Virus record (IMG/VR): IMGVR_UViG_3300042867_001289
Coordinates: 1-64,000 of that record
DNA: 64,000 bases
Direction: 5' to 3' (one strand)
From: a virus
Made by a program: the position numbers and the translations under genes. Each line of letters opens with the position of its first letter. The first letter of the stretch is position 1. Positions 1 through 64,000 of the stretch are shown here, one piece after another. The notes under the pieces were generated by a model. That model was given only the letters and a program-made list of their open reading frames with translations, did no database searches and was not told the origin of the DNA.

Positions 1-1315
1 TACCCGTCGGCTTGCCATCCTCGTCAAGACCGAGACGCTCACGCTCCTCTTTCAGCCGACGAGCACGACGCTCTTGAGGTGTCTCCCCAACTGGAGGCTC
101 AGGAGTTCCCTCAGGAGTAGCATCACCCTGCTCAGAAGTACCCTCAGCCTCACCCGGCTTCGCACCCTCAGGCTTACCCTTATCTGGATCAGAAGCACCT
201 TCAGGAGTAGCATCACCCTGCTCAGAAGTACCCTCAGCCTCACCCGGCTTCGCACCCTCAGGCTTACCCTTATCTGGATCAGAAGCACCTTCAGGAGTAG
301 CATCACCCTGCTCAGAAGTACCCTCAGCCTCACCCGGCTTCGCACCCTCAGGTGGAGCTTCCGGCCCACCTGGCTCAGGAGTACCCTCAGGCGCATCCTC
401 AGGCGCATCCTCAGGTGGCTCTTCAGTCTCACCTGGCTCAGGGGTTCCCTCAGGAGGATAAAGGTTTTGTGGTTCAGGGGTTGAAGACGACTCATCCCAA
501 GGATCTTCCCTATCCTTACGCTCCTGCTCCCGTTTCTTCTGCGCCTCTGCTCTTTTCTTATCTTTCTCTCTCTCTTTCTTGGGTCTAGGATCAGGGAATC
601 TGGAATCATCAGGTTCAAAATAAAAAGCAGGATATTCCCTGTCAAGATAATTCAATATCCGATCTAGCTCTTCAGGGCTAAAAGGACCCTCATCACCAGG
701 ATTCTTAAGACGATCTAACCACTCATCAAGAGTTTCTATCTTCCAATCTTCATCCAGCTGACCTGGACCAATAAATTTCTTTTCTTGAATTTTCCTTGCC
801 CGCTTAATGAGGTCCTCAACCTCACGTTCCTTCTCCTTATCCCTTACAACAGGCTCACCCCCACCCGTTTCAGGAGTCCCAGGCTTTGGAGTACCTTCAG
901 ACCCACCAGGCTTAGTAGTACCACCATTGGTACCACCAGGCTTGCTAGTACCACCGCCATTGCTACCACCGCCATTGGTGCCACCAGGCTTATTAGTACC
1001 ACCGCCCCCAGGAGTAGCAGGCCGCTCCCACGGACTATCATCATCAACCAGCCCATCGCCATCACCATCCTCGGCATTAGGATTAGGCCCATCGGCATCC
1101 GTACCTTTAGGAGGCTTCCCAACACCACCAGCATCACCACCATCACGCCTAAAAGCCTCACCAATAGCCTCAGCTAAACTCCCACCGCCACCGCCACCAC
1201 GACCACCCCCACCAATACGGCGAAGAATACCCATACCAAACATCTTCGCGTCAATATCATCCCCAGACGAATCAAGCGAAGCGTTAATCCGATCCTCAAT
1301 TGGGATATCACCCAT
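1..1315 (-). CDS. Repeat-rich Pro/Glu head-operon protein (3' end outside window)
   Basis: Open frame from an ATG at 1315 that runs off the left edge, so at least 438 residues are seen and no stop. The start follows the upstream stop by two bases (TAG-TT-ATG), the same arrangement as at 6781, which supports it. The N-terminus has a FGMGILRRIGG segment, then a Gly-rich stretch and an acidic NAEDGDGDG box ending in DSPWERPA, a tag shared with other proteins of this operon. It continues with a Gly/Thr/Lys-rich linker, a charged coiled-coil region (KKEREKDKKRAEAQKKREQ) and 30-residue EGAKPGEAEGTSEQGDATPE-type repeats. No enzyme motif is visible. Last gene of the head operon inside the window; could be a capsid-associated or scaffold-like protein, function unknown. 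Confidence 0.8.
   Translation of the reverse strand, partial: MGDIPIEDRINASLDSSGDDIDAKMFGMGILRRIGGGGRGGGGGGSLAEAIGEAFRRDGGDAGGVGKPPKGTDADGPNPNAEDGDGDGLVDDDSPWERPATPGGGGTNKPGGTNGGGSNGGGTSKPGGTNGGTTKPGGSEGTPKPGTPETGGGEPVVRDKEKEREVEDLIKRARKIQEKKFIGPGQLDEDWKIETLDEWLDRLKNPGDEGPFSPEELDRILNYLDREYPAFYFEPDDSRFPDPRPKKEREKDKKRAEAQKKREQERKDREDPWDESSSTPEPQNLYPPEGTPEPGETEEPPEDAPEDAPEGTPEPGGPEAPPEGAKPGEAEGTSEQGDATPEGASDPDKGKPEGAKPGEAEGTSEQGDATPEGASDPDKGKPEGAKPGEAEGTSEQGDATPEGTPEPPVGETPQERRARRLKEERERLGLDEDGKPTG
111..352 (-). repeat. 90-bp in-frame tandem repeats
   Basis: Two full copies (111-200, 201-290) and a third, partial copy (291-350) of a 90-bp unit, almost identical, each encoding 30 residues rich in Gly, Glu, Pro and Thr. 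The repeats keep frame with the minus-strand gene at 1-1315. Near identity suggests recent expansion by slippage or unequal recombination. Confidence 0.9.
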
Positions 1316-1317
1316 AA

Positions 1318-1521
1318 CTAACCCTCATCAACAGAATCAGAATCTAAAGTAGCTGGCATGTCCAGAATAGCCTGAATCTCAAGCTGAACCTTAGGGTCCT
1401 CCAAAATGTCCTGCTGAGAATAACGATGAGGAATCATGGAAAGCTTCGCAACACGCTCCCAATTCGTATTTTTATTCAAACCTGAAAACGAAGTCACAAA
1501 ACAACTTTCACATAGTCGCAA
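1318..1521 (-). CDS. Small hypothetical protein of the head operon
   Basis: About 54-67 residues ending two bases before the next gene. The start is uncertain: the longest version begins at a TTG at 1521; a GTG about 24 bases downstream is an alternative. The product has a mixed N-terminus and an acidic C-terminus (DSDSVDEG). No family recognised. The tight packing between the 1642-residue protein and the repeat protein supports translation. Confidence 0.5.
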   Translation of the reverse strand: MRLCESCFVTSFSGLNKNTNWERVAKLSMIPHRYSQQDILEDPKVQLEIQAILDMPATLDSDSVDEG

Positions 1522-1539
1522 AGCACAAACAAGACAAAT

Positions 1540-4500
1540 TTAAGCATATTGATCATTCTCAAACATCTTCAAAAGATCATCTGGATCAATATCCGTAACC
1601 TCTTTAAGTCTAGACGCAAGACCATCCGTCAGCCTAGAAAGTTCATAATTAGCATCAAATCTAGCAGCGCCTATTATTCGCCCAATAGCCTCATTTATTT
1701 CCAAAGCAGAATCGGCCTCTCTAAGAGAAGCTTGCGCCGCACGAATAGCAACCAAAATATCAGCCCTACTCAAACTGTCCGAAACACCAGACCGCTCATT
1801 AGCCAAAACCTGCTTAACACGATCCAACATCTCCCTAGTGCCAGATATCATCCCACCCGTTAAACCACCCATCCAATCAGGCTTAACAATCGTATCCCTA
1901 TATTCCATATTGCTCTTGCCGTGATCAATTGGAACAAACCACGCCATATCGCCACTAGGGGTTTCCCCCGTAAAGAAATTACCGCCATGCCGATCCCCAT
2001 TTTGAATAATCAAATCCAAAAGCAAACCAGAAATAAGAGAATCAGCAGAAGCCTCGCTTGGATACCCCGAATCACCACCATGTTCTAAACTTAAAGCATC
2101 AGCAGGATCACCCGAAAGATTCGCATAATTATGCAAAAGCTCAAAAACTATTGGCCTAGCACCCGGATCGTAACCCCTCGGAGGAAAAGCATCAACTGGT
2201 GGAGGTCCGCCCCAACGCATAGACCCGTAAGCAAAACCTAGCCGTTCAGCAACGTGAGCAGCTAAAACCTCGTTAACGTCTTCATTTGGAAAATACGAGG
2301 TACGCTTACCTGCAGCAGTACCATACTTAATGCCGATACGCTGCTGGCTAACACGATCATAAAACATGGCAATACCGTTAAGACCATCACCTTCAATCTC
2401 ATTCAGGGCAATAAACCGACCAGGGATTTCGCCCCCGGACCGTCGTTCAGTACGCATAAGATTAGTTAAAAAATCTTGCAGCTGATCATCTGCTGGTGCA
2501 AACTCAAAATCTGTTAATTCAATAGGGTCACCCGGATATCCCATTAACTGATGTGCCCGATTAATCTCAGCTTGCAAATCATCTTTAATAAGAGCGTTTC
2601 CAAAAATTGCTTGAGCAAGAAAATCGTCAGGAACTTCAGACAAAGCACCGCCACCAGCTAAATGCTCAACTGCCCCATCTGCATCCATGCCACCATCAAC
2701 AACAGGAATTTCAACAGGCAAATGAAAACCCTCAGGGCTCCTAAGACCCAAAACACGGTCTACGCCTTTCACAACGCTACGCCTAGGCATCAAACCCTGA
2801 CGGGCAGGCCTAAGATCCCCACTTGCAGCAACTGACTCCTCGCGAGAAGGACCATCATATTTTGCCACTTTAGGTAAAGTCTTATTAATTTCATCAACAA
2901 GCCCTGCAAGCATTGCTTCATCATCTCTGGAAATATCAGGAATCTGTTCAGCAACCGCCTTCTCACCCTGTTTATAATGATCAACTATTCTTTTTAAACG
3001 CTTATCATCAACATCTTTCATGTACCGTTCCGTGTCATCCATTTTTGATTGGATAATATTCACAACCTCTTGTTCCCGATCCCTGGTACCCACAAATTCG
3101 GCATCGGTCATTAAAGGATTTTCGAATTTAAGAGCAATAGAATCAAGTTCTTTAAAAAGTTCCTGCATACTGGAATCATTTGCAAAAAATCCTGCGTCTG
3201 GGTCCCAGAGCCAGTCTTCACTTTTTTCTCTAAGCGTGCGAAAGAATCTCTGAGCCTCTTTTTCTGTTTCAGTTAAAACAGGCTCAGGATTCTCGGATTG
3301 CCAGATACCTCTAAGAAGTGCCTGGTTTTCATCCCCCCTATCATGAAGATGAGTTTGTATGATCCTCCCAAGTTCTTTCAAAGATTCAATGTCGGAAACA
3401 AGCCCAGACTTCCTAACCTTTCCTATACGCTTGTTATAATCTTCGAGTAAACGGTCAGCCAAACTCTTGTTGCGTTCTTCTTCAGCCTTAACAAATTCGT
3501 CAATTCTATCAAGAATAATTTTAAGCGTGTATTCGTTCTCACCCGGGTTAGTCTCGCCTGCAGAAATATTAGGGATCTGCTCCGTAACGGCTTCATTTCG
3601 TTGATCAAGCCAATCATAGTAAGCATCTCGATTTCGACCCCTAATAGCTATATTAGCTACATCAACGCTCTCCATTTCCTCACCAAAAGTCTTATCTATT
3701 TTTTTAATTTGCGAAATCAGCAAATCGTATTGACGCTCAAGATCTGTCTTTCTTCCTTTTCGGCCAACACGAGTCCCAGCCTTTGAATCTTTTTTCTTTG
3801 CAGCCTTTAAAGCGTCCGCTGCCATAGTGACAAGTCTGGCCCTTTTCTTATTCAGTTCATCAAACTTAGGATCGGTAGCAGAAAATTCTTGCTCCGGCAA
3901 ATCAACAGGTTTAGGATTCTTAGATTCCCAATCAGCTTCAAGAGCTAGCCTATTTTCAGGTTTATTATCATCAAAATAGGCTTGTATAACACTTCTGAAT
4001 TCCTTTAAAGATTCAAGATCAGCAGCTGACCCAGACTCCTCAATTTTTTTTCTTAGCTTGTAATATTCTTCAAGTGACCTATCACCCAAACTTGTGGCTT
4101 TACGAACCCTTGGCTTAGCAGGAACAGGTTTACTAGGGGGAGGGAACTCGCGCTCGCTTATCGGAACAGCAGGAACGTTAAGGTATGGGAACTTCCTTCT
4201 ATCCCCAATGTCTCTGCTCTCCGATATGTACCTTCTGCGAACAGGGCGCTCCCTCTCGCGAGAAATGCCAGGGGTAAGCGGAGAGCGGACCCTACGCGCG
4301 TTTCTCATAACATCAGACCTCCTAGGCGTAGGAGGAACGTCAGGAGTTGGTTCGATAACCGAAAGAGCAGGAGGTACACTGGAGAACCCTTTACGAGGAG
4401 AAAACCTCTCCGAAATCCGCTCCGAAACTAAACCACCATCACCAGGCTCAGAAACCTTATCCGCACTAAAACTAGAAACCTCAGCCACACGAGGCCTATC

Positions 4501-6468
4501 AACAACTCTCCGCATAAAATCAACAAGCGCCTGCCCAGAATCAGAAAGCCCCTCAGTATCAGCATCCAACATCACAGCAGTGAAAGTCTCAGCAAAAGCC
4601 TCTAATTTATTCGTAAGAGAATATTGTGATATCTGTTGATTGACAGGAACATTCATCTGCCTAACAGCCTCAATGAGCCGTTCAGCAGTCGCTTCAGCTT
4701 CCTCGTCAAGGAAACCAGCTTCCCTCTTACGGTCGACCTCTAACCGCATTTGCTTTAGGTTCAACCAGCTTTTTTCAGAATAAGATTCGTCCCAAACCCA
4801 CTGCTCTTGAAGAGCGTCCAACTCTTCAGCGTTTTCACTTTGATAAAAATCCCATTCACCTAAAATGTCTTCCATTTCAGAAAAATAGTTACCTGCCAGC
4901 TGATCCCATTCCCTACTAAGATCAGTAACTGAAACCATAGGCGTAACATTATTATTAATGGCTTCGTGGAATGCATGGCCCATCTCATGAGCAACAGTAG
5001 CTACATGGTCATCTGGTCCACCTTTAACGAGCCAGTCGCCTATGGCCCTTTCAGTGTCCTTAGGTTCTGAGATTAAGGTATAGACACCAGTTTTTGGTTC
5101 AAAGTCATCGACTACCCCAACGGTGATAAAACCCTCGCCATATTGCCCAGAGACACCACCCGCCCAGTGGGAACCAGCATGCGATGCCAAAACCACTGCA
5201 GGAGTAGGATTGTCAAACTTCTCAAAGAGTTGTCCAATTGGAGAATCAGGACCAAATTTGCTTTCAAAAACACTTTGCAGACTCTCGACAAGAGCAATTC
5301 CTTCTGGGGAAGATAATGCTGCTACCGCATTTTCATGACCATACATTTCCCGATGCCGGGCTTCCCAAAAGACATCTAAATCTTTATCTGTTTTTAAATC
5401 AGCATTAGGGGCAACTAAATCTCTTGATTCTCTTTCCTCGTAACCTCGTAAAAATTCATAAAAATTATCAGGATCATCATCCAGGGCTTGTTCAAGAAGT
5501 AACCCATCATAATCCTTATATGTAGAATCTATATAATCACCAATATCATTTAAATCTAATTTACCAGAATCCGATATAGGGGGATTTGAAACCACATCCT
5601 GCCAGGGGATATCTGGATCTAGATCATCAGAAAAAACTATTTCATCAACCTCTCTCGAACCATACCTTTCGAAAGCTGATTGCAATGCTAAACCCTTAAA
5701 ATAATCTACTGCCCAATCAGGTTCATCAACTGTTAATAGATTATATAAAAGCTCTTCAAATTCCCTATCAGGCAACTCATTAAAATGTGAATGCTGCAAG
5801 AGCAATCGATCTCTCATAACTTGCAATCTGCCCATCGCTGCTTCACGAGGCGAAACAGCAAGCCTGGAACGATCCCATATATCTTGATCTTCAGCAAATG
5901 CAGTAGCAATGGCTTGTAGACTTTCACGCGCTAGTTCGACGTCTTGACTAGTTTCCCAGTCTTCATTACCAGATCTGAATTTGGCGTTGAGTCGATCAAG
6001 CCTAGCCTGTACCTCTAATGCCTCAGCTTTAGCTTGCTCTTGCGCCTTTAATTTATCCTCTTCTTCCACTCTAAGGATTTCGTCGAAGTCGGGTTTAGCA
6101 GATCCCTTTTTACGCTTAGCAGGTTTTTTGGGCTTATCAGGCTTTTTGGCTAAAGAAACAAGCTCACGGGCAGGACTATTCTGATCAAGCGGGTTACTCG
6201 AAAGTACACTCCCAGGAACTTCAAGCTTCGGAGTAACAGCATGCTCCTGATTAGTCCCTTCCTGAGCCCTCCCATCATTATCACGGTCCTTGGCATTTGG
6301 ATCGTACACAGCACGACGCAAAAACCTTTTTAACGGATTCCCACTCCCAGCATTACCACCCCGCCTACCAATACGACTACCGCGAAGACCCCTACCCAAA
6401 ATTTTTGATTCAACATCAACAAACAAATCATCGGCTTTTATGTCATCAATGTCAGTACGTTCAAACAT
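1540..6468 (-). CDS. Giant protein with lethal-factor-like metallopeptidase and kinase-fold domains
   Basis: 1642 residues from the ATG at 6468, one base after the preceding stop; a start 30 bases upstream would overlap that gene. Residues 40-70 hold the shared tag (ILGRGLRGSRIG, then DPNAKDRDNDG). A zinc-peptidase signature HEMGHAFHE lies near residue 493 and TNKLEAFAETF near 621; the pair resembles the HExxH and YxxTNxxEFFAEAF elements of the anthrax lethal factor peptidase fold (family knowledge). The centre is long, charged and coiled-coil-like, with two related segments. The C-terminus carries a kinase-like set: IGIKYG (about 1376), NGDRHGGN (about 1488) and PIDHGKSN (about 1512), as in PI3/4-kinase/HipA-like folds. 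No signal peptide. Likely a virion-associated or injected effector; this role is inferred from its place in the head operon. Confidence 0.8.
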   Translation of the reverse strand: MFERTDIDDIKADDLFVDVESKILGRGLRGSRIGRRGGNAGSGNPLKRFLRRAVYDPNAKDRDNDGRAQEGTNQEHAVTPKLEVPGSVLSSNPLDQNSPARELVSLAKKPDKPKKPAKRKKGSAKPDFDEILRVEEEDKLKAQEQAKAEALEVQARLDRLNAKFRSGNEDWETSQDVELARESLQAIATAFAEDQDIWDRSRLAVSPREAAMGRLQVMRDRLLLQHSHFNELPDREFEELLYNLLTVDEPDWAVDYFKGLALQSAFERYGSREVDEIVFSDDLDPDIPWQDVVSNPPISDSGKLDLNDIGDYIDSTYKDYDGLLLEQALDDDPDNFYEFLRGYEERESRDLVAPNADLKTDKDLDVFWEARHREMYGHENAVAALSSPEGIALVESLQSVFESKFGPDSPIGQLFEKFDNPTPAVVLASHAGSHWAGGVSGQYGEGFITVGVVDDFEPKTGVYTLISEPKDTERAIGDWLVKGGPDDHVATVAHEMGHAFHEAINNNVTPMVSVTDLSREWDQLAGNYFSEMEDILGEWDFYQSENAEELDALQEQWVWDESYSEKSWLNLKQMRLEVDRKREAGFLDEEAEATAERLIEAVRQMNVPVNQQISQYSLTNKLEAFAETFTAVMLDADTEGLSDSGQALVDFMRRVVDRPRVAEVSSFSADKVSEPGDGGLVSERISERFSPRKGFSSVPPALSVIEPTPDVPPTPRRSDVMRNARRVRSPLTPGISRERERPVRRRYISESRDIGDRRKFPYLNVPAVPISEREFPPPSKPVPAKPRVRKATSLGDRSLEEYYKLRKKIEESGSAADLESLKEFRSVIQAYFDDNKPENRLALEADWESKNPKPVDLPEQEFSATDPKFDELNKKRARLVTMAADALKAAKKKDSKAGTRVGRKGRKTDLERQYDLLISQIKKIDKTFGEEMESVDVANIAIRGRNRDAYYDWLDQRNEAVTEQIPNISAGETNPGENEYTLKIILDRIDEFVKAEEERNKSLADRLLEDYNKRIGKVRKSGLVSDIESLKELGRIIQTHLHDRGDENQALLRGIWQSENPEPVLTETEKEAQRFFRTLREKSEDWLWDPDAGFFANDSSMQELFKELDSIALKFENPLMTDAEFVGTRDREQEVVNIIQSKMDDTERYMKDVDDKRLKRIVDHYKQGEKAVAEQIPDISRDDEAMLAGLVDEINKTLPKVAKYDGPSREESVAASGDLRPARQGLMPRRSVVKGVDRVLGLRSPEGFHLPVEIPVVDGGMDADGAVEHLAGGGALSEVPDDFLAQAIFGNALIKDDLQAEINRAHQLMGYPGDPIELTDFEFAPADDQLQDFLTNLMRTERRSGGEIPGRFIALNEIEGDGLNGIAMFYDRVSQQRIGIKYGTAAGKRTSYFPNEDVNEVLAAHVAERLGFAYGSMRWGGPPPVDAFPPRGYDPGARPIVFELLHNYANLSGDPADALSLEHGGDSGYPSEASADSLISGLLLDLIIQNGDRHGGNFFTGETPSGDMAWFVPIDHGKSNMEYRDTIVKPDWMGGLTGGMISGTREMLDRVKQVLANERSGVSDSLSRADILVAIRAAQASLREADSALEINEAIGRIIGAARFDANYELSRLTDGLASRLKEVTDIDPDDLLKMFENDQYA

Positions 6469-6469
6469 T

Positions 6470-6781
6470 TTACAAACCTGGTTCCCAAGACTTAACAACA
6501 GCTTTATCCATAGGCGGATTCATCCTTGATAGCAAAGATAAGATCTGCTCATCGGTAACATTTTTGAAAATAAAAAACTTTGCATCGCTCTGAGAAGAAG
6601 GCTGATTAAGGTAAAACGCCTCTTCAGGATCATCAAAACTGTCATCCTTGTAACTAAAAGCTTTACCGTTCCAGTACTCTTCATAGCGGCCAGGCTCACG
6701 GCAAATACAGGTAAGGTATATTCCATCATCAGGACTCTTATAAAAATATGCAATAGGATACAAAGCGTTATTTTCTTTCAT
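6470..6781 (-). CDS. Small hypothetical protein between two kinase-fold genes
   Basis: 103 residues from an ATG at 6781 placed two bases after the upstream TAG; an in-frame ATG at 6796 would overlap. The protein is acidic and aromatic-rich (YEEYWNGKAFSYKDDSFDDPEEAFY), ends one base before the giant effector gene, and has no recognisable domain. Its place between two kinase-fold proteins suggests a partner, chaperone or immunity-like role, but nothing in the sequence proves this. Confidence 0.7.
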   Translation of the reverse strand: MKENNALYPIAYFYKSPDDGIYLTCICREPGRYEEYWNGKAFSYKDDSFDDPEEAFYLNQPSSQSDAKFFIFKNVTDEQILSLLSRMNPPMDKAVVKSWEPGL

Positions 6782-6783
6782 AA

Positions 6784-8721
6784 CTATCCAATCCACTTTA
6801 ACAAAGTATCTAGAATCTGGCGTGAACCATCCCGTTGCAGAATAGCTAACCTTGCTTCAGCAATTGTCCGAACAGCATCAAGGTGTTGCAACTCTTCAGG
6901 AGTCAAAATTTTTCCTTTAGAAGAAATCCTATCAGCTGAAACAATTTTACCTAAATCTTCTTCGAGCCGTTCAATAGCCCGATCAGCTGCTTGCTGAAAC
7001 TTTCGACGACGAACCTGAGCTGCACTTGAAGTACCTTTTAAGCCAACACTTAAATGTCTAAAAGGCTTCCTGCATGTTGATGACTCGTAATATTGTTTAA
7101 ACGATTTTGTGCTAGCAGCAGCAAGACCCGAAGAAATGGCGCTCTCCAACCCACGACCACCATATAAAAGACCATGATCGATAAGGCCTAACCTAATCCG
7201 ACCGTCGCTATCCATTCGTGCCATATAATTCCCACCGTGCCGATCAGAATTATCAAAGATGTAATCCAACAAAAGCATCCTAGCCATATCTGAAGGATCA
7301 AGTTTTGTATGATCAGTGAACCCGGCCCGATTCCATTCTTTCCACTTGCCTTCTCGCCCTGCAGCAGGCGTATGATCAAATTCCCACTCTTCTATAGATT
7401 TAACCATCATCCACCGATAAGGCGTAGCGGTCCCTTGCCGTTGAACGTTTTGACCAACCCTAAAATTCTTTTCACTATTACCAAAACCAAGAACCTCAGC
7501 AGCTTTACTCCCAATATTTTCAAGCAAAGAATCATGGTTCCCGAAAGTAGAAACTTTCACATACCAAACACCACCATTTAAGGTATCCGTAACTTGCATT
7601 ACTCTCCAGGGAACATCACGACCTCCAGCCTCATCTTTAATAATCTCAAATTTAAATCTCTGATTCTTAAAACTCACCCCATCACGGAGAAGACCGCCTT
7701 GGCCACTAGCCGTAACAAGATCCTCCTTCGTCAACGTATAACCAGCCAGAGGTCTTCCCAAAATTTCTAAATTTTCGTCAAATAAAACATCAATAATATG
7801 CTCATCAGCAATATCGGTTATATCCCCATCTTTTTCATAAACATGCTTAAGCCCCTTTTCATAATCTTGGATTCCCCATTTCTTAGTACGTCGCGTTTCT
7901 CCGATTTCACCTGGATCAATCCGTCCTGCAAGACGCTCTAATGCCGAAGCAAAGATACGGCGACCAGGGGCATCAGGAGTCTGCACGGCGGGCGGAGCAG
8001 GAGCAGCAGGAGGGGGAGGAGGTGGGTTAGGGGCAGCACGCGAAGCACTAGGAGCAGGAGCAGCACGGCGAGCACGGCGAGCACGGCGAGCAGGAGCAGC
8101 AGGAGCAGCACCCTGGGTCGAACTATCACTACCAGAAACATCAATAGCATTAGCTAGGCGATCAAGTATCCCCACTCTTCTACGAGCAGGTTCGCCACCC
8201 GTGGGAGTAGTCGCCCTGCCAGCAGTTCTAGGACCCATACGGCGACGCACAGCAGCGGCTACGCCACGAGCTCCAGCAGGCCGTTCCCACGGCGTACCAT
8301 CTTGAACCGTATTGTCACTCCCAGGATCACCATTTACAGCATTAGCATCATAACGATCAGCACTACGCCGAATCCTGCCAAAACCCAAAACCTTCTCTTC
8401 AAATCCGTTTAAACGAAAATCAATTGAAGAAATAATTTTCTCGTTATAAAAATCCGACTTACTATCAACAGAATAGTTTTGGTAACTAAGTTTCTGAAAA
8501 TCAGCCCACACCAAATCATCCAAAGGCTCAGGCCCAATAACAACCAACGAAGGATTACTGATCGCCGACTTAATACCCTCTAAAGACGAAGATTCCGACT
8601 CCGACCAAACAGCAAAATCTTTTAACGTACCAGAACCCGCTGCCAAAATATCAAAAGCATGTTCAATCACAATAGCTTTTGAACCAGAAAACGGATCAAC
8701 AATAGTAATAGCATTAGTCAT
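6784..8721 (-). CDS. Kinase-fold protein with intact catalytic motifs, head operon
   Basis: 645 residues. Order: an N-terminal unknown domain (1-105); the tag (VLGFGRIRRSADR followed by NAVNGDPGSDNTVQDG and TPWERPA, about 110-145); an Ala/Pro/Arg-rich low-complexity linker (150-250); and a C-terminal PI3/4-kinase/HipA-like fold. Visible kinase elements are VWYVKVSTFG (lysine near 387), DNSDRHGGN (near 490) and LIDHGLL (near 511), matching the catalytic DRHxxN and metal-binding D of that superfamily. It overlaps the upstream gene by ATGA, so the two are co-translated. Predicted to phosphorylate a protein or lipid; the substrate is unknown. Substitution of the catalytic D or the metal D would test activity. 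Confidence 0.82.
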   Translation of the reverse strand: MTNAITIVDPFSGSKAIVIEHAFDILAAGSGTLKDFAVWSESESSSLEGIKSAISNPSLVVIGPEPLDDLVWADFQKLSYQNYSVDSKSDFYNEKIISSIDFRLNGFEEKVLGFGRIRRSADRYDANAVNGDPGSDNTVQDGTPWERPAGARGVAAAVRRRMGPRTAGRATTPTGGEPARRRVGILDRLANAIDVSGSDSSTQGAAPAAPARRARRARRAAPAPSASRAAPNPPPPPPAAPAPPAVQTPDAPGRRIFASALERLAGRIDPGEIGETRRTKKWGIQDYEKGLKHVYEKDGDITDIADEHIIDVLFDENLEILGRPLAGYTLTKEDLVTASGQGGLLRDGVSFKNQRFKFEIIKDEAGGRDVPWRVMQVTDTLNGGVWYVKVSTFGNHDSLLENIGSKAAEVLGFGNSEKNFRVGQNVQRQGTATPYRWMMVKSIEEWEFDHTPAAGREGKWKEWNRAGFTDHTKLDPSDMARMLLLDYIFDNSDRHGGNYMARMDSDGRIRLGLIDHGLLYGGRGLESAISSGLAAASTKSFKQYYESSTCRKPFRHLSVGLKGTSSAAQVRRRKFQQAADRAIERLEEDLGKIVSADRISSKGKILTPEELQHLDAVRTIAEARLAILQRDGSRQILDTLLKWIG

Positions 8722-9686
8722 TCGGCACTCACAATACTGTTAGCCTTAATCAGCCGAGTTTCTAAAAACTCTAACATTTTGGCCTCATCCATCACTAAGC
8801 CCAACGTAACCAACGAAGCATTTTCATCAGATTCTAAAAGATCTAACCGCTGATTGTATGTAGCACGAATCGTTTTAAAATAAGCTTTTTCCGAATCAGA
8901 CAGAACCCCATCAAACCCATAACCCTGCTGATACTCATCCCAGTCAAAACTTTTGGCACGTTCCAACAAAGCTTTATACAAAGATAGAAGAGACTTACGT
9001 TGAGTTTGCGAAAGGCCCGTAAACAGGGTTTTAAACCCTTCCCAGCCCATATAGCCTTCGCCCAGCACCAGACTGCCTCTGTCTTCCAATTCGTCGCTAG
9101 GTAATCCGGCACCTAAAGAGCACTGGTCAGGGACAACAAAAAGGTTTATTTTTTTACCGTTCATAACAGGTATCAAAGATGACGGATTTCTCCGTCTTTG
9201 ATCAAGCAGATAGTCAGAAATTGCTAATCGCAAAAACTGGTCATCATCAACGTGATGCAACCTAAGACGCTTTGAGCGAACAATTCGAGGCATCGACTCG
9301 GGTGTAGAAAACAGCAGCTTGCGAGAAGAACCAGAGTTCAGATACCTGACTTTGCAAAGAGGTAACCCAAGCCACTCCCGGATGTCGGAAGATACCTTTA
9401 TGGACATACCGGCTAATTCACTGCTATGACTTAAGCGATAATAAGATTCATTTTTGCGTCCAGATAAAAGATCTGCCCCAGTTCCCAAACTGGTAATCTC
9501 AAAAGCGTCAGACAGCCGAATAGCATCATTGAGAAACTTATCGGGAATCGGATCTATTGAACCGCCATCTAAAAGAAACGTTACAGCTTGCTCAACGTTT
9601 TTGATTTTATCAGAGATCGGCGAATCCGAAACTTTCGTAAAAAAGATTGGATTTATAGCGTTTTCGGCGTTAGGCCCAGTCCGCAT
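8718..9686 (-). CDS. Probable pseudokinase paralogue
   Basis: 322 residues. The C-terminal half aligns by eye with the kinase encoded just downstream: AGMSIKVSSD (about 94) matches the VKVS lysine strand, SDYLLDQRRRNPSS (about 160) sits where LDYIFDNSDRHGGN is, and LFVVPDQCSLGAG (about 185) where LGLIDHGLLYGG is. The catalytic DRHGGN has become QRRRNPS and DH has become DQ, so phosphotransfer is unlikely. It is co-translated with the active paralogue (ATGA overlap). A regulatory subunit or inhibitor is the natural guess. The relationship rests on motif spacing seen by eye and needs a profile or structure search. Confidence 0.7.
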   Translation of the reverse strand: MRTGPNAENAINPIFFTKVSDSPISDKIKNVEQAVTFLLDGGSIDPIPDKFLNDAIRLSDAFEITSLGTGADLLSGRKNESYYRLSHSSELAGMSIKVSSDIREWLGLPLCKVRYLNSGSSRKLLFSTPESMPRIVRSKRLRLHHVDDDQFLRLAISDYLLDQRRRNPSSLIPVMNGKKINLFVVPDQCSLGAGLPSDELEDRGSLVLGEGYMGWEGFKTLFTGLSQTQRKSLLSLYKALLERAKSFDWDEYQQGYGFDGVLSDSEKAYFKTIRATYNQRLDLLESDENASLVTLGLVMDEAKMLEFLETRLIKANSIVSAE

Positions 9687-9689
9687 TTT

Positions 9690-10844
9690 TCACGACTCGT
9701 TGATTTCAGTTTCCACTTCAATCACTTCAAACTCCATCAAAGAAGCCAAAAACTCGGGATCATCGCTAGCCTTGATTTCAACCTCTGGAGCAGCCTTTGA
9801 TTCAAGCTCTGCCTCAACCGCCGAATCCACGATCTCACCATCAGTAGCCACGATCACAGTGTGATCTTCGCCGTCATCAGTCTTGATCTCAACCATATAA
9901 ACTTCACGGTTATCAACCGCACCAGAACTGATCTCAGTGACCTTGCCGCCAACAGACTTCACAGCAATATCTGCTGCAGCGTCAAACCCGACAACAACAA
10001 CAGGTGCGACTCCAGCTGACTTCTCACTCATCGGACCGACGTTGAGACGCTTCCAAGAAACACACTCAGCAGTATCACCCTCATAGATGACTTCGACGAT
10101 ACGACCGTCCTTCTGCATGACGTCAACCAGAAACATGTCAGCGGTATCTGAATAACCAGAATCAAGGACCTTGACGCCAGCGTGCTCTTCCAAAGCCAAA
10201 CCTTCAACCTCAACAAGGTTAGGCAAATTGCCTTCAGGGGCACAACCGCCGACACACCCGGCGCAAGGGGTTGAGCCACCAGTCAGAACCTTCTTCTGAA
10301 GGCCACAGATGTAAGCAGCGTCATCCTCAATGCCTTCAGCGGTCTTCATGCCACCCATCATCGCAAGACGGCGAGCACGAGCATCACGGCGGCGCTTCAT
10401 AGCCATCTCAGGGTCCTCGGCTACGGCACTTTCATCAACGTCAGAGATGTCATCAACCTCAGACTCATTAGGGTCAACCGAGGCAGCAGGGTCTTCCATG
10501 TCCGCAAGATTTTCGCCACGCTTACGACCAGGCTTAGCTACAGCAGAACGAGCAGGGATCTCGGCATCAGGAACTTCGTCCATGCCAGGAATGCCAGGCA
10601 TTGACATAGCGCCCTTCTTATCGACCTCGTCCATAAGGGTCTCATCAAGTTTCTTGTCAACCTCGTCCATAAGGGTCTCATCTTCTTCGGAGTTTTCCTC
10701 ATCACCAGACTTTTTTTGCACCGACATAGCTCCGCACTTACCACAGACCTTGCCGCCCTTATAGCCGCAATCCCCTGGATCGCCCATAGGGCAGGAAGTC
10801 ACATTTCCTTCAGTGCCGATCTCTACGACTGCTTTTTCATCCAT
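9690..10844 (-). CDS. Cysteine-cluster protein with PepSY-like segments
   Basis: 384 residues from the second ATG (10844), which stands 10 bases after AAGGAG; the ATG at 10853 is only one base from it. The N-terminus has SCPMGDPGDCGYKGGKVCG then CGKCG, and the middle a second cluster (TPCAGCVGGC), so two zinc- or metal-binding knots are likely. Between them is an acidic linker with a duplicated 12-residue unit. The C-terminus has two related beta-rich segments (DMFLVDVMQKDGRIVEV and EVYMVEIKTDDGEDHTVIV) resembling PepSY-like repeats. It follows the prohead protease fusion gene in the head operon. Function unknown; a capsid-associated role is inferred from position only. Confidence 0.72.
   Translation of the reverse strand: MDEKAVVEIGTEGNVTSCPMGDPGDCGYKGGKVCGKCGAMSVQKKSGDEENSEEDETLMDEVDKKLDETLMDEVDKKGAMSMPGIPGMDEVPDAEIPARSAVAKPGRKRGENLADMEDPAASVDPNESEVDDISDVDESAVAEDPEMAMKRRRDARARRLAMMGGMKTAEGIEDDAAYICGLQKKVLTGGSTPCAGCVGGCAPEGNLPNLVEVEGLALEEHAGVKVLDSGYSDTADMFLVDVMQKDGRIVEVIYEGDTAECVSWKRLNVGPMSEKSAGVAPVVVVGFDAAADIAVKSVGGKVTEISSGAVDNREVYMVEIKTDDGEDHTVIVATDGEIVDSAVEAELESKAAPEVEIKASDDPEFLASLMEFEVIEVETEINES
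10615..10682 (-). repeat. In-frame 36-bp tandem duplication
   Basis: Two near-identical copies (10615-10646 and 10651-10682), encoding DETLMDEVDKK twice with a 12-residue period inside the acidic linker of the cysteine-cluster protein. Confidence 0.85.
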
Positions 10845-10920
10845 TTTGACCATTCTCCTTATTCAACTTAAAGATTTTGCATGCATCCGAGATGAATACA
10901 CACTATACGAATATCAGACC

Positions 10921-13005
10921 TTACAATATTGTAGAGTCCAATGAATTAATTGCACGGTCCAAAGCCCTACGATGATCTTCGGATTTGATTTCAAAAGTCA
11001 TCAAATTTCCAAAATTCGTGTCAATGAAGACTTCCGATTTGTAATATTCACTAATTGGATCAATGTGTTGCTTAACTTTAAAAAGATTTTCTGGTTCAAC
11101 ATGCAGATACCAAAGACCCTTTTCTTCCACCGCTTCAGGAAGGGCAAGCGATTTAAGAATTTCATCAATCAGCTCAGCAGCGAGACGCAAACGCTTCTCA
11201 TTACCCCCATTGATCGAACGCCCAACTTTCATCTGAAGAACATTTTGAGGAATCTCAACCTCTCTGCCAACCCGACGAGGCTCATCTTCTTCATCTTCCC
11301 CATCCAACCTTATGACGACAGCCCTCGCAGGGCCACCCTCTCTACGCTCGCCTCGCCCTCCACACTTATCACACCCACAGGACTTAGACCAACGATCCCA
11401 CTCATCATCATCAATATCAGCCTCTTCACCATCATCGCCATCGCTATCAGCCCAATTGTCCTTATCGGACACATAGCGCATAAAATCTTCTTCTTCATTA
11501 ATAAACTGGCCCATGACTTTCATGGCGTATTCCATGTCTTCGTCAGTGATAACGTCTTCTTCGTCATCACGCTCAACAGCACCAAAATTGTCAGGAGTGC
11601 CTTCAGGGCTAGCAGAATAAAGATCCTTGCCATCAGGCTTATTATCGAAACGAGCGTTGAACTTATCATCAGAAATGATGCTGCCATTCACCACGCCACG
11701 CAATTTGCGGCGACAATTTTTCATGCCAGGATGATGACAACCCTCGTTCGGCCAAAGACCCGTAGTCTCATGATGCAACCAGGCGCACAAAGGCTTCAAA
11801 GGATACAACTCAGGGTGATCCGCAAGTATTGCCAGACACCGCCTAAACCCACCCGGTTTACGCATAATTGGACGCCAATACCGCAACAGGCGCTCAAGCC
11901 CGCCACGACGAGGACCGTAACCACGAAGAACATCTCCGGTGATCCGTTCCTGAGGGATAGCATCAGGGGGAGCAGCTTTTTCAGACAACGGGAAATCAGT
12001 GCTACCAGAACCCCACACGACACGAACAGCCTTAAACCCAAGCTCGTAACTAGGCTTAGTCGGCAATACTGACATTTTGTACCCAGCAGTTATATGAGGC
12101 TGAAAAGCATCCTCAGCGTCCATTGTGTCTGGACCCGTTTCATCATCAATCATACGAGACAGACGGTCTCTCTTAGAGGCGAGACCCGGAACGTTCATAT
12201 AGTAAACAGATGCATCATCAGGGCCCATGATCCCGACACCACTACAAGCACCTTTCATGTGCTCGCCGCCACAGCTCTTAGTCCAAATATCGACCATTCC
12301 TTGGACTTTATCTCGATCAGCCATTGACCAATTTTCAGAGCGGCCAAGCTTCTTAAGAGTGAGAGTCAGATTCTCTTGAGGTTTACCACCTTCGACAGCC
12401 ATTGCCCTAGCGGTCTTGTCATCTGGAACCAATGAAATACGCGCATCCCCCATGTCGGGAATCGGACTAGTCATATCATCTGACTTAATCGACAAGGTAC
12501 CCACAAGCTGATTAGCGCCATGTAAAACTGGTGAAACTTCGTAAAGTTCAAGCTCTTTTAAAAGATTTGCTTGATACCGTGGATCAAAATCATTCTTAAG
12601 CGTCTTATAGCCAATTGACCATTCCTGCTCTTCACCAAAGAAAACTACGTTTGAGAAGGCTTCCCGCCCACGCTCGCTCTTAAGGTTAAATTGCACTCGG
12701 GCATAGAGTCCGCCAACTCCAGCATTTTTCATCTTGGATGAGAGTCGCGAATCACCAGGACTGACTTCGAAGATTTCTAATACCTTGCCGATTGGCTCAT
12801 TCCAGTTATGACCCCAGACAACTCTAGGCTTACGCCTTCTCAAAGATGCTTCAAAGGCCCCAGGAACGATGATGTCATTTACTGAATCCTTATTGCCGAT
12901 CGCAGCGACAAAACACTCTACGATGCCTTGTGCTTCATCGATGTTAACTGGATTAGTTGTAGCTTTGAATTCAACATCTTGGGGGACCTGAGTTAGGGTC
13001 TGCAT
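10921..13005 (-). CDS. Prohead protease fused to a 2H-phosphoesterase-like domain and a C-terminal extension
   Basis: 694 residues from ATG 13005, which has GAGG five bases upstream (a GTG at 13011 is the alternative). Residues 1-180 look like an HK97-type prohead protease: VVWGHNWNEPIG (His near 63) and EEQEWSIGYK (Ser near 127), the usual His-Ser pair. Residues 205-340 resemble a 2H phosphoesterase: QENLTLTLKKLG and FQPHITAGY, but the first HxT motif has lost its His (NLT), so this half-site may be inactive. Then come a conserved-looking RGGLERLLRYWRPIMRK block followed by a Cys/His-rich stretch, an Asp-rich linker with SCGCDKCGG, and a C-terminal alpha/beta domain. It matures the capsid and probably carries extra head-assembly modules. 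The protease part is sure, the rest less so. Confidence 0.85.
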   Translation of the reverse strand: MQTLTQVPQDVEFKATTNPVNIDEAQGIVECFVAAIGNKDSVNDIIVPGAFEASLRRRKPRVVWGHNWNEPIGKVLEIFEVSPGDSRLSSKMKNAGVGGLYARVQFNLKSERGREAFSNVVFFGEEQEWSIGYKTLKNDFDPRYQANLLKELELYEVSPVLHGANQLVGTLSIKSDDMTSPIPDMGDARISLVPDDKTARAMAVEGGKPQENLTLTLKKLGRSENWSMADRDKVQGMVDIWTKSCGGEHMKGACSGVGIMGPDDASVYYMNVPGLASKRDRLSRMIDDETGPDTMDAEDAFQPHITAGYKMSVLPTKPSYELGFKAVRVVWGSGSTDFPLSEKAAPPDAIPQERITGDVLRGYGPRRGGLERLLRYWRPIMRKPGGFRRCLAILADHPELYPLKPLCAWLHHETTGLWPNEGCHHPGMKNCRRKLRGVVNGSIISDDKFNARFDNKPDGKDLYSASPEGTPDNFGAVERDDEEDVITDEDMEYAMKVMGQFINEEEDFMRYVSDKDNWADSDGDDGEEADIDDDEWDRWSKSCGCDKCGGRGERREGGPARAVVIRLDGEDEEDEPRRVGREVEIPQNVLQMKVGRSINGGNEKRLRLAAELIDEILKSLALPEAVEEKGLWYLHVEPENLFKVKQHIDPISEYYKSEVFIDTNFGNLMTFEIKSEDHRRALDRAINSLDSTIL

Positions 13006-13059
13006 AGCCACCTCGTGTAGTCGACTTGTTCATCATAGATGATAACTACCCAGCGTAGG

Positions 13060-13101
13060 AGCACATTGATGTCAATTCAAAATAATTGATGTCAATGTGC
13101 T
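13060..13101. repeat. Near-perfect inverted repeat between portal and protease genes
   Basis: 18-bp arms (13060-13077 and 13084-13101) with a two-base mismatch and a short loop; within them ATTGATGTCAAT occurs twice as a direct repeat 20 bp apart (13065, 13085). It lies in the only sizeable gap of the head operon. It could be an operator, an internal terminator/processing hairpin or a promoter element (TTGACA occurs on the minus strand in both copies). Confidence 0.7.
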
Positions 13102-13108
13102 ATTGGTA

Positions 13109-15424
13109 CTATTTCCCAGGCGTAAACCGAAGCTTACACCTACAATTGATAGTCAAAGCAGCTGGAGCTAGCGGATCTCCAGGGAATCTGATTTTCACAC
13201 CACCGACATTGAAAGCGTCACCAATACTCACAACGTCATTATCCAATTCCCGATGCGCAGGGCGGACACTCTCATCACTCTTTGAAACCCAAACCTTACG
13301 GCCAGGAGAGCCTGACTTAAGCGCAGACAAGAAAACTCCGGCATTAATAGCAGTCTGCGCTTCCGTCTCAGCAATAACTTTACGCCGAGAGCCCATCAGA
13401 TCCGCAAAAACCGCAGCAAGGCCAACCTTTAGAGTGCCTAAGCGATCTTCGCTTTCCTTCATAGCCTTCACCGTGATGATAACGCCTTCAATAGCTTTCT
13501 TGGTATTCGAGTTCACAAGAAGAATACGTTCCATCTGCTGATCTAAAAGCTCTTTGACTTCTGAAAGCTTAGGCAAAGCCTTTGTATCAACACCAGAAAG
13601 TTCAGACCCATCAGAAAGAATCGCAGAGAGTAGCGGCTGCACATCTTCAAGCAACTGCTTATTCCAAATATCTAGATCGAAGATTTGATCAATTGAGATC
13701 GAATTAGCACCTAAAGATCTCCTAGATTTAGCACCCAAAGCCTTTTCGGTAACAACTCTTTCTTGCCTGTCAAAAAATCTTTCCAAATTCTGGCTTAGGA
13801 TCTCTGTCCAACGATCAGAAACTTGAGCCGCCTTAGCATTCCAATCATCGTGTTCCTCACCACTCAAAGAATCTTCAGAAATTTCAACTTCAAGTGTTTT
13901 AGATTCAGGATCTCCAAGTGCAGCTTTTCTTGACAATACCGTCTTCGGAGCCGGAGCTTCTAGGTCCACACCGCCATTACGGCCCTCGGCATCAAAACCC
14001 GTACCGGGCTGTTCAGGTAGTTCAGTAGCAGCAATTTGAGCTGCAAGCTCTTCAGGCGTAGGAACAGGCGGAGCCTCTGGTGCGCCTGGAACTGGTGCCC
14101 CAGGCACTGGAGCTCCCGGAACTGGTGCACCTGGTGCTCCTGGCGCTCCAAGAGGTGCTGGAGCCTCAAAAGGCTTCTCCGTATTGCCAATAGGCGTCAA
14201 GTTCGGATTTGCCAACAATGAATCTGCAAGATCAGAGTCAACCTTCTTGCGACCAGTACCCTCACGGTATTCGTTAAAACTAATAGCCCCATTAGTAAGC
14301 TCTTCCTTCAAAAACCGATCTTTTTCTTGCTTCACGGCAATCATCGTCGGAAGTTGAGCTGTATCAAAATCAACATAATGAAGATCGTCAAGCTCATCCA
14401 TAGCACGAGCCATAATCTCAAGATGCGGCTGCATCGTCTCAATCCAAAAAACACGGACCTCTTCAGCAGCATTGGAAAAAGTTCGACCAGAAGCATTACC
14501 GATAACCGACTCAGGAACACCAAAAGCAGCTAAAATCTCTTCCTTAGTGATCTGGCGCATTTCCTGATACGAAGCGTCACGAGGACTCGCCCCAGTATCA
14601 ATATAATCGACACCATCAGCAGAAGAGATAACAGACGTACCCCCAACCTTGTTCAGATTGCCACGAAACCGTGAACGAAGTTCGTCCTTATCATCATCAT
14701 CCATCTCTGACTTGACAACAAGCAAGCCACCAGGACGACCGTCATTTAGCAAAAAGTTACGGTTATAAACCTTTGCAAGATTCTCAATCTCGATAGCCAT
14801 ACCAGCTGACTCCATCGGAGTCATAGAAAGGTAAGGGTTCAGAGGATGAGGCCTCCGCATCCAAACAACCTTATCTGGAGAAAGAATCTTTGGACCCTGA
14901 CCAGGCAAGGCCACTTCATAACCCTCAACAAACTTTTTCGCTGAAGGAATTGGAGAGGTATAATCGGGTGGCAATAACTGAAGAGCGATAACATCGCCCG
15001 CTCTACTACGGATGATTTCAATAAAAACTCCCCTGCTACTCATCAGCATCTGAGCAGAAAGGCGATATCGGAAAACGAAACTATTTTCGCCTTCATTAGA
15101 TTTTGTGTTAAGGATAGACAACAAGGGGTGATCGCCCCTTCGGACAATTTCACCTTCAGGCGAGTTTCCCTTACGCAGCATTACAGGCAAACGGGCCTGA
15201 TTACCAGAAATTGCATCGATGCACCTGAAAACCCAAGTGGCCTTCTGCATGCCCTCGCGATGAGCTTTTTGGATATCCCAAGCATCACGATAACCACGGC
15301 CAACATAGCCCTGCATCGTCGAAACCGGCGCACCCACACCGATCCCAGCCTTAGCCTCAGGGGCAGAGTTGAACTCCCCCCTAGGAACCTCTATAGACTT
15401 TGATGAAAAACGGTTCCAACCCAT
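13109..15424 (-). CDS. HK97-type portal protein fused to MuF-like domain
   Basis: 771 residues from ATG 15424, 10 bases after AGGA; a GTG at 15433 would start on top of that site. Residues 1-400 are a phage portal: WVFRCIDAISGNQARLPV, PHPLNPYLSMTPMESA, ITKEEILAAFGVPESVIG and FWIETMQPHLE are typical of the family. A GAPGAPVPGAP repeat linker (about 440-475) joins a helical region and a C-terminal SPP1 gp7/MuF-like module (ETEAQTAINAGVF, SKSDESVRPAHRELD, TINCRCKLRF). It forms the DNA entry ring of the head, and the fused tail would put MuF on each portal subunit. Portal and MuF are usually separate neighbouring genes. Confidence 0.92.
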   Translation of the reverse strand: MGWNRFSSKSIEVPRGEFNSAPEAKAGIGVGAPVSTMQGYVGRGYRDAWDIQKAHREGMQKATWVFRCIDAISGNQARLPVMLRKGNSPEGEIVRRGDHPLLSILNTKSNEGENSFVFRYRLSAQMLMSSRGVFIEIIRSRAGDVIALQLLPPDYTSPIPSAKKFVEGYEVALPGQGPKILSPDKVVWMRRPHPLNPYLSMTPMESAGMAIEIENLAKVYNRNFLLNDGRPGGLLVVKSEMDDDDKDELRSRFRGNLNKVGGTSVISSADGVDYIDTGASPRDASYQEMRQITKEEILAAFGVPESVIGNASGRTFSNAAEEVRVFWIETMQPHLEIMARAMDELDDLHYVDFDTAQLPTMIAVKQEKDRFLKEELTNGAISFNEYREGTGRKKVDSDLADSLLANPNLTPIGNTEKPFEAPAPLGAPGAPGAPVPGAPVPGAPVPGAPEAPPVPTPEELAAQIAATELPEQPGTGFDAEGRNGGVDLEAPAPKTVLSRKAALGDPESKTLEVEISEDSLSGEEHDDWNAKAAQVSDRWTEILSQNLERFFDRQERVVTEKALGAKSRRSLGANSISIDQIFDLDIWNKQLLEDVQPLLSAILSDGSELSGVDTKALPKLSEVKELLDQQMERILLVNSNTKKAIEGVIITVKAMKESEDRLGTLKVGLAAVFADLMGSRRKVIAETEAQTAINAGVFLSALKSGSPGRKVWVSKSDESVRPAHRELDNDVVSIGDAFNVGGVKIRFPGDPLAPAALTINCRCKLRFTPGK

Positions 15425-15425
15425 A

Positions 15426-15647
15426 CTATTCACTTCCTAATAGGTATCCGTAAATGCCCGACGTCACACCAAGCGTTATGAACCCTGCAGGAAAATAGAT
15501 CAATGCAGCGCCCAAAGATGTACATATAACAAAAAAAAGCATTAAGATATAAGCGAGCATTGCTCGCGCTTCAGAATCCGAATCTTCAAAAATCGTCTTT
15601 TTGTTGATTTCAGAAACTTTATCGTCTTTATTCTCTTCAGCTGGCAC
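15426..15647 (-). CDS. Small two-helix membrane protein
   Basis: 73 residues from a GTG at 15647 with AAGGTG five bases upstream. A charged N-terminus (1-25) is followed by two hydrophobic segments (AYILMLFFVICTSLGAALIY and PAGFITLGVTSGIYGYLLG). It ends one base before the portal start and is the first gene of the leftward head operon. The shape would suit a holin or a membrane anchor; neither is provable from the sequence. Confidence 0.65.
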   Translation of the reverse strand: MPAEENKDDKVSEINKKTIFEDSDSEARAMLAYILMLFFVICTSLGAALIYFPAGFITLGVTSGIYGYLLGSE

Positions 15648-15662
15648 ACATACACCTTAACA

Positions 15663-15695
15663 TTGACAATAGGTTTAATAATGATAGCTTAACAA
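15663..15695. promoter_or_regulatory. Divergent promoter region between head operon and terminase
   Basis: On the plus strand TTGACA (15663) is followed 16 bp later by a weak TAGCTT; on the minus strand TTGTTA (15690-15695) is followed 18 bp later by TATTGT (15666-15671). Both are weaker than the promoters of the small-gene zone. This 75-bp gap is the only place from which both the terminase and head operons can start. Confidence 0.4.
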
Positions 15696-15722
15696 GTCTA
15701 CTCACCTTCGGAGCATAACAAG

Positions 15723-17042
15723 ATGTCAGTACCAGATAAAGTCGATTGGACAAAAGTTCTAGATTATCTAGAACCAAAGCCGCCACTTTACTCGCCTGAA
15801 GAAGCTTCACTTACCCAAAAAGTCTTTTTACGAACATATGCTCGCGAAGCGCTCTTCGGGGGTGCCGCAGGCGGAGGAAAATCCTCAGCGCTCCTAATGG
15901 CAGCATTGCAGTACGTCGACGTTCCAAACTACTCCGCTATCCTCTTTCGCCGCACATACGCAGACCTTGCGCTCCCCGGAGCTTTGATGGACCGTTTTCG
16001 CGACTGGACAGCAGGGGTAGATGACATCCACTGGAATTCAAATAGCTATGTAGCGACCTTCCCCTCAGGGGCAAGAATCAGTTTCGGGTACCTAAACAAC
16101 AAAGACGACTACCTTCGATACAAGGGAGCAGAGTTCCAATTTATCGGAATGGACGAAGTCACCGAAATTCGAGAAGTTGATTACCGTTACATGTTCTCAC
16201 GCCTACGTCGCCCCAAAACAGGCCCACTAAGCAAAGTCCCACTCAGAATGAGATGCGCCACAAACCCGGCACCCAATTGGGTTCGTCAACGATTCATCGT
16301 AGAAGGCAAAAGCAAAGAACGCATATTCGTGCCCTCCCTATTGACCGACAATCCTGGTGTTGACCACGATTCGTACAGGGCGATGCTTTCAGAACTCGAT
16401 CCCGTAACCAGAGCCCAACTTGAAATGGGCGACTGGTGGGTCACCTCATTGGGTTCAATGTTCCAAAGGGAAAACTTTGAAGTAATAGACCGTGGCGATC
16501 TTCCCATGTTTTCGCGAGATACAAGACTTGTCCGCTTTTGGGATCTTGCCGCAACTAAACCTTCAAATTCAAATCCTGACCCAGATTACTCTGTCGGAAC
16601 GTTAATGGCTTTCGATCAGGGTAGGGCATACATCTTGGATGTAATCAGATTTAGAGACCGTGCTGAAGTTGTAGAACAAAAAATTGCGAATACCGCATAT
16701 GCCGACGGTCCAGAAGTAGCTATCCGAATAGAGCAAGAGCCAGGATCTTCCGGGAAAGGTTACATTGACCACTTTGCCAGAAACGTTGTGTCAGGTTACG
16801 ATTTCTCAGGTGAACGCCCAACTGGAGATAAAATAACAAGAGCGCGCCCGTTTGCTGCAGCAGCCGCTAATGGAAACGTCAGACTAGTGAGCGGCCCATG
16901 GATTAGCGATTGGCTAGACGAGCTTTCTTCTTTCCCCGAGGCTTCCCCACACGATGATCAGCTTGACTCTTCTGTAGGGGCATTTTCGTTCCTCACAGGC
17001 TTAGGTGGACATACGAGTAGGAAAGCTGCTATAATTATCTAA
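15723..17042 (+). CDS. terL: Terminase large subunit
   Basis: 439 residues. The N-terminal ATPase has Walker A GGAAGGGKSS (46-55) and Walker B FQFIGMDEVTE (D144, E145); LRRPKTG and CATNPAP follow as in phage terminases. The C-terminal RNase-H-like nuclease shows RFWDLAATK and SPHDDQLDSS with the expected acidic residues. It cuts concatemeric DNA and drives packaging at the portal. It is read away from the portal gene. No small terminase is recognisable next to it; it may be one of the unassigned genes or lie elsewhere. Confidence 0.96.
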   Translation: MSVPDKVDWTKVLDYLEPKPPLYSPEEASLTQKVFLRTYAREALFGGAAGGGKSSALLMAALQYVDVPNYSAILFRRTYADLALPGALMDRFRDWTAGVDDIHWNSNSYVATFPSGARISFGYLNNKDDYLRYKGAEFQFIGMDEVTEIREVDYRYMFSRLRRPKTGPLSKVPLRMRCATNPAPNWVRQRFIVEGKSKERIFVPSLLTDNPGVDHDSYRAMLSELDPVTRAQLEMGDWWVTSLGSMFQRENFEVIDRGDLPMFSRDTRLVRFWDLAATKPSNSNPDPDYSVGTLMAFDQGRAYILDVIRFRDRAEVVEQKIANTAYADGPEVAIRIEQEPGSSGKGYIDHFARNVVSGYDFSGERPTGDKITRARPFAAAAANGNVRLVSGPWISDWLDELSSFPEASPHDDQLDSSVGAFSFLTGLGGHTSRKAAIII

Positions 17043-17066
17043 TCTACTAAAGAATGGTTACCTATA

Positions 17067-17624
17067 ATGCCTAACGAAGAACTAGACAAACCTTTAAACT
17101 TATATCTAAAACCAGATCAGATGGCTTCTGAACCAGATTTCGTTTATCAGCTAAGAGATCGACTTTGCCTTTTCGATGCTGACATAGCCAGATACCTGGA
17201 AGATCAACCAGAAATATCAGAGATGATTGAAGCAGCGACAGCTATCGCTCTAATCGTTGACGATGCTAAAACCATTTACGAAACGCTTCTAGCGCACCTC
17301 AAAGACAAAATGCTTGAAGAGGGAACCGAAGAAGCTGTCGCCACAAACGGGCAACAAGTCGAAATATCTTTCTCTAAAACCCGTCGGGCTTGGCAGCATC
17401 GTGAACTGGCATCAATCGTAGCTGGAAGAATTTTCCAATCTGCGACAGATCCAGATACTGGGGAAATCCTTTTATCCACTCAAGAAATGATTGAGTCAAT
17501 GCTCGATTACGTTCAACCAAGCGGTTGGAAAATTAAAGCACTTGAAAGTATCGGCCTCAATGCCGACAAATACTGTGACGCTGGAGATTCCAGTAGCAGA
17601 ATCTATATTAGAAAGGCAAAATAA
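17067..17624 (+). CDS. Hypothetical protein upstream of the annealing protein
   Basis: 185 residues, start 24 bases after terL. The first half is helical and acidic, the second ends in basic SSRIYIRKAK. The stop overlaps the start of the Rad52-like gene, so it belongs to the recombination cassette. A Gam-like or other recombination accessory role is possible but no signature is visible. Confidence 0.75.
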   Translation: MPNEELDKPLNLYLKPDQMASEPDFVYQLRDRLCLFDADIARYLEDQPEISEMIEAATAIALIVDDAKTIYETLLAHLKDKMLEEGTEEAVATNGQQVEISFSKTRRAWQHRELASIVAGRIFQSATDPDTGEILLSTQEMIESMLDYVQPSGWKIKALESIGLNADKYCDAGDSSSRIYIRKAK

Positions 17625-18337
17625 TGTCTACAAACGAACAGGTATCAGACCTAGTAGCAGCAGAGACAGTACGAAGCGAACTGGCAAAGGATTTCCCTGA
17701 CCAGTCGTTACGCCAGCTTGTAAAACAAGGGACATCGCTAACATATGTTCCTATTGCCGAAGTAATCAACAGAATGAACCGTGTTGTCGGTATCAACAAC
17801 TGGTCTACTGAAATCGTTAAAGTTGAGCGAGACGCTCTAAACCCTGAATGGGTTATTGCCTGGGTCCGAGTAAACATCCGCATCGGGGATCGTGTTGTTT
17901 CCAAAGATGGTGTTGGAGGGCAGCAGGTAAAGATGAAGCGAGACAAATCTGGCCCAGTTGACCTAGGCGACGAATTCAAGGGCGCTGTTAGCGATGCAAC
18001 CAAGAAAGCCATCCAACAACTAGGTGTCGCCCTATACCTTGCTCGCGATGAGCAATCAGCGGCATTGGATGAAACCGAATACGCTTCGGAAACAGATAAA
18101 AAGCGTGACGAAATGTGGAAAATGTTTGAGGAACACGCTTCTTCGATGACTAACGAAGAAAAAGTCCAAGTCAAAACATGGTGGCAAGAGACTTACAAAA
18201 CTGCCGACGGGGACGCTCGCCCAATGAAACGCACAGAAGTTTCACTTGAAGAAACTGAAGCGCTGCTCGTCCATGTTGCAGCAGTTCGTTTTGATGCCCA
18301 ACTCACGGAAATTTCAAACCCTGTAGAAAGCGAATGA
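17624..18337 (+). CDS. Rad52-family single-strand annealing protein
   Basis: 237 residues. The region LTYVPIAEVINRMNRVVG, a central beta-sheet core and FKGAVSDATKKAIQQLG followed by VALYLARDE match Rad52/22-type annealing proteins of phages. It anneals complementary single strands during recombination or replication restart and would work with the nuclease gene that overlaps its 3' end and with SSB (29443). The C-terminal 70 residues are an acidic helical tail. Confidence 0.88.
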   Translation: MSTNEQVSDLVAAETVRSELAKDFPDQSLRQLVKQGTSLTYVPIAEVINRMNRVVGINNWSTEIVKVERDALNPEWVIAWVRVNIRIGDRVVSKDGVGGQQVKMKRDKSGPVDLGDEFKGAVSDATKKAIQQLGVALYLARDEQSAALDETEYASETDKKRDEMWKMFEEHASSMTNEEKVQVKTWWQETYKTADGDARPMKRTEVSLEETEALLVHVAAVRFDAQLTEISNPVESE

Positions 18338-19119
18338 GCCTTCAAGAGGTGGTGGCAGGGAGCACTCTGCCACCATACCTATCCCCAAGCTCAATCGCTA
18401 CTTTCAGGCAATGCCCGCTACTCTACAAACTGACGCGCATTGATGGCCTTTCTGACGGCGAAACAACAGACATGCTTCGAGGAACATTTGTTCATGAGGT
18501 TCTAGAAAACCTATTCATGCTTGAACCCGAATATCGCACTCCAGAACAATCCAAAGCAATAATGCGCGATCTTTGGGAAAAGCAATGGAATGAAAAGATG
18601 GGAACCCATTTTGGCGATGACCCCAAAGCGATACGTCAATTCCGGTGGGAGTCATGGTGGAGGATGGAAAACTATTTCTCTATTGAAGATCCGACATCAG
18701 TATTTCCAGAAGGGCTAGAAACAGCTATCAAAGGCGAAGTTGGTGGAGTTCTTGTCAGAGGTTTCATTGACCGCTGGAGCAAAGAAAATGGGCGTCTAGT
18801 CGTCACTGATTACAAAACAGGCAAAACCCCCCAGGCAAGATTTAGAAGCGACAAATTTACCCAATTAATGATTTACGCTGACTTTTTAGCAGAACAAGAA
18901 TCTTGTGAAATTGAAAGAGTAGAACTTCTTTTTCTAAAAGACGGTGGCCGCATCACAAGTCCTGCAACTGAACCTCAATTAAAAAAAATGCGAGAAGTTG
19001 TTCAAGAAACCCGTGTGGGTATTGACTTGCGTTTTGAGTCCGCTATTTTTGAACCCAAGACTTCCAAACTTTGTGATTGGTGTAATTTCAAAAACGAATG
19101 TCCTGCATACAAAAAATAA
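18334..19119 (+). CDS. Cas4/RecB-like PD-(D/E)XK exonuclease with iron-sulfur cysteines
   Basis: 261 residues, overlapping the annealing gene by ATGA. YLSPSSIATFRQCPLLYK gives the first cysteine, GTFVHEVLENLF the nuclease histidine, VVTDYKTGK the catalytic D-x-K motif, and LCDWCNFKNECPAY the three C-terminal cysteines of the Fe-S cluster of Cas4/AddB-type nucleases. It probably resects ends for the partner annealing protein. No CRISPR genes are near, so a recombination role is favoured over spacer acquisition. Confidence 0.9.
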   Translation: MSLQEVVAGSTLPPYLSPSSIATFRQCPLLYKLTRIDGLSDGETTDMLRGTFVHEVLENLFMLEPEYRTPEQSKAIMRDLWEKQWNEKMGTHFGDDPKAIRQFRWESWWRMENYFSIEDPTSVFPEGLETAIKGEVGGVLVRGFIDRWSKENGRLVVTDYKTGKTPQARFRSDKFTQLMIYADFLAEQESCEIERVELLFLKDGGRITSPATEPQLKKMREVVQETRVGIDLRFESAIFEPKTSKLCDWCNFKNECPAYKK

Positions 19120-19138
19120 ACTATTTTAAGGAAATTAG

Positions 19139-19642
19139 ATGAATGATGACATTTTTGCCCGTTTAGTGGCAGAAGAAGTTAAAAACCGTATCAGCCCGGA
19201 CCAGTTAGACACTTTGATGCTTCCTGAGAATTGGGGACGCTGGGAAAGAGCTCTAATTGCTTTGACCGAAAATCTTAACCAACAGCTAATAGACATCACT
19301 CAACAAGAGAACAAAGCCAAAGAAACATATGGCGACTCTGGTGCTGAAGGGCTAAGAATTTTAGCTGAGCTATACGACAATAACGAAATCCGCAGACGCA
19401 AAATTGGTCGGTTCCTTTTCCATGTTGAATCACGATTAAATGAAGTTGCCCGACGTATCGCTATCGGAAGTTCCGATGACAGCAGCGAAGATTCAACCGC
19501 AGATTTTTTACGCAAAGCAATAGAACGACATCAAGAACTTATCAATGGTAACGAACTCATTGATGAAGAATTGATCGACGAAGCCCTATGGTCGGCACTT
19601 GATGGATACTGGAAGTTCCCTACCACCTCATCGGCGTCGTGA
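19139..19642 (+). CDS. Hypothetical helical protein
   Basis: 167 residues with a good ribosome site (AAGGAA). Largely alpha-helical and charged, with an Asp/Ser-rich patch (GSSDDSSEDSTAD) and a repeated ELIDEELIDE near the end. It overlaps the glycosyltransferase start by four bases. No family recognised. Confidence 0.75.
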   Translation: MNDDIFARLVAEEVKNRISPDQLDTLMLPENWGRWERALIALTENLNQQLIDITQQENKAKETYGDSGAEGLRILAELYDNNEIRRRKIGRFLFHVESRLNEVARRIAIGSSDDSSEDSTADFLRKAIERHQELINGNELIDEELIDEALWSALDGYWKFPTTSSAS

Positions 19643-20706
19643 AAGTTGCGTTTGCTTCTTCTGACTGGTCGGGAAGCGTTTTTGACGATAACGGTCACCC
19701 CGTTTGGGGAGGTGCCGGATTTATCAGGCTAGGCCAATACGTCAACAACCTTGAAGCAGAAGTAGTTTGTGGTGTTCTAGCTCACCAAAACGGTATTTTT
19801 GGTGTAAGAGACTGGGCCCACCAATTTCATTGGGATTGCGACGTTATCGTTATGCAGCGTGTAATGTTTGAAGATATCCCCGACAAGATGGATGAAGCTA
19901 AAGCCTCAGGCCAGATCATCATAAATGACCTTGATGACTGGTACTGGGGTCTCTCCCCGCTCAATGGCGCATTCAAAGCTTCTCACCCTAAATACAACAA
20001 GGTTGAGAACGTAAACCATTACCGAAATGTGATGGCACGATCAAGCCTTGTCACTACCTCGACACCTTACCTAAAGCAGCGTCTTGCTCAATGGGTAAAT
20101 TGTCCGATCATCGAATTACCTAATTGCGTGGAAGTAAAACGATTCATACGCCATGAGGACTCCGGCAGCGAGGTTCCTCTGGTCGGTTGGGTCGGGTCAA
20201 CCTCGCACAGGTCAGGGGACCTTGAAATACTGAGGGGGATTCTTGAACCGCTAGTGAAGCGGGGTAAAATCCGGTTGCATCACTCTGGGCATCACAGCCA
20301 GGCTAAGACTTTTGCTGAAGGGGTTAATGTCGACCCTAAGTATGTGACTACTATGCCGATGGCTTCACCGCAGTACTACCCAACTTTGTTGTGTTTTGAT
20401 ATTGGGATTGTCCCACTGTCAGATCTGCCTTTCAATAGGGCTAAATCGGCGATTAAAGGCATTGAGTACGCTTCTGCGGGCATACCGTTCATTGCATCCG
20501 ATTTAGACGCATACAAGGACCTACACGCCACTTATGCGTTAGGTAGGCTTGCGTCGAAACCTTCCAAATGGATTCAGCATATCGAAAAGCTTTGCGATCC
20601 TGAAGTTAGGCAAGCCGAAGGCGAATTAGGGTTAAAAAATGTTGATAAATGTGATATCCGTTTCGGTATAAGACGGTGGAATGCTTTACTAGCTTCCCTA
20701 AAGTGA
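19639..20706 (+). CDS. GT-B glycosyltransferase (GT4-like)
   Basis: 355 residues from a GTG overlapping the previous stop. The N-terminal half begins with MKVAFASSDWSG and a GGAGFIRLGQY loop; the C-terminal half has VPLVGWVGSTSHRSGD, FDIGIVPLSDLPFNRAKS and the donor-binding GIEYASAGIPFIAS motif typical of GT4-type enzymes. Likely modifies a virion protein, phage DNA bases or a host surface glycan. No base-hydroxylating enzyme is seen nearby, so a virion or cell-surface acceptor is more likely; this is inference. Confidence 0.85.
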   Translation: MKVAFASSDWSGSVFDDNGHPVWGGAGFIRLGQYVNNLEAEVVCGVLAHQNGIFGVRDWAHQFHWDCDVIVMQRVMFEDIPDKMDEAKASGQIIINDLDDWYWGLSPLNGAFKASHPKYNKVENVNHYRNVMARSSLVTTSTPYLKQRLAQWVNCPIIELPNCVEVKRFIRHEDSGSEVPLVGWVGSTSHRSGDLEILRGILEPLVKRGKIRLHHSGHHSQAKTFAEGVNVDPKYVTTMPMASPQYYPTLLCFDIGIVPLSDLPFNRAKSAIKGIEYASAGIPFIASDLDAYKDLHATYALGRLASKPSKWIQHIEKLCDPEVRQAEGELGLKNVDKCDIRFGIRRWNALLASLK

Positions 20707-20781
20707 TCCCCTAAGCCGCATATAACCGTTCTAAGATACCTAGATGTTTAAAGAACAAATTTTTGCCGGAATTTACGCATA

Positions 20782-22089
20782 ATGTCTTTTACCATCTGGA
20801 CTCAAACAAAATCCACAGCCATAAACTCGTATCAGATACCTGAAGCAGTAAAAGAAAACGCCCGAGTAGGGTTAGAACTAAGAAAAAAGTTTGGCAGAGG
20901 AGGCACCTCAGTCGGCGAAAACACCGCAAGAACCCTAGCCGCAGGCGGAACCATCGGAATCACCAAAGTCCGGCACATCGCCAAATACTTCCCACGGCAC
21001 GCAGGTGACAACCTAGACGACAAAACATCAAACGGATGGATCGCCTGGCAGCTCTGGGGAGGGCACGCCGCAAGATCCTGGGCCGAAACCATAGTAGCCA
21101 GAGCCGAAAAAGAAACCCAAAAAAGCCTCCAACCCATCCAAACAAAAACGATGATCGACGGAGACAACGACGGGCGCTGCGAAGAAGCCGAAACAGAAGG
21201 CGGAATCCCCTGCATACCAGGAATGCCGCCACGCGCAGTAGACAAACTATGGGGCAGAACCGAAGCAAAACGGTTCGAAAAGCGAAGAGACGCCATCAAA
21301 AGGGCACGCATCCGCAGGCAAACAAAACCCCAACCAAAAATGACAGTACAAGAACTAATCGAAGCCGGAAAACAAGGACAAACCCAACAACTAGAAGAAG
21401 AAATAAAAAAGATTTTTGAAATCACAGACCTCGGACGCATGCGAGCCAAAACCGAAGCCGACTTCATCCACGCAGTAGGGCCCGACATGCCAATCAACGA
21501 ACACAACCCCCTAAACATAAATAAAAAAACCGAATGGCCAGACAACGGCATCATCATCGGAGGAAAAATCTACGACCAAAACGGCAACCCAATAGGAAAA
21601 TTCGACCGACAAATAATGATATCCGAAACCGGAAAACCAGAAATCTACCACGAACAACTCATAATCGACGAAGCACACAAAGGACAAGGAATCGGCGGAG
21701 ACTTCATCGCAGACACACAACACGACTACATCAAAATAGGAATACAACAAATCCATGTATTCGCAGGACTAGAAGACGGCGCATACAACTGGGCCGTATC
21801 AGGCTTCGACTGGGCAGAAGAATACGACAGAAAACAATTCCTCAGCTACATCCAAGAAGCCATAGACGAATACCAACAAACCAAAAACACCGAACTATTC
21901 AACACAAACGAAGAAGCAGCAGCAGTACAAGCACTAATCAGACAAGCACAACAAGAACGATTCAACGCCCCCCAAAGACTCACCCCATACGCATTCACCC
22001 TCTTCACAGGAGCAAGAAAAGCACTCAGCGACAAAGAAGGAGCCGAAGACACCAGAGTCTGGTCCGGCATCAAAAAACTCACCACTTGA
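20782..22089 (+). CDS. Phage head-type N-terminal domain fused to GNAT-like acetyltransferase
   Basis: 435 residues. Residues 20-110 (RVGLELRKKFGRGGTSVG, ARTLAAGGTIGI, GWIAWQLWGGHAARSWAE) form a domain known from many actinophage structural loci. Then follow the DGDNDGRCEEAE box, related to the tag of the head-operon proteins, a basic coiled region (150-220), and a C-terminal GNAT-like core: YHEQLIIDEAHKGQGIGGDF carries the acetyl-CoA binding GxG loop. Strongly A/C-rich codon use from about 21.1 kb onward differs from its neighbours. It may acetylate a host or virion protein; the substrate is unknown. Confidence 0.75.
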   Translation: MSFTIWTQTKSTAINSYQIPEAVKENARVGLELRKKFGRGGTSVGENTARTLAAGGTIGITKVRHIAKYFPRHAGDNLDDKTSNGWIAWQLWGGHAARSWAETIVARAEKETQKSLQPIQTKTMIDGDNDGRCEEAETEGGIPCIPGMPPRAVDKLWGRTEAKRFEKRRDAIKRARIRRQTKPQPKMTVQELIEAGKQGQTQQLEEEIKKIFEITDLGRMRAKTEADFIHAVGPDMPINEHNPLNINKKTEWPDNGIIIGGKIYDQNGNPIGKFDRQIMISETGKPEIYHEQLIIDEAHKGQGIGGDFIADTQHDYIKIGIQQIHVFAGLEDGAYNWAVSGFDWAEEYDRKQFLSYIQEAIDEYQQTKNTELFNTNEEAAAVQALIRQAQQERFNAPQRLTPYAFTLFTGARKALSDKEGAEDTRVWSGIKKLTT

Positions 22090-22122
22090 CAAAAAACCCA
22101 ACACACAACTAACCTCCCCACC

Positions 22123-22314
22123 ATGAACCAAACCCAATACCAACAAGCAATACAACAAAAAATACAAACAGCAACACCCGAACAAATCACAACAATCGCC
22201 ACACTCGTCGAAATCCTCTGCCACGACGAAACAGACCAAGCAAAACTAGAAACCGCATACGCCTACTACACCGGCAAAGCCAACTGGCAAACCGACGCAC
22301 AACAACTCCTATGA
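22123..22314 (+). CDS. Small Gln/Thr-rich protein
   Basis: 63 residues (MNQTQYQQAIQQKIQT start). No clear ribosome site but the stop overlaps the next start (ATGA), indicating coupled translation. The sequence is A/C-rich like the end of the preceding gene. No family recognised. Confidence 0.6.
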   Translation: MNQTQYQQAIQQKIQTATPEQITTIATLVEILCHDETDQAKLETAYAYYTGKANWQTDAQQLL

Positions 22315-22484
22315 ACACAAACGAATTCCACGACGCAATCCTCAAAGCCCTCCAACAAATAGACCAAACCATCCAACAACTCAAACAAAACCAAACCCCC
22401 AACCCATACAACTGGACACAAACCCAAAACAAAGAAACCCAAACCCAAAACAAAGAAACACCCAACACACCCCCCACAGTTTAA
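22311..22484 (+). CDS. Small Gln/Asn/Thr-rich protein
   Basis: 57 residues, start overlapping the previous stop. An N-terminal amphipathic helix (MNTNEFHDAILKALQQI) is followed by a low-complexity tail with NKETQTQNKET repeats. Last gene of this plus-strand block before the C-tract spacer. Confidence 0.55.
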   Translation: MNTNEFHDAILKALQQIDQTIQQLKQNQTPNPYNWTQTQNKETQTQNKETPNTPPTV

Positions 22485-22773
22485 TCTAAATACAATAAGG
22501 CAAAAAAATCCCACATAGCTACACACTGGGTCTGGGGATGTTTGACAGGCCGGAGGGTTGTGTGTTTTTGGTGGTTGGTGGCTCACAGAGTTACCTACCC
22601 CCTACCCCCCTACCCCCCCCTACCCCCCCCCTGCTACCTCCTGGCTTGTTTCTTTCTTTTACTATCAATTCAATTCAATTCAATGTGTATGTGGTCAGGT
22701 TCAACCTAAACGCTTTGCTTGTATCCCATACCGGATACCTCTCAAGTCATGACCCATTAGCAGATCACTCAAG
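22485..22773. other. Gene-free spacer with C tract and CAATT repeats
   Basis: No plausible gene is seen on either strand. It holds the C-run cluster at 22598-22630, four CAATT-type units around 22670-22685 and a base composition unlike both sides. The position between two functional modules fits an origin, recombination joint or regulatory spacer. Confidence 0.6.
22598..22630 (-). other. Potential G-quadruplex (minus strand) / i-motif
   Basis: Four C runs of 5, 6, 8 and 8 bases, each separated by TA. The minus strand therefore reads as four long G runs with two-base loops, a very strong quadruplex signature. Such tracts stall polymerases and vary in length by slippage. Confidence 0.8.
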
Positions 22774-22802
22774 TTGACTTGACAACTACAATCAACTACA
22801 AT
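22774..22802 (+). promoter_or_regulatory. Promoter of the HTH-protein operon
   Basis: TTGACT, 17 bp, TACAAT, with a second TGACAA and a repeated CAACTACAAT inside. Lies 78 bp before the HTH gene at 22881. Confidence 0.7.
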
Positions 22803-22880
22803 CAGCTGTCAGACATGGCACACACACGCATACAACGCGATACACAAACTACTAACCAACATACATAGAAAGCACTACTC

Positions 22881-23099
22881 ATGAAACAAACCAAAGACTT
22901 CTTCTTCATAGCACCAGGACGTCTCATCACAACAGATCAGACAGCAGAACGTTTCAACGTTCACAGAGCAACCATCACACGATGGGTCAAATCAGGACAC
23001 ATCAAACCCTCATACAGAACCAACAAAGGTCTCTTTCTCTTTGATCGGATCTACGTTGACGATCTCATCAAGAAGAACAAGGTCTCATCAGATGTATAA
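22881..23099 (+). CDS. Excisionase/MerR-type HTH DNA-binding protein
   Basis: 72 residues. GRLITTDQTAERFNVHRATI then TRWVKSGHIKPS is a helix-turn-helix of the MerR/excisionase class, ending in VDDLIKKNK. First gene of the 22.9-26.1 kb plus-strand operon, so it may autoregulate it or act as an excisionase; no integrase is in the window. Confidence 0.8.
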   Translation: MKQTKDFFFIAPGRLITTDQTAERFNVHRATITRWVKSGHIKPSYRTNKGLFLFDRIYVDDLIKKNKVSSDV

Positions 23100-23223
23100 G
23101 GCATCTCTTGTCAAACGAACCATGACTTATAAGCTTTGCATTGTGACTGTGCTCTCACCTGTTGCGGTTGGGTGTGGGTCCACTAGTCTGACAACACAAC
23201 AAGTCGAATCACTTAAGGAGTAG
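23092..23223 (+). CDS. Small protein with lipoprotein-like hydrophobic segment
   Basis: 43 residues overlapping the HTH gene end. KLCIVTVLSPVAVGCGSTS has a hydrophobic stretch ending in a lipobox-like VGC. It is too short to be sure and may be no more than a chance frame. Confidence 0.4.
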   Translation: MYKASLVKRTMTYKLCIVTVLSPVAVGCGSTSLTTQQVESLKE

Positions 23224-23228
23224 TTGAC

Positions 23229-23609
23229 ATGTCAGGCATTCAAGAAGATGCAGGCTACACAATCATTGCTTGCACCGTGAAAAGTGTATACGGCAAGAAA
23301 CCATATGACATAGAGGTCAAGCATAACCTTGACGGGTTGTACGCTTCTACTATCGCAAGGCGTATAGCCAAGGTTGATTGCATGGCACGCAACACCCTGT
23401 TGCATTCTGATGGCAACACCCTTCTATCCATTGAAGGTATCAAGGTATCCCCAGTTCAAGATACCTCTCATATCGTATTGTCTATAATCGATGACAGGGA
23501 AGACTCAATCTCTTACGGTTCTTATACAACCAAATGGATTGACGGAGACACTGATGACACCGATGACACAGGCACGTTGTACCAGTTCATCCTGATAGAG
23601 AAGGTCTGA
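23229..23609 (+). CDS. Hypothetical protein
   Basis: 126 residues with a strong AAGGAG site. Mixed alpha/beta, with a Thr/Asp-rich segment (DGDTDDTDDTGT) near the C-terminus. No family recognised; part of the HTH operon. Confidence 0.7.
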   Translation: MSGIQEDAGYTIIACTVKSVYGKKPYDIEVKHNLDGLYASTIARRIAKVDCMARNTLLHSDGNTLLSIEGIKVSPVQDTSHIVLSIIDDREDSISYGSYTTKWIDGDTDDTDDTGTLYQFILIEKV

Positions 23610-23614
23610 GCCTT

Positions 23615-23794
23615 ATGCCCATCTATGAGGTCACCCTTATTCGTGACAACGTCACCCCTGAAATTGTCTTAGTGGAAGCTTCTTCACCAAAGATTGCCAA
23701 GAGGAAAGCACAGCACTACCTGTCACCCAACAGCACTGCCGTTTGGGTTCCCATCTCAATCAAACGTCAACCTGATGAGACTCAGCTGACATGA
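23615..23794 (+). CDS. Small hypothetical protein
   Basis: 59 residues, starting six bases after the previous stop and overlapping the next start by ATGA. MPIYEVTLIRDNVTPEIVLV with ASSPKIAKRKAQHYL looks like a compact beta-alpha fold. No family recognised. Confidence 0.65.
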   Translation: MPIYEVTLIRDNVTPEIVLVEASSPKIAKRKAQHYLSPNSTAVWVPISIKRQPDETQLT

Positions 23795-24003
23795 ATGATC
23801 GTTCCATCCAAGCCGCTTTGATCTCTCAGAACATCACCCTTGCCTCCATGGCAGTAGGTTGCCTGATCACCGATCCTGAAGTATGGAACACCCTCTCTCT
23901 CAGAGCCCTTGAACGACACCAACAGCGTATCCGTGAGATACAAGAAGAGTTGTCTGCCATCTCTATGACTATCGCAGACAGGGTCGACTGGTACACAGAA
24001 TGA
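23791..24003 (+). CDS. Small helical protein
   Basis: 70 residues, coupled to both neighbours by 4-base overlaps. Helical with RHQQRIREIQEEL coiled-coil character. No family recognised; it precedes the HNH gene. Confidence 0.65.
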   Translation: MNDRSIQAALISQNITLASMAVGCLITDPEVWNTLSLRALERHQQRIREIQEELSAISMTIADRVDWYTE

Positions 24004-24413
24004 AACATCGGTCTGCCAAGGCGATGGCACAGTACAAGCTGAGACGTCCACTTGTAGCCAAGCTGATAGAAGAACGCCCTTGGTGTGAAGCTTGCGCTGT
24101 GTTCGCAGGGTTCGACAGGTGTGAGGGTGATGATACTTCCATCTATGTTCAAGCCAGGTCGATGGATGCCCATGAGTTGGTACGACGTTCTCGTGGTGGT
24201 TCAATACTGGACGAGACCAATATCCTCATGGTATGCCGCCCTTGTCATACACGGATAGGGAACAGGCCTCGTACTGCTGACAAGGTTGGCTTGGAGCTTC
24301 CTTCGTGGGCTTCTCCTGAGATGTTTGATGAGGCTAAGGAGTTGCGTCAGTCTTGGTCTTCTGGGATTCCTCGTATCCCCTCTTGGAGAGCTGAGGAGAT
24401 TGATGAAGGTTGA
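24000..24413 (+). CDS. HNH endonuclease
   Basis: 137 residues. WCEACAVFAG gives the first zinc pair, DAHELVRRSRGG the HNH catalytic His region, NILMVCRPCHTRIGN the second zinc pair and final His. Free-standing phage HNH enzymes often assist terminase or act as homing nucleases; this one lies 7 kb from terL and beside a RuvC-like gene, favouring a DNA-processing role. Confidence 0.88.
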   Translation: MKHRSAKAMAQYKLRRPLVAKLIEERPWCEACAVFAGFDRCEGDDTSIYVQARSMDAHELVRRSRGGSILDETNILMVCRPCHTRIGNRPRTADKVGLELPSWASPEMFDEAKELRQSWSSGIPRIPSWRAEEIDEG

Positions 24414-24924
24414 GGTTGTTGGCCTTGACCTGTCGTTGACTTCGACTGGGGTTGCCTTTGGTGAGGACTTCACTCAGGCGATCTCTACTGCGCACAAGGG
24501 TCCTAAGCGTCTTGCTGTGATGAGAGACCTTGTGATGACTGCCGTTTCTACTGTGAGTGCCCCTTATGTTGTCATTGAGGGCTACTCGTTTGGTTCTAGG
24601 AACTCTCAGGCGCATTCGATTGGTGAGCTTGGTGGGGTCATTCGTGTCGCCTTGTGGGAACGGGCTATCCCATACGTTGAGATAGCTCCGACGGCTAGAG
24701 CCAAGTTCGCTACTGGCAGGGGTAACGCTTCTAAGAATGAGGTGGTATCAGCGATCTCTGCTAGGACTGGGGTTGTGTGGTCAGGCAAGGGTGGGGATGA
24801 CCGGTGTGATGCTTGGATACTGCAGGAGATGGGTCTCGCCCATTTCGGTCAGGCACGATTCGATTGGCCTGTTTTGAATATGATGTCCTTAGATAAGGTC
24901 GATTGGTCATCCTTTAGTAAGTAG
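24403..24924 (+). CDS. RuvC-like Holliday junction resolvase
   Basis: 173 residues from the ATG at 24403 inside the HNH gene end. VVGLDLSLTSTG (D9), PYVVIEGYSFG (E59) and KGGDDRCDAWIL supply the acidic residues of the RNase-H/RuvC active site. It resolves branched DNA before packaging or during recombination. A longer frame upstream shares no motif, so the short start is preferred. Confidence 0.88.
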   Translation: MKVEVVGLDLSLTSTGVAFGEDFTQAISTAHKGPKRLAVMRDLVMTAVSTVSAPYVVIEGYSFGSRNSQAHSIGELGGVIRVALWERAIPYVEIAPTARAKFATGRGNASKNEVVSAISARTGVVWSGKGGDDRCDAWILQEMGLAHFGQARFDWPVLNMMSLDKVDWSSFSK

Positions 24925-24936
24925 AATGGAGTTCTT

Positions 24937-25311
24937 ATGGTTGATAGTAGAGAACAGACTAGACGGCGTCGTGATCGGCCCATCAGTCAAGTTGAGATTG
25001 AGGAAGAGATCCTGCGACTCGTTGAGCTCTTGGAGCATTCGACTGAGGACTTTGCTGAGCTCGCTCAGAATGCGGCTCAGTACGAATCTGACTACAAGCG
25101 GGCATGGGCAGGCCAGTACCTGTCGGCTTCTGGTGCTGTGAAGGAACGAGAGGCATGGGCAGACTTCAGAACCCAGGACGAGTTCCAGAAGTACAAGATC
25201 AGTGAGGCCCTTGTGCGTTCCAGGCGTGAGATGCTCAACGCCACACGGACGTCTATTGACGCCTTGAGGACATTAGCGGCTAATGTACGGTCCATGGTAA
25301 CCGGATCATGA
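24937..25311 (+). CDS. Hypothetical coiled-coil protein
   Basis: 124 residues with GGAG five bases before ATG. Very basic N-terminus (REQTRRRRDRP) and a long helical body (VEIEEEILRLVELLEH). Overlaps the ParB-like start. It could bind DNA beside the RuvC and ParB-like proteins; no family recognised. Confidence 0.75.
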   Translation: MVDSREQTRRRRDRPISQVEIEEEILRLVELLEHSTEDFAELAQNAAQYESDYKRAWAGQYLSASGAVKEREAWADFRTQDEFQKYKISEALVRSRREMLNATRTSIDALRTLAANVRSMVTGS

Positions 25312-26093
25312 CTCACAACATTCACCCCAACCTAGAATCACTGGCATTGCCTATCGACAAGCTAGTGCTGCTTCCCACGAACCCTCGGCGTGGCGATGTG
25401 GATGCCATTGCTGCTTCGTTGGCTGAGTTCGGACAACTCAAAGCGGTTGTTGTACGACCCAATGATGATGACACCTACACGGTGGTGGCTGGCAATCATA
25501 CGGTTCAGGCTGCCCAGGCTAATGGGTGGACTGAGATTGCTGCCGTCCAGTTCGAAGCTGATGATGATCGTTCGATTGCGTTTGCTTTGACTGACAACCG
25601 CACTTCTGAGCTGGGTCATACTGATTCGATTGAACTTGATGAGCTGCTTGGTGACATGCTTGGCGATTACAGCATCCTCATGGAGGACCTGGGGTGGGAT
25701 GATTTTGAGCTTGCAGCGTTGAACGAGACTGCTCAAAGGAACACTCGTACCCAGGAATCGGTGGGTGGCTACACGGCACCTGAGCTGATTTTGCCTGATG
25801 AGGATGAGTTGGCGATGCTTGATAGCGCACCCTTGCCTGCACCTTCAGACGATGTGCGCATTGTTGCCCCTCAGGACACCAACGTCAAGGATGCGATTGT
25901 GCATGGTGCTACGGCTACTGCTGCCGGTGCGGGCGCTAAGGGCATGGTGCAGTACAACCTGGTCTTTGATAGTACTGAGCAGCAGCGCAGGTGGCACGAG
26001 TTTCTGCGTTGGTTGAAGACTGACGCTGAGGTTGATGGGGATACAACAGCCGAACGGCTACTTAGTTTCCTGGAACCTCGCGCCGATTTCTAG
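25308..26093 (+). CDS. ParB/sulfiredoxin-like protein
   Basis: 261 residues. NPRRGDVDAIAASLAEFG and YTVVAGNHTVQAAQANGW match the ParB N-terminal fold (the usual GxHR box reads GNHT). The following DRSIAFALTDNRTSEL is typical of ParB-like phage proteins. The C-terminal third (about 150-261) is unknown. Such proteins act as nucleases, CTPases or DNA-modification cofactors. A distant ParA-like gene is at 53986. Confidence 0.82.
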   Translation: MTHNIHPNLESLALPIDKLVLLPTNPRRGDVDAIAASLAEFGQLKAVVVRPNDDDTYTVVAGNHTVQAAQANGWTEIAAVQFEADDDRSIAFALTDNRTSELGHTDSIELDELLGDMLGDYSILMEDLGWDDFELAALNETAQRNTRTQESVGGYTAPELILPDEDELAMLDSAPLPAPSDDVRIVAPQDTNVKDAIVHGATATAAGAGAKGMVQYNLVFDSTEQQRRWHEFLRWLKTDAEVDGDTTAERLLSFLEPRADF

Positions 26094-26332
26094 TCTCGGC
26101 TGAGCATCCCGAGGATGCTGGCGAGTACAACGAATATGAGCAGGCATGAGGTGCCTAGTACTGGTATCCATTCGGTTACGTCTGTCCACTGGGATGCGAT
26201 AGCTACGAATAGTTCGCCTAGTAAGAAGACCAGTCCGATGGTTAGCCAACCACAGAAGGTGGTTATGCGGTTGAGTTTCTTGGTTTGGCTGCCGGTTTTA
26301 CGGTTACCTGAGATGACTTTTTGATTATGCAT
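26090..26332 (-). CDS. Small two-helix membrane protein
   Basis: 80 residues from the ATG at 26332 that overlaps the preceding gene's end. Basic N-terminus, then ITTFCGWLTIGLVFLLGELF and GTSCLLIFVVLASILGML as membrane helices. Last gene of the leftward block and convergent with the ParB-like gene (4-bp overlap). A holin-like role is possible; the endolysin (28438) is 2 kb upstream in the same direction. Confidence 0.7.
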   Translation of the reverse strand: MHNQKVISGNRKTGSQTKKLNRITTFCGWLTIGLVFLLGELFVAIASQWTDVTEWIPVLGTSCLLIFVVLASILGMLSRD

Positions 26333-26510
26333 TGTTGTCTCCATTCTTAAGCGCATCCAGTACCTTAGGGTCAACCAGCTTGTTGAACGTGCATACCTGC
26401 ACTGCGGTCCCCAGGTTCTTGCGAGTTAGGTACCTGCTTGCGTTCCCTGACTTCAGACGAAAAATGTTCGCTGCTTCAAGGATTGCTTTGCGTGCTTCTT
26501 CTTTTTCCAT
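26325..26510 (-). CDS. Small basic protein
   Basis: 61 residues (EEARKAILEAANIFRLKSGN, RYLTRKNLGTAVQVC). Helical, overlaps the membrane-protein start by 8 bases. Possibly DNA-binding, no family recognised. Confidence 0.65.
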   Translation of the reverse strand: MEKEEARKAILEAANIFRLKSGNASRYLTRKNLGTAVQVCTFNKLVDPKVLDALKNGDNNA

Positions 26511-26518
26511 TACATGTC

Positions 26519-26977
26519 CTAACTAATAGGTCGGCTCACACCAATAGGCGCAACGCCTGATTTCACTAAGAACAGCTCTGTCTTTAGATAGGTATCGTAA
26601 CTGTTGTCTGCCCAAAATACGACTTGTTTAATACCGGAAGACGCAATGAGTTTGGCACACCCAAAACATGGGGCCCCATTCACCACAAGCGTGCCCTGCT
26701 GTCGAAGCCCATTGTCAGACCAGAGCAGCGCTCCTGCCTCAGCATGCTGCGCAATACAAGTATCGTAGGTAGTGCCACTCTTGTGCTTGTCGTCAGCGTG
26801 TGGGCAGCCTCCGTCGTTACAGTGGATGAACCCTGGCGGGCCACCGTTATACCCTACACCAGCAACCCGTTTGTTTGGGCTGAGAACAACAGCAAAGAAC
26901 TGTCGCCTTGAGCAGGTACTGAACAGCGGTGCCATTAGATCTGTGGCGAGCAGCCAATTCTGCAGGTATCTAGGCAT
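26519..26977 (-). CDS. Deoxycytidylate (dCMP) deaminase
   Basis: 152 residues from ATG 26977 (a TTG 18 bases upstream is less likely). CIAQHAEAGALLW supplies the zinc His and catalytic Glu, GAPCFGCAKLIASSG the zinc cysteines; CSRRQFFAVVLSPNKRVAGV and the GYNGGPPG loop are typical. Converts dCMP to dUMP for thymidylate synthesis. No thymidylate synthase is seen in the window. Confidence 0.93.
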   Translation of the reverse strand: MPRYLQNWLLATDLMAPLFSTCSRRQFFAVVLSPNKRVAGVGYNGGPPGFIHCNDGGCPHADDKHKSGTTYDTCIAQHAEAGALLWSDNGLRQQGTLVVNGAPCFGCAKLIASSGIKQVVFWADNSYDTYLKTELFLVKSGVAPIGVSRPIS

Positions 26978-26991
26978 GCTTTCAAATTCTC

Positions 26992-27276
26992 TCAATTCTT
27001 AGCGCCTTTTCGCATTGTGCTCGTGACAATACCTCGTTCAGATCGGACTCGCCGACGTTCACGTTCGCTCATCCCACCCCAAACCCCATAGTGCTCATGC
27101 TGAAGCGCATGCTCTGCACAGTCTTTAACCACTGGGCAACCAGCACAAATCTTCTTTGCTTCTTTTAGCCGAAGCCGAGGATTCTTTTGACCGTTTTCAA
27201 GTGCAAAGAAAAGCCCTGAAGAAACCGGCACATTACGGCAGGCAGCTTCACGCTGCCAGTTGGCCTTAGTAGACAT
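26992..27276 (-). CDS. WhiB-family iron-sulfur transcription regulator
   Basis: 94 residues with GGGAG seven bases upstream. The four cysteines are in place (AACRN; ICAGCPVVKDC) with the GVWGGMSERERR turn and a basic C-terminus. Actinobacteria-specific regulator that binds sigma factor; phage versions can displace host WhiB proteins. A second WhiB is at 30169. Confidence 0.95.
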   Translation of the reverse strand: MSTKANWQREAACRNVPVSSGLFFALENGQKNPRLRLKEAKKICAGCPVVKDCAEHALQHEHYGVWGGMSERERRRVRSERGIVTSTMRKGAKN

Positions 27277-27279
27277 TAG

Positions 27280-27585
27280 TTATACTCCCGGTTTATCAAT
27301 AGGGTACTTTGCTCGCACTGTAGAAACGTATTGGGCATAAATGTCTGCCTCGCAGTTAATTATAACTAGGTATGCGTATGTTCCCGCACAGTCACAAAGC
27401 CATTGCTTTGTGCACAACACAACAGCATTGAAGCCTTTTTCACTAACCCAGGTGTCAAGAACAGCATGCAGCGCCCCAGGCGCTATCAAGCTCAGATCCA
27501 TGGCTACTAGGCCACAGCGACCACTGGTGCTATCAAACTCAGCAAGTTTTAAAATGTTCTTTGTTGTAAAATATTCAAAGTTCAT
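27280..27585 (-). CDS. Hypothetical protein
   Basis: 101 residues from ATG 27585 with GGAG eight bases upstream. Alpha/beta with several cysteines (VVLCTKQWLCDCAG). The stop immediately precedes the WhiB ribosome site, so the two are likely co-expressed. No family recognised. Confidence 0.68.
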   Translation of the reverse strand: MNFEYFTTKNILKLAEFDSTSGRCGLVAMDLSLIAPGALHAVLDTWVSEKGFNAVVLCTKQWLCDCAGTYAYLVIINCEADIYAQYVSTVRAKYPIDKPGV

Positions 27586-27659
27586 GTGAACAACTCCAGC
27601 CAATTGATTACAATGCTGAATCTATATGCAAAACCATAACAAGTGGTGTTTCTGTACTG

Positions 27660-28064
27660 TCAGACATCAACACCGCTCAACCTAAGGGTAGCTTCATGGT
27701 CCAACCATATGACCGCATGGCCAATCTCCGCACCGTTGACCACCACACTCACTTGTTCCATGTCAATCTTAAGGCGGGCGGCTAAACCTGCTTGTATGCG
27801 GCCAGCTACACCATCTACCCACGCTAGTTCTGCTTGGAAATCGTGGGTATAACCGAGGTCCAAGTCTATTAGAGGGATGGGTTTTGGCACGTTTGGTTCA
27901 CGAGCTATCTCGCAAAGAGTGCACCCAATTTCTGCAGCTTTGGCAGGCCTTTTACGGTCATCCGTGTGCCCACACTCCATGCGGTGCCGGTAAACGATTT
28001 CCCCCCAGTTGCCTATTTTTGTTATTTCAACAACTTTGCGGCGAGGTGCCGACCTTAAACTCAC
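27660..28064 (-). CDS. Hypothetical protein with possible zinc site
   Basis: 134 residues from a GTG overlapping the previous stop. YRHRMECGHTDD and AAEIGCTLCEIARE could form a zinc site (C-x-H...C-x2-C). The C-terminal half is alpha/beta. No family recognised. Confidence 0.68.
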   Translation of the reverse strand: MSLRSAPRRKVVEITKIGNWGEIVYRHRMECGHTDDRKRPAKAAEIGCTLCEIAREPNVPKPIPLIDLDLGYTHDFQAELAWVDGVAGRIQAGLAARLKIDMEQVSVVVNGAEIGHAVIWLDHEATLRLSGVDV

Positions 28065-28438
28065 CGATAGATCTTTGGTTCAGCGTGTTCCCAGGCTTCA
28101 GCGCTTTCGACAGCTTCGCCTAGACGGGCAGCCCATGGGAAAAGAAGGACTTTAGCCCACCATTGCACCGACCATGTTGGGATGCTTGAATTGCCCCCAA
28201 TGATTTCATTGTGGCTAGGCAATGGCCATGAACGCTGCAACTTGTCCATAATGGCATTTGCACGTTCTTGCCAATCAAGTTGTTGAGGCAACCACCATTC
28301 AAAAAACTTTTGATCCCAATTCCCATTGGAAACAAAGTTAACTAACTCAAGAGGTGAATGAGCCTGCGGTTCGAATTCCTCCGCAGACACAATCACCACC
28401 TTGTCAACATCTTCTAGAATCAAATCGGATGGTTCCAT
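28061..28438 (-). CDS. Hypothetical Trp-rich protein
   Basis: 125 residues, start chosen at the ATG that overlaps the endolysin stop (TGATG). Many tryptophans (FFEWWLPQQLDWQ, WSVQWWAKVLLFPW). It is co-translated with the endolysin and might assist lysis; no membrane helix long enough for a classical holin is clear. Confidence 0.65.
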   Translation of the reverse strand: MEPSDLILEDVDKVVIVSAEEFEPQAHSPLELVNFVSNGNWDQKFFEWWLPQQLDWQERANAIMDKLQRSWPLPSHNEIIGGNSSIPTWSVQWWAKVLLFPWAARLGEAVESAEAWEHAEPKIYR

Positions 28439-29391
28439 CACAGATCTCGCATCATGTTCCAGGTTGTTTTGTCAATCTCGCCAGTAACGGGCAGTCCAAA
28501 GAAAGCTTGGATTGCTTCAGTCTTTTCAATCGAAGCACCATTGTGTACGCCTGTTACAGGCACACCAACAGCTTCCTGCCAGCTTGCCACTGCCTTAGCT
28601 TTAGATCCGGCTTTCAAGGCGTTAGAACCACGGAAAACAGGCAAAGGTGCAAGCAAGGTGGGCGCTGCCACAAGGGGGTCAGCGGATACCGGCTCGTCTG
28701 GCAAGAAAACGTTTGCCAACTCTTCCATACCCGTATTGGCCTTAGTCAAAACCTCTACCGGCACTTCGTAAACCGTTGCTTCTGGTTCCTCTAAAACAAC
28801 TTCTATTGGATCTTCGACTAACCCCTCAGCATTCAACACACCAAGATTTTTGAGCAATTTAGCAAAAGCGTCGAAGTTGAAACGCCCTGGGTCCCAACGC
28901 GTAAGCCCTGGAACGTGTTGCATCCCGCAGATACCGTTAAAGGTTTCCCACTCATCCACACGGATACGTTGCGGGGAGTTAGCATCAGCGATCATCCCTG
29001 CTTCCATCCCAACAAAAGTGGGGGCATAAGCCCGAATGTCAAACTCTAGGCAGATTGGGGCTAGAACCTCAGCCATCCACCCGATATCGTCATCGGTCAA
29101 GTTCATAATCTCGGAAGCTCTAGCTTCTAAAGTGACCGAGATGCAAGCAGCGCCAACAATCCCAAAATTACCTTGGGTTGTTTTAGCAATATTTGCGCCT
29201 ACGTTAAAAGGAAGGGCTTGTTTTACTGAACGCTCCTGGAAGTTGAGGTACAAGTGTGTGATACCACGGCTTTCAGTGTCAAAAAACTCTGATGTAGTCA
29301 GAATGATTCGAGAGGGTCCTCCCTTTGTAAGCCTATTTTGCTTTCGGGTTGGAAAGGAAATTTTTTGTGCAAGCAAATGCCAGTTTTTCAT
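28438..29391 (-). CDS. Endolysin: amidase-like domain plus peptidoglycan-binding domain
   Basis: 317 residues. The N-terminal part resembles N-acetylmuramoyl-L-alanine amidases, with ICGMQHVPGLTRWDPGRFNF (about 155-175) matching the H/D-containing end of the Amidase_2 active site. The first zinc His is hard to place. Residues 255-317 are a PG_binding_1 domain (LKAGSKAKAVASWQ, GLPVTGEIDKTTWNMM). A Pro/Glu/Val-rich linker joins them. No signal peptide, so a holin should export it. Confidence 0.85.
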   Translation of the reverse strand: MKNWHLLAQKISFPTRKQNRLTKGGPSRIILTTSEFFDTESRGITHLYLNFQERSVKQALPFNVGANIAKTTQGNFGIVGAACISVTLEARASEIMNLTDDDIGWMAEVLAPICLEFDIRAYAPTFVGMEAGMIADANSPQRIRVDEWETFNGICGMQHVPGLTRWDPGRFNFDAFAKLLKNLGVLNAEGLVEDPIEVVLEEPEATVYEVPVEVLTKANTGMEELANVFLPDEPVSADPLVAAPTLLAPLPVFRGSNALKAGSKAKAVASWQEAVGVPVTGVHNGASIEKTEAIQAFFGLPVTGEIDKTTWNMMRDL

Positions 29392-29442
29392 GAAACCAAT
29401 CTTTTCTAGTTGTGTATGTGTTTGTTGCTTTGATCAGGGGAG

Positions 29443-29862
29443 TTAGAAAGGTTCTTCATCCTGTGCAAATGCTGCTACTGGAGCCTTTGGGGCTGGGGCA
29501 GCTCCGTTGGCCTGAAACTGGCGGCGAGTAATTGACTCTAGGCCGATAACGTGTGCACCGATTTCGTCGACAACAAGTTCAACCTTAGAGCGCTTTTGAC
29601 CGCTGTCCTTGTCTTCCCATGAGCGCTGCTCAAGGCGGCCAGTAACAACAACCTTGGTACCCTTGGTGAGGATCTCACATGCCTGTTCGCCAAGCTTCCC
29701 CCAGATGACACAGTCAAAGAAGGAAGTGATTTCTTCTTCAGAATCGCGAGGCTTGCGTGACACTGCAACTGAAATGTTTGCAACAGCAAGACCGGTCTTC
29801 GTAAACTTTAGCTCTGGATCTCGTGTGAGGTTTCCAGAAAGATGTGTAGATGCAATAGCCAT
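29443..29862 (-). CDS. ssb: Single-stranded DNA-binding protein
   Basis: 139 residues. An OB fold (HLSGNLTRDPELKFTKTG, SFFDCVIWGKLGEQA, VVVTGRLEQRSWEDK) and the acidic tip DEEPF that recruits partner proteins. Coats single-stranded DNA for replication and for the Rad52-like protein. Has its own promoter at 29907-29935. Confidence 0.96.
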   Translation of the reverse strand: MAIASTHLSGNLTRDPELKFTKTGLAVANISVAVSRKPRDSEEEITSFFDCVIWGKLGEQACEILTKGTKVVVTGRLEQRSWEDKDSGQKRSKVELVVDEIGAHVIGLESITRRQFQANGAAPAPKAPVAAFAQDEEPF

Positions 29863-29906
29863 ATTTATTTACTCCTATTAGGTATTTGATGTTTTATGAA
29901 ATGACA

Positions 29907-29935
29907 TTCTTACACTAGTAGTATACACTTGTCAA
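29907..29935 (-). promoter_or_regulatory. Promoter of ssb
   Basis: TTGACA (29930-29935), 17 bp, TAAGAA (29907-29912), 45 bp before the ssb start. The -35 box abuts the start codon of the plus-strand gene at 29936, so the two divergent units share this site. Confidence 0.75.
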
Positions 29936-30172
29936 ATGATCTCTATCGAAGAAGCCCAACTACAGGTGTGGGAATCTATCCAAGCAGTTCTTGTCGACCT
30001 TGCTATTGATGAAGACATTAGCGAAGAAGAACTCCAAGAGCTTGAAGATTCGCTTGGCAACGCTGCCGATCTTATTATTGAAGCTTTAGAGCTAAGGATT
30101 ACAAGCGTCGGTGACGGCACTACAGGAACTGCAGAACTAAACATTTCACCATTGCTCGACATGGAAGCCTAA
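29936..30172 (+). CDS. Small acidic helical protein
   Basis: 78 residues, the only plus-strand gene in a leftward block. Very acidic helices (DEDISEEELQELEDSLG) followed by a beta segment. There is no ribosome site; a TATACA box eight bases before ATG would make it leaderless. Its 3' end overlaps the WhiB-fusion gene by four bases, convergently. No family recognised; DNA-mimic-like charge. Confidence 0.6.
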   Translation: MISIEEAQLQVWESIQAVLVDLAIDEDISEEELQELEDSLGNAADLIIEALELRITSVGDGTTGTAELNISPLLDMEA

Positions 30173-30537
30173 GAGACTAACGTCTTTTTACGGCTCTTAG
30201 CTCTTTGAGCCCGCCGCCTAATCACATAGCATTCTTCAGAACAAATAAACTGATTCCGCTTTACACGAGTGAAGCCCTTACCGCACTGAGCGCAATGCAA
30301 GTTCAGCTGTTTTTCTTCTCTTAGCTTTCTGCGCTCACGGCCTGATGTGCCGCCGTAGATGCCAGCAAATTCTTCTATATTTTCTTCTAAGCAAATATCT
30401 TTAACTGGGCATTCCGCACAGATAGACATTGCCAAATCGGAAGACTCGCCAACACCAGGAAAAAATATGTCTGGTGGGAAATTGCGGCATGCAGCATGAT
30501 TTCTCCATTGATTTTTTTCTTCTACATTTTGAATCAT
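30169..30537 (-). CDS. WhiB-family regulator fused to a zinc-finger-like tail
   Basis: 122 residues. WhiB part: NHAACRN, ICAECPVKDIC, IYGGTSGRERR. After residue 78 it continues with HCAQCGKGFTRVKRNQFICS then EECYVIRRRAQRAK, a treble-clef-like C2-C2 finger with a basic tail. Overlaps the wHTH gene start. The extra finger should add DNA binding to a sigma-binding module. Confidence 0.9.
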   Translation of the reverse strand: MIQNVEEKNQWRNHAACRNFPPDIFFPGVGESSDLAMSICAECPVKDICLEENIEEFAGIYGGTSGRERRKLREEKQLNLHCAQCGKGFTRVKRNQFICSEECYVIRRRAQRAKSRKKTLVS

Positions 30538-30791
30538 TCATTTTCCTTATATAGATTTTCTACAGTGTGAACAGAAACAAGTGGCCGCAGGGTGCCGCTA
30601 AGACCGGCTTGCCACTCTACAAGTCCATGTTTTTTAAGATGAACTAAAGATGCATGCGCCGAGGCCACCGAACAACCTGATAGTTCTGCCGCTTTACGAA
30701 TAGTCACCCGACGCTCCTTGCCGTAAATGTGTATTACAGCAATGAGCACGCGAATAGAAATGTCAGACAGGTAGGTTCGACTTAGCGTCAA
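30534..30791 (-). CDS. Winged-helix DNA-binding protein
   Basis: 85 residues. VTIRKAAELSGCSVASAHAS then LVHLKKHGLVEWQAG is a winged helix-turn-helix. It sits between the deacetylase-like gene and the WhiB fusion with 4-base overlaps on both sides, so the enzymes and two regulators form one operon. Confidence 0.82.
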   Translation of the reverse strand: MTLSRTYLSDISIRVLIAVIHIYGKERRVTIRKAAELSGCSVASAHASLVHLKKHGLVEWQAGLSGTLRPLVSVHTVENLYKENE

Positions 30792-31708
30792 GCCATCTCG
30801 CTAACTTTTGACCACGCTTCCACGGTCAGTAGGTGCAGGTTTACAAGCCCGTCCCAGGATAGGCCTTGATCGACAATAACACCGTTATACCATCGCGGCT
30901 GAGACAAGTACCCACCAGCAAGCGCAAAGATGCCCTGTCGCCCCTGCATAAATTCTACGACTAACCTCTCACGCTCGGCGAGCATCTCGTAGGTTATGCC
31001 TTCGTCGTATGGGTCCATGCCAGCGTTGTAGATAACAAAATCCCAGTCACGATCGCAGTATGACAAAGCGCTATTGATATCGTCTAGGTATTTGAATCGG
31101 TCAGAAATAACCAATCTGTTATCAGAGGTATCACGCTTATCGTCCCAGACGTCAAAGGGTGTGACTGTTACGTCGCATTGGACAACGCCCTTCCAGTTAT
31201 CGCCTTGGGAGTTCATGATGTCCATTGTTCCGCCACCAGCGTGGGCATCAAAATCAAGGACAAGGATTCGCTCTGCGCCATGTCGGCGTGCAGCAAAGAC
31301 TGAGGCCGCTAACCCGTTGAACGTGCAGTATCCTGCTCCCCTTGAGTAGGAAGCGTGATGCAACCCTGAGGACAGTGAGCCTGCCCATTGTCCACCGGAT
31401 TCAAGAACGTGCGCAGTAGCGTCAACTAGCCCCCTGGAATGGGCAACGGCCATCGTGTAGATGCCATCATCCCATGTAAATCCAGATGATTCGGAAAGAC
31501 TTCTTGGTGTGCCACTTTGAATTGCTTCAATGTAGCCAAGATCATGAATTTGCGCCAAGCATCGTTCGACGCTGATATCTGAAGGAGCAATAAGCTCTGC
31601 TTCAGGGCAGCGACCATCCATAATGGCTTTAGCTACCTTTGCTGATTTGCGGGTTGTGTCAAATGAGTATTCGCACGCGTTGTATCGTTCATCGTAATAA
31701 ACATGCAT
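30788..31708 (-). CDS. Histone-deacetylase-superfamily amidohydrolase
   Basis: 306 residues. The whole fold is visible: MHVYYDERYNACEY start, SSGLHHASYSRGAGYCTFNG (active-site His pair and Tyr/Cys loop), VLVLDFDAHAGGGT-type zinc motif (LDFDAHAGGG, near 152) and IYNAGMDPYDEG (second Asp, near 230). Such zinc hydrolases remove acetyl groups from lysine or polyamines. Start overlaps the phosphatase stop (TAATG). Rare in phages; the target is unknown. Confidence 0.9.
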   Translation of the reverse strand: MHVYYDERYNACEYSFDTTRKSAKVAKAIMDGRCPEAELIAPSDISVERCLAQIHDLGYIEAIQSGTPRSLSESSGFTWDDGIYTMAVAHSRGLVDATAHVLESGGQWAGSLSSGLHHASYSRGAGYCTFNGLAASVFAARRHGAERILVLDFDAHAGGGTMDIMNSQGDNWKGVVQCDVTVTPFDVWDDKRDTSDNRLVISDRFKYLDDINSALSYCDRDWDFVIYNAGMDPYDEGITYEMLAERERLVVEFMQGRQGIFALAGGYLSQPRWYNGVIVDQGLSWDGLVNLHLLTVEAWSKVSEMA

Positions 31709-32238
31709 TAGAACGAACCTCCGATGCCGTATGAGGCACCTTCAGGTGCACGGTCAAAGTTGAGTGCAAAATTAGCAAGCGAGCCTGACTTGAGACCGAA
31801 ATGGGTTTCAATGTGGCCAAGCACAAGACCGTTAGGGCAGAACCATTGATCTGCTGGGTGGATCTCAGCAAGCTTTTCAATAGCCTCTTTGGGGGCTACT
31901 CCACGGGCGATTGAGACGCCGATGGCTGTTGCCGTTGAGCGTGAAATCCCTGCATGGCAGTGGATCAAGATGGGCTCGTTGGTCTTTGCACCGAACTTAA
32001 CCAGCTTTTTGACTTGGCTGAAAGTGGGTGCCCAGATGCTTGATACGTCTTCTGTGTCACCAAACTTTTCGATGCAATGGTTGGGGTGCTCCCAACGGAC
32101 TTCGCTGGGTGAAGGGCCTGCAGTGATTACTGCAGGGAAGTATGGGGCGAGCAGTGCTGCATCCTGAATACCTCTGACTGTCGGCATTGCAATGCCTTTG
32201 TAAATTGTTGTGCTTTGGGTTTCTTTAGTATTGTTCAT
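31708..32238 (-). CDS. Dual-specificity/tyrosine phosphatase-like protein
   Basis: 176 residues. ILIHCHAGISRSTATAIGVS has the HC-x5-R phosphate loop of cysteine phosphatases, preceded by an Asp-containing loop region (KFGDTEDVSSIW). The C-terminus is Gly/Ser-rich. First gene of a leaderless operon with the deacetylase-like enzyme and two regulators. Could dephosphorylate host proteins or oppose the phage kinase-fold proteins (inference). Confidence 0.88.
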   Translation of the reverse strand: MNNTKETQSTTIYKGIAMPTVRGIQDAALLAPYFPAVITAGPSPSEVRWEHPNHCIEKFGDTEDVSSIWAPTFSQVKKLVKFGAKTNEPILIHCHAGISRSTATAIGVSIARGVAPKEAIEKLAEIHPADQWFCPNGLVLGHIETHFGLKSGSLANFALNFDRAPEGASYGIGGSF

Positions 32239-32245
32239 AGTTAGT

Positions 32246-32274
32246 ATTGTAAACCATCCTAGTTAGTTTGTCAA
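32246..32274 (-). promoter_or_regulatory. Leaderless promoter of the phosphatase-deacetylase operon
   Basis: TTGACA (32269-32274), 17 bp, TACAAT (32246-32251); ATG (32238) begins seven bases after the -10 box and there is no ribosome site. Confidence 0.85.
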
Positions 32275-32294
32275 GTTAATATTTTCTTGTGGGT

Positions 32295-32331
32295 AAAAAG
32301 TGGGCACCCCGCCCCACCGAAGGGTGCCCAC
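32295..32331 (-). terminator. Rho-independent terminator of the DUF932 gene
   Basis: GTGGGCACCC / GGGTGCCCAC stem (32300-32331) followed on the minus strand by five T residues, directly after the stop at 32337. Confidence 0.88.
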
Positions 32332-32336
32332 AAACC

Positions 32337-33359
32337 TTACGCCAGAGCCAACACCGCTTGCTGAGTCGCAACCTTGCGCTTAGAGACCCAAGAGTTCTGG
32401 TCCATGCTCAGAATTGCCATACGATCAACATCGCCCTCACGGCCATGATCAAGGAACTCTACAACAGCATTGTATAGCGTCCAACCATTATGCCCAGCCT
32501 TGCCAGCGTTGCGTGGGTTGTCCCAAATAGCCTTGACATGGGCGATGTTGTCATCCCTGTTGCGACGGGAAACATCTGTCCCATCCTCATTGACCGGGAA
32601 AGCAACCTTCAACACACGATCAACACTGTTGCTACCTGGCACGCAGGTAGTTGCCAGCATCTTCTCAGCAGTATCAGTAAATGCGTCAGCCCAAGCCGTG
32701 GACATCCCAAGCGCCGTCTGAGCATCCTGTAGGACGCTTTCCACGTTTGAGGTGTGCTTAGCCTTGAATGTGGAGCGTGCCGTGCTAAGGCCCATTCTCA
32801 CGGTGTTTTGGCAAACCGCACGAACATTCGTGTTCGCATAGGTAATAGCAGTCTCACCGTCATGCCCAGTAAAAACGAGCAAGTTGCGGGCAATGCTATC
32901 GTTCGCTCCAAGCGGATCGATAATGAGCGAGCCCAGATCCAGCGAAGCGAAGAACTTGCGGCCCTCGTCTAGTACGCCGCAGGTATCGACAACAGCGCCA
33001 CCTTTAGACGATCCGACAATAGCTAAGGCCCTAGTGAGAACCTCGCTGTTTTGTACGGGCATGTACCGCTTCCCAACGATAGCGAGCGCATTTCGGTCGC
33101 CGTCGACATCGTCACGGATAGTTGCCCGAGCGCTTTCGACAACCAGTGGCTGACCTGCTTCGTCGAGGATCAAATTGCCGTCGTCGTCGATTGCAGCAAC
33201 ACGAGTTGTGCGAACGGTGTAGTCGGCCATTGCCGCCTTAAGCATTTCCTCAGCGGTCTGCAATCCCTGCATTGGTACACCTAGTTGGTGCCAAGGGCTT
33301 GTGTGGTTTGCGTAGGCAAATCGGGTGCGATCGCCGTTGATTTCTAGATTATGTGCCAT
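32337..33359 (-). CDS. DUF932-family protein
   Basis: 340 residues. GDRTRFAYANHTSPWHQLG, AIVGKRYMPVQNSEVL, LLVFTGHDGETAITYANTNV and RAVCQNTVRMGL are typical of the DUF932 family found in phages and plasmids. Biochemical role unknown. Single-gene unit with its own promoter (33392-33420) and terminator (32295-32331). Confidence 0.9.
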   Translation of the reverse strand: MAHNLEINGDRTRFAYANHTSPWHQLGVPMQGLQTAEEMLKAAMADYTVRTTRVAAIDDDGNLILDEAGQPLVVESARATIRDDVDGDRNALAIVGKRYMPVQNSEVLTRALAIVGSSKGGAVVDTCGVLDEGRKFFASLDLGSLIIDPLGANDSIARNLLVFTGHDGETAITYANTNVRAVCQNTVRMGLSTARSTFKAKHTSNVESVLQDAQTALGMSTAWADAFTDTAEKMLATTCVPGSNSVDRVLKVAFPVNEDGTDVSRRNRDDNIAHVKAIWDNPRNAGKAGHNGWTLYNAVVEFLDHGREGDVDRMAILSMDQNSWVSKRKVATQQAVLALA

Positions 33360-33391
33360 GTGTTTACTGCTCCTGTTAGTAGTTAGATCTA

Positions 33392-33420
33392 ACTATACAT
33401 GCTATTGAGGCACCTGTCAA
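33392..33420 (-). promoter_or_regulatory. Promoter of the DUF932 gene
   Basis: TTGACA, 17 bp, TATAGT; leader with AGGAGC upstream of ATG 33359. The -35 lies one base from the tRNA 3' end. Confidence 0.85.
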
Positions 33421-33421
33421 G

Positions 33422-33495
33422 TGGGGGCAATGGGACTCGAACCCATGACCGGCGCATTATGAGTGCGCTGCTCTAACCAACTGAGCTATACCCCC
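33422..33495 (-). tRNA. tRNA with CAT anticodon (Met, or Ile if lysidine-modified)
   Basis: 74-nt cloverleaf on the minus strand: acceptor GGGGGTA/TGCCCCC with discriminator A, D arm GCTC-GAGC, anticodon stem GCGCA/TGCGC with loop CTCATAA, T arm ATGGG-TTCGAGT-CCCAT. CCA is not encoded. CAT anticodon fits elongator Met or Ile2; the sequence does not decide between them. The first 10 bases are shared with the end of the gene at 33486. Confidence 0.95.
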
Positions 33496-33776
33496 TCGTG
33501 ATTTTTCCATTCCAAATACGACTCATAAGATATGTCATCCCAAAATGTCACAGCATCACATCTAACGCAAACCATTCCATCAGCACTCTTAGCATCCCAA
33601 GTCCTTTGCCAGCATGGGCCCAGGATGCCAAGAGCATTCAATGTCGATTTACGGGTAACAAGTTCACTTACAACAATTTCAACATCCGACTCAGCCTTTT
33701 TTACTAAAATCCACCTGTGATTACCACCAAAAAATCTAACCACCTTACACCAGAGGACATTGCAAATGATACGCAT
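33486..33776 (-). CDS. Hypothetical protein whose stop codon lies in the tRNA gene
   Basis: 96 residues with GGAGATCCT before ATG. Basic N-terminus (LWCKVVRFFGGNHRW) and a C-terminal MVCVRC pair followed by acidic aromatic residues. Its final codons and TAG are bases 1-10 of the tRNA. No family recognised. Confidence 0.7.
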   Translation of the reverse strand: MRIICNVLWCKVVRFFGGNHRWILVKKAESDVEIVVSELVTRKSTLNALGILGPCWQRTWDAKSADGMVCVRCDAVTFWDDISYESYLEWKNHEGV

Positions 33777-33785
33777 AGGATCTCC

Positions 33786-34370
33786 TTAACCTGTAAAGCT
33801 AATTTGGGCAGGCGCTAGTTGTACTTCCACTTGAGTTTCCACCTGAATGGCAGCTGGGATAGTTGTAGTAGTTCTGGGGATAGTGGTCGTCGGAACAGCC
33901 GTACTTGTTGTTGTGGTCCTTGGAATTGTTGTACTTGTGGTAGTCGTGGTAGGTGCTGTCGTGCTAGTTGTTGTACTTGTGGTAGTCGTGGTCGTCGGAA
34001 CAGTCGTGCTCGTTGTGCTTGACGTACTCGTTGACGTAGTCGTAGTCGGGTTTACCGGCTTACAGCCATTCCCCCAAATCGCTTGACCCTCCGCGTCCCA
34101 ATTCAGGCCACTATGAATTCCAGCAATCGGCGGAATAATATCATCGGGGTGATTCAAATAGTGATCGCCCTGACCGCTGTCGTTCCCTGCGTCGCCATCA
34201 ACGGAATCCTGCGCCACGGTGAGACTGACAAACGGATTCGACTCCGAGCTCGTCGCATGACAGATATCCACCTTCTCACGATCAGGCGTAGCCGAAACAG
34301 CCCCAGTTAGGCTAAGCAGAACAAAGCCAACAGCGAAGACGGTTATAACAACCAAAGAAAGCTTTTTCAT
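33786..34370 (-). CDS. Secreted Thr-rich protein
   Basis: 194 residues from ATG 34370. A signal peptide (MKKLSLVVITVFAVGFVLLS) is followed by a module starting REKVDICHATSSESNPFVS and ending in DHYLNHPDDIIPP, a domain seen in many actinobacterial surface proteins. Then comes a Thr/Ser/Pro stretch of about 70 residues and a short valine/glutamine tail (QVETQVEVQLAPAQISFTG). Probably host-derived and exported; role unknown. Confidence 0.85.
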   Translation of the reverse strand: MKKLSLVVITVFAVGFVLLSLTGAVSATPDREKVDICHATSSESNPFVSLTVAQDSVDGDAGNDSGQGDHYLNHPDDIIPPIAGIHSGLNWDAEGQAIWGNGCKPVNPTTTTSTSTSSTTSTTVPTTTTTTSTTTSTTAPTTTTTSTTIPRTTTTSTAVPTTTIPRTTTTIPAAIQVETQVEVQLAPAQISFTG

Positions 34371-34396
34371 TAATATTTTTCCTTCCAAAAAGAGAC

Positions 34397-34426
34397 GTAG
34401 GGCAAGCGCCTAAGCGCCTGCCCTAC
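34397..34426. terminator. Stem-loop after the hydrolase gene
   Basis: GTAGGGCA and TGCCCTAC arms with an inner GCGC/GCGC pair and CTAA loop, between the minus-strand genes at 34483 and 33786. Confidence 0.65.
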
Positions 34427-34482
34427 AATATCAAAATGGATTGACGGTACTGTCAAACTTTCTCAATTAGAGTCTTTAGACC

Positions 34483-34896
34483 CTAACAAGGCTTTGGCGG
34501 ATAATGCCAAGGGCTGCGACCGATATTCTCCAAAGTCCAGATAGCTACAGCGTCCTGCACATGAGGAGGAGCTGAACGCGCCGTCGCATAACCTCTATGT
34601 CCTGCGCGAGCCGACAGATTCCGCCAACTGCTGTCAAGGAATTGATACGCTCCAGATGCCGTGCTCGAAGGATTCTTCGCCGAATAATTATTGCCCGACT
34701 CCCGATTCCGAACACACGCCAAAAACCCCCCAGGAGGACTATGAACAGGCTTATTAGACGCCACAAGATGCTGACGAACAGCTTCCTGCTCAACCGTATT
34801 CATCGTGTGGTAAAGAGCTACTTCCTCAGGCGTGCAGGCCGCTACAGATCCAACAACCAATACCGAAAAAACTACAACTCTCATAAATTTGAACAT
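34483..34896 (-). CDS. Rpf/transglycosylase-like lipoprotein
   Basis: 137 residues. The N-terminus has a signal ending VVGSVAAC (lipobox), then a helical spacer and a lysozyme-like core: FLACVRNRESGNNYSAKNPS and SGAYQFLDSSWRNL with the catalytic Glu of resuscitation-promoting-factor-like hydrolases. It may cut or remodel peptidoglycan at lysis or entry. Upstream lies a 130-bp gap without a clear promoter. Confidence 0.87.
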   Translation of the reverse strand: MFKFMRVVVFSVLVVGSVAACTPEEVALYHTMNTVEQEAVRQHLVASNKPVHSPPGGFLACVRNRESGNNYSAKNPSSTASGAYQFLDSSWRNLSARAGHRGYATARSAPPHVQDAVAIWTLENIGRSPWHYPPKPC

Positions 34897-35026
34897 AACA
34901 ATGTTAACCTTTCATAGAAGGCTCCGGGGAGTGGCTATTCAACCCAGAGCTGCGAGGTCACTACTGTAGCACACATATTACAGAAGTGTTACAACTTTCC
35001 AATTTGGCACAAAAGAAAGACACCAA

Positions 35027-35359
35027 ATGACCGAAATATACAGAAACCTACACAGAAAAGACTGGTCAATAAGAAACAAAGGCATCGTCACACAACACAC
35101 AAAAACAACAGCAATCAGCCCAGCCAAATTCGTAGTACAACCAGCCGGACGAAAAAAAGTCCTCAAAGAACAACGCAAAAACGTCCACGCATTCATTAGA
35201 GGCCAAGTCACCGACATCCCACCAAACTGGCAAACCTGGAAACAAGTAAAATACAACCCATACCTATTCGACCACTTCTACGACGTAGACACACTCAAAC
35301 GCATCGACACAGCTACCGTTGTCGTGCTTGCCGAAGACGGCAGCGCCTACTACCAATAG
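35027..35359 (+). CDS. Hypothetical basic protein
   Basis: 110 residues with AAGAAAGA upstream. Very basic first half (RKDWSIRNKGIV, AGRKKVLKEQRKN), C-terminus with a beta strand (TATVVVLAEDGSAYYQ). Codon use is A/C-rich. First gene of the small-gene zone; possibly nucleic-acid binding. Confidence 0.68.
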   Translation: MTEIYRNLHRKDWSIRNKGIVTQHTKTTAISPAKFVVQPAGRKKVLKEQRKNVHAFIRGQVTDIPPNWQTWKQVKYNPYLFDHFYDVDTLKRIDTATVVVLAEDGSAYYQ

Positions 35360-35362
35360 CAC

Positions 35363-35543
35363 AAGCCCCGCCCCCAGTCTTACCCCTAAAATCTGACCCC
35401 TTTTGGTGGTTGGTGTGGTGGTTTGAAAGCCCCGTTCACCCCTGTCTGCCCCCTAAACTTTGACCCCTTTTGGTGGTGGTGGGAGCCCCGCCCCCTCTGT
35501 CCGCCCCCAAAATGTGTCCCCTTTTTGGTGGTTGTCGGGGCTG
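35363..35543. repeat. AGCCCCG...CGGGGCT intergenic repeat, three copies
   Basis: Three tandem copies (about 35363-35408, 35427-35475, 35483-35543) of a unit that begins AAGCCCCGCCCCC, has an inner ACCCCTTTTGGTGG and in full copies ends TCGGGGCT, complementary to its start. Other copies lie at 36259, 37237, 38151, 39786, 40679 and 43522, always between convergent gene ends. Confidence 0.8.
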
Positions 35544-35583
35544 TGGGGTTGGGGAGGCCGTAGCCTCCCTTTCCCCTTTCGGG

Positions 35584-35697
35584 CTAGCGCCGCTCTTTCG
35601 ATTGGCGTGAGGCTTGGCCTCGGCGGTAGCCTCCGTCCCTGACCCCGTTGGGGGCCTCCCGTGCGGCTCGTGCCTCTTTGGCTTGTGCTTTCGTCAT
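35584..35697 (-). CDS. Tiny basic peptide, KERR family copy 1
   Basis: 37 residues, ATG after AGGAGCC. MTKAQAKEARAARE, then GGYRRGQASRQSKERR. Paralogue of the peptide at 39550 (same MTK start, EAR, GGYRR and SRQSKERR end). Likely binds nucleic acid or an acidic partner. Confidence 0.7.
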   Translation of the reverse strand: MTKAQAKEARAAREAPNGVRDGGYRRGQASRQSKERR

Positions 35698-35726
35698 GCT
35701 GGCTCCTCTGCTAGGTGATGTACTCA

Positions 35727-35755
35727 ATCTAGCCGATGGGCCATACCCTTGTCAA
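35727..35755 (-). promoter_or_regulatory. Promoter of the KERR peptide 1
   Basis: TTGACA, 17 bp, CTAGAT, leader GAGTACATCACC. Confidence 0.75.
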
Positions 35756-35915
35756 GTCAATACGACAAGTTTCTGTGATGCGATTCTAGGCCTGCAATCT
35801 CTTGACGGGTACGAGTACCGCCGACAACCGAGAACGCGCCTAGAACGCTCTTGTGGACGCTCTAGAGCGAACATCCGCCGACTGATTAGCCTCACAAACA
35901 ATCTGCAACAATGAC
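35756..35915. repeat. Divergent-spacer repeat, copy 1
   Basis: About 150 bp conserved between divergent promoters: GATGCGATTCTAGGC near one end and GAACGCGCCTAGAACGC in the centre, with CTCTTGACGGGTACG between. Similar spacers lie at 36632, 37621, 38518 and 40180. Confidence 0.7.
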
Positions 35916-35944
35916 TTGACAAGGATATGGCCACCATGTAGTCT
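35916..35944 (+). promoter_or_regulatory. Promoter of the gene at 35974
   Basis: TTGACA, 17 bp, TAGTCT, leader AAGTACATCACC. Confidence 0.8.
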
Positions 35945-35973
35945 AAGTACATCACCTAGCGAAGGAGTACGAA

Positions 35974-36129
35974 GTGCACAACAGCCAATTTGACCGGGTC
36001 ATGCCGGGCGGAGGGTCCGACTGGGTCCACGCCGCCAACATGGCGGACGACCTAGCCGATGTCGATCACGACGACGACTACGACGACGACGACTACGACG
36101 AATGGCCGCCACGCCGAGAGGACTGGTGA
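35974..36129 (+). CDS. Small Asp-rich protein
   Basis: 51 residues from GTG with GAAGGAG upstream. The C-terminal half is an Asp/Tyr run (DHDDDYDDDDYDEW). Strongly acidic; DNA mimicry or metal binding is possible. Confidence 0.7.
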   Translation: MHNSQFDRVMPGGGSDWVHAANMADDLADVDHDDDYDDDDYDEWPPRREDW

Positions 36130-36135
36130 GCCACC

Positions 36136-36153
36136 GGGGGCCGAAAGGCCCCC
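36136..36153 (+). terminator. GNRA hairpin after 35974 gene
   Basis: GGGGGCC-GAAA-GGCCCCC, seven base pairs with a GNRA loop, no T run. Confidence 0.75.
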
Positions 36154-36258
36154 ACCTTCCCCTTTTTTCCTTTGCGTCCCGCACACCCCAAACCCCCACC
36201 ACCCCAACGGGACCCCCAAACACACCACCCACACCCCTGGAAGCTATCCGAAAAGCAC

Positions 36259-36320
36259 AAGCCCCGGCCCCCAGCCCTTCCCCCCAAACTTGTACCCCTT
36301 TTTGATGATTGGTCGGGGCT
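36259..36320. repeat. AGCCCCG...CGGGGCT intergenic repeat
   Basis: Full copy with AAGCCCCGGCCCCC start, ACCCCTTTTT centre and GTCGGGGCT end, between convergent genes. Confidence 0.8.
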
Positions 36321-36395
36321 GTCGAATCAACGTGAGGTTTGCACTAGCGGGGCCGCGAGGCAAGGGTGGAAGGCTTGCGCCCCCCCCTTGCGGGC

Positions 36396-36572
36396 TTAGC
36401 CCCACAGCCCCCCTTCGTCCTCAGCGCGACCGACATGCTCGGAAACAGCCTCGTCGCAGCAGTCCTCGCAGAGCAGCTCCGGCCCTGCGACGGTGATGTG
36501 CGTCCAAGTGGCGTCTGCGCCGCAGACTTCGCACTCGTGCCACACATCTAGTAGGTGAGTAAAAACGGCCAT
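36396..36572 (-). CDS. Small zinc-ribbon protein
   Basis: 58 residues from ATG 36572, directly behind the GTTTCACCAAC leader. WHECEVCGADATW and LLCEDCCDEAV give two CxxC pairs; the tail is acidic. Probably a nucleic-acid or protein-binding zinc knuckle. Confidence 0.78.
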   Translation of the reverse strand: MAVFTHLLDVWHECEVCGADATWTHITVAGPELLCEDCCDEAVSEHVGRAEDEGGLWG

Positions 36573-36602
36573 TGTTGGCCCCTTTCGGTTGGTGAAACAC
36601 TG

Positions 36603-36631
36603 ACAATACACCCTGCCGCCGAGGCTGTCAA
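36603..36631 (-). promoter_or_regulatory. Promoter of the gene at 36396
   Basis: TTGACA, 17 bp, TATTGT, leader AGTGTTTCACCAAC. Confidence 0.85.
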
Positions 36632-36800
36632 GCCAATACGACAAGTTTCTGTGATGCGATTCTAGGCGTGCAATCTCTTGACGGGTACGGATGCACCCGA
36701 GAACCGAGAACGCGCCGGAAACGTCCTTGTGAGCGTCCTGAGAGCAATATCCCCTAGGCGCTCGCAGTCGGTACCCCTGAAATCGGCATGCAGTAATGAC
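36632..36800. repeat. Divergent-spacer repeat, copy 2
   Basis: Nearly identical over its first half to copy 1 (CAAGTTTCTGTGATGCGATT, TTCTAGGCGTGCAATCTC), diverging in the centre. Confidence 0.75.
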
Positions 36801-36829
36801 TTGACAAGGGGACCGGCACCGTGTACAGT
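36801..36829 (+). promoter_or_regulatory. Promoter of the gene at 36860
   Basis: TTGACA, 17 bp, TACAGT, leader ATGTTTCACCAAC. Confidence 0.85.
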
Positions 36830-36859
36830 CAATGTTTCACCAACCGAAAGGGGCCGCAC

Positions 36860-37150
36860 ATGTGGCTAATAACTGATCCGTGGAAAGACCTGAACAAAGA
36901 GGGTCTGACCGCTTGGCAAGCGGCCCTGTCAAAGGACGCTTTCGAGAGAGTCGAAAGCGCTTTTAGGCAGGCGGACGGTCTCGGAATTCGCATCTACCGC
37001 GAACATGACGCGACAGACCGGCCAACGTACTATACGGGCCGCGGCAGTTACGAATATTTTGCGGAATTCGACAATTGCTGGATGAGAATCGAACCAGAGC
37101 GTGACGGCCTAGAGTTTAGGCAGAATATCTACGTCCACATGAAAGGTTGA
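36860..37150 (+). CDS. Small hypothetical protein
   Basis: 96 residues from the ATG after AAAGGGGCC; earlier in-frame starts lie inside the promoter. Helical N-terminus (WKDLNKEGLTAWQAAL), beta-rich C-terminus with many Tyr and Arg. No family recognised. Confidence 0.75.
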   Translation: MWLITDPWKDLNKEGLTAWQAALSKDAFERVESAFRQADGLGIRIYREHDATDRPTYYTGRGSYEYFAEFDNCWMRIEPERDGLEFRQNIYVHMKG

Positions 37151-37155
37151 GCGAA

Positions 37156-37173
37156 GGGGGCCGCAAGGCCCCC
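37156..37173 (+). terminator. GNRA hairpin
   Basis: GGGGGCC-GCAA-GGCCCCC just after the stop at 37150. Confidence 0.75.
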
Positions 37174-37236
37174 ACACTCGCGCACCCTCGCATGCGTCCC
37201 GCTATGGGAACCAGGCACCTGGAACCAAAGAAACAC

Positions 37237-37351
37237 AAGCCCCGCCCCCCAAACTCACCCCGAACCCTGACCCCCCCCTTCAGGAAAGGCAAGCCCCGTT
37301 CCCCCGAATCTTTCCCCCCAAAGTTTGTCCCCTTTTCTCAATTTCGGGGCT
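37237..37351. repeat. AGCCCCG...CGGGGCT intergenic repeat, two copies
   Basis: A partial copy (about 37237-37280) and a full copy (37290-37351, ending TTTCGGGGCT). Confidence 0.75.
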
Positions 37352-37416
37352 GCCGTGTTGAACGTGGAATCAAGTAGCGGGACGCCCTGAAGGGGGAGCC
37401 TTTCGGCCCCCCTAGC

Positions 37417-37563
37417 TCAGTCCTCCCATCCAAAGCGGGCGAGCCATTCCTCACGCTCACATTGGATCTCAGCTTGGTCATCAAGCTCAGCTTGGATTTC
37501 AGCTGCAAACTCGGTGTCAACCCAGTCTTGCCACTGTTGGGATAGGTTAGCTTCGATGGCCAT
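37417..37563 (-). CDS. Small acidic helical protein
   Basis: 48 residues (MAIEANLSQQWQDWVDTEF and REEWLARFGWED), ATG behind GTTTCACCAACGAAAGGGGC. All-helical and acidic. No family recognised. Confidence 0.7.
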   Translation of the reverse strand: MAIEANLSQQWQDWVDTEFAAEIQAELDDQAEIQCEREEWLARFGWED

Positions 37564-37591
37564 TTCGGCCCCTTTCGTTGGTGAAACACTC

Positions 37592-37620
37592 AACCTACTG
37601 CATGGCGGTCACCCTGTCAA
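37592..37620 (-). promoter_or_regulatory. Promoter of the gene at 37417
   Basis: TTGACA, 17 bp, TAGGTT, leader GAGTGTTTCACCAAC. Confidence 0.82.
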
Positions 37621-37802
37621 GTCATTAGAACAAATATCTCTGAGGCCGTTCTAGGCCGTTCTAGGCGGTCGATTGTCGGCCCGCTACCGATACCGCCAGA
37701 ATCGACGAACGCGCTCAGAACGCGCTCACAGTGGCCCTAGAACGAATATCCCCTAGACAGTCGGCAGTCGACAGAAAGAATTGAGATATCCCGTCTAATG
37801 GC
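37621..37802. repeat. Divergent-spacer repeat, copy 3
   Basis: Diverged copy with two adjacent GCCGTTCTAGG units and GAACGCGCTC repeats. Confidence 0.65.
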
Positions 37803-37831
37803 TTGACAGACATTCTCCCATAGAGTATCGT
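37803..37831 (+). promoter_or_regulatory. Promoter of the gene at 37865
   Basis: TTGACA, 17 bp, TATCGT, leader CAGTGTTTCACCA. Confidence 0.83.
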
Positions 37832-37864
37832 CAGTGTTTCACCACAAAGAAAGGGGCCAACAAC

Positions 37865-38056
37865 ATGGCTTCAGAAGATATGGGATGGGCTGTCTGTGAA
37901 GTCTGCGAAAGCGGCACTACAGACTCGGTAGTCATCGACACCGGCGAGGACCTTGCAATAGCGTGCCGGTCATGCTGGTGGGACTACATCGATGTCGAAT
38001 TCATCGATGGAGACCTCGATGCGGAGCGGGAATACCTGCAAGGCAGAGGGTTCTAG
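37865..38056 (+). CDS. Small zinc-ribbon protein
   Basis: 63 residues. AVCEVCESG and IACRSCWWDY form two CxxC pairs; the C-terminus is acidic (DVEFIDGDLDAEREYL). Same size class as the zinc-ribbon proteins at 36396 and 40412. Confidence 0.77.
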   Translation: MASEDMGWAVCEVCESGTTDSVVIDTGEDLAIACRSCWWDYIDVEFIDGDLDAEREYLQGRGF

Positions 38057-38150
38057 GACCAAAGGGGAGTGGGGCGCAAGCCTCACTCCCCAAAGTCGCG
38101 CCCACACTTCTCCGCCCCGCTACGAGAACCCCTGGAACCAAAGAAAAGCA

Positions 38151-38256
38151 AAGCCCCGGCCCCCCAATCCGCCCCCCAAAGCTGCACCCCTTTGGAAGCC
38201 CCGGCCCCAATCTTCCCCCCAAAAATTTGCACCCCTTTTTGGTGAGTATCGGGGCT
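38151..38256. repeat. AGCCCCG...CGGGGCT intergenic repeat, two copies
   Basis: Two overlapping copies ending ATCGGGGCTT, between convergent genes. Confidence 0.75.
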
Positions 38257-38323
38257 TGTGGGTTTTTTGTAGCTGCCCCTTTCGGGACTGCTGGGGTTGG
38301 GGAGGCTTGCGCCCCCCCTTCCC

Positions 38324-38455
38324 TCAGTTCCACGGTGCGTTGCGTTCCGCAACCTCCTCGGCGCTCATCTCGTCCGAGATGTGTTGGTTCTTGACCAACT
38401 CCCACTCGGCCATCAGGATGGCATGAAACCTTGCGTCAACCTCTTCGTCAGACAC
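38324..38455 (-). CDS. Small acidic protein with APWN end
   Basis: 43 residues from GTG after AGAGGGGAC. MSDEEVDARFHAILMAEWEL, ending ISDEMSAEEVAERNAPWN. The ending resembles that of the gene at 39148 (VSDAM...APWN). Confidence 0.65.
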   Translation of the reverse strand: MSDEEVDARFHAILMAEWELVKNQHISDEMSAEEVAERNAPWN

Positions 38456-38486
38456 TTAGTGTCCCCTCTCTTTGTGGTGAGTACCT

Positions 38487-38517
38487 ATTATGCACACACC
38501 TTGCCCCATCCTGTCAA
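38487..38517 (-). promoter_or_regulatory. Promoter of the gene at 38324
   Basis: TTGACA and CATAAT separated by 19 bp, longer than the usual 17. Confidence 0.65.
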
Positions 38518-38678
38518 GTCAATAGAACAAGTTTCTTTGAGGCCGTTCTAGGCGTGCAATCGGGAACCCGCTACAAGTACCGCCGAGAACCGAGAACGCG
38601 CCGGAAACGCGCTTGTGAGCGTTCTGGGCGCAATATCCCCTAGACACTTAGCCTCACAAATAAACCTGCAATAAAGAC
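38518..38678. repeat. Divergent-spacer repeat, copy 4
   Basis: Shares CGTTCTAGGCGTGCAATC and GAACGCGCCGGAAACGC with copies 1 and 2. Confidence 0.7.
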
Positions 38679-38709
38679 TTGACAAGGTAGGGGAAGGTGT
38701 GCGCATAAT
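38679..38709 (+). promoter_or_regulatory. Promoter of the gene at 38741
   Basis: TTGACA and CATAAT separated by 19 bp, leader AGTGTCTCACCAA. Divergent partner of the other 19-bp promoter. Confidence 0.7.
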
Positions 38710-38740
38710 AGTGTCTCACCAAGCGACAAGGAGTTGCGCA

Positions 38741-38941
38741 ATGCATAACAACATAACCGCTCTAGCGTTGGCACTGAATCAGTGTGACCGCTGCGAAGAG
38801 TGGGTCCTAGAATCGCTCACTAGCGATTACAGCGGGGACGGGGAAGTGTGCGAGCTTTGCTACGACCAAAGCGTTGAGGACTCGCACGAATGGCAAGCAT
38901 TCTGCGACGACCACAGAAGGGGAGGCTGGACCACGGGATGA
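38741..38941 (+). CDS. Zinc-ribbon protein, HRRGG family copy 1
   Basis: 66 residues. NQCDRCEEWVLESLTSD, GEVCELCYDQ and HEWQAFCDDHRRGGW. Paralogue of the protein at 44100: the same two CxxC pairs, EW-x2-F and DHRRGG motif. The conserved HRRGG end suggests a functional contact site. Confidence 0.8.
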   Translation: MHNNITALALALNQCDRCEEWVLESLTSDYSGDGEVCELCYDQSVEDSHEWQAFCDDHRRGGWTTG

Positions 38942-38946
38942 GCAAA

Positions 38947-38964
38947 GGGGGCCGAAAGGCCCCC
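38947..38964 (+). terminator. GNRA hairpin
   Basis: GGGGGCC-GAAA-GGCCCCC after 38741 gene. Confidence 0.75.
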
Positions 38965-39147
38965 AAACCCGCGCACCGCCTTATGCGTCCCGCACCCAGA
39001 CTTCCACCAAAATAATCTCGGGGCTCACAAATATCAAACCCCTGGCGACCCGCTCATCACCAAAGCCCCGGCCCCCCGAAACCGATTTCTGAGACCTCCT
39101 CGGTTTCGGGACTGCGAAACCGGTGGAGGGCCGAAGCCCCCCCTTGC

Positions 39148-39378
39148 TCAGTTCCACGGTGCGGCAGCCTCAGCGGGCGGCAGCATCGCATCGCTAACGT
39201 GCGCACGCCTGCGTCGGGCAAGCTCAGCGGCAAGCTCAGCCGCTTCGACCTGACGAGTGGTCTCGGCAGCCTCAGCCGCCTCAAGCTCGGCAGCCTTGCG
39301 TAGCAAGGCCCTGACCATCACTGCAAGCCCTGCGAAGGCCACTGACCATTGCAGGATGAACGGTATCCAGTCTCTCAT
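39148..39378 (-). CDS. Small membrane-anchored coiled-coil protein
   Basis: 76 residues from ATG 39378. An N-terminal membrane helix (WIPFILQWSVAFAGLAVMV) is followed by an Ala/Glu coiled coil (KAAELEAAEAAETTRQVEAA), RRRR and the APWN ending. Predicted N-out or N-in single-pass inner-membrane protein. Confidence 0.72.
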   Translation of the reverse strand: MRDWIPFILQWSVAFAGLAVMVRALLRKAAELEAAEAAETTRQVEAAELAAELARRRRAHVSDAMLPPAEAAAPWN

Positions 39379-39407
39379 GGTAACTCCTGTCCGTTGGTGA
39401 AACCTCA

Positions 39408-39436
39408 AAGCTACAGCATGGCCGATACCCTGTCAA
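39408..39436 (-). promoter_or_regulatory. Promoter of the gene at 39148
   Basis: TTGACA, 17 bp, TAGCTT, leader GAGGTTTCACCAAC. Confidence 0.82.
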
Positions 39437-39454
39437 GTCAATGCTACGGGCAGC

Positions 39455-39470
39455 CTGAGAACGGTCTCAG
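39455..39470. promoter_or_regulatory. Dyad operator CTGAGA-N4-TCTCAG
   Basis: Perfect dyad with spacer ACGG, between the divergent promoters at 39408 and 39489. Confidence 0.7.
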
Positions 39471-39488
39471 CTTCAGCAGTCAACCGAT

Positions 39489-39517
39489 TTGACAGGCCCC
39501 ATTGCATGGTGTAAGGT
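39489..39517 (+). promoter_or_regulatory. Promoter of the KERR peptide 2
   Basis: TTGACA, 17 bp, TAAGGT, leader ATACATATCACCAA. Confidence 0.82.
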
Positions 39518-39549
39518 ATACATATCACCAAGAGCAAGGGAGCCAAGCA

Positions 39550-39657
39550 ATGACAAAGTCAGAACGTCGGGAAGCCCGCCACCGCGACCAATCAGTTCGC
39601 TGGGGAGGTGGCTACCGGCGAGATCAAAAGTCTCGCCAGTCGAAAGAACGCCGATAG
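39550..39657 (+). CDS. Tiny basic peptide, KERR family copy 2
   Basis: 35 residues: MTKSERREARHRDQ, then GGGYRRDQKSRQSKERR. Same layout as the peptide at 35584, which is on the other strand; conservation at both ends indicates a real protein despite its size. Confidence 0.72.
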   Translation: MTKSERREARHRDQSVRWGGGYRRDQKSRQSKERR

Positions 39658-39663
39658 CGGCGA

Positions 39664-39681
39664 GGGGGCCGAAAGGCCCCC
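39664..39681 (+). terminator. GNRA hairpin
   Basis: GGGGGCC-GAAA-GGCCCCC seven bases after the stop. Confidence 0.75.
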
Positions 39682-39785
39682 ACCTTCGCGTACCGCTTTA
39701 CCAGTCCCGCACCCAAACTCGCCCCCAGACCCACCCCCCCCTTTTTTTGTAACCTCGGGGCTCACCTGGCTATCAAAAGAGGGAC

Positions 39786-39856
39786 AAGCCCCGACCCCCA
39801 AACTTTGCCCCCAAAATCTGCGCCCCCTTTTTTGCGAGGTGATCGGTTTCGGGGCT
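39786..39856. repeat. AGCCCCG...CGGGGCT intergenic repeat
   Basis: Full copy (AAGCCCCGACCCCC start, CGCCCCCTTTTTT centre, TTTCGGGGCT end). Confidence 0.8.
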
Positions 39857-39927
39857 GCAAAATCAACGTGGAGTTGGACCAGCGGGGCCAACGGGAAGGG
39901 GGAGGCCGAAGCCCCCCCCTTTTCCGG

Positions 39928-40119
39928 CTACCACCATTTGGTGGGGTCGGTACCCAGTGGGTACCATGTGACCTCCGCAAACGGGATGGTGCCGCTAGAA
40001 CCGTCATCCGACCACACAACCGGTACTCCGATTGTTGGGTCGTCCAGATTGGTGATGAAGGCCGTAAGGCCGATCCTTCCCGACCTGTCGGCTACCTCTG
40101 TGTCGTTTCGGATGTGCAT
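39928..40119 (-). CDS. Small hypothetical protein
   Basis: 63 residues from ATG 40119 with GAGGAG upstream. Beta-rich (RIGLTAFITNLDDPTIGVPV) ending GTDPTKWW. No family recognised. Confidence 0.7.
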   Translation of the reverse strand: MHIRNDTEVADRSGRIGLTAFITNLDDPTIGVPVVWSDDGSSGTIPFAEVTWYPLGTDPTKWW

Positions 40120-40150
40120 GACTAACTCCTCATTGCTTGGTGAAACACTG

Positions 40151-40179
40151 AACTTACACCCTAGGGCCGAGGCTGTCAA
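40151..40179 (-). promoter_or_regulatory. Promoter of the gene at 39928
   Basis: TTGACA, 17 bp, TAAGTT, leader CAGTGTTTCACCAA. Confidence 0.83.
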
Positions 40180-40350
40180 GTCAATACAACAAGTTTCTGT
40201 GATGCGATTCTAGGCGTACAACCCCTTGACGGGTGCTAGCACCGCCAGAATCCGTAAACGTGCCTAGAACGCGCTCACAATGGCCCTAGCGGCAATACCC
40301 CCTAGACACTCGGCATCCTAGGCGGTCGGCAGTCGGCATGAAATAAAGAC
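40180..40350. repeat. Divergent-spacer repeat, copy 5
   Basis: Shares GTTTCTGTGATGCGATTC and TAGGCG with copies 1 and 2, and GTGCCTAGAACGCGCTC in its centre. Confidence 0.72.
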
Positions 40351-40379
40351 TTGACAAGGGTATGGGCAGGGTGTAAGGT
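40351..40379 (+). promoter_or_regulatory. Promoter of the gene at 40412
   Basis: TTGACA, 17 bp, TAAGGT, leader AAGTACATCACCAA. Confidence 0.82.
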
Positions 40380-40411
40380 AAGTACATCACCAAGCAGAGA
40401 GGGACCCGCAC

Positions 40412-40594
40412 ATGTGGGAAGTAATCAAGCACGCCCGTATCGAATGCCACGACTGTCAGTGCATGACAACCGTTGCCGATATGGGAACCATCTACCTAGG
40501 CTACACCTTCGAACTCGGCGGAGAGGAAATACAAGCCACCGCCTTCGCATGCAAGTCATGCCAATGGGACCGCTGGGAAGTGGAGTACGACTGA
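40412..40594 (+). CDS. Small zinc-ribbon protein
   Basis: 60 residues. IECHDCQCMTTV and FACKSCQWDRW give two CxxC pairs around a beta hairpin (GTIYLGYTFELGGEEI). Third member of the short zinc-ribbon class in this zone. Confidence 0.77.
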   Translation: MWEVIKHARIECHDCQCMTTVADMGTIYLGYTFELGGEEIQATAFACKSCQWDRWEVEYD

Positions 40595-40600
40595 GACAAC

Positions 40601-40618
40601 GGGGGCCGAAAGGCCCCC
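40601..40618 (+). terminator. GNRA hairpin
   Basis: GGGGGCC-GAAA-GGCCCCC after the stop at 40594. Confidence 0.75.
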
Positions 40619-40678
40619 ACAGTCGCGCCCGCACTCGCATGCGTCCCGCACCCTGGAACCAGGAACAAAACAAACAAC

Positions 40679-40737
40679 AGCCCCGCCCCCCAGTCTCACC
40701 CCAAAACCCTGGCCCCTTTTCAGAAATCTCGGGGCTC
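40679..40737. repeat. AGCCCCG...CGGGGCT intergenic repeat
   Basis: Full copy ending TCTCGGGGCT. Confidence 0.78.
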
Positions 40738-40783
40738 ACAAACATTGTCATTCCACGCCCCAGCGGGACCCGGAAGGGGAGGG

Positions 40784-40876
40784 TCAGTCCTTCCACTTCC
40801 TGACCCACCGCTCGTTCCAGAGTGCCAGCGCACCCATACTCACTGCCCATCCTGTAGCTATTGCTAGGTATGTCAT
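40784..40876 (-). CDS. 30-residue membrane peptide
   Basis: MTYLAIATGWAVSMGALALW followed by NERWVRKWKD: one membrane helix and a basic tail. Starts behind an AGGAGCC site and the standard leader, so it is expressed despite its size. Could be an inner-membrane modulator. Confidence 0.65.
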   Translation of the reverse strand: MTYLAIATGWAVSMGALALWNERWVRKWKD

Positions 40877-40906
40877 TGCTTGGCTCCTGTTCCTTGGTGA
40901 AACACT

Positions 40907-40935
40907 ATTGTACCATACACCTTGCACCTTGTCAA
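40907..40935 (-). promoter_or_regulatory. Promoter of the membrane peptide
   Basis: TTGACA, 17 bp, TACAAT, leader AGTGTTTCACCAA. Confidence 0.87.
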
Positions 40936-40973
40936 GTCGAAAGGCGAGTGACCGTAGCCACCCGCCTAACAAC

Positions 40974-41183
40974 TCACTCAGCTAACGCCGGTTCTCCCGA
41001 CATTTTTCGCATAACCGCTGTCAGCCGCTCGTATGCGTCGATCAACTCTAGCCCCTGCTCCGGGCTGTAGTTCACGTTGCTCCCGTCCTGTAGCTGCACT
41101 GCCATAAGCTCAGTCGCTTCGATAATAAGCTCCGAAGCTCTGAAGCACTTCTGGAGTGCCGTCCAGTCTTTCTTCTGGTCCAT
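40974..41183 (-). CDS. Small acidic helical protein
   Basis: 69 residues from ATG 41183. Helical (WTALQKCFRASELIIEATEL, LELIDAYERLTAVMRKM). No family recognised; its own promoter precedes it. Confidence 0.72.
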   Translation of the reverse strand: MDQKKDWTALQKCFRASELIIEATELMAVQLQDGSNVNYSPEQGLELIDAYERLTAVMRKMSGEPALAE

Positions 41184-41211
41184 GATGACCTTTCTTTGTA
41201 GGTGAAACACT

Positions 41212-41240
41212 ATTCTTGCACACTGCAGGGCACAATGCAA
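41212..41240 (-). promoter_or_regulatory. Promoter of the gene at 40974
   Basis: TTGCAT, 17 bp, AAGAAT, leader AGTGTTTCACC. Variant -35. Confidence 0.75.
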
Positions 41241-41257
41241 ATCGTGCTACAGGCAAC

Positions 41258-41273
41258 CTGAGAGGCCCCTCAG
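41258..41273. promoter_or_regulatory. Dyad operator, variant
   Basis: CTGAGAGGCCCCTCAG between divergent promoters. Confidence 0.6.
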
Positions 41274-41291
41274 ACAACCCGCACGGTGGAA

Positions 41292-41320
41292 TTGACAAAC
41301 TGCACCCTACATGCAATACT
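41292..41320 (+). promoter_or_regulatory. Promoter of the gene at 41350
   Basis: TTGACA, 17 bp, AATACT, leader AGTGTTTCACCAACC. Confidence 0.85.
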
Positions 41321-41349
41321 AGTGTTTCACCAACCAGCAAGGAGCCACA

Positions 41350-41469
41350 ATGGACAACGACAATTCAGACAATGACGACCTCACCACCTCAGAGATCGAA
41401 GAGATGTTACTCGTCATTGAAATGTTCAAAGAAATCGAAGCGGGAACCCCACCCGCACGAACCGAGTAA
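41350..41469 (+). CDS. 39-residue acidic peptide
   Basis: MDNDNSDNDDLTTSEIEEML followed by a helical segment. AAGGAGCC site four bases before ATG. No family recognised. Confidence 0.68.
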   Translation: MDNDNSDNDDLTTSEIEEMLLVIEMFKEIEAGTPPARTE

Positions 41470-41473
41470 CAGA

Positions 41474-41499
41474 AAGGGCCACCCGCAAGGGTGGCCCTT
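41474..41499 (+). terminator. Long GNRA hairpin
   Basis: Perfect 11-bp stem with GCAA loop (AAGGGCCACCC arm), directly after the stop. Confidence 0.85.
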
Positions 41500-41518
41500 C
41501 TGCCCATCCACGGGACTA

Positions 41519-41779
41519 TCAGATAGTAACAACATTCCCAGGCGGGACTAACGCAACACGATGAGTCTCAACCCAACGCTCACCAGTCCCGGCAACAGGA
41601 GTCACCAACAGGTCAAGATGCCCGAAGCGAAGCCGTGCCTCGACAACGTTGACAGAAATCTGCAGGTCTTCCATCTTCATGACGCCTGACATGCCCCGCA
41701 AGGCTGCGATGTCTTCGGCGGTGATCTTCTTGTTATCGCCGTGTTCGTCCCGGGTTGAAAAGATTGTTCTTGTTGACAT
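41519..41779 (-). CDS. Small hypothetical protein
   Basis: 86 residues from ATG 41779 with AGGAGA upstream. Basic N-terminus then beta-rich (VVEARLRFGHLDLLVTPVAG, HRVALVPPGNVVTI). Resembles the 43654 protein in layout (MST start, amide-rich beta domain) but not clearly in sequence. Confidence 0.75.
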   Translation of the reverse strand: MSTRTIFSTRDEHGDNKKITAEDIAALRGMSGVMKMEDLQISVNVVEARLRFGHLDLLVTPVAGTGERWVETHRVALVPPGNVVTI

Positions 41780-41807
41780 TTGTTCTCCTAATAGTTGGTA
41801 GGTCTGT

Positions 41808-41836
41808 ACCTTACAGGGTGTTGGTGGCTGTGTCAA
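41808..41836 (-). promoter_or_regulatory. Promoter of the gene at 41519
   Basis: TTGACA, 17 bp, TAAGGT, leader ACAGACCTACCAAC, an intermediate between the two leader classes. Confidence 0.8.
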
Positions 41837-41909
41837 ATCGGTGGTATCGAACTTGGGATCAGCTGTCGGGACTGCGGAGAGAGGGAGGGCTTTCGCCCCC
41901 CCCTCAGGG

Positions 41910-42074
41910 TCACTCTGAGCGGAACCCCTCTTCTTGCGAGATTTCACATCGCCAGTCCCAGATCAGGCGCTCTTTCTCAAGCTTGGCGGCTCTCGTCATC
42001 TCGTCGATGCGATCCTGCCACTCTTGGTATCCTCCCTGAACCCACAGGGCCGACAGTTCTAGTTCGTTTAGCAT
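41910..42074 (-). CDS. Small helical protein
   Basis: 54 residues: MLNELELSALWVQGGYQEW, then DEMTRAAKLEKERLIWDWRC. Starts after GGAGGACGAA; all-helical. No family recognised. Confidence 0.68.
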   Translation of the reverse strand: MLNELELSALWVQGGYQEWQDRIDEMTRAAKLEKERLIWDWRCEISQEEGFRSE

Positions 42075-42106
42075 TTCGTCCTCCTCGGACTTGTTGGTGA
42101 AACACT

Positions 42107-42135
42107 ATTATTGCACACTGTACGGCGCAATGCAA
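42107..42135 (-). promoter_or_regulatory. Promoter of the gene at 41910
   Basis: TTGCAT, 17 bp, AATAAT, leader AGTGTTTCACCAAC. Confidence 0.8.
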
Positions 42136-42151
42136 ATCGGATCATCGGCAA

Positions 42152-42169
42152 CCTGAGAACAGTCTCAGG
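42152..42169. promoter_or_regulatory. Dyad operator CCTGAGA-N4-TCTCAGG
   Basis: Perfect 7-bp arms with spacer ACAG, between divergent promoters. Confidence 0.75.
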
Positions 42170-42186
42170 GAACCCATACGGTAAGC

Positions 42187-42215
42187 TTGACAGACTGCAC
42201 CCTGTATGGCATACT
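42187..42215 (+). promoter_or_regulatory. Promoter of the gene at 42244
   Basis: TTGACA, 17 bp, CATACT, leader GGAGTCTCACCAAC. Confidence 0.83.
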
Positions 42216-42243
42216 GGAGTCTCACCAACGAACAGGAGCAGTT

Positions 42244-42414
42244 ATGAATGACCTAGATATGATGATGGCGCTATGCGGCCAGCCAACAGCCGCAGAGACC
42301 GCACAAGAAGCACTGAGCTTCCTGCTCGTGGCTTGCGCAGTCGCAGGGCCAGCAAACAACGAGGAGCTAATCCTCGCAGCAAACATGCTCGCTGACGCAA
42401 TCAACAACCTCTAA
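42244..42414 (+). CDS. Small Ala-rich helical protein
   Basis: 56 residues: MNDLDMMMALCGQPTAAETA, FLLVACAVAGPANNEELIL. Moderately hydrophobic helices; may touch the membrane. No family recognised. Confidence 0.7.
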   Translation: MNDLDMMMALCGQPTAAETAQEALSFLLVACAVAGPANNEELILAANMLADAINNL

Positions 42415-42419
42415 GCGAC

Positions 42420-42450
42420 AAGGGGGGGGGCCGCAAGGCCTCCCCCTTTT
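42420..42450 (+). terminator. G-run hairpin with GCAA loop
   Basis: A run of G then CC-GCAA-GG and TCCCCCTTTT: hairpin plus short T run. Confidence 0.7.
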
Positions 42451-42476
42451 GCGCGCACCCACTTCTGCGTCCCGCC

Positions 42477-42707
42477 CTAGAAAAGCGTTTCCGTTTGCGG
42501 CGGGGCCTTCAACTTCTTCAACATCATACAAGTCTTACACATCCACCCCATCGGGGCTGTCGGCAAAGCCACAGCGTGAGCGCCACCGCCCTTACGGTTC
42601 TCAACCCAGCCAGTCACCTTCTTCCAGGTGCCCCGCTCTTTGGGGTTGATTTCCATTCCGCATTCTTCGCAAGTAAATAGTGGTGGGAGTCCCGATGTGT
42701 TTTTCAT
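42477..42707 (-). CDS. Zinc-ribbon protein, leaderless
   Basis: 76 residues. LFTCEECGMEINPKERGTW and GWMCKTCMMLKKL form two CxxC pairs flanking a basic loop. ATG 42707 starts seven bases after the -10 box, so there is no leader and no ribosome site. It differs from its neighbours, which all use the GTTTCACC leader. Confidence 0.82.
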   Translation of the reverse strand: MKNTSGLPPLFTCEECGMEINPKERGTWKKVTGWVENRKGGGAHAVALPTAPMGWMCKTCMMLKKLKAPPQTETLF

Positions 42708-42714
42708 ACTTGGA

Positions 42715-42743
42715 ATTGTACCAGCCCCAAACCCGTAAGTCAA
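42715..42743 (-). promoter_or_regulatory. Leaderless promoter of the zinc-ribbon gene
   Basis: TTGACT, 17 bp, TACAAT, then seven bases to ATG. Confidence 0.83.
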
Positions 42744-42802
42744 GGATATATTTGAGCGTGGCGGGACGCATGAGAGGGGGGAGGGTCTCGCCCTCCCCTG
42801 TC

Positions 42803-43021
42803 TCACTCCGCGGTGTAAACCTCGATCACTCGCCCGCCGAATGGCAAGAGCCATACGGTGCCGAGGAAGGTCTCTACCCCGTCCGTCTCTAGGGCCGCCG
42901 TGGGGTCCCCATGAGAGTCACGCTTGCTAGGTATACCCACCGTGTAGGTAGCCTCACCCCTAGCGTCCTCCCAAAGGATGACCCTTTGAGCGTCTTGTTG
43001 CCAATCATTCAATGTTTGCAT
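42803..43021 (-). CDS. Small hypothetical protein
   Basis: 72 residues from ATG 43021 with GAAAGG upstream. MQTLNDWQQDAQRVILWEDA, then beta-rich to GGRVIEVYTAE. No family recognised. Confidence 0.72.
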   Translation of the reverse strand: MQTLNDWQQDAQRVILWEDARGEATYTVGIPSKRDSHGDPTAALETDGVETFLGTVWLLPFGGRVIEVYTAE

Positions 43022-43050
43022 TGCACTGCCTTTCATTAGGTGATGACACT

Positions 43051-43079
43051 AGTATGGCATACACCTTACACCTTGTCAA
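43051..43079 (-). promoter_or_regulatory. Promoter of the gene at 42803
   Basis: TTGACA, 17 bp, CATACT, leader AGTGTCATCACC. Confidence 0.82.
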
Positions 43080-43097
43080 ATGCTAGCTGAGAACATC

Positions 43098-43113
43098 CTG
43101 AGAACGCCCTCAG
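43098..43113. promoter_or_regulatory. Dyad operator, one mismatch
   Basis: CTGAGA-ACGC-CCTCAG between divergent promoters. Confidence 0.65.
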
Positions 43114-43131
43114 ACAAACCATACGGTGCAT

Positions 43132-43160
43132 TTGACAGATTGCACCCTACATGGCATACT
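43132..43160 (+). promoter_or_regulatory. Promoter of the gene at 43189
   Basis: TTGACA, 17 bp, CATACT, leader AGTGTTTCACCAA. Confidence 0.86.
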
Positions 43161-43188
43161 AGTGTTTCACCAAACGACAGGAGTTACA

Positions 43189-43401
43189 GTGACAAACAGA
43201 AACGACATAGTAGGAATGTGGCGGGCAGCCTGCCAAGCTGACCCAAGCTTTGACGAGCCGCTAGAAGAGTGGCTAGACCAATGGGAATGGCAACAGCAAG
43301 CCGTTCGCAAAGTGCAGGACGCATGGGGAGTGCAGGATAGTGATATCCCACCCGCATGGTTCGATCCCACGCTCTGTGGTGAGAGCTGGGATGGCGAATG
43401 A
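43189..43401 (+). CDS. Small acidic Trp-rich protein
   Basis: 70 residues from GTG after AGGAG. NRNDIVGMWRAACQADPSFD, EEWLDQWEWQQQ, ending CGESWDGE. Acidic and helical. No family recognised. Confidence 0.72.
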   Translation: MTNRNDIVGMWRAACQADPSFDEPLEEWLDQWEWQQQAVRKVQDAWGVQDSDIPPAWFDPTLCGESWDGE

Positions 43402-43406
43402 GTTGA

Positions 43407-43424
43407 GGGGGGCTACGGCCCCCC
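43407..43424 (+). terminator. GC hairpin
   Basis: GGGGGGC-TAC-GGCCCCCC after 43189 gene. Confidence 0.7.
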
Positions 43425-43521
43425 ACCTCTTCGCGCCCGCACTTATGCGCCCCGCTACGAGAAGCTGCGCTAAGAACAACCAGGAGCCCCGCTAAATCAC
43501 TTCACCAAGCAGTGAAGATCA

Positions 43522-43576
43522 CAGCCCCGCCCCCAATTTCCCCCCAAAGCCTGACCCCTTTCTAAATTTCGGGGCT
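43522..43576. repeat. AGCCCCG...CGGGGCT intergenic repeat
   Basis: Copy with CAGCCCCGCCCCC start and TTTCGGGGCT end. Confidence 0.77.
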
Positions 43577-43653
43577 TTGGGACAACATGGGCACACACCC
43601 CTATCGGGACTGCGGAGGCGGGGGAAGGGCCGTAGCCCTTCCCCCCTTTTCCG

Positions 43654-43932
43654 TTAGCCGATTTCGCTGGCCATGATGGTCAGCTTTGCTGCCAACAGCT
43701 TGAGAGCCTCAGCCTGATCAGCTAGAGAGCCTTTCAGGAAGATGTTTGTGAAGGTTTTCTCTGCCGGGAAAGAGATTGACACAAACGGCTCAACGCGATC
43801 CCCCTTCACGAGGGTAATTGTTGCGTCTCTGACGGCTTCACGATCAACCCCGTGGATGTTGACGCTACCGTCAACATTGATGGACTTGATTTGGTCGCCT
43901 ACTGTCATGTAGGCGGTTGCGGATGTACTCAT
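43654..43932 (-). CDS. Small beta-rich protein
   Basis: 92 residues from ATG 43932. SATAYMTVGDQIKSINVDGS, VEPFVSISFPAEKTFTNIF and a C-terminal helix (DQAEALKLLAAKLTIMASEI). Mixed alpha/beta; no family recognised. Confidence 0.75.
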   Translation of the reverse strand: MSTSATAYMTVGDQIKSINVDGSVNIHGVDREAVRDATITLVKGDRVEPFVSISFPAEKTFTNIFLKGSLADQAEALKLLAAKLTIMASEIG

Positions 43933-43961
43933 GCTCTCTCCTTGTTGGTTGGTGTACTGCA

Positions 43962-43990
43962 ACTGTACTCTATAGGGTGTACCCCGTCAA
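43962..43990 (-). promoter_or_regulatory. Promoter of the gene at 43654
   Basis: TTGACG, 17 bp, TACAGT, leader GCAGTACACCAACC. Confidence 0.8.
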
Positions 43991-44008
43991 ATCGTAGCTA
44001 CAGCGAAC

Positions 44009-44024
44009 CTGAGACCGCTCTCAG
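44009..44024. promoter_or_regulatory. Dyad operator CTGAGA-N4-TCTCAG
   Basis: Perfect dyad with spacer CCGC between divergent promoters. Confidence 0.72.
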
Positions 44025-44042
44025 CTGCCGCTCATACTCGAT

Positions 44043-44071
44043 TTGCATTGTGCTTTGTACTGTGCAATAAT
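44043..44071 (+). promoter_or_regulatory. Promoter of the gene at 44100
   Basis: TTGCAT, 17 bp, AATAAT, leader AGTGTTTCACCAAC. Confidence 0.82.
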
Positions 44072-44099
44072 AGTGTTTCACCAACAGGAAAGAGCAGAC

Positions 44100-44279
44100 A
44101 TGCCAAACACACTCAACCGCTGCGATCAGTGTGAGGAACTCGTGCCAGAGGAACTCACAGAGGATGTCTACGGAAACGGGTTCTACTACTGCGATGAGTG
44201 CCACTACATCGACGTAGATGACGCTAGCGAGTGGGCGCAATTCGTCCACGACCACCGCCGAGGAGGTTACCTCGGCTAA
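44100..44279 (+). CDS. Zinc-ribbon protein, HRRGG family copy 2
   Basis: 59 residues: NRCDQCEELVPEELTEDVYG, YYCDECHYIDV, SEWAQFVHDHRRGGYLG. Paralogue of 38741 gene with conserved CxxC pairs and HRRGG end. Confidence 0.82.
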   Translation: MPNTLNRCDQCEELVPEELTEDVYGNGFYYCDECHYIDVDDASEWAQFVHDHRRGGYLG

Positions 44280-44284
44280 GCGAA

Positions 44285-44304
44285 GGGGGGCCGCAAGGCC
44301 TCCC
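44285..44304 (+). terminator. GNRA hairpin
   Basis: GGGGGGCC-GCAA-GGCCTCCC. Confidence 0.7.
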
Positions 44305-44426
44305 GCATTCGCGTTCCCACGGGGCTCCCACATACACGGCCACCCCAGGCGTCCCGCACCAAAAACTTGCACTCCACGCTATCGGGGCTGCGGGGAAGGT
44401 CCCACCCTTTCAGGTGGGACCCGCTC

Positions 44427-44759
44427 TCAGCCCCAGACCACATCCGTTTCGAGAACGTCCGCGAGCCTTGCGACTGCGATGACTTCCTTGACTCGCATTG
44501 CTGCCACGTTGATGAGTTGGCCGCCCGGAAATTGCACCGGAGGACACTCCGAAGCCTTAGAGAGAGCCTCGTCGGCATTGTCGAGCAGTACTGACGGAGC
44601 GCATTCGCCTTCTGCTTCGTCTCCGGGCATTGCACAGAGGCCGAAGAAGGCCATTGTGGTTACCCATGAGCTATAGCCCATTGAGGCTGGCTCAAAGCCT
44701 TCTGATGCGAGAGCATCGTACTGGCTTCTGGTTACTGATGGTTGGATTTGGACTCCCAT
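44427..44759 (-). CDS. Small hypothetical protein
   Basis: 110 residues, ATG after AAGGCCCTACC. GVQIQPSVTRSQYDALASEG, a central hydrophobic stretch (WVTTMAFFGLCAMPG), an acidic loop and a C-terminal helix (VAAMRVKEVIAVARLADVLE). No family recognised. Confidence 0.75.
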   Translation of the reverse strand: MGVQIQPSVTRSQYDALASEGFEPASMGYSSWVTTMAFFGLCAMPGDEAEGECAPSVLLDNADEALSKASECPPVQFPGGQLINVAAMRVKEVIAVARLADVLETDVVWG

Positions 44760-44788
44760 TGGTAGGGCCTTTCGTTAGGTGAGATACC

Positions 44789-44817
44789 ATTATGGCATGT
44801 ACCCTGCACCTTGTCAA
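44789..44817 (-). promoter_or_regulatory. Promoter of the gene at 44427
   Basis: TTGACA, 17 bp, CATAAT, leader GGTATCTCACC. Confidence 0.83.
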
Positions 44818-44834
44818 GTGTTGTCTGTGAGCGA

Positions 44835-44850
44835 CTGAGGATTATCTCAG
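44835..44850. promoter_or_regulatory. Dyad operator, variant
   Basis: CTGAG-N6-CTCAG between divergent promoters. Confidence 0.6.
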
Positions 44851-44867
44851 GTTGCCATGGCATGGGC

Positions 44868-44896
44868 TTGACAGACTGCACCCTATAGGGCATAAT
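44868..44896 (+). promoter_or_regulatory. Promoter of the gene at 44925
   Basis: TTGACA, 17 bp, CATAAT, leader AGTGTTTCACCAAC. Confidence 0.87.
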
Positions 44897-44924
44897 AGTG
44901 TTTCACCAACAAGAAAGGCCCACC

Positions 44925-45086
44925 ATGGAAACCTACTACGAATACGAAGAGGATCAGTACCTCGCCGAACATGTCGACTGGATGGACGACTACGAAAGCG
45001 AAACACGCGACGAAGATGACTACGAAGAGTGGTGCTACGACTACTGCGAACAACGGGAGCCGGATGGCGACTGGGAATGCGACTGA
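44925..45086 (+). CDS. Very acidic Tyr-rich small protein
   Basis: 53 residues: METYYEYEEDQYLAEHVDW, then DDYEEWCYDYCEQ and ECD end. About a third of residues are D or E. DNA-mimic-like charge; no family recognised. Confidence 0.72.
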   Translation: METYYEYEEDQYLAEHVDWMDDYESETRDEDDYEEWCYDYCEQREPDGDWECD

Positions 45087-45092
45087 GTCAAC

Positions 45093-45112
45093 GGGGGGAC
45101 TTCGGTCCCCCC
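45093..45112 (+). terminator. UUCG hairpin
   Basis: GGGGGGAC-TTCG-GTCCCCCC, an extra-stable tetraloop stem. Confidence 0.85.
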
Positions 45113-45250
45113 AACCCAACCAAAGGAGGAAACGTAAAAAACGCCGCCGACTGGCGGAGAACAGACTGCGAGTCCACACCGGAAATTGACCTACCGGGGC
45201 TTCACGCCGAAACGGGGATGTGGCGCACAATGGAGTTCAACCAGTCACCA

Positions 45251-45268
45251 GGGGGCCGCAAGGCCCCC
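45251..45268 (+). terminator. GNRA hairpin without an obvious gene
   Basis: GGGGGCC-GCAA-GGCCCCC, 165 bp after the last stop; the intervening sequence has no gene with a normal start. Confidence 0.65.
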
Positions 45269-45423
45269 ACTTTTCTATTCCCCAGCCCCGCTGAATCTTT
45301 CACACAAATCTGTTCACGGGGCTAAATAGCAAAAGCCTTTCGGCCCCCTGCACCGGTCACCACCAGTGCAGGGGAAGGGACTCGCTTCACAACAGCGGGT
45401 GAAGCAGAGCCCCGCCTGACCCC

Positions 45424-45639
45424 TTAGCTCTTGGCTAAGAGGTCACGGATATGGTCAGAGTTCGCAGGTGGAACTTCGTTGAACCCGTTCCCCTCTGTCT
45501 GATACAGGATGCGAGTAATTTCGTGGTGAAGGTAATCTGCGATTACTTGCGCAGCCTTTGGGTTATCTGGCAGTAGAGACTCTATGGCCTCATTGCCTAG
45601 GGTTACTAGGTTGATTATGTTTCGGGCTGGAGTTGCCAT
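45424..45639 (-). CDS. Small hypothetical protein
   Basis: 71 residues from ATG 45639. RNIINLVTLGNEAIESLLPD, AAQVIADYLHHEITRILYQT: helical. No family recognised. Confidence 0.72.
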   Translation of the reverse strand: MATPARNIINLVTLGNEAIESLLPDNPKAAQVIADYLHHEITRILYQTEGNGFNEVPPANSDHIRDLLAKS

Positions 45640-45669
45640 GTTTGTTCTTTCTGTTAGGTGATGAGTGTA

Positions 45670-45698
45670 AGTGTACACCCTAGGTGATGTCTTGTCAA
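45670..45698 (-). promoter_or_regulatory. Promoter of the gene at 45424
   Basis: TTGACA, 17 bp, TACACT, leader TACACTCATCACC. Confidence 0.82.
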
Positions 45699-45704
45699 GT
45701 TGTT

Positions 45705-45852
45705 GCGGGTCGCGCCCCTATGCCTAGGAACACAACCCGCCTACCGTACCGTCAAGCCCTGCAAATAGGCTCAAGAGGCTATAAAGCAATATAGACTCGA
45801 TTAGTACGAACCCCTCACTATTGCTTTGCACACAAACGGTGAGGTAACAACG
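45705..45852 (-). ncRNA. Candidate small RNA from an orphan promoter
   Basis: The 300-bp gap from 45699 to 45996 has a leftward promoter but no gene. The predicted transcript has a CCTCACC/GGTGAGG-type hairpin, and AAAGCAATA that can instead pair with a downstream TATTGCTTT, giving two exclusive structures, and ends near a GCGGGT/ACCCGC hairpin. It may be a small RNA or the relic of a lost gene. Confidence 0.4.
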
Positions 45853-45858
45853 AACACT

Positions 45859-45887
45859 ATTATTGCACACTATAGGCCACAACGCAA
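45859..45887 (-). promoter_or_regulatory. Orphan promoter
   Basis: TTGCGT, 17 bp, AATAAT, start AGTGTT as in the gene promoters, but the following leader diverges and no gene follows. Confidence 0.7.
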
Positions 45888-45904
45888 ATCACGCTACAAG
45901 CAAC

Positions 45905-45920
45905 CTGAGAGAGTTCTTAG
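45905..45920. promoter_or_regulatory. Dyad operator, one mismatch
   Basis: CTGAGA-GAGT-TCTTAG between the orphan promoter and the one at 45939. Confidence 0.62.
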
Positions 45921-45938
45921 ACAACTCACGCAGTGGAG

Positions 45939-45967
45939 TTGACAGACTGCAAGGTGTATGGCATACT
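45939..45967 (+). promoter_or_regulatory. Promoter of the gene at 45997
   Basis: TTGACA, 17 bp, CATACT, leader AGTGTTTCACCAAC. Confidence 0.86.
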
Positions 45968-45996
45968 AGTGTTTCACCAACGAACAGGAGAAACAA

Positions 45997-46233
45997 ATGA
46001 TAGACATCAAAATTTGCTCAGACTGCGCAATGTGGGTAGCCAACCTCGATGACTCAGCAGTCGACAATGACGACAGAGGCAACGAGTACCGCCAACGCCG
46101 TGACGAAGGCCTAGAGTCCTTCAGCGGCTGCGTTGTGGTCAATATGGACGACGACGGCTACGGCTTCACTCATAACGGCTGCGACATATGCGGCCAGACT
46201 GGTCACCACGGCATCAGCGCCACAGTGTTCTGA
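45997..46233 (+). CDS. Small protein with two CxxC pairs
   Basis: 78 residues. IKICSDCAMWVANLDD and NGCDICGQTGHHG form a split zinc site with an acidic/basic middle (NDDRGNEYRQRRDEG). ATG after AGGAGAAAC. Similar proteins are common in actinophages, function unknown. Confidence 0.78.
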   Translation: MIDIKICSDCAMWVANLDDSAVDNDDRGNEYRQRRDEGLESFSGCVVVNMDDDGYGFTHNGCDICGQTGHHGISATVF

Positions 46234-46240
46234 GAGAACG

Positions 46241-46264
46241 GGAGAGGGGCGAAAGCCTCCCTCC
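46241..46264 (+). terminator. GNRA hairpin
   Basis: GGGAGAGGGGC-GAAA-GCCTCCCTCCC with one bulge. Confidence 0.68.
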
Positions 46265-46403
46265 CACTTTCTCGCGCCCACGGGACCCCCGCCACCCCCG
46301 ACAACCGGCACGCCCCGCACACAACAAAAGTCAAGTCCACTCAACAAAAGTCAAGCAACGGGGCCAGCAAGCTGGGGAAGGCCGTAGCCCTCCCCTTGCT
46401 CAC

Positions 46404-46691
46404 TCACCAGCCTCTCACGACTATCGAACCGTCACCGACTTCGACGACCGTTGTGTTGTGTCCTAGTTCTTCTAGGCTGTCGATCTCGTGGCCGGTGTCT
46501 TCAACGTACTCCTCAAAAGAGTCGTAGACGGCATAATCGCAGCGAAAACCAATGGGATCTAGTTCGATCCCTGGCTCATCAGCGAAGGTGTCTTCTAGGT
46601 AGTTGAAGAAGGCCACCGCTGCGTTGTAGGGCCAGTCAGCGAATTGCCGCATGGCTTGAGCGAAGTCTGATTCTGAAACTGTCTGATACAT
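46404..46691 (-). CDS. Acidic ESDFAQ-family protein, copy 1
   Basis: 95 residues from ATG 46691: MYQTVSESDFAQAMRQFADW, GIELDPIGFRCDYAVYDSF, then TTVVEVGDGSIVVRGW. Paralogous to the genes at 47171 and 48875. Distantly similar to a widespread small family in phages and plasmids with a FF/LFxYLE, ELDxIxxxCxY and DGSxIVQxF layout (from memory). Strongly acidic, compatible with DNA mimicry. Confidence 0.82.
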   Translation of the reverse strand: MYQTVSESDFAQAMRQFADWPYNAAVAFFNYLEDTFADEPGIELDPIGFRCDYAVYDSFEEYVEDTGHEIDSLEELGHNTTVVEVGDGSIVVRGW

Positions 46692-46721
46692 GTTGACTCT
46701 TTCTGTTAGGTGATAGGTACA

Positions 46722-46750
46722 ACTATATAGGCTAGGTTGCTTGCCGTCAA
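46722..46750 (-). promoter_or_regulatory. Promoter of the gene at 46404
   Basis: TTGACG, 17 bp, TATAGT, leader TGTACCTATCACC. Confidence 0.82.
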
Positions 46751-46768
46751 ATTGACTATAAGAGTTTC

Positions 46769-46784
46769 CTGAGAGCCGACTCAG
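46769..46784. promoter_or_regulatory. Dyad operator, one mismatch
   Basis: CTGAGA-GCCG-ACTCAG between divergent promoters. Confidence 0.65.
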
Positions 46785-46802
46785 CCTCACTCTAGCTACC
46801 GC

Positions 46803-46831
46803 TTGACAAGGTGCAACCTACATGGCATAAT
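46803..46831 (+). promoter_or_regulatory. Promoter of the gene at 46859
   Basis: TTGACA, 17 bp, CATAAT, leader AGAGTTTCACCAAC. Confidence 0.85.
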
Positions 46832-46858
46832 AGAGTTTCACCAACAAGGGAGCCACCA

Positions 46859-46978
46859 ATGAATGCAAATTTGATCAACATCGACTGGGTAAACCAGTTC
46901 AGCGCAGTTCAACAGTTCGGAGCAGGACTAATCATAGCGTCCACAATCCTCTCAATCGACTGGCTAAGAAAGCGGTAA
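46859..46978 (+). CDS. 39-residue membrane peptide
   Basis: MNANLINIDWVNQFSAVQQF followed by a hydrophobic GAGLIIASTILSIDW and LRKR end. One amphipathic helix plus a short membrane helix. Second such peptide in the zone (see 40784). Confidence 0.65.
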   Translation: MNANLINIDWVNQFSAVQQFGAGLIIASTILSIDWLRKR

Positions 46979-47170
46979 CCGGAAGGGGGCGCAAGCCCTC
47001 TGTTCCCGCACGCCCCGCCACCCCAAACCCCTGGTCTCAGCAACGGGGCTCACCCACATCTTCCAGATAGCCACCTCACACATTTCAGGTAGCTACGTCC
47101 CGCCCGGATTGTTTGAACCTGGGCTATCGGGGCTGACGAAGCGGGAGAGGCCGAAGCCCCTCCCAGTCGC

Positions 47171-47479
47171 TCACCATTCTTGGACGACGATTGAACCGTC
47201 TCCAACCTCTAGAACTAGGGTGTGTTCTGCTAGTTCTTCGATGTTGGCGACGTTGTCGTGGCCGTAGTCGCTCTTGTAAGCGTCGAAACTAGCGTGGACA
47301 CTGTAGGCACACCGGAAGGCGATGGGGTCTAGTTCGACCCCTGTGTCACCTTGACCGTAGCCAACTTCCCCGGCTACCTCTTCGATGTAGTCGAAGAGTA
47401 CAACCGAGGCGCTATAGGGCCAGTCTGCGAATTCTCGCATGACTTGGGCAAAGTCTGATTCTGTTACGTTCTGGTACAT
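47171..47479 (-). CDS. Acidic ESDFAQ-family protein, copy 2
   Basis: 102 residues from ATG 47479: MYQNVTESDFAQVMREFADW, GVELDPIAFRCAYSVHASF, TLVLEVGDGSIVVQEW. Close paralogue of 46404 gene with a seven-residue insertion (EVGYGQGD) before GVELDP. Confidence 0.83.
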   Translation of the reverse strand: MYQNVTESDFAQVMREFADWPYSASVVLFDYIEEVAGEVGYGQGDTGVELDPIAFRCAYSVHASFDAYKSDYGHDNVANIEELAEHTLVLEVGDGSIVVQEW

Positions 47480-47509
47480 GTTGGCTCTTTCTGTTAGGTG
47501 ATAAGTGCA

Positions 47510-47538
47510 ACTATACTTGACAGGTGCCACCCTGTCAA
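47510..47538 (-). promoter_or_regulatory. Promoter of the gene at 47171
   Basis: TTGACA, 17 bp, TATAGT, leader TGCACTTATCACC. Confidence 0.84.
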
Positions 47539-47613
47539 ATTTAGGTGCATGAAACCTGAAGCCTTTCTCAGTTTGTTCTCTGTTCGTGACCTCCGAAACA
47601 GAGAACAGATTAG

Positions 47614-47629
47614 CTAAGAGCGTTCTCAG
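47614..47629. promoter_or_regulatory. Dyad operator, one mismatch
   Basis: CTAAGA-GCGT-TCTCAG inside a longer AGCT...AGCT dyad, upstream of the 47647 promoter. Confidence 0.6.
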
Positions 47630-47646
47630 CTAGCCGACACGAAGAC

Positions 47647-47675
47647 TTGACGCCTTGCACCCTATAAGCTACAAT
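47647..47675 (+). promoter_or_regulatory. Promoter of the gene at 47703
   Basis: TTGACG, 17 bp, TACAAT, leader GATGTTTCACC. Confidence 0.84.
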
Positions 47676-47702
47676 GATGTTTCACCTAACGAAAGGCAAA
47701 CA

Positions 47703-47918
47703 ATGAACCTAGACAAAGAAATATGGGAAGGGTGGACAGTCGCCGACTACGTCGGAGAACTTGAACCACTATTTGACATGATCATGAGCAACGGATCATG
47801 GCAGAAACCCTTCACCTCAAAGGCGCAAGTCAAAGAATGGTGCATGGACAACCAGCCCGGATACAAAAAGAACATCCCAGACGTCGTCAACTACCTCTGG
47901 GGGAAAACCTGCAACTAG
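47703..47918 (+). CDS. Small hypothetical protein
   Basis: 71 residues: MNLDKEIWEGWTVADYVGEL, then FTSKAQVKEWCMDNQPGYKK and VVNYLWGK. Helical, Trp-rich. No family recognised. Confidence 0.74.
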   Translation: MNLDKEIWEGWTVADYVGELEPLFDMIMSNGSWQKPFTSKAQVKEWCMDNQPGYKKNIPDVVNYLWGKTCN

Positions 47919-47923
47919 CAGGC

Positions 47924-47941
47924 GGGGGCCGCAAGGCCCCC
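47924..47941 (+). terminator. GNRA hairpin
   Basis: GGGGGCC-GCAA-GGCCCCC. Confidence 0.75.
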
Positions 47942-48149
47942 ACCTTCTTACGCCCACGGGACTCACACCCCAAGCGACAAACACGACAGCCCCGCCGAAA
48001 CATTCGGACAGGGCTTACTGCGGGACTCATGGTGAAATGAGGGAGCAGGTGGGGAGGCTCACCACAACCGTCCCCACCGCTTCACCTCGTTAGCAGGCTA
48101 TCACCTCGAAGAGGTCTTGTGTGACTTCTCCTGGTAGCCCCGCTAAGGC

Positions 48150-48422
48150 TTAGATGTTATTCTCTTCCTCGCAAAGGGTTACTAAAATGGCATCTTCGTC
48201 TGCCTTTTCGTAGTATCCCATAATGTCTATGCCACCTGAGTCGATGAATCCTGTTTCCTCGATCCATGCAGGTGCTTCATATCTAAGACTTTCCCAGCGA
48301 TAACCGGTGCTGCGGGCTGCCTCTTCGATCCAAAGGACCATCTGGGAAACAGCATCTTCTGGGTTGGCTGCATCAAACTTACATGACACGCTTACTGTGT
48401 ATTCTTCAAGTTCTTCGTTCAT
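48150..48422 (-). CDS. Small acidic protein
   Basis: 90 residues: MNEELEEYTVSVSCKFDAAN, SQMVLWIEEAARSTGYRWES, ending CEEENNI. Beta-alpha start then acidic tail. No family recognised. Confidence 0.74.
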   Translation of the reverse strand: MNEELEEYTVSVSCKFDAANPEDAVSQMVLWIEEAARSTGYRWESLRYEAPAWIEETGFIDSGGIDIMGYYEKADEDAILVTLCEEENNI

Positions 48423-48455
48423 CGTGTGGCTCCTTGTGTTGGTTGGTGTGTAATC

Positions 48456-48484
48456 ATTGTAGCAGGCACCTGACAGCTTGTCAA
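48456..48484 (-). promoter_or_regulatory. Promoter of the gene at 48150
   Basis: TTGACA, 17 bp, TACAAT, leader GATTACACACCAACC. Confidence 0.84.
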
Positions 48485-48499
48485 GTACCTGCTACGGAA

Positions 48500-48706
48500 T
48501 TACTTCCTTCTCTCAGCAAGCTCGTCACGAACGGCTGCCCAATTTTCCTGAGCTTCACGAACGGCTGCACGCTCAGCATCGACGATGTCCTGAGCGTTCC
48601 TGATACGAACGTAGGACGCTTCGATACGACGCTCTAAAACGCCTTCAGTGTATTCCAGCTCATCGGTTGTAGAATCTGCAATTCTACTCTCAAAGAATGT
48701 ACTCAT
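48500..48706 (-). CDS. Small coiled-coil protein
   Basis: 68 residues: TTDELEYTEGVLERRIEASY, VDAERAAVREAQENW, AAVRDELAERRK. Continuous helix, probably a coiled-coil dimer. Its 3' end abuts the 48456 promoter. Confidence 0.74.
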   Translation of the reverse strand: MSTFFESRIADSTTDELEYTEGVLERRIEASYVRIRNAQDIVDAERAAVREAQENWAAVRDELAERRK

Positions 48707-48737
48707 TGTTTCTTCTCTCTGCTAGGTGGTAGGTGTA

Positions 48738-48766
48738 ACTATACACGGCACCCGCCTACCAGTCAA
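48738..48766 (-). promoter_or_regulatory. Promoter of the gene at 48500
   Basis: TTGACT, 17 bp, TATAGT, leader TACACCTACCACC. Confidence 0.82.
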
Positions 48767-48783
48767 ATCGACGTACTCGCATC

Positions 48784-48799
48784 CTGAGAAATCGCTCAG
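48784..48799. promoter_or_regulatory. Dyad operator, one mismatch
   Basis: CTGAGA-AATC-GCTCAG between divergent promoters. Confidence 0.64.
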
Positions 48800-48816
48800 A
48801 TTCTCAAGCAGTGGAG

Positions 48817-48845
48817 TTGACAGCTTGCACATTGCATGGCATACT
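48817..48845 (+). promoter_or_regulatory. Promoter of the gene at 48875
   Basis: TTGACA, 17 bp, CATACT, leader AGTGTTTCACCTAG. Confidence 0.85.
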
Positions 48846-48874
48846 AGTGTTTCACCTAGCAGAGAGAAGAAACA

Positions 48875-49165
48875 ATGTACCAACTAGTTGGAGAATCCGA
48901 CTTCGCACAATCCATGAGAACCTACGCAGGCTGGTCATACTCAGCCTCATGCGCGTTCTTCTGGTTCATGGAAGATAACGACAGCACAATCGACGGCTTC
49001 GGGATCGAACTTGATCCCATCGGCCTACGATGCGAGTTCAGCGTCTACGCAGACTTTGACGCTTACGCAGAGTGCTATCCATCTATGGCCACGCTGGACG
49101 ACCTGAGGGAGAGCACCCTAGTCATCGAAGCAGATGACGGCTCTCTGGTCGTGCAAGACATCTAA
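48875..49165 (+). CDS. Acidic ESDFAQ-family protein, copy 3
   Basis: 96 residues: MYQLVGESDFAQSMRTYAGW, CAFFWFMEDNDSTID, GIELDPIGLRCEFSVYADF, TLVIEADDGSLVVQDI. Third paralogue, on the opposite strand from the other two. Confidence 0.84.
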   Translation: MYQLVGESDFAQSMRTYAGWSYSASCAFFWFMEDNDSTIDGFGIELDPIGLRCEFSVYADFDAYAECYPSMATLDDLRESTLVIEADDGSLVVQDI

Positions 49166-49171
49166 GCGATT

Positions 49172-49200
49172 AGGGGACAGGCTCCGGCTTGTCCCCTTTT
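49172..49200 (+). terminator. Rho-independent terminator
   Basis: AGGGGACAGGC / GCTTGTCCCCT stem followed by TTTT, directly behind 48875 gene. Confidence 0.86.
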
Positions 49201-49213
49201 CTGCTGTAAAGAC

Positions 49214-49242
49214 TTGACAAGCAGTGTACAACCATGTACAAT
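49214..49242 (+). promoter_or_regulatory. Promoter of the gene at 49275
   Basis: TTGACA, 17 bp, TACAAT, leader AAGAACCATCACC. Confidence 0.86.
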
Positions 49243-49274
49243 AAGAACCATCACCTAGCAGAAAGAAGCAAACA

Positions 49275-49553
49275 ATGGCAATCACCATTAGCAGTAACGG
49301 ATACAGTGTCGGCGACCAAGTCGGCGACTCCCTAGCCTTCCTAGAACAATTCTGGCCAGCACTAGCAAAGCCAATCCTACTCAACCTGCCAGCATACGAC
49401 CCCGAACTACCGGGCTACGATGACGAAGCACTTGACTGGATCATCGCAGACATCGAAGCGACCGACAAGGTTCGCTGGATCGAAGGCGAACCATGGGGAG
49501 TAATCCCAGCCGGGAACCTCGAATACCGACTCTGGAACTGGGAAGAGGAGTGA
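49275..49553 (+). CDS. Small acidic protein
   Basis: 92 residues: MAITISSNGYSVGDQVGDSL, then YDPELPGYDDEALDWIIADI, VRWIEGEPWGVIPAG, YRLWNWEEE. Acidic and aromatic. No family recognised. Confidence 0.76.
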   Translation: MAITISSNGYSVGDQVGDSLAFLEQFWPALAKPILLNLPAYDPELPGYDDEALDWIIADIEATDKVRWIEGEPWGVIPAGNLEYRLWNWEEE

Positions 49554-49691
49554 GGTGAGGGGCTCCGGCCCTTCCCCCAGTCCCGCTACCCGTTTTCCTG
49601 AACAACCAGGGCGGGGCTAAGCACGCTTTTGCACGCTTTTTGTGGGTACATATGCAGAACCGTGCCCAAATAGGCACGGTTCTGCTACCGA

Positions 49692-49904
49692 TTAGCTGTC
49701 GGCGATAGGTGCCGGTGTAGTGCTAATTGTCTGGTACTTGGATGGGGCGACGCGAACGTCGTTAGCTACGGATAGGACATCCCAGCCAAGTTGCTCGTCT
49801 AGCGTCTCAGCAGCGATCTTGATGGCTACAGCATCGTCGTCGCAGGTTGCCCAAGTCTCAAGGATGAAGTCATCCCCGTAGAAGGTTACTGTCTTGTTTT
49901 CCAT
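49692..49904 (-). CDS. Small hypothetical protein
   Basis: 70 residues: MENKTVTFYGDDFILETWAT, DAVAIKIAAETLDEQLGW, ending Thr/Pro/Ala-rich. Beta-alpha fold. No family recognised. Confidence 0.73.
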   Translation of the reverse strand: MENKTVTFYGDDFILETWATCDDDAVAIKIAAETLDEQLGWDVLSVANDVRVAPSKYQTISTTPAPIADS

Positions 49905-49935
49905 GTTGGCTCTTTCCTGTTAGGTGGTAGTTGTA

Positions 49936-49964
49936 ACTATACTAGCTAGGCAACCTGCTGTCAA
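49936..49964 (-). promoter_or_regulatory. Promoter of the gene at 49692
   Basis: TTGACA, 17 bp, TATAGT, leader TACAACTACCACC. Confidence 0.83.
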
Positions 49965-49981
49965 CCTTTACTACAGACAAG

Positions 49982-49997
49982 CTGTGAGCGTTCTCAG
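49982..49997. promoter_or_regulatory. Dyad operator, one mismatch
   Basis: CTGTGA-GCGT-TCTCAG between divergent promoters. Confidence 0.6.
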
Positions 49998-50014
49998 CAT
50001 TCATGACGCAAGAC

Positions 50015-50043
50015 TTGACACTGTGGCCTGCAGGGTATAAGGT
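50015..50043 (+). promoter_or_regulatory. Promoter of the gene at 50073
   Basis: TTGACA, 17 bp, TAAGGT, leader AGTGTTTCACCAACC. Confidence 0.85.
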
Positions 50044-50072
50044 AGTGTTTCACCAACCAATAAGGAGCCACG

Positions 50073-50258
50073 ATGGCAAAGCAGAAGAAAACCAAACAAT
50101 CCACACGAACAGCCGAGATCGTTCTCGCAATCCGCACCCAAGCACATGAGCAGTACGTCGACGCACTTCGCGACGGTCGCCGCCAACGTGCCGCAACCTA
50201 CCCAGACCGCCGCAAGGTGGCAAACAAGAAGGCTTGTCGCAGGTCAGCATACAGCTGA
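50073..50258 (+). CDS. Small very basic protein
   Basis: 61 residues: MAKQKKTKQSTRTAEIVLAI, DALRDGRRQRAATYPDRRK, KKACRRSAYS. Strong positive charge suggests nucleic-acid binding, like the shorter KERR peptides. Confidence 0.74.
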   Translation: MAKQKKTKQSTRTAEIVLAIRTQAHEQYVDALRDGRRQRAATYPDRRKVANKKACRRSAYS

Positions 50259-50426
50259 CCTAGCGGCTAAGCCGCTTGCACCAGTCCCGCCTGGGCCACC
50301 AGGGATCTAGGCTGCCGGGGCTAAAAGCTTTTTGCTTCTCTGACCATCGGGGCTAAGGAGCAATTTTTGGTCCCTGGCTATCGGGGCTAAAGGCGCAGGA
50401 GGGGCCGAAGCCCCCCCCACAACCTG

Positions 50427-50756
50427 TTAGCCATATACCACCTCAGTGAAGCAGGCCACCTGAACAATCAGGTCTGCAAGGTCTGCGTCGATGTCGCCAG
50501 CCTCGTTCTCACGAACAGCAACAGCGATCTTATTGACGACCACGGGGTGGATGCCGCTAGTGTCTCCACCGATAATCTGCTCAATCGCTTCCTGCACGTC
50601 CGTTGGCGTGATTGGGTAGCGTTGGCCATCTTCCATGTCGTGGAAAGTGGCGTGAGTGTTCTCATCGGCGTGCGAGTAATCGTCCACTTCCGCCCAGTAG
50701 TTACTGCCACCTTCGGCGGCTGTGACGATGATGTCGGATAGGAATTGTGTGTCCAT
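50427..50756 (-). CDS. Small acidic phage protein
   Basis: 109 residues from ATG 50756: MDTQFLSDIIVTAAEGGSNY, WAEVDDYSHADENTHATF, ITPTDVQEAIEQIIGGDTSG. A family of similar small proteins with IIVTAxEGGxxYWA is common in actinophages (from memory); function unknown. Acidic (D/E-rich helices near the end). Confidence 0.8.
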   Translation of the reverse strand: MDTQFLSDIIVTAAEGGSNYWAEVDDYSHADENTHATFHDMEDGQRYPITPTDVQEAIEQIIGGDTSGIHPVVVNKIAVAVRENEAGDIDADLADLIVQVACFTEVVYG

Positions 50757-50789
50757 TGCTTGGCTCCTTGTGTTGGTTGGTATGTAGTC

Positions 50790-50818
50790 ATTGTAGGGTA
50801 TAGAACGTATCCTGTCAA
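50790..50818 (-). promoter_or_regulatory. Promoter of the gene at 50427
   Basis: TTGACA, 17 bp, TACAAT, leader GACTACATACCAACC. Confidence 0.85.
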
Positions 50819-50835
50819 GCCTTGTCACAGGAAGC

Positions 50836-50851
50836 CTGATAACGCTCTCAG
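50836..50851. promoter_or_regulatory. Dyad operator, one mismatch
   Basis: CTGATA-ACGC-TCTCAG between divergent promoters; the last recognisable copy to the right. Confidence 0.6.
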
Positions 50852-50869
50852 AATGCCTGACACATATAC

Positions 50870-50898
50870 TTGACAAGATGCTTTAGGTAAAGTACTAT
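50870..50898 (+). promoter_or_regulatory. Promoter of the gene at 50927
   Basis: TTGACA, 17 bp, TACTAT, leader AGTACACATCAACGAAC: first plus-strand member of the GTACACAT leader class. Confidence 0.85.
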
Positions 50899-50926
50899 GA
50901 GTACACATCAACGAACAAGGAGCCAC

Positions 50927-51253
50927 ATGAGATCCCTACAAGACCTACTAAAATTGTTACGAGGCCTACCAGAGGTCGCAAACCTGCAAGATGCATTCAC
51001 GTTGCTAGACCGTTCTATCGTAACGATAACGGAATACGAACAGCTTGAAAGCGAATGTAGACGCAGAGCCAGAGAACTCAAGTTCTGTCTTGACTCCCTC
51101 GGAATCAAATACGAATCCGCCTGGGGAGAACATCACTCTTGGTCAGTCTACCTAGCCACCAACGACTGCACCGTGAAAGGTGCACCCCTAACAGGACCAG
51201 TCATCGCAGACTGCCGAGCATCCCAGCTAATGACAAGCTTCAGTCGAATCTAG
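50927..51253 (+). CDS. Hypothetical protein
   Basis: 108 residues from ATG 50927 after AAGGAGCC. Helical first half (LLKLLRGLPEVANLQDAFTL, ECRRRARELKFCLDSLG), beta second half. No family recognised. Confidence 0.76.
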   Translation: MRSLQDLLKLLRGLPEVANLQDAFTLLDRSIVTITEYEQLESECRRRARELKFCLDSLGIKYESAWGEHHSWSVYLATNDCTVKGAPLTGPVIADCRASQLMTSFSRI

Positions 51254-51397
51254 CGAGGGTCCGTCCGAAAGGGCGGGCTCTTCACCAGCCCCGGACGCCC
51301 AATGCTGTAGCGGGACTATCGTATGCCCTGGTCGCACGATGAGGCTGGCAGGCCCCGCTTCGGGCGGGGAGGCTTGGGGGCCGAAGCCCCCGTTGCC

Positions 51398-51610
51398 TTA
51401 CCAGCCGACACCTTGTCGCCCTGCCGCTATGCGATCCTCGTAGATCTCGTGGATGCTCATGATCCAGTCAAACGCTTCTGCGATGTCACGAGCGTCTTTG
51501 CAGTGTTCCCAGACTTGTTCGTCTTCCCAGCACTCGTCGATGACTGAGCAGCTTCCGCTGCCGATGATCTGGTTTCCTCGGATGAATTTGATTAGCTCTT
51601 GCTTGTCCAT
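51398..51610 (-). CDS. Small acidic protein
   Basis: 70 residues: MDKQELIKFIRGNQIIGSGS, ECWEDEQVWEHCKDARD, FDWIMSIHEIYEDRIAAG. Helical; last minus-strand gene of the paired zone. No family recognised. Confidence 0.73.
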   Translation of the reverse strand: MDKQELIKFIRGNQIIGSGSCSVIDECWEDEQVWEHCKDARDIAEAFDWIMSIHEIYEDRIAAGRQGVGW

Positions 51611-51642
51611 TGCTTTCCTCTTTCTTGTAGGTGATAGGTGTA

Positions 51643-51671
51643 ACTGTACATGGTAACGGCCTGCCAGTCAA
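51643..51671 (-). promoter_or_regulatory. Promoter of the gene at 51398
   Basis: TTGACT, 17 bp, TACAGT, leader TACACCTATCACC. Confidence 0.82.
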
Positions 51672-51721
51672 ATCGTTGCACAAGAACCCTGTGGACGCTA
51701 TCAGGTTTCCGAGCAGTGGGG

Positions 51722-51750
51722 TTGACACAGTGTAGCTTGTATGGCATAAT
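51722..51750 (+). promoter_or_regulatory. Promoter of the gene at 51781
   Basis: TTGACA, 17 bp, CATAAT, leader AAATAGACATCAACC. Confidence 0.85.
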
Positions 51751-51780
51751 AAATAGACATCAACCAACAGGAGCTAAACA

Positions 51781-52143
51781 ATGAGAATCAACGACACATG
51801 GCGAGACGTAAACTCGGGAACGGTAATCGACCGCATTGCCGAACTGGGAGCGATCAGTCTTGCCGACGCAGATGAGAACGACTCAATCGAACTGGCAGAA
51901 CTACAGAATCTCGATCAACAAGGACGCGAGATTGTGGGCTGGGCCGAAGGCTACGTCATGCTAATCAAGGACGGCTACATGGAAGACCACGCTCAAGAGC
52001 GAGCAGAAGAAGAGGGCAAAATTAGCTTCAACGAGTGGCCAGCAACGGCCATTGACTGGCATCAAGCAGCAGAAGAACTCAAGTTCTCCTACGGCTACAT
52101 CCCAGTCGACTTTTTCAACAGCACCTACTGGGTCGTCAAGTAA
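51781..52143 (+). CDS. Hypothetical acidic protein
   Basis: 120 residues: VIDRIAELGAISLADADEND, GREIVGWAEGYVMLIKDGYM, ATAIDWHQAAEELKFSYGYI. Acidic, alpha/beta. No family recognised. Confidence 0.78.
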   Translation: MRINDTWRDVNSGTVIDRIAELGAISLADADENDSIELAELQNLDQQGREIVGWAEGYVMLIKDGYMEDHAQERAEEEGKISFNEWPATAIDWHQAAEELKFSYGYIPVDFFNSTYWVVK

Positions 52144-52153
52144 GAAACCTCTC

Positions 52154-52186
52154 AGCGCCCCCTTGACAAACCGTCATGGGGGCGCT
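52154..52186. terminator. Terminator hairpin enclosing the next promoter's -35
   Basis: AGCGCCCCC and GGGGGCGCT arms form a perfect 9-bp stem; the loop contains TTGACA of the following promoter and the 3' arm ends at its -10. Confidence 0.78.
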
Positions 52187-52191
52187 ACAAT
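52163..52191 (+). promoter_or_regulatory. Promoter of the gene at 52224
   Basis: TTGACA, 17 bp, TACAAT, leader GTACACATACCACC; spacer is the hairpin arm. Confidence 0.88.
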
Positions 52192-52223
52192 GTACACATA
52201 CCACCTAACAGAAGGAGCCAAAC

Positions 52224-52736
52224 ATGCCAAACTGGTGTGAGAACACATTACAAATCAAAGGACCAATCACAGACCTAGAAGACATGGTCAACAAACTTGA
52301 CCAAGTCGAAGCCAACGCACTACTAGAGGTCTTCGCCCCAATCGGCGACTGGGACTACGACAAAGCCACCAAATCCTGGGGCACCAAATGGGACGTAGAA
52401 TACAACGTCTCTGACGCAATGGACGCAGAAGACGGCCAAGCCATCCTCGTCATGGGCTTCGCCTCCGCATGGGGGCCACCCGTCGAAGGAATCCAAACGT
52501 GGTCAAAGTTGTACCCAGATACGATGTTCCGCATCGCATACTCAGAATCAGGAATGTGCTTCTGGGGAGTTGAAATCATCCAAGATGGTGAAATCATCTC
52601 AAGCAACACTGGTGACATCCCAGACTTCCTCCCATTTGAGAGGCAGGGCGGCCCCACCGACGACGACTACCAGAAAGCATGGGACCTACAAGAAGCATGG
52701 GTAGATACAACCCTCCAACAAGGGGCGTTCACATGA
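52224..52736 (+). CDS. YubB/api92-like (DUF1281-type) protein
   Basis: 170 residues. MPNWCENTLQIKGPITDLED is the signature start of the YubB ferredoxin-like family; DAILVMGFASAWGPPVEGIQ-type middle (FASAWGPPVEGI) and the ALxxxFAPIG loop agree. Common on plasmids and phages, function unknown. Coupled by ATGA overlap to the next gene. A relative with the same fold may be at 55412. Confidence 0.85.
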   Translation: MPNWCENTLQIKGPITDLEDMVNKLDQVEANALLEVFAPIGDWDYDKATKSWGTKWDVEYNVSDAMDAEDGQAILVMGFASAWGPPVEGIQTWSKLYPDTMFRIAYSESGMCFWGVEIIQDGEIISSNTGDIPDFLPFERQGGPTDDDYQKAWDLQEAWVDTTLQQGAFT

Positions 52737-52891
52737 GCGGACGCCAATGGCTTCTAGCCGAAAACTTCGCGCTAGAAGCCAAAATCCAGAAGGTAGATCC
52801 CGTACTACTCATCCAAGCAATAGCTGACCTAAACGGACTCCTGTTAGGAGTAGCTAAACCCAAGCAAAGCAAAGAACAAATTACTCCTTGA
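52733..52891 (+). CDS. Small helical protein
   Basis: 52 residues: SGRQWLLAENFALEAKIQKV, LLIQAIADLNGLLLGVAKP. Amphipathic helices; overlaps the YubB-like stop. No family recognised. Confidence 0.68.
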   Translation: MSGRQWLLAENFALEAKIQKVDPVLLIQAIADLNGLLLGVAKPKQSKEQITP

Positions 52892-52904
52892 GAGAGGAAG
52901 CGAG

Positions 52905-53250
52905 TTTCAAGCCTGAGACCTATGCCCACCACCACCAAAAAGGTGGAGAAGGGGCATAGGTCAATCACTCCCATCGGAGTCGCTTCGTCACGAAGCCATC
53001 GAAATACGGTGTCGGGTATTATCCGATCACATTACCGGCATATGTTTGCGGGGCTTGGCGCTAATATATTTATGCGCACGAAAGCATTCGTTCGGCTCGG
53101 GCATCCTTTATCCGACTGCCCGCAAACGCGAGATTTGCAGACGTCCCGCTTAATGGGAACGTCTGCGGCATGCCCCTCTAACGGGCGACTGTACCGACGG
53201 CTAACCGGCCCCCCAGGTTTAAGACTCGGGGCTGTCTGTGTTTGCTTCAC
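52905..53250. ncRNA. Candidate large structured RNA
   Basis: A 520-bp gene-free stretch (52892-53411) holds many nested hairpins: GACCTATGCCC/GGGCATAGGTC around 52918-52960; ACTCC/GGAGT; GCTTCG-TCA-CGAAGC; a long-range pair GTTTGCGGG/CCCGCAAAC enclosing further stems; GCAGACGT/ACGTCTGC with CCC/GGG inside (about 53137-53166); and GCCCC/GGGGC pairs to about 53235. No protein with a normal start covers it. Strand is undecided; neighbours read rightwards. Alternatives are a replication origin or a packaging site. Confidence 0.55.
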
Positions 53251-53345
53251 GTTTTGTGTAGCGGCAGGGACTGTAGCACCGTGTTTTGTCGCGTGTTGGA
53301 TACTTTGATTAATATGTTTTTCCTCAGTTTGCTCAGACGGTCAAT

Positions 53346-53374
53346 TTGACGTATTGCCTTAACTGGTGTAGAGT
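53346..53374 (+). promoter_or_regulatory. Promoter of the gene at 53412
   Basis: TTGACG, 17 bp, TAGAGT, leader GATACCACTACC. Confidence 0.8.
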
Positions 53375-53411
53375 GATACCACTACCTACTACAGCAATGA
53401 AGGAGCCAAAC

Positions 53412-53912
53412 ATGACTTACATCGATCAAGCGTTTGCAAAAATGATTGAAGCCGGACTTGAAGAAGTGGAAAGAACCACCGAGAAAGTCTCAGTGCCGGA
53501 CGGCATCTGGGCACCGAACTCCCGATGGGAATACGGTGACGACGAGGGACCAGAATGGCCTTTCTCGAAGTTTGAGGAGATCTACGTCGTCACAGCCTCT
53601 GGCTACAGGTATGAGATCACTCCAGTGATCCTGCCGGACTACTGGCGCATCGCGATCCTCGTCCTGTCGCCCGACGTAGGTGATGTACTTAACCTAGGCC
53701 TTCCAGCAGGTAACGACATGGATCTGGCCGTTGAGATTAAGGATGACGAGGTTGAGTTTGCCATGGATCTGGCGGTGGCCGTAGCTGTCGAAGAAATCTC
53801 GACTCAGCTTCATAAGGCATTGGAGACGGACGTTGTTCGTCAGGCGAATGCTTTGGTTGCCAAGTTTCGGGAGTCGGCCAATCAACATTTTGATGCAAGC
53901 TGGCGGAAGTAG
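53412..53912 (+). CDS. Hypothetical protein
   Basis: 166 residues from ATG 53412 after AAGGAGCC. IDQAFAKMIEAGLEEVERTT, beta-rich centre (EEIYVVTASGYRYEITPVIL), C-terminal helices (EEISTQLHKALETDVVRQ). No family recognised. Confidence 0.78.
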   Translation: MTYIDQAFAKMIEAGLEEVERTTEKVSVPDGIWAPNSRWEYGDDEGPEWPFSKFEEIYVVTASGYRYEITPVILPDYWRIAILVLSPDVGDVLNLGLPAGNDMDLAVEIKDDEVEFAMDLAVAVAVEEISTQLHKALETDVVRQANALVAKFRESANQHFDASWRK

Positions 53913-53925
53913 TCGAATAAATCCC

Positions 53926-53954
53926 TTGACAGCCTGATCTAAACAAGCTACAAT
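53926..53954 (+). promoter_or_regulatory. Promoter of the gene at 53986
   Basis: TTGACA, 17 bp, TACAAT, leader AAGAACCTAACTACC. Confidence 0.86.
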
Positions 53955-53985
53955 AAGAACCTAACTACCACACGAAAGAGCCAAA

Positions 53986-54513
53986 ATGCACACACCACAA
54001 GGTACAAGATCAATCTCCGTATGGGGAGCAAGAGGAGGCATGGGCTGCACCACGACAGCACTCCTACTAGCCAAAACAGGGCTAACCGCCATCGTCTACG
54101 ACCAGATACACAACGGTGGGTTCGACATCCCCACCAAAGAAAGCAAATGGTCAGAAACCCCAGGGCCATGGGAACTCGAAATCAGTGACCGTGGACCAAT
54201 CTCCGAAGAAAGCCGATGGGACCTTGCAGACCTAAACTACATCGTCCTACGCGGCCCATCCTTCCTCGGACTTGCAAGCATCGTCGAACTAGCCGAGTAC
54301 TGGATACCATCAGCACACACCATCAGTGTCATCGTCCTAGAAGACGAACATTCAATTCTGACTGTCGAAGAAGTATCAGCAGTGCTTCACAACGTCAAAG
54401 TCACCTCAATGCCACTAACCCCAGCTATCGCAAGGCTTAGCGACAGAGGCATGATCTGCGACATCCCCACGATGGCAGACGAACCACAACTAGTCGAAAT
54501 GCTAATCAAGTAA
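53986..54513 (+). CDS. ParA/MinD-like P-loop protein with altered Walker A
   Basis: 175 residues. SISVWGARGGMGCTTTALLL resembles the deviant Walker A of ParA/MinD ATPases (KGGxGKT), but the position of the catalytic lysine is cysteine, and the signature lysine before GG is arginine. YIVLRGPSFLGLASI corresponds to a Walker B-like strand. Shorter than ParA (usually over 250). It may bind nucleotide without hydrolysis. Relation to the ParB-like protein at 25308 is speculative. Confidence 0.72.
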   Translation: MHTPQGTRSISVWGARGGMGCTTTALLLAKTGLTAIVYDQIHNGGFDIPTKESKWSETPGPWELEISDRGPISEESRWDLADLNYIVLRGPSFLGLASIVELAEYWIPSAHTISVIVLEDEHSILTVEEVSAVLHNVKVTSMPLTPAIARLSDRGMICDIPTMADEPQLVEMLIK

Positions 54514-54516
54514 TCC

Positions 54517-54538
54517 GGCTGGGGCTTCGGCCCCAGCC
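54517..54538 (+). terminator. UUCG hairpin terminator
   Basis: GGCTGGGGC-TTCG-GCCCCAGCC, a perfect 9-bp stem three bases after the ParA-like stop. Confidence 0.88.
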
Positions 54539-54581
54539 ACACCAAATCGCCTACAATGGTGACACCCGACAAGGAGTCCCG

Positions 54582-54944
54582 ATGCCCGACATTCCCCCAA
54601 ACAGCTCTCAACTATTCGTCTCCGACTGGCTTGGTACAAACTACAAGGCATGGGAAATCACAGACGCCCTAAGAGAGCTAGCCTCAGAATTTGGTTTAGA
54701 TGCCGACGATGTTGTCGGGACTGGTATACGGGTTGTTAAACTCCAGGCTTCGAAAAGCCTTGAAACTGATGACGACAAATTTTGGTATGAAAGCAGCAAC
54801 GACACATATGCGTCCCGGGATATCTGGGCTGTTGTAGAAGGAAGTCCCGTTAACGCTGTGATTCTTTACCTTGATATAGAAGCTAATGAATTGAAGGCTA
54901 ATGCTTGGGCTGAGAGGGAAAGGTTCAGGCGACTGAACCCTTAA
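54582..54944 (+). CDS. Hypothetical protein
   Basis: 120 residues with AAGGAG upstream. DWLGTNYKAWEITDALRELA, then beta-rich (DIWAVVEGSPVNAVILYLDI) and a helical tail. A TACAAT box lies 28 bases before ATG but no good -35. No family recognised. Confidence 0.78.
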   Translation: MPDIPPNSSQLFVSDWLGTNYKAWEITDALRELASEFGLDADDVVGTGIRVVKLQASKSLETDDDKFWYESSNDTYASRDIWAVVEGSPVNAVILYLDIEANELKANAWAERERFRRLNP

Positions 54945-54956
54945 GGAGTCCCGTAT

Positions 54957-55322
54957 ATGGTTCTAGATCCGTTCACGTTTTTTTTAGTAAGCCTTGCCGT
55001 TTATCGTGTTGTTAGGTTTTGCCTGTACGACAGTTTGATAGCCCCGCTCAGGGATCGCCTGTTTGAGGGTTTGTCTTTTGATCGTGAGTATGACGACGGG
55101 ACTGTTGAGTTGTTTGGTCGTCCTGGGTTGCGGGGCTGGTTTTTTTCTTTGTTGTCTTGTTATTGGTGTTTTGGGGTTTGGGTTGCGGGGCTGTTTAGTT
55201 TGGTTTGGGTTGTGTGGGGTGGTTTGGGTTGCGGGGCTGGTGTTGTGGTTTGGTTGGCTTTGTCTGTTGTCGGGGCTTGGTTGCGTATGTTTGAGCTTTT
55301 GGTTGTGGGTTTTATTGACTGA
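54957..55322 (+). CDS. Membrane protein, DUF1360-like
   Basis: 121 residues with AAGGAG eight bases before. FFLVSLAVYRVVRFCLYD (first helix), a short arginine loop, LLSCYWCFGVWVAGLF with the WC-x-G-V-W signature of DUF1360 membrane proteins, then LGCGAGVVVWLALSVVGAWL. Likely a three-helix inner-membrane protein. T/G-rich codon use differs from its neighbours, pointing to another source. Coupled in one unit with 54582 gene. Confidence 0.8.
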   Translation: MVLDPFTFFLVSLAVYRVVRFCLYDSLIAPLRDRLFEGLSFDREYDDGTVELFGRPGLRGWFFSLLSCYWCFGVWVAGLFSLVWVVWGGLGCGAGVVVWLALSVVGAWLRMFELLVVGFID

Positions 55323-55351
55323 GAGTTTTGTCAGGTTTCTGGGCAGACGAT

Positions 55352-55380
55352 TTGACGTATCCTTGCTTGCAGTGTACAGT
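55352..55380 (+). promoter_or_regulatory. Promoter of the gene at 55412
   Basis: TTGACG, 17 bp, TACAGT, leader GTACACATCAACC. Confidence 0.85.
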
Positions 55381-55411
55381 GGGTACACATCAACCAACAA
55401 GGAGCCATACA

Positions 55412-55891
55412 ATGTCATACATTTACAACACACTTACACTCTCTGGTAGCAACGACACAATCACAAAGTTCGTCCTTGCTATCAACGACAACAAGAACAC
55501 ACTGCGCAACACATGGTCTGTTCTTGGAACACACCTACCAGAGTGGCATCACCCTGATGAGGCTAACGACCCATTCTATGTGGAAGACGGTCACGCCTAT
55601 ATCAACACTTGCACCACGTTTATGGCCCCTACGGGCGCTCTACAGAAGGTGTCGGTCAACTTCCCTAACTTGACCTTCTCTAATTACTTTACGGAAGAGT
55701 CAGATGCCTTTGCTGGTTACGCTGTAATCAAGGACGGTGTGGTCTTGGATGTCTACGATGAGGATCAGCCTGATTTTGAGTGGGACGATAATCCTGATTC
55801 CGATAATGAGGATTTTTATGACCAGATCAGCGAATGGCAACGTGGCATCGAGGATCGCTGTTACAACAGTGCCGAGAACGTAAAGTCCTAA
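55412..55891 (+). CDS. Hypothetical protein, perhaps YubB-like
   Basis: 159 residues from ATG 55412. MSYIYNTLTLSGSNDTITKF resembles the first strand and helix of the YubB-like protein at 52224 (NTLxxxG), with an acidic end (DDNPDSDNEDFYDQISEW). Relationship is tentative. Confidence 0.76.
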   Translation: MSYIYNTLTLSGSNDTITKFVLAINDNKNTLRNTWSVLGTHLPEWHHPDEANDPFYVEDGHAYINTCTTFMAPTGALQKVSVNFPNLTFSNYFTEESDAFAGYAVIKDGVVLDVYDEDQPDFEWDDNPDSDNEDFYDQISEWQRGIEDRCYNSAENVKS

Positions 55892-55904
55892 TAAGAACCT
55901 TCAC

Positions 55905-55937
55905 AGCACCCCTTTGACAGACCGTCAGGGGGGTGCT
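55905..55937. terminator. Terminator hairpin enclosing the next promoter's -35
   Basis: AGCACCCC / GGGGTGCT arms with TTGACA in the loop. Confidence 0.76.
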
Positions 55938-55942
55938 ACAGT
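55914..55942 (+). promoter_or_regulatory. Promoter of the genes at 55974 and 56183
   Basis: TTGACA, 17 bp, TACAGT, leader GTACACATACCAAC. Confidence 0.88.
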
Positions 55943-55973
55943 GTACACATACCAACTACTAAGGAGCTAAACA

Positions 55974-56186
55974 ATGCCTACAACCTACATGACACTAGTA
56001 CTATCCGACGACACCGAATTTTGTAAGCCTTTCATTGGAAGAGCACGCCCTGACGAGGTAATCGTGGTCGGTGGCATCGATCAGCAAGTCAACGTCAACA
56101 TTCATGCCACAAAGGATCAGTGGGCGGCATTAGCAGTCTATTGCCTACAGTGTGTAGAAGCACTAGTGCTGGATGAAGCAAAATGA
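55974..56186 (+). CDS. Small hypothetical protein
   Basis: 70 residues: MPTTYMTLVLSDDTEFCKPF, VVGGIDQQVNVNIHATKDQW. Beta-rich. Overlaps the next gene by ATGA. No family recognised. Confidence 0.74.
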   Translation: MPTTYMTLVLSDDTEFCKPFIGRARPDEVIVVGGIDQQVNVNIHATKDQWAALAVYCLQCVEALVLDEAK

Positions 56187-56596
56187 ACACAGACATCTAC
56201 GGAAACCAAATCACTACACACTCGCTAAACATCGACTGGAACTTGCTAGCTAAGCAAAAGAAGCTAGTTCTAGACTTTCTAAATAGTGAGAGTCCAACAC
56301 AATTTGCCGACGTATGGAACAACAGCGACGGCCAGGATCTGATGGATGGACTCTTAAACGTCCTTGACAGCTTGCAAGATCAAGCCGCAGAAGAGCTTGG
56401 CGAAGAAGCCGTATTTGGGCCATGGTGGAATTACCGAACGCCTACCCATAAAATTGTCTGGTCAGAAGGACATGGCTTTGTCGAAGATGAACAATTTTTT
56501 ACAAACATTATGGATGCGAAGAATTACAAGGCCGAACACCCATTGGGCAAGTTTGCGTCTGTGGTTCCCATACCTGACGGAAGCGGCTTAATCTGA
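56183..56596 (+). CDS. Hypothetical acidic protein
   Basis: 137 residues: TTHSLNIDWNLLAKQKKLVL, DLMDGLLNVLDSLQDQAAEE, WNYRTPTHKIVWSEGHGFV. Helical N-terminus, aromatic beta C-terminus. The stop lies inside a hairpin (56581-56620). Confidence 0.75.
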   Translation: MNTDIYGNQITTHSLNIDWNLLAKQKKLVLDFLNSESPTQFADVWNNSDGQDLMDGLLNVLDSLQDQAAEELGEEAVFGPWWNYRTPTHKIVWSEGHGFVEDEQFFTNIMDAKNYKAEHPLGKFASVVPIPDGSGLI

Positions 56597-56620
56597 GAGG
56601 ATCCTCAGGTTCAGCCGCTT
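56581..56620 (+). terminator. Hairpin spanning the stop codon
   Basis: AAGCGGCT / AGCCGCTT arms with inner CTGAG/CTCAG; the TGA stop of 56183 gene lies within it. Confidence 0.7.
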
Positions 56621-56625
56621 GCGAT

Positions 56626-56654
56626 TTGCGCCAACATGCATTGCCATGTACGAT
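56626..56654 (+). promoter_or_regulatory. Promoter of the gene at 56684
   Basis: TTGCGC, 17 bp, TACGAT, leader GTACACATACCAACC. Confidence 0.78.
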
Positions 56655-56683
56655 GTACACATACCAACCAACAAGGAGCCACA

Positions 56684-57556
56684 ATGCTAAAGCCACAACA
56701 ACTAGAACAGCACCTATCCCAACTAACAGAACTAGCAGAATCTGACCTAATGAGCGCTAAAGAGGCAAACAGCTTCTACGCACAAGTGAGGGTCCTATTC
56801 GGTTTCAAGCCACTAGCAGGGTTTTTTCTTTCAACAGAGAAAGATATCGCCAAGCTAGACGTGGGAACGGGCCGCCACCTAATCGGCCTATCTCTCCCAC
56901 CGGCCACATCCTCTGGTCTTGCCAACACTTGCGCATTCGAAGACGACTGTCTGACAAAGTGCGTAGGCGTAGGCGGTTCGAATCGCTTCAGTAGCGCTTC
57001 TAACGGCAAGGCGGCCAGACTGCAATTGTTTATCGACAATCCCCAGGCCGCGCTAGCGTTGCTAGTAGGCGGGATCGATAAGGCAGTAGCTAACCATGGT
57101 GCCGAGAATGTAGCCGTTCGATTGAATATCTATTCGGATCTTAGGTGGGAACGCATTCTGCCAAATTGGTTCTGGACACGCTTTGCAAACGTAGTCTTCT
57201 ACGATTACACAAAGCATCCTCTGGCCAGTCGACCAGTAGCAACTATTCCAGCTAATTACAAGCTGACATACTCTGTTAGCAAGCGGTCGACGGTATGGCA
57301 AGTGTCTAACCAGCGTAACGCAGGACGGCCAGTAGCGGTCGTTATCGATACCCGTGGCGGTAAGGTCAAGGGGACCGATAAGTACCGTGATTTGCCGCTT
57401 GAGGCAGACGGTGTGACCATCGTCGACGGTGACGCTAGTGATCGTCGCTATGAAGATCCTGCTGGCGCTTTAGTTCTTCTACGTCGGAAGAATGGTCTGC
57501 CCGCATCTGATCCTCTGGTTCGGAATGCGGAGCAATTGGAAGCAATGCTTTCCTAA
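56684..57556 (+). CDS. Gp88-like phage protein
   Basis: 290 residues from ATG 56684. The order SGLANTCAFEDDCLTKCVG, AVRLNIYSDLRWERILPNWF, VVFYDYTKHPLASRP and NYKLTYSVSKRS matches the phage gene-product-88 family (from memory); three cysteines near 90 could bind metal. Function unknown. Largest gene of the accessory zone. Confidence 0.83.
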   Translation: MLKPQQLEQHLSQLTELAESDLMSAKEANSFYAQVRVLFGFKPLAGFFLSTEKDIAKLDVGTGRHLIGLSLPPATSSGLANTCAFEDDCLTKCVGVGGSNRFSSASNGKAARLQLFIDNPQAALALLVGGIDKAVANHGAENVAVRLNIYSDLRWERILPNWFWTRFANVVFYDYTKHPLASRPVATIPANYKLTYSVSKRSTVWQVSNQRNAGRPVAVVIDTRGGKVKGTDKYRDLPLEADGVTIVDGDASDRRYEDPAGALVLLRRKNGLPASDPLVRNAEQLEAMLS

Positions 57557-57571
57557 GAACCTTCACAGGTG

Positions 57572-57608
57572 GCGGGTGGAATCACTTGACGAGAGTGGTT
57601 TCACCCGC
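57572..57608. terminator. Terminator hairpin enclosing the next promoter's -35
   Basis: GCGGGTG-GAA and TTTCACCCGC arms with one mismatch; TTGACG lies in the loop. Confidence 0.72.
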
Positions 57609-57614
57609 TATCAT
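57586..57614 (+). promoter_or_regulatory. Promoter of the gene at 57645
   Basis: TTGACG, 17 bp, TATCAT, leader GTACACATACCAAC. Confidence 0.85.
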
Positions 57615-57644
57615 GTACACATACCAACTACTAAGGAGCTAGCA

Positions 57645-58133
57645 ATGAGACCACAAAAAACACTAAGAGAACTAGTCGGAATCATAATGGTTCCATCTCA
57701 CGAGCTTGAAGAGCTCATCTTGGACGCTTACGCCGACGAAATTGAGAAGGCCGTACAAACAGCAATCTCTGACCAGATCAGCGAAGAAGTTCGAGATGCG
57801 GGGCTCTACGAGATCACAGATCAAAACATTCTGTGTAGTGACCATAGCGAGCCTTTCACTTGGCACGCTGTTGTTAGTTACGATGAGCCACTTGACCCCG
57901 AGTCTGAGTCTGTGAACGACTTTTACATGCCGACCCAGGAGGGTGATATGGCCGTGGAAGCTGCTGTGCGCAAGGTTCTGGGATCTAAGTCGATTGAAGG
58001 CGCAATGTATTATGTCCAGCTAGAAGTAGCTGAACAGGGGTTTGATCAGTGCAATGCCGTTTATGGCATAGATGTTGCTATGAGGATTCGTGCCGTCTTG
58101 AATGGGACTCAGCGCCTGTACGTCGCAATGTAA
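57645..58133 (+). CDS. Hypothetical acidic protein
   Basis: 162 residues from ATG 57645. Helical (ELEELILDAYADEIEKAVQT), acidic (DEPLDPESESVNDFYMP) and an alpha/beta end (YGIDVAMRIRAVLNGTQRLY). No family recognised. Confidence 0.77.
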   Translation: MRPQKTLRELVGIIMVPSHELEELILDAYADEIEKAVQTAISDQISEEVRDAGLYEITDQNILCSDHSEPFTWHAVVSYDEPLDPESESVNDFYMPTQEGDMAVEAAVRKVLGSKSIEGAMYYVQLEVAEQGFDQCNAVYGIDVAMRIRAVLNGTQRLYVAM

Positions 58134-58136
58134 AGC

Positions 58137-58167
58137 TGAGTGGCCTCACAGCTAGTGGGGCCACTCA
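58137..58167 (+). terminator. GC hairpin
   Basis: TGAGTGGCC / GGCCACTCA arms, adjoining the next -35. Confidence 0.78.
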
Positions 58168-58168
58168 C

Positions 58169-58197
58169 TTGACCATCTATTATCTATCTGTTACCAT
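58169..58197 (+). promoter_or_regulatory. Promoter of the gene at 58228
   Basis: TTGACC, 17 bp, TACCAT, leader GTACACATGACAAAC. Confidence 0.83.
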
Positions 58198-58227
58198 GTA
58201 CACATGACAAACAACGAGGAGCCAACA

Positions 58228-58488
58228 ATGATTGACGAAGAGACAGACCTACCAATCGACACAACCGAACCAAGGTTCCCAGAAGTAGAACTTACGGTTG
58301 ACATCTTTGGAACAGAAGGAAACGCCTTCTTTCTTATCAGCAAGGTGCGTAGGGAGCTGGCATATCACGATGCGAGCGAAGAGGAAGTCGAAGAGTTTGA
58401 TAAGGAAGCCAAGTCTGGCGATTACCAGAATGTGCTTGACACAATTGGTAGGTGGATTACCTTTACTTACTTTCCAGAGCCTTTCTAA
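58228..58488 (+). CDS. Small acidic protein
   Basis: 86 residues from ATG 58228 (an upstream in-frame ATG is part of the leader motif). VELTVDIFGTEGNAFFLISK, then HDASEEEVEEFDKEAKSGDY, RWITFTYF. The layout strand-helix-acidic helix is common in small phage proteins; no named family. Confidence 0.78.
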   Translation: MIDEETDLPIDTTEPRFPEVELTVDIFGTEGNAFFLISKVRRELAYHDASEEEVEEFDKEAKSGDYQNVLDTIGRWITFTYFPEPF

Positions 58489-58498
58489 GAACCTTCTC

Positions 58499-58532
58499 AG
58501 TGTCCCCCTTGACAAGCAGTCGGGGGGACACT
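58499..58532. terminator. Terminator hairpin enclosing the next promoter's -35
   Basis: AGTGTCCCCC / GGGGGACACT perfect 10-bp arms; TTGACA starts at the loop. Confidence 0.8.
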
Positions 58533-58537
58533 ACAAT
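58509..58537 (+). promoter_or_regulatory. Promoter of the gene at 58570
   Basis: TTGACA, 17 bp, TACAAT, leader GTACACATACCAACC. Confidence 0.88.
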
Positions 58538-58569
58538 GTACACATACCAACCAACAAGGAGCCAAAACA

Positions 58570-59022
58570 ATGGAAATACGATTCGAACTATGGCAAGCAT
58601 TCGACGATGAAGACTTCTTCTCCCGTCGCACACCCTGCCCAATGCGCCCACAATACTCAGGAATGATCGAATTCAATGCCGGACCAGACGGCAAGCTGCC
58701 AGTCTACCCAACACTCGACAAGCTGTTCGAGATGTTCAACATCAACCACCCCCACGACTTCACCGGACACTCATTGAGCGTTCACGACATCGTCGTCCTA
58801 GGTGAAACGTCTTACCAGTGCATGCCAATCGGATGGGAAATCTGCTCAGCACCTTCAATCAAAGGGCCAGCAGACGTTGTTGAACTGCCCTTCATGGACC
58901 CTCGGGCCACAGTCTGTGGACACTGCAGACGAGGATGGGACGACACCGTAGCCACAGGCTGGACACCCGTACCATCCGGCAGGTGCCCATTCGAGTACGA
59001 GCATGAGTACGAGGATGACTAA
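58570..59022 (+). CDS. YodL-like protein with zinc pair
   Basis: 150 residues. MEIRFELWQAFDDEDF, then FTGHSLSVHDIVVLGETSYQ, the signature of the YodL-type domain of phages and mobile elements; C-terminal VCGHCRRGWDD gives a CxxC and CPFEYEHEYEDD closes it. Function unknown. Confidence 0.8.
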   Translation: MEIRFELWQAFDDEDFFSRRTPCPMRPQYSGMIEFNAGPDGKLPVYPTLDKLFEMFNINHPHDFTGHSLSVHDIVVLGETSYQCMPIGWEICSAPSIKGPADVVELPFMDPRATVCGHCRRGWDDTVATGWTPVPSGRCPFEYEHEYEDD

Positions 59023-59158
59023 TCCTGGGCACGTCCGGGGCTGGTCGCATTATCGACACTAGCCCCCGACGGCCTGCACTGGGCGAGCCACACGCCCGCC
59101 ATTAGGGTAGCCGACAAAATGCCCCCTGAGCGAATACTTATTAACTTTGTTCAACAAA

Positions 59159-59187
59159 TTGACTAAAGTCCTACATTTTGCTATCAT
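59159..59187 (+). promoter_or_regulatory. Promoter of the gene at 59218
   Basis: TTGACT, 17 bp, TATCAT, leader GTACACATACCAAC. Confidence 0.84.
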
Positions 59188-59217
59188 GTACACATACCAA
59201 CTACTAAGGAGCTAACA

Positions 59218-59817
59218 ATGCTTTATAACAACTACACAGTAATGCCCTCACATTCTTCCAATTTGGAAAACGTCGAATTTATCAACGTTGACTCAGGCCT
59301 AAATGAGAGCACCGGCTATACCGCCACGATCACATTCACCGACCTGCCAGACAACCTACTGACGGGATTCGAGGTCCAACGAGCCATCTCTCAGGCCCTC
59401 CAAAATGACGAATACCATCTGATGGTAACTTGCTTCGGGCCAGAGGCTCCGCTGAGCGACGAAATCTTCGGTCAGATCTTCGAGGGTTACCTCACAGCAG
59501 CCGCATGGCTATCCGTTGACGACACTGGGGCTGGAACTTTCATGCAGTCCGGCAACTTCGACGAGCGAGCAAGAACGCATGCTCTGGGCGAGCTACAGGA
59601 TTTCCTGGGCCTAGCCTCTGTCGATGTTAGGGAATACCTTTCAACGAATCAGCCAGAGCAACTAGGGCACGATTTCTTCCTAACTCGGAATCGTCACGGT
59701 GCCGGATTCTGGGATCGTGGACTAGGTGACCTTGGTCAACGTCTTACCGAGGCTTCCCATACTTATGGTGAGACCAATTACTACGTTGACGAGACCGGTA
59801 ACATTACGTCTTACTGA
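59218..59817 (+). CDS. Widespread phage protein with HDFFLTRNRHGAGFWD motif
   Basis: 199 residues. EGYLTAAAWLSVDDTGAGTF, NFDERARTHALGELQDFLG and GHDFFLTRNRHGAGFWDRGL then RLTEASHTYGETNYYVDE. Proteins with this C-terminal block are very common in phages and plasmids, but no function is established. The His/Arg/Asp-rich core hints at an enzyme or metal site. Confidence 0.83.
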   Translation: MLYNNYTVMPSHSSNLENVEFINVDSGLNESTGYTATITFTDLPDNLLTGFEVQRAISQALQNDEYHLMVTCFGPEAPLSDEIFGQIFEGYLTAAAWLSVDDTGAGTFMQSGNFDERARTHALGELQDFLGLASVDVREYLSTNQPEQLGHDFFLTRNRHGAGFWDRGLGDLGQRLTEASHTYGETNYYVDETGNITSY

Positions 59818-59905
59818 GAATTCTGTCAGGTTGCATCACATCCTGTGCTCTGCTTCAGCCCCTGACAGCTAGGGTCAGATCGGCTCCCCGCTGGTCTGGC
59901 CCGAC

Positions 59906-59934
59906 TTGACAAAGCAAATACTACCTGCTATTAT
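59906..59934 (+). promoter_or_regulatory. Promoter of the gene at 59965
   Basis: TTGACA, 17 bp, TATTAT, leader GTACACATACCAACC. Confidence 0.88.
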
Positions 59935-59964
59935 GTACACATACCAACCAACAAGGAGCCAGCA

Positions 59965-60225
59965 ATGAACGAAGTAATCGCAGTATTCAGCCAGAGTGAG
60001 CTTACTAGACTCAAATTGGCCGTCATGGACAGAAGAGACAAGCTAAGAGAATGCGCAGACCCAAGGTCTTCAGACATGGAAGAGCTTGGAGAGAAGCTGA
60101 ATCAAATAGAAAGTCGAAATGACATGCGGGATCGGGCAGATCAATGGGATCTACTTGAGGCTATAGAGAAGTCCGATTACTTCGCCATCAAAGCAGAGGC
60201 TAGAGCCCAGTCAATGCCAATTTGA
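59965..60225 (+). CDS. Small coiled-coil protein
   Basis: 86 residues: VFSQSELTRLKLAVMDRRDK, MEELGEKLNQIESRND, DQWDLLEAIEKSDYFAIKAE. Helical. Its stop overlaps the -35 of the next promoter. Confidence 0.77.
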   Translation: MNEVIAVFSQSELTRLKLAVMDRRDKLRECADPRSSDMEELGEKLNQIESRNDMRDRADQWDLLEAIEKSDYFAIKAEARAQSMPI

Positions 60226-60250
60226 CAAAGTGGCTAGTAGCTGCTACACT
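60222..60250 (+). promoter_or_regulatory. Promoter of the genes at 60283 and 60462
   Basis: TTGACA, 17 bp, TACACT, leader GTACACATACCAAC; the upstream stop TGA is part of the -35. Confidence 0.86.
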
Positions 60251-60282
60251 GTACACATACCAACAAACACAAGGAGCCAGTA

Positions 60283-60462
60283 ATGAACGTAAACGAATTT
60301 TTAGAAGCAGTAATGACACCGCAATACCATGCGGCCATCCAAGAAGTCTTCGAGACAATCCTGCCCGAGATGTACGACGGCACACTGCCCGACACGATTC
60401 TGGCAGCCATGCAAGACATCAGCTGGGAATTTGGAATCGAATTCAACGGGGAGATGCTGTAA
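60283..60462 (+). CDS. Small acidic helical protein
   Basis: 59 residues: MNVNEFLEAVMTPQYHAAIQ, VFETILPEMYDGTLPDTI, FGIEFNGEML. Stop and next start overlap (TAATG). Confidence 0.7.
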   Translation: MNVNEFLEAVMTPQYHAAIQEVFETILPEMYDGTLPDTILAAMQDISWEFGIEFNGEML

Positions 60463-60725
60463 TGTCTAACAAATATGAAGTATCAGTACATACGCCACAC
60501 CCAAGCATGGAAAATCGCCTTGCACCGGGCTACTGGCGAGCAAACCAAGAGAATGTTGACCAAATGTTCGATGCAGGAGCAACAGAAATAGGTCTTTATG
60601 TTGTTCTAGATGGCGGCAACCGCAGATTTGTGAAGCGGATTTCTGAAGCTTCACGATTTGCTGACGCTCTACGCTTTGCGTACAAGCGGTACGCTCCTTC
60701 TAGTTCTAGAAGAGCATTTTCTTAA
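60462..60725 (+). CDS. Small hypothetical protein
   Basis: 87 residues: MSNKYEVSVHTPHPSMENRL, EIGLYVVLDGGNRRFVKRIS, basic end (YKRYAPSSSRRAFS). Alpha/beta; the layout recalls small nucleic-acid binders. No family recognised. Confidence 0.73.
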   Translation: MSNKYEVSVHTPHPSMENRLAPGYWRANQENVDQMFDAGATEIGLYVVLDGGNRRFVKRISEASRFADALRFAYKRYAPSSSRRAFS

Positions 60726-60843
60726 GAACGTTCCTGATCCCTATACCCGATCAGGAGCTAGTCCTCGGCACCACTGGCCTCCTCTCTCTCAGAGGTGCCG
60801 GGGCTATTTTTAAAAGAGCTTGACCCCGCCCTAGCGTACCGTC

Positions 60844-61260
60844 CTACGCTACGGTGGTGCGGTCAGCATCAGCAACGCGGGGGGAAGTCGATGGCTCCTC
60901 TTCCCTCCGCCTTGCTATTTCCAGAATCTGATGAACCCGTTGGCGTGATAGACCATAGGTCTCCCCAATGACTTGCAAGGTCACACCACTTGACCGCATC
61001 GCCACAATCTCAGTGTTACGGCCTGACTTAGACTTAGGACCAGGCTGAAGAACCCAAGCCCAATCTGCGCGGCCTTCAAGAGCAATGATCATGTCTTGCT
61101 GTAGCTCGCCTAGGCGGTAGTATGTGCGAATCGAGGATACCCACCGCCCTAGTGGTACAGTGCCCTCCATGTGCTTCACAGGGACTCTAGCGGTGCCTTC
61201 TCGGTCGATATAGGTATCAAGTGCTTCTAGGTACTTTGTTGCTTTGTTTAGTGATTTCAT
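60844..61260 (-). CDS. Helicase-associated domain plus sigma-region-4-like HTH regulator
   Basis: 138 residues. TARVPVKHMEGTVPLGRWVS, then SIRTYYRLGELQQDMIIALE resembles a helicase-associated (HA) repeat; GVTLQVIGETYGLSRQRVHQ is a sigma-70 region-4-like helix-turn-helix. Minus-strand gene with a promoter that places ATG six bases after the -10 box and has a perfect palindrome in its spacer, so autoregulation is likely. Best candidate for a regulator of the small-gene promoters (inference). Confidence 0.82.
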   Translation of the reverse strand: MKSLNKATKYLEALDTYIDREGTARVPVKHMEGTVPLGRWVSSIRTYYRLGELQQDMIIALEGRADWAWVLQPGPKSKSGRNTEIVAMRSSGVTLQVIGETYGLSRQRVHQILEIARRREEEPSTSPRVADADRTTVA

Positions 61261-61266
61261 ACTGCC

Positions 61267-61295
61267 ATGTTACATCATCTAGATGACTTTGTAAA
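61267..61295 (-). promoter_or_regulatory. Leaderless, probably autoregulated promoter
   Basis: TTTACA (61290-61295), 17 bp, TAACAT (61267-61272), ATG six bases later. The perfect palindrome TCATCTAGATGA (61275-61286) lies in the spacer. Confidence 0.78.
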
Positions 61296-61314
61296 GCCAT
61301 ACCGCAGCATCAAC

Positions 61315-61343
61315 TTGACAACCCCTGTTTCAACATATACAAT
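61315..61343 (+). promoter_or_regulatory. Promoter of the replication operon
   Basis: TTGACA, 17 bp, TACAAT, leader ACCCACCTACAACAAACG; GAGCC before ATG 61373. Confidence 0.86.
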
Positions 61344-61372
61344 ACCCACCTACAACAAACGAAAAGAGCCAA

Positions 61373-61702
61373 ATGGAATTCATCCTAGCTGAACTAAACA
61401 ACGAAGAAACGCAATCATCAGCACTCGTAGTCGCCGCACCAAAAGCAGAAGACTCCAGACAAAAAATGATTGCCTACCCCACACCCCTAACCCCAGACTA
61501 CGAAATGCGATTCATCATCGCCATCGACGACAACATCGTCAACGAAGTAATCGAACGAGACGCAGAAAACGGTGACACACAATCATGGGATCGCATGATG
61601 GAAGCAGCCTGCTCCCTCGCCCAACACAACACCGAAACCCAACTCAAAGCAAAACAATGGTCCATCCACGAACAGGACAACAAAAATGACTACAACGAAT
61701 AA
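61373..61702 (+). CDS. Hypothetical protein, start of the replication operon
   Basis: 109 residues: MEFILAELNNEETQSSALVV, TPDYEMRFIIAIDDNIVNEV, WDRMMEAACSLAQHNTETQL. Overlaps the next gene by 17 bases. No family recognised. Confidence 0.76.
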   Translation: MEFILAELNNEETQSSALVVAAPKAEDSRQKMIAYPTPLTPDYEMRFIIAIDDNIVNEVIERDAENGDTQSWDRMMEAACSLAQHNTETQLKAKQWSIHEQDNKNDYNE

Positions 61703-62018
61703 AGAAACACAAGAAACACAAGACACCAACCAACACGTCGCAACCGTATTCGAATACTGGGTATCCAAAACATGGACAGGCCGCGGTGTCTACCCCGTAC
61801 TCTCAGAAAAGCGACGCAAACTAATCCAACGCTGCATCAAAACCTACGGATTCGAAGCAGCCCTAGCAGTAGTAGACGGAGCCATAGCCTCAGACTGGCA
61901 CACAGGGTCAAACCCAAGTGGCAAACGCTACCTCTCCATCGAACTACTCTACCGAGACGCAGAACACATCGAGTCATTCGTCGAAAACGCAGAAGAAGCC
62001 AACGGAGAACCCTTCTAA
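61686..62018 (+). CDS. DnaD-like replication protein
   Basis: 110 residues. TVFEYWVSKTWTGRGVYPVL, SEKRRKLIQRCIKTYGFEAA, VVDGAIASDWHTGSNPSGKR then LLYRDAEHIESFVENA follow the pattern of phage DnaD-type C-terminal helicase-loader domains. Overlaps the next gene by one base. Confidence 0.72.
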   Translation: MTTTNKETQETQDTNQHVATVFEYWVSKTWTGRGVYPVLSEKRRKLIQRCIKTYGFEAALAVVDGAIASDWHTGSNPSGKRYLSIELLYRDAEHIESFVENAEEANGEPF

Positions 62019-62461
62019 TGAACAAAGAAGAAACAGTCGCAATCGTCGAACGCGTCTGGGCATCATGGGGGTCCCGACCCGAAAACCCAGAAGAACGCAA
62101 ACAAACCTACGCCGCATGGTTCGAAATCCTCAGCGACATCGAACGGGACCTCGTAGCACAAACTGTCAACGACCTCATCACGGCAGACGGCTACAAGCCC
62201 CGACCAGGGACAGTGCGCCGCAAAGTGCTCCTCAAAGGCAGAGAAGCCCCGACAAAGGCCGAAGCATGGAACGAAGCGCAGAAGCTTCGCCAGTCGCTCC
62301 TCACCGGAAACAACGCCCCGGCAGTCCACCCACTTACCCTAGCTACAATAAACAAGATTGGGTCCGTCGCCGATCTCAACACCGGGGCTGACAGAGAGTT
62401 CTTCCTCAACACCTACACCGAAACCGTCAACGCCTGGGAAGCAGAGATAACGGGACTATGA
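62018..62461 (+). CDS. Helicase-loader-like protein
   Basis: 147 residues. EETVAIVERVWASWGSRPEN, WFEILSDIERDLVAQTVNDL, GYKPRPGTVRRKV resemble the phage G40P-loader/inhibitor family layout (helical bundle ending in a YxPxxxxIR-like stretch). Directly upstream of, and overlapping, the primase-helicase gene, as expected for a loader. Confidence 0.7.
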   Translation: MNKEETVAIVERVWASWGSRPENPEERKQTYAAWFEILSDIERDLVAQTVNDLITADGYKPRPGTVRRKVLLKGREAPTKAEAWNEAQKLRQSLLTGNNAPAVHPLTLATINKIGSVADLNTGADREFFLNTYTETVNAWEAEITGL

Positions 62462-64000
62462 ACCCAATAGACACAGTACTAACTAGCCTCCAAGGAGTGA
62501 AAAAAGTTGGAGAATCAGCATGGTCAGCAAAATGCCCGTGCCGTAACGACGACGACAACCCCAGCCTTTCCATCGGAATAGGCCGAGACAACAGGGTTCT
62601 ACTTAACTGCCACCGCGGTAACGGCGGCTGCGACACCAACCAAATCTGCGACTCAATAGGACTAACCATGACAGACCTCTACGAAAAGAAATCAGAGCCA
62701 CGAGAAACCCTCACGCTCACCAACACCTACCTGTACACCAACGAAGAAGGCGAAGTCCTTTTCCGCAAACTCCGATTCAAAGACAGTGCAGGTAAAAAAA
62801 CTTTCCGGCAGCAACACCCAGAAGGAAACGAATGGGTCTCAGGGCGCGCCGGGGCTGACCCCGTCCTCTACCGTCTACCCGCAGTCAAACAAGCCATCTC
62901 CGACCGTGCCGACATCTGGGTATGCGAAGGCGAAAAAGATGTCGACGCAGTAACCGAAGCGGGACGGTGCGGAACAACAATGCCCGACGGGGCTGGCAAA
63001 TGGAAACCAATCCACACAGCCCAAATTGCCGGGGCTCGCAGGGTAGTTATCGTCGCAGATAACGACCCCATCGGGACTGAGCACGCATGGGCCGTACACG
63101 ACGCCATCGTCGGGGCTGTCGAGAAAGTCATTGTCGTCTCAGCCCCGCAAGGCAAAGATGCTTACGATTTTATTCACGTTCACCGGGGCGACCTAGCCGA
63201 CATGGCACCGCTTGCCCGTCCCGGAGAAACCCAAATTGAAATCCCCACCGGGACTGACGAGTTCAGTGAGATCGCCAGGGGGATCGCAGACCTCGTAAAG
63301 TCCGACGCCCCGCTCACATCCAAATTGATGAGAGCCAGGAACCTGATTGATCGTGCCGAGGTAGATGGCATTCAGCAGGATGGCAGGCTTGTCACCTGGA
63401 CTGACTTCGTAAACGAAATTGAAGACGACAAATATGATTGGGTTATCCCAGGGGTTCTCGAACGGCAAGAACGAGTGATCGTCGTCGCCGCCGAAGGTGT
63501 AGGTAAAACAACTCTTGCCCGTCAAATTGCGATTTGTACCGCAGCAGGGATACAGCCATTCACCCGATCAGGGATGGCCCCCATCAGAACACTGTTCGTC
63601 GACCTCGAAAACCCTGAAAGAATTATCAGGAGAATGTCCAGGAAGATTGTTGCAGCAGCAGAACACTACCGGCCCCACAAAGGAGCCCCAATCAACGCAC
63701 ACCTCCTCATGAAACCCGACGGGATGAATCTCCTCGAAGCAGCAGACCGCATCCTCCTAGAAGAAACCATCGAACGAACCCAACCAGACCTGCTAGTCCT
63801 GGGGCCCCTGTACAAATCGTTTATCGATCCAGGCGGCAAAACATCCGAATCGGTCGCAGTCGCAGTAGCCAAATATCTTGACTACATCAGGTGGACATAC
63901 GACTGTGCACTCTGGTTAGAACACCACGCCCCGCTAGGCGGTTCCGGTGGCAGAGACATGCGCCCCTTCGGTTCCGCTGTGTGGTCCCGCTGGCCCGAAT
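62458..64000 (+). CDS. Bifunctional primase-helicase (TOPRIM plus RepA/KaiC-like ATPase), cut by window end
   Basis: At least 514 residues, no stop before the right edge. The N-terminus has a CHC2-like zinc ribbon (SAKCPCRNDDDNPSLSIG; LLNCHRGNGGC). The TOPRIM domain shows VCEGEKDVDAVTEAG and VIVADNDPIG. The C-terminal ATPase begins VIVVAAEGVGKTTLARQ (Walker A) with TLFVDLENP and LLVLGPLYKSF (Walker B-like) and WLEHHAPLGGSG. It makes primers and likely unwinds DNA at the fork. Overlaps the loader by ATGA. Confidence 0.93.
   Translation, partial: MNPIDTVLTSLQGVKKVGESAWSAKCPCRNDDDNPSLSIGIGRDNRVLLNCHRGNGGCDTNQICDSIGLTMTDLYEKKSEPRETLTLTNTYLYTNEEGEVLFRKLRFKDSAGKKTFRQQHPEGNEWVSGRAGADPVLYRLPAVKQAISDRADIWVCEGEKDVDAVTEAGRCGTTMPDGAGKWKPIHTAQIAGARRVVIVADNDPIGTEHAWAVHDAIVGAVEKVIVVSAPQGKDAYDFIHVHRGDLADMAPLARPGETQIEIPTGTDEFSEIARGIADLVKSDAPLTSKLMRARNLIDRAEVDGIQQDGRLVTWTDFVNEIEDDKYDWVIPGVLERQERVIVVAAEGVGKTTLARQIAICTAAGIQPFTRSGMAPIRTLFVDLENPERIIRRMSRKIVAAAEHYRPHKGAPINAHLLMKPDGMNLLEAADRILLEETIERTQPDLLVLGPLYKSFIDPGGKTSESVAVAVAKYLDYIRWTYDCALWLEHHAPLGGSGGRDMRPFGSAVWSRWPE

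Follow-up and report, generated by a model that had tools for sequence, protein, structure and literature searches.

Hairpins without a U-tract at gene ends that span the −35 hexamer of the next SigA-type promoter in the early region of a virus

Terminators without a U-tract are known from the early region of the actinophage phiC31, where hairpins that mostly lack this tract stand between tandem genes (Ingham, Hunter and Smith 1995, as that work is reported in PMC8355165 and PMC5335608). In the phiC31 sequence (L174), a hairpin at 11155-11193 has a 3' arm that extends into CGGGTTGCCGAC..CCTTAC, which is the repeated sequence of the early promoters. This hairpin, which we take to act as a terminator, overlaps no more of the promoter sequence than its 5' edge. 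In mycobacteria, 'I-shaped' terminators having no U-tract have been reported within 50 bp of stop codons, and Rho has been reported as the main terminator (PMC12288462). It is noted that the status of the U-less hairpins is contested (PMC5335608). As the work of Czyz et al. 2014 is cited there, the mycobacterial RNA polymerase requires the U-tract in vitro, and because of this reported requirement the U-less hairpins may only pause the polymerase or protect 3' ends. Besides, the start-associated and extended start-associated sequences (SAS/ESAS), which are repeated and have inverted repeats, stand before non-structural genes in cluster K mycobacteriophages (PMC3203893), and 17-bp palindromes occur in many copies across the genomes of cluster O mycobacteriophages (PMC4351075).

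Here, we consider the first 64 kb (hereafter the window) of a record of 128,048 bp from an uncultured phage. An actinobacterial host is almost certain, because the terminase is nearest to those of Gordonia phages, with 43% identity, and because the phage carries four genes of the WhiB family (G000:C1 27049, 30322, 66100, 111638), a family that among the control genomes matched only Corynebacterium. Among GenBank phages, none matches the early region at the DNA level. In this part of the genome, most genes come with an individual promoter and an individual gene-end hairpin. From 36000 to 51500 of the window small genes lie on the two strands in alternation, most of them individually promoted, and at 33420-33495 on the minus strand a tRNA-Met gene is present, with its end abutting the −35 of a promoter. 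The promoters are of the SigA type (TTGACA/TACAAT), with hexamers like TTGACA and TATAAT that are separated by 17 bp and followed by a start codon with a ribosome-binding site, as in SigA/sigma-70 promoters.

At five of these promoters, with the −35 starting at 52163, 55914, 57586 and 58509 on the plus strand and at 48484 on the minus strand, an inverted repeat of 13-18 bp spans the −35 hexamer. The original prediction had placed inverted repeats at the four plus-strand sites, where they are present (p=0.0005-0.0025), and had not included the fifth. The hairpin AGCGCCCCC-T-TGAC-(AAACC)-GTCA-T-GGGGGCGCT occupies 52154..52186 (+), with the −35 at 52163-52168 and the −10 at 52186-52191 (p=0.0005); AGCACCCCTTTGAC-(AGACC)-GTCAGGGGGGTGCT occupies 55905..55937 (+), with the −35 at 55914-55919 and the −10 at 55937-55942 (p=0.0005); a hairpin of 18 bp with the loop GACGA occupies 57570..57610 (+), with the −35 at 57586-57591 and the −10 at 57609-57614 (p=0.0005); AGTGTCCCCCT-(T bulge)-GAC-(AAGCA)-GTCGGGGGGACACT occupies 58499..58532 (+), with the −35 at 58509-58514 and the −10 at 58532-58537 (p=0.0025); and TAGCAGGTACTTGACAAGCTGTCAGGTGCCTGCTA occupies 48460..48494 (−), with the −35 at 48484-48479 and the −10 at 48461-48456 (p=0.0015). 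These p values were obtained with the −35 kept fixed and with the upstream 25 nt and the spacer of each of 37 promoters shuffled, and besides the five sites none of the 37 promoters gives p<0.05. Folding of the stretch from the stop codon to the −10 gives −24 to −29 kcal/mol for the five hairpins. At each site the terminator-like hairpin and the next promoter share the same DNA within about 35 bp, as had been proposed. It had also been proposed that TTGACA lies in the loop. The outer arms do enclose the −35, but at four of the five sites the −35 is inside the stem, the loop being merely 3-5 nt and TTGAC pairing with bases of the spacer (TGAC at 52163, GAC at 58509); only at 57586 is GACG of the −35 in the loop. 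The 3' arm terminates on T or TA, the first base or bases of the −10 hexamer.

The hairpins are related to the gene that ends rather than to the promoter that follows. All of the five are at tandem junctions, where the stop codon of the upstream gene ends 15-29 bp before the −35, in agreement with the claim that the repeat closes that gene, and the hairpin starts 6-14 nt past the stop codon; among the 37 promoters, none outside the tandem set has a straddling hairpin. Among the junctions from 35 to 61 kb, with 17 of each kind counted, a compact strong hairpin is present at 15 convergent, 10 tandem and 2 divergent ones (Fisher p=8e-6 and 0.005), where the p values are somewhat optimistic and are to be taken as a guide, since the cut-off of compactness was set after a count with looser loop limits did not discriminate, long gaps yielding chance folds, and where the junction classes rest on our own simple gene calls, corrected by hand. 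The fold z-score of the promoter region is on average −2.6 at tandem junctions and −0.5 elsewhere (p=0.0007). With these counts and z-scores, it is therefore concluded that the hairpins go with gene ends rather than with promoters. Strong hairpins are absent at the tandem promoters 53926, 55352 and 60222, with the gap at 53926 being as short as those at the straddling sites.

Of the strong intergenic hairpins in the 128-kb record, nearly all lie in this region, and almost none has a U-tract. For comparison with the straddling ones, a U-less hairpin at 58137..58167 (+) stops just short of the −35 at 58169 and overlaps the palindrome to be described below; another at 59872..59902 (+) ends 3 bp before the −35 at 59906; the U-less gene-end hairpin GGCTGGGGCTTCGGCCCCAGCC is at 54517..54538 (+), after the gene 53986-54513; and the hairpin of a tandem gene end at 49172..49197 (+), upstream of the −35 at 49214, is followed by a short T-rich tail. 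The five straddling hairpins resemble I-shaped terminators in that a stable GC-rich hairpin with a stem of 13-18 bp stands shortly 3' of the stop codon and is followed by sequence with no U-tract (ACAATGTACACA, ACAGTGTACACA, TCATGTACACAT, CAATGATTACAC). The U-tract that stands a few bases from the stem in canonical intrinsic terminators is found at none of the five (0/5), and terminators with a U-tract are not enriched in the region as a whole (14 versus 12.9 in shuffled sequences).

A strand-symmetric search, in which the sense fold was compared with the antisense one, bears on whether the structure is that of RNA or of DNA. The sense RNA folds better at all five sites, at three of them by 5-10 kcal/mol (for example, −26.2 versus −15.8 at 57586 and −23.8 versus −15.2 at 48484), with the gap being small, only 0.4-1.4 kcal/mol, at 52163 and 58509; and over the tandem junctions the sense hairpin is the more stable in 10 of 13 (p=0.049). 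The difference is caused by G-U pairs of the sense strand, the complement being much weaker at 55914, 57586 and 48484. This favours a role as RNA in the upstream transcript over a cruciform, because a DNA-level structure has no need for greater stability on the sense strand. Note also that the pairing appears to be kept while the arms change. With 52163, 55914 and 48484 aligned in register, 4 of the 14 pairs are changed on both sides with the pairing retained, and 97.6% of the cells are paired as compared with 38-45% when the sequences are slid, which bears out the claim of retained pairing and is suggestive only, since just three sequences are aligned. The arms do differ between sites, as had been claimed, and those of 48484 and 57586 are unrelated to the others, but 52163, 55914 and 58509 show a likeness of about 79-83% across some 85 bp; they may be duplicates, and since these three resemble one another the five sites do not represent five independent events.

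Based on these data, our preferred reading, to which we give a probability of about 0.7, is that the straddling hairpins are gene-end terminators of the upstream transcript, of the U-less I-shaped type, and have merged with the −35 and the spacer of the next SigA-type promoter. In a longer gap the hairpin lies upstream of the −35, and with the stop codon 15-29 bp from the −35 it can form around it, TTGAC then contributing to the 5' arm, the 3' arm occupying the 17-bp spacer and the stem stopping where the −10 starts. The RNA of the upstream gene would fold into the hairpin while the polymerase crosses the next −10, and the polymerase would halt or pause there, leaving the next gene to its own promoter. 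The transcript of the new promoter would exclude the hairpin, and therefore the hairpin would act only on RNA coming from upstream, where it would block or slow read-through and so preserve the control of the next gene by its own promoter. From the sequence we infer that transcription would terminate at the hairpins and that the function of the promoter would be unharmed by the overlap.

That the hairpins protect the 3' end of the upstream mRNA or make the polymerase pause, with termination occurring by Rho or further downstream, is rather unlikely but is the kind of role expected if the U-tract is needed; the missing U-tract, the contested status of such hairpins (PMC5335608) and the part ascribed to Rho in mycobacteria (PMC12288462) would all agree with it, while the position right before the next tandem promoter or in convergent gaps suits termination at least equally well. 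It is improbable that a polymerase stopped at the hairpin stays on the DNA and restarts at the overlapping promoter, thus reading separately promoted genes in succession. We know of no description of a terminator-restart element with zero distance between the two. The E. coli polymerase has been reported to terminate and then to restart at the promoter nearest to it (PMC11347151).

A very improbable reading is that the inverted repeats act as DNA, either as a cruciform or as a dyad bound by a regulator, hiding or exposing the −35 and thus controlling the next promoter. The repeats are near-perfect, with short loops centred near the −35, and four of the five have almost the same centre relative to it, as such a role would have it; but the arms vary between sites, so that they are not the site of one protein, the G-U pairs leave the complement much weaker at the three sites given above, and the hairpins are absent at divergent promoters, where control of the promoter would be equally useful. 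The control of the next gene by supercoiling or cruciform extrusion, as in the original prediction, is thus unsupported, with all five hairpins folding better as sense RNA. No more credence is given to a by-product, in which one promoter module was duplicated and three copies inherited its palindromic look, the pairing having arisen without selection. The likeness of 52163, 55914 and 58509 is what this would give, whereas the unrelated arms of 48484 and 57586 still pair and four pairs are double-changed across 52163, 55914 and 48484.

Upstream of about 28 promoters of the window, from 36000 to 59000, there is a 16-bp palindrome, CTGAGA-N4-TCTCAG or a variant, of which the original prediction made no mention. 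At 25 promoters its distance to the −35 is 17-18 bp, and at three (52163, 55914, 58509) it is 7-8 bp, one helical turn less. At the straddling sites of the plus strand it is GTAAGAAACCTCTCAG at 52140..52155, 7 bp from the −35 and including the upstream stop TAA (52141-52143); ATAAGAACCTTCACAG at 55891..55906, 7 bp from the −35; CTAAGAACCTTCACAG at 57553..57568, 17 bp from the −35 and including the upstream stop codon; and CTAAGAACCTTCTCAG at 58485..58500, 8 bp from the −35 and also including the stop codon. The upstream stop codon is inside the palindrome at most tandem sites, and at 52140, 56593, 57553, 58485 and 59814 it (TAA or TGA) is within the first half. Divergent promoter pairs have one palindrome in common, e.g., 39436/39489, 44817/44868, 46750/46803 and 49964/50015. 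At 56578-56623 a larger gene-end hairpin, AAGCGGCT..AGCCGCTT, has the palindrome CTGAGAGGATCCTCAG as its upper part. The 16-bp palindrome resembles the binding site of a dimeric regulator, and the set of palindromes is likely a regulon of the phage. By analogy with known activators, a centre near −61 or −51 would suit activation, with repression being equally possible. At 60844-61260 on the minus strand, a protein with a helicase-associated domain and a part like sigma-70 region 4 is encoded, a possible regulator.

The only DNA relatives of the early region that the searches gave are the same virus (IMGVR_UViG_3300042450_002567) and one relative, L015, that is about 95% identical; the latter is the only relative covering a straddling site, and 58509 is kept there letter for letter. 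Another genome, G003, is mostly 80-95% alike elsewhere and ends before the early region. By a count of the pattern, the palindrome-promoter system is not common to the relatives identified by terminase (about 71-75%), and L016 and L144-L146 were rejected as relatives, their pattern matches being due to chance or unrelated. In a survey of 177 promoters of other phages, a single straddling hairpin rich in GC came up, in an unrelated phage of 71 kb (G028, L149:8764), where GCAGGGTTGTCTTG..CAAGGCAACCTTGC (L149:8740-8790) stands around TTGACA past a stop codon and ends just before the −10; the stretch is identical in four copies of the contig, and a relative of the G028 gene with 45% identity is without the promoter. 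An AT-rich inverted repeat around TTGACA in L126, L127, L128 and L156 (near 4849-5718)/G035 varies in sequence between phages, folds weakly (−7 to −9) and was set aside, as it looks like an inverted copy of the phages' own promoter spacer. No overlapping terminator and promoter of phages was found in the literature, which, with partial coverage of the journals, is weak evidence.

We now return to the described systems. The likeness to phiC31 is that of an actinophage early region in which a U-less hairpin overlaps the next early promoter, with the extent of the overlap and the type of promoter being different: here the hairpin reaches across the −35 and takes up the spacer as far as the −10 of a SigA-type promoter. 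The mycobacterial I-shaped terminators likewise have a GC-rich stem and no U-tail just past the stop codon, but they are not described as containing the next promoter, and their termination activity is disputed (PMC12288462; PMC5335608). With SAS/ESAS there is in common, besides the repeated elements, AGGAGCC at the ribosome site (PMC3203893). By contrast, ESAS consists of two 17-bp inverted repeats with arms conserved in sequence, in which the changes do not support RNA pairing, whereas the hairpin arms here vary between sites and pair (PMC3203893). Most copies of the cluster O palindrome are away from promoters (PMC4351075), whereas the palindrome here is nearly always at a fixed distance from the −35. 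The fusion of hairpin and promoter is thus most likely a tighter form of an arrangement already known in such phages.

With the stop codon, the palindrome of the putative regulator, the gene-end hairpin, the −35, the −10, the ribosome site and the next start codon all within about 80-90 bp, these junctions represent an extreme compression of regulatory DNA. The fused element would provide a natural template in which termination and initiation share the same DNA, and it would be useful for testing U-less termination in actinobacteria as well as the restart of polymerase at an overlapping promoter. The palindrome regulon, a likely control system of the phage, is of interest by itself.
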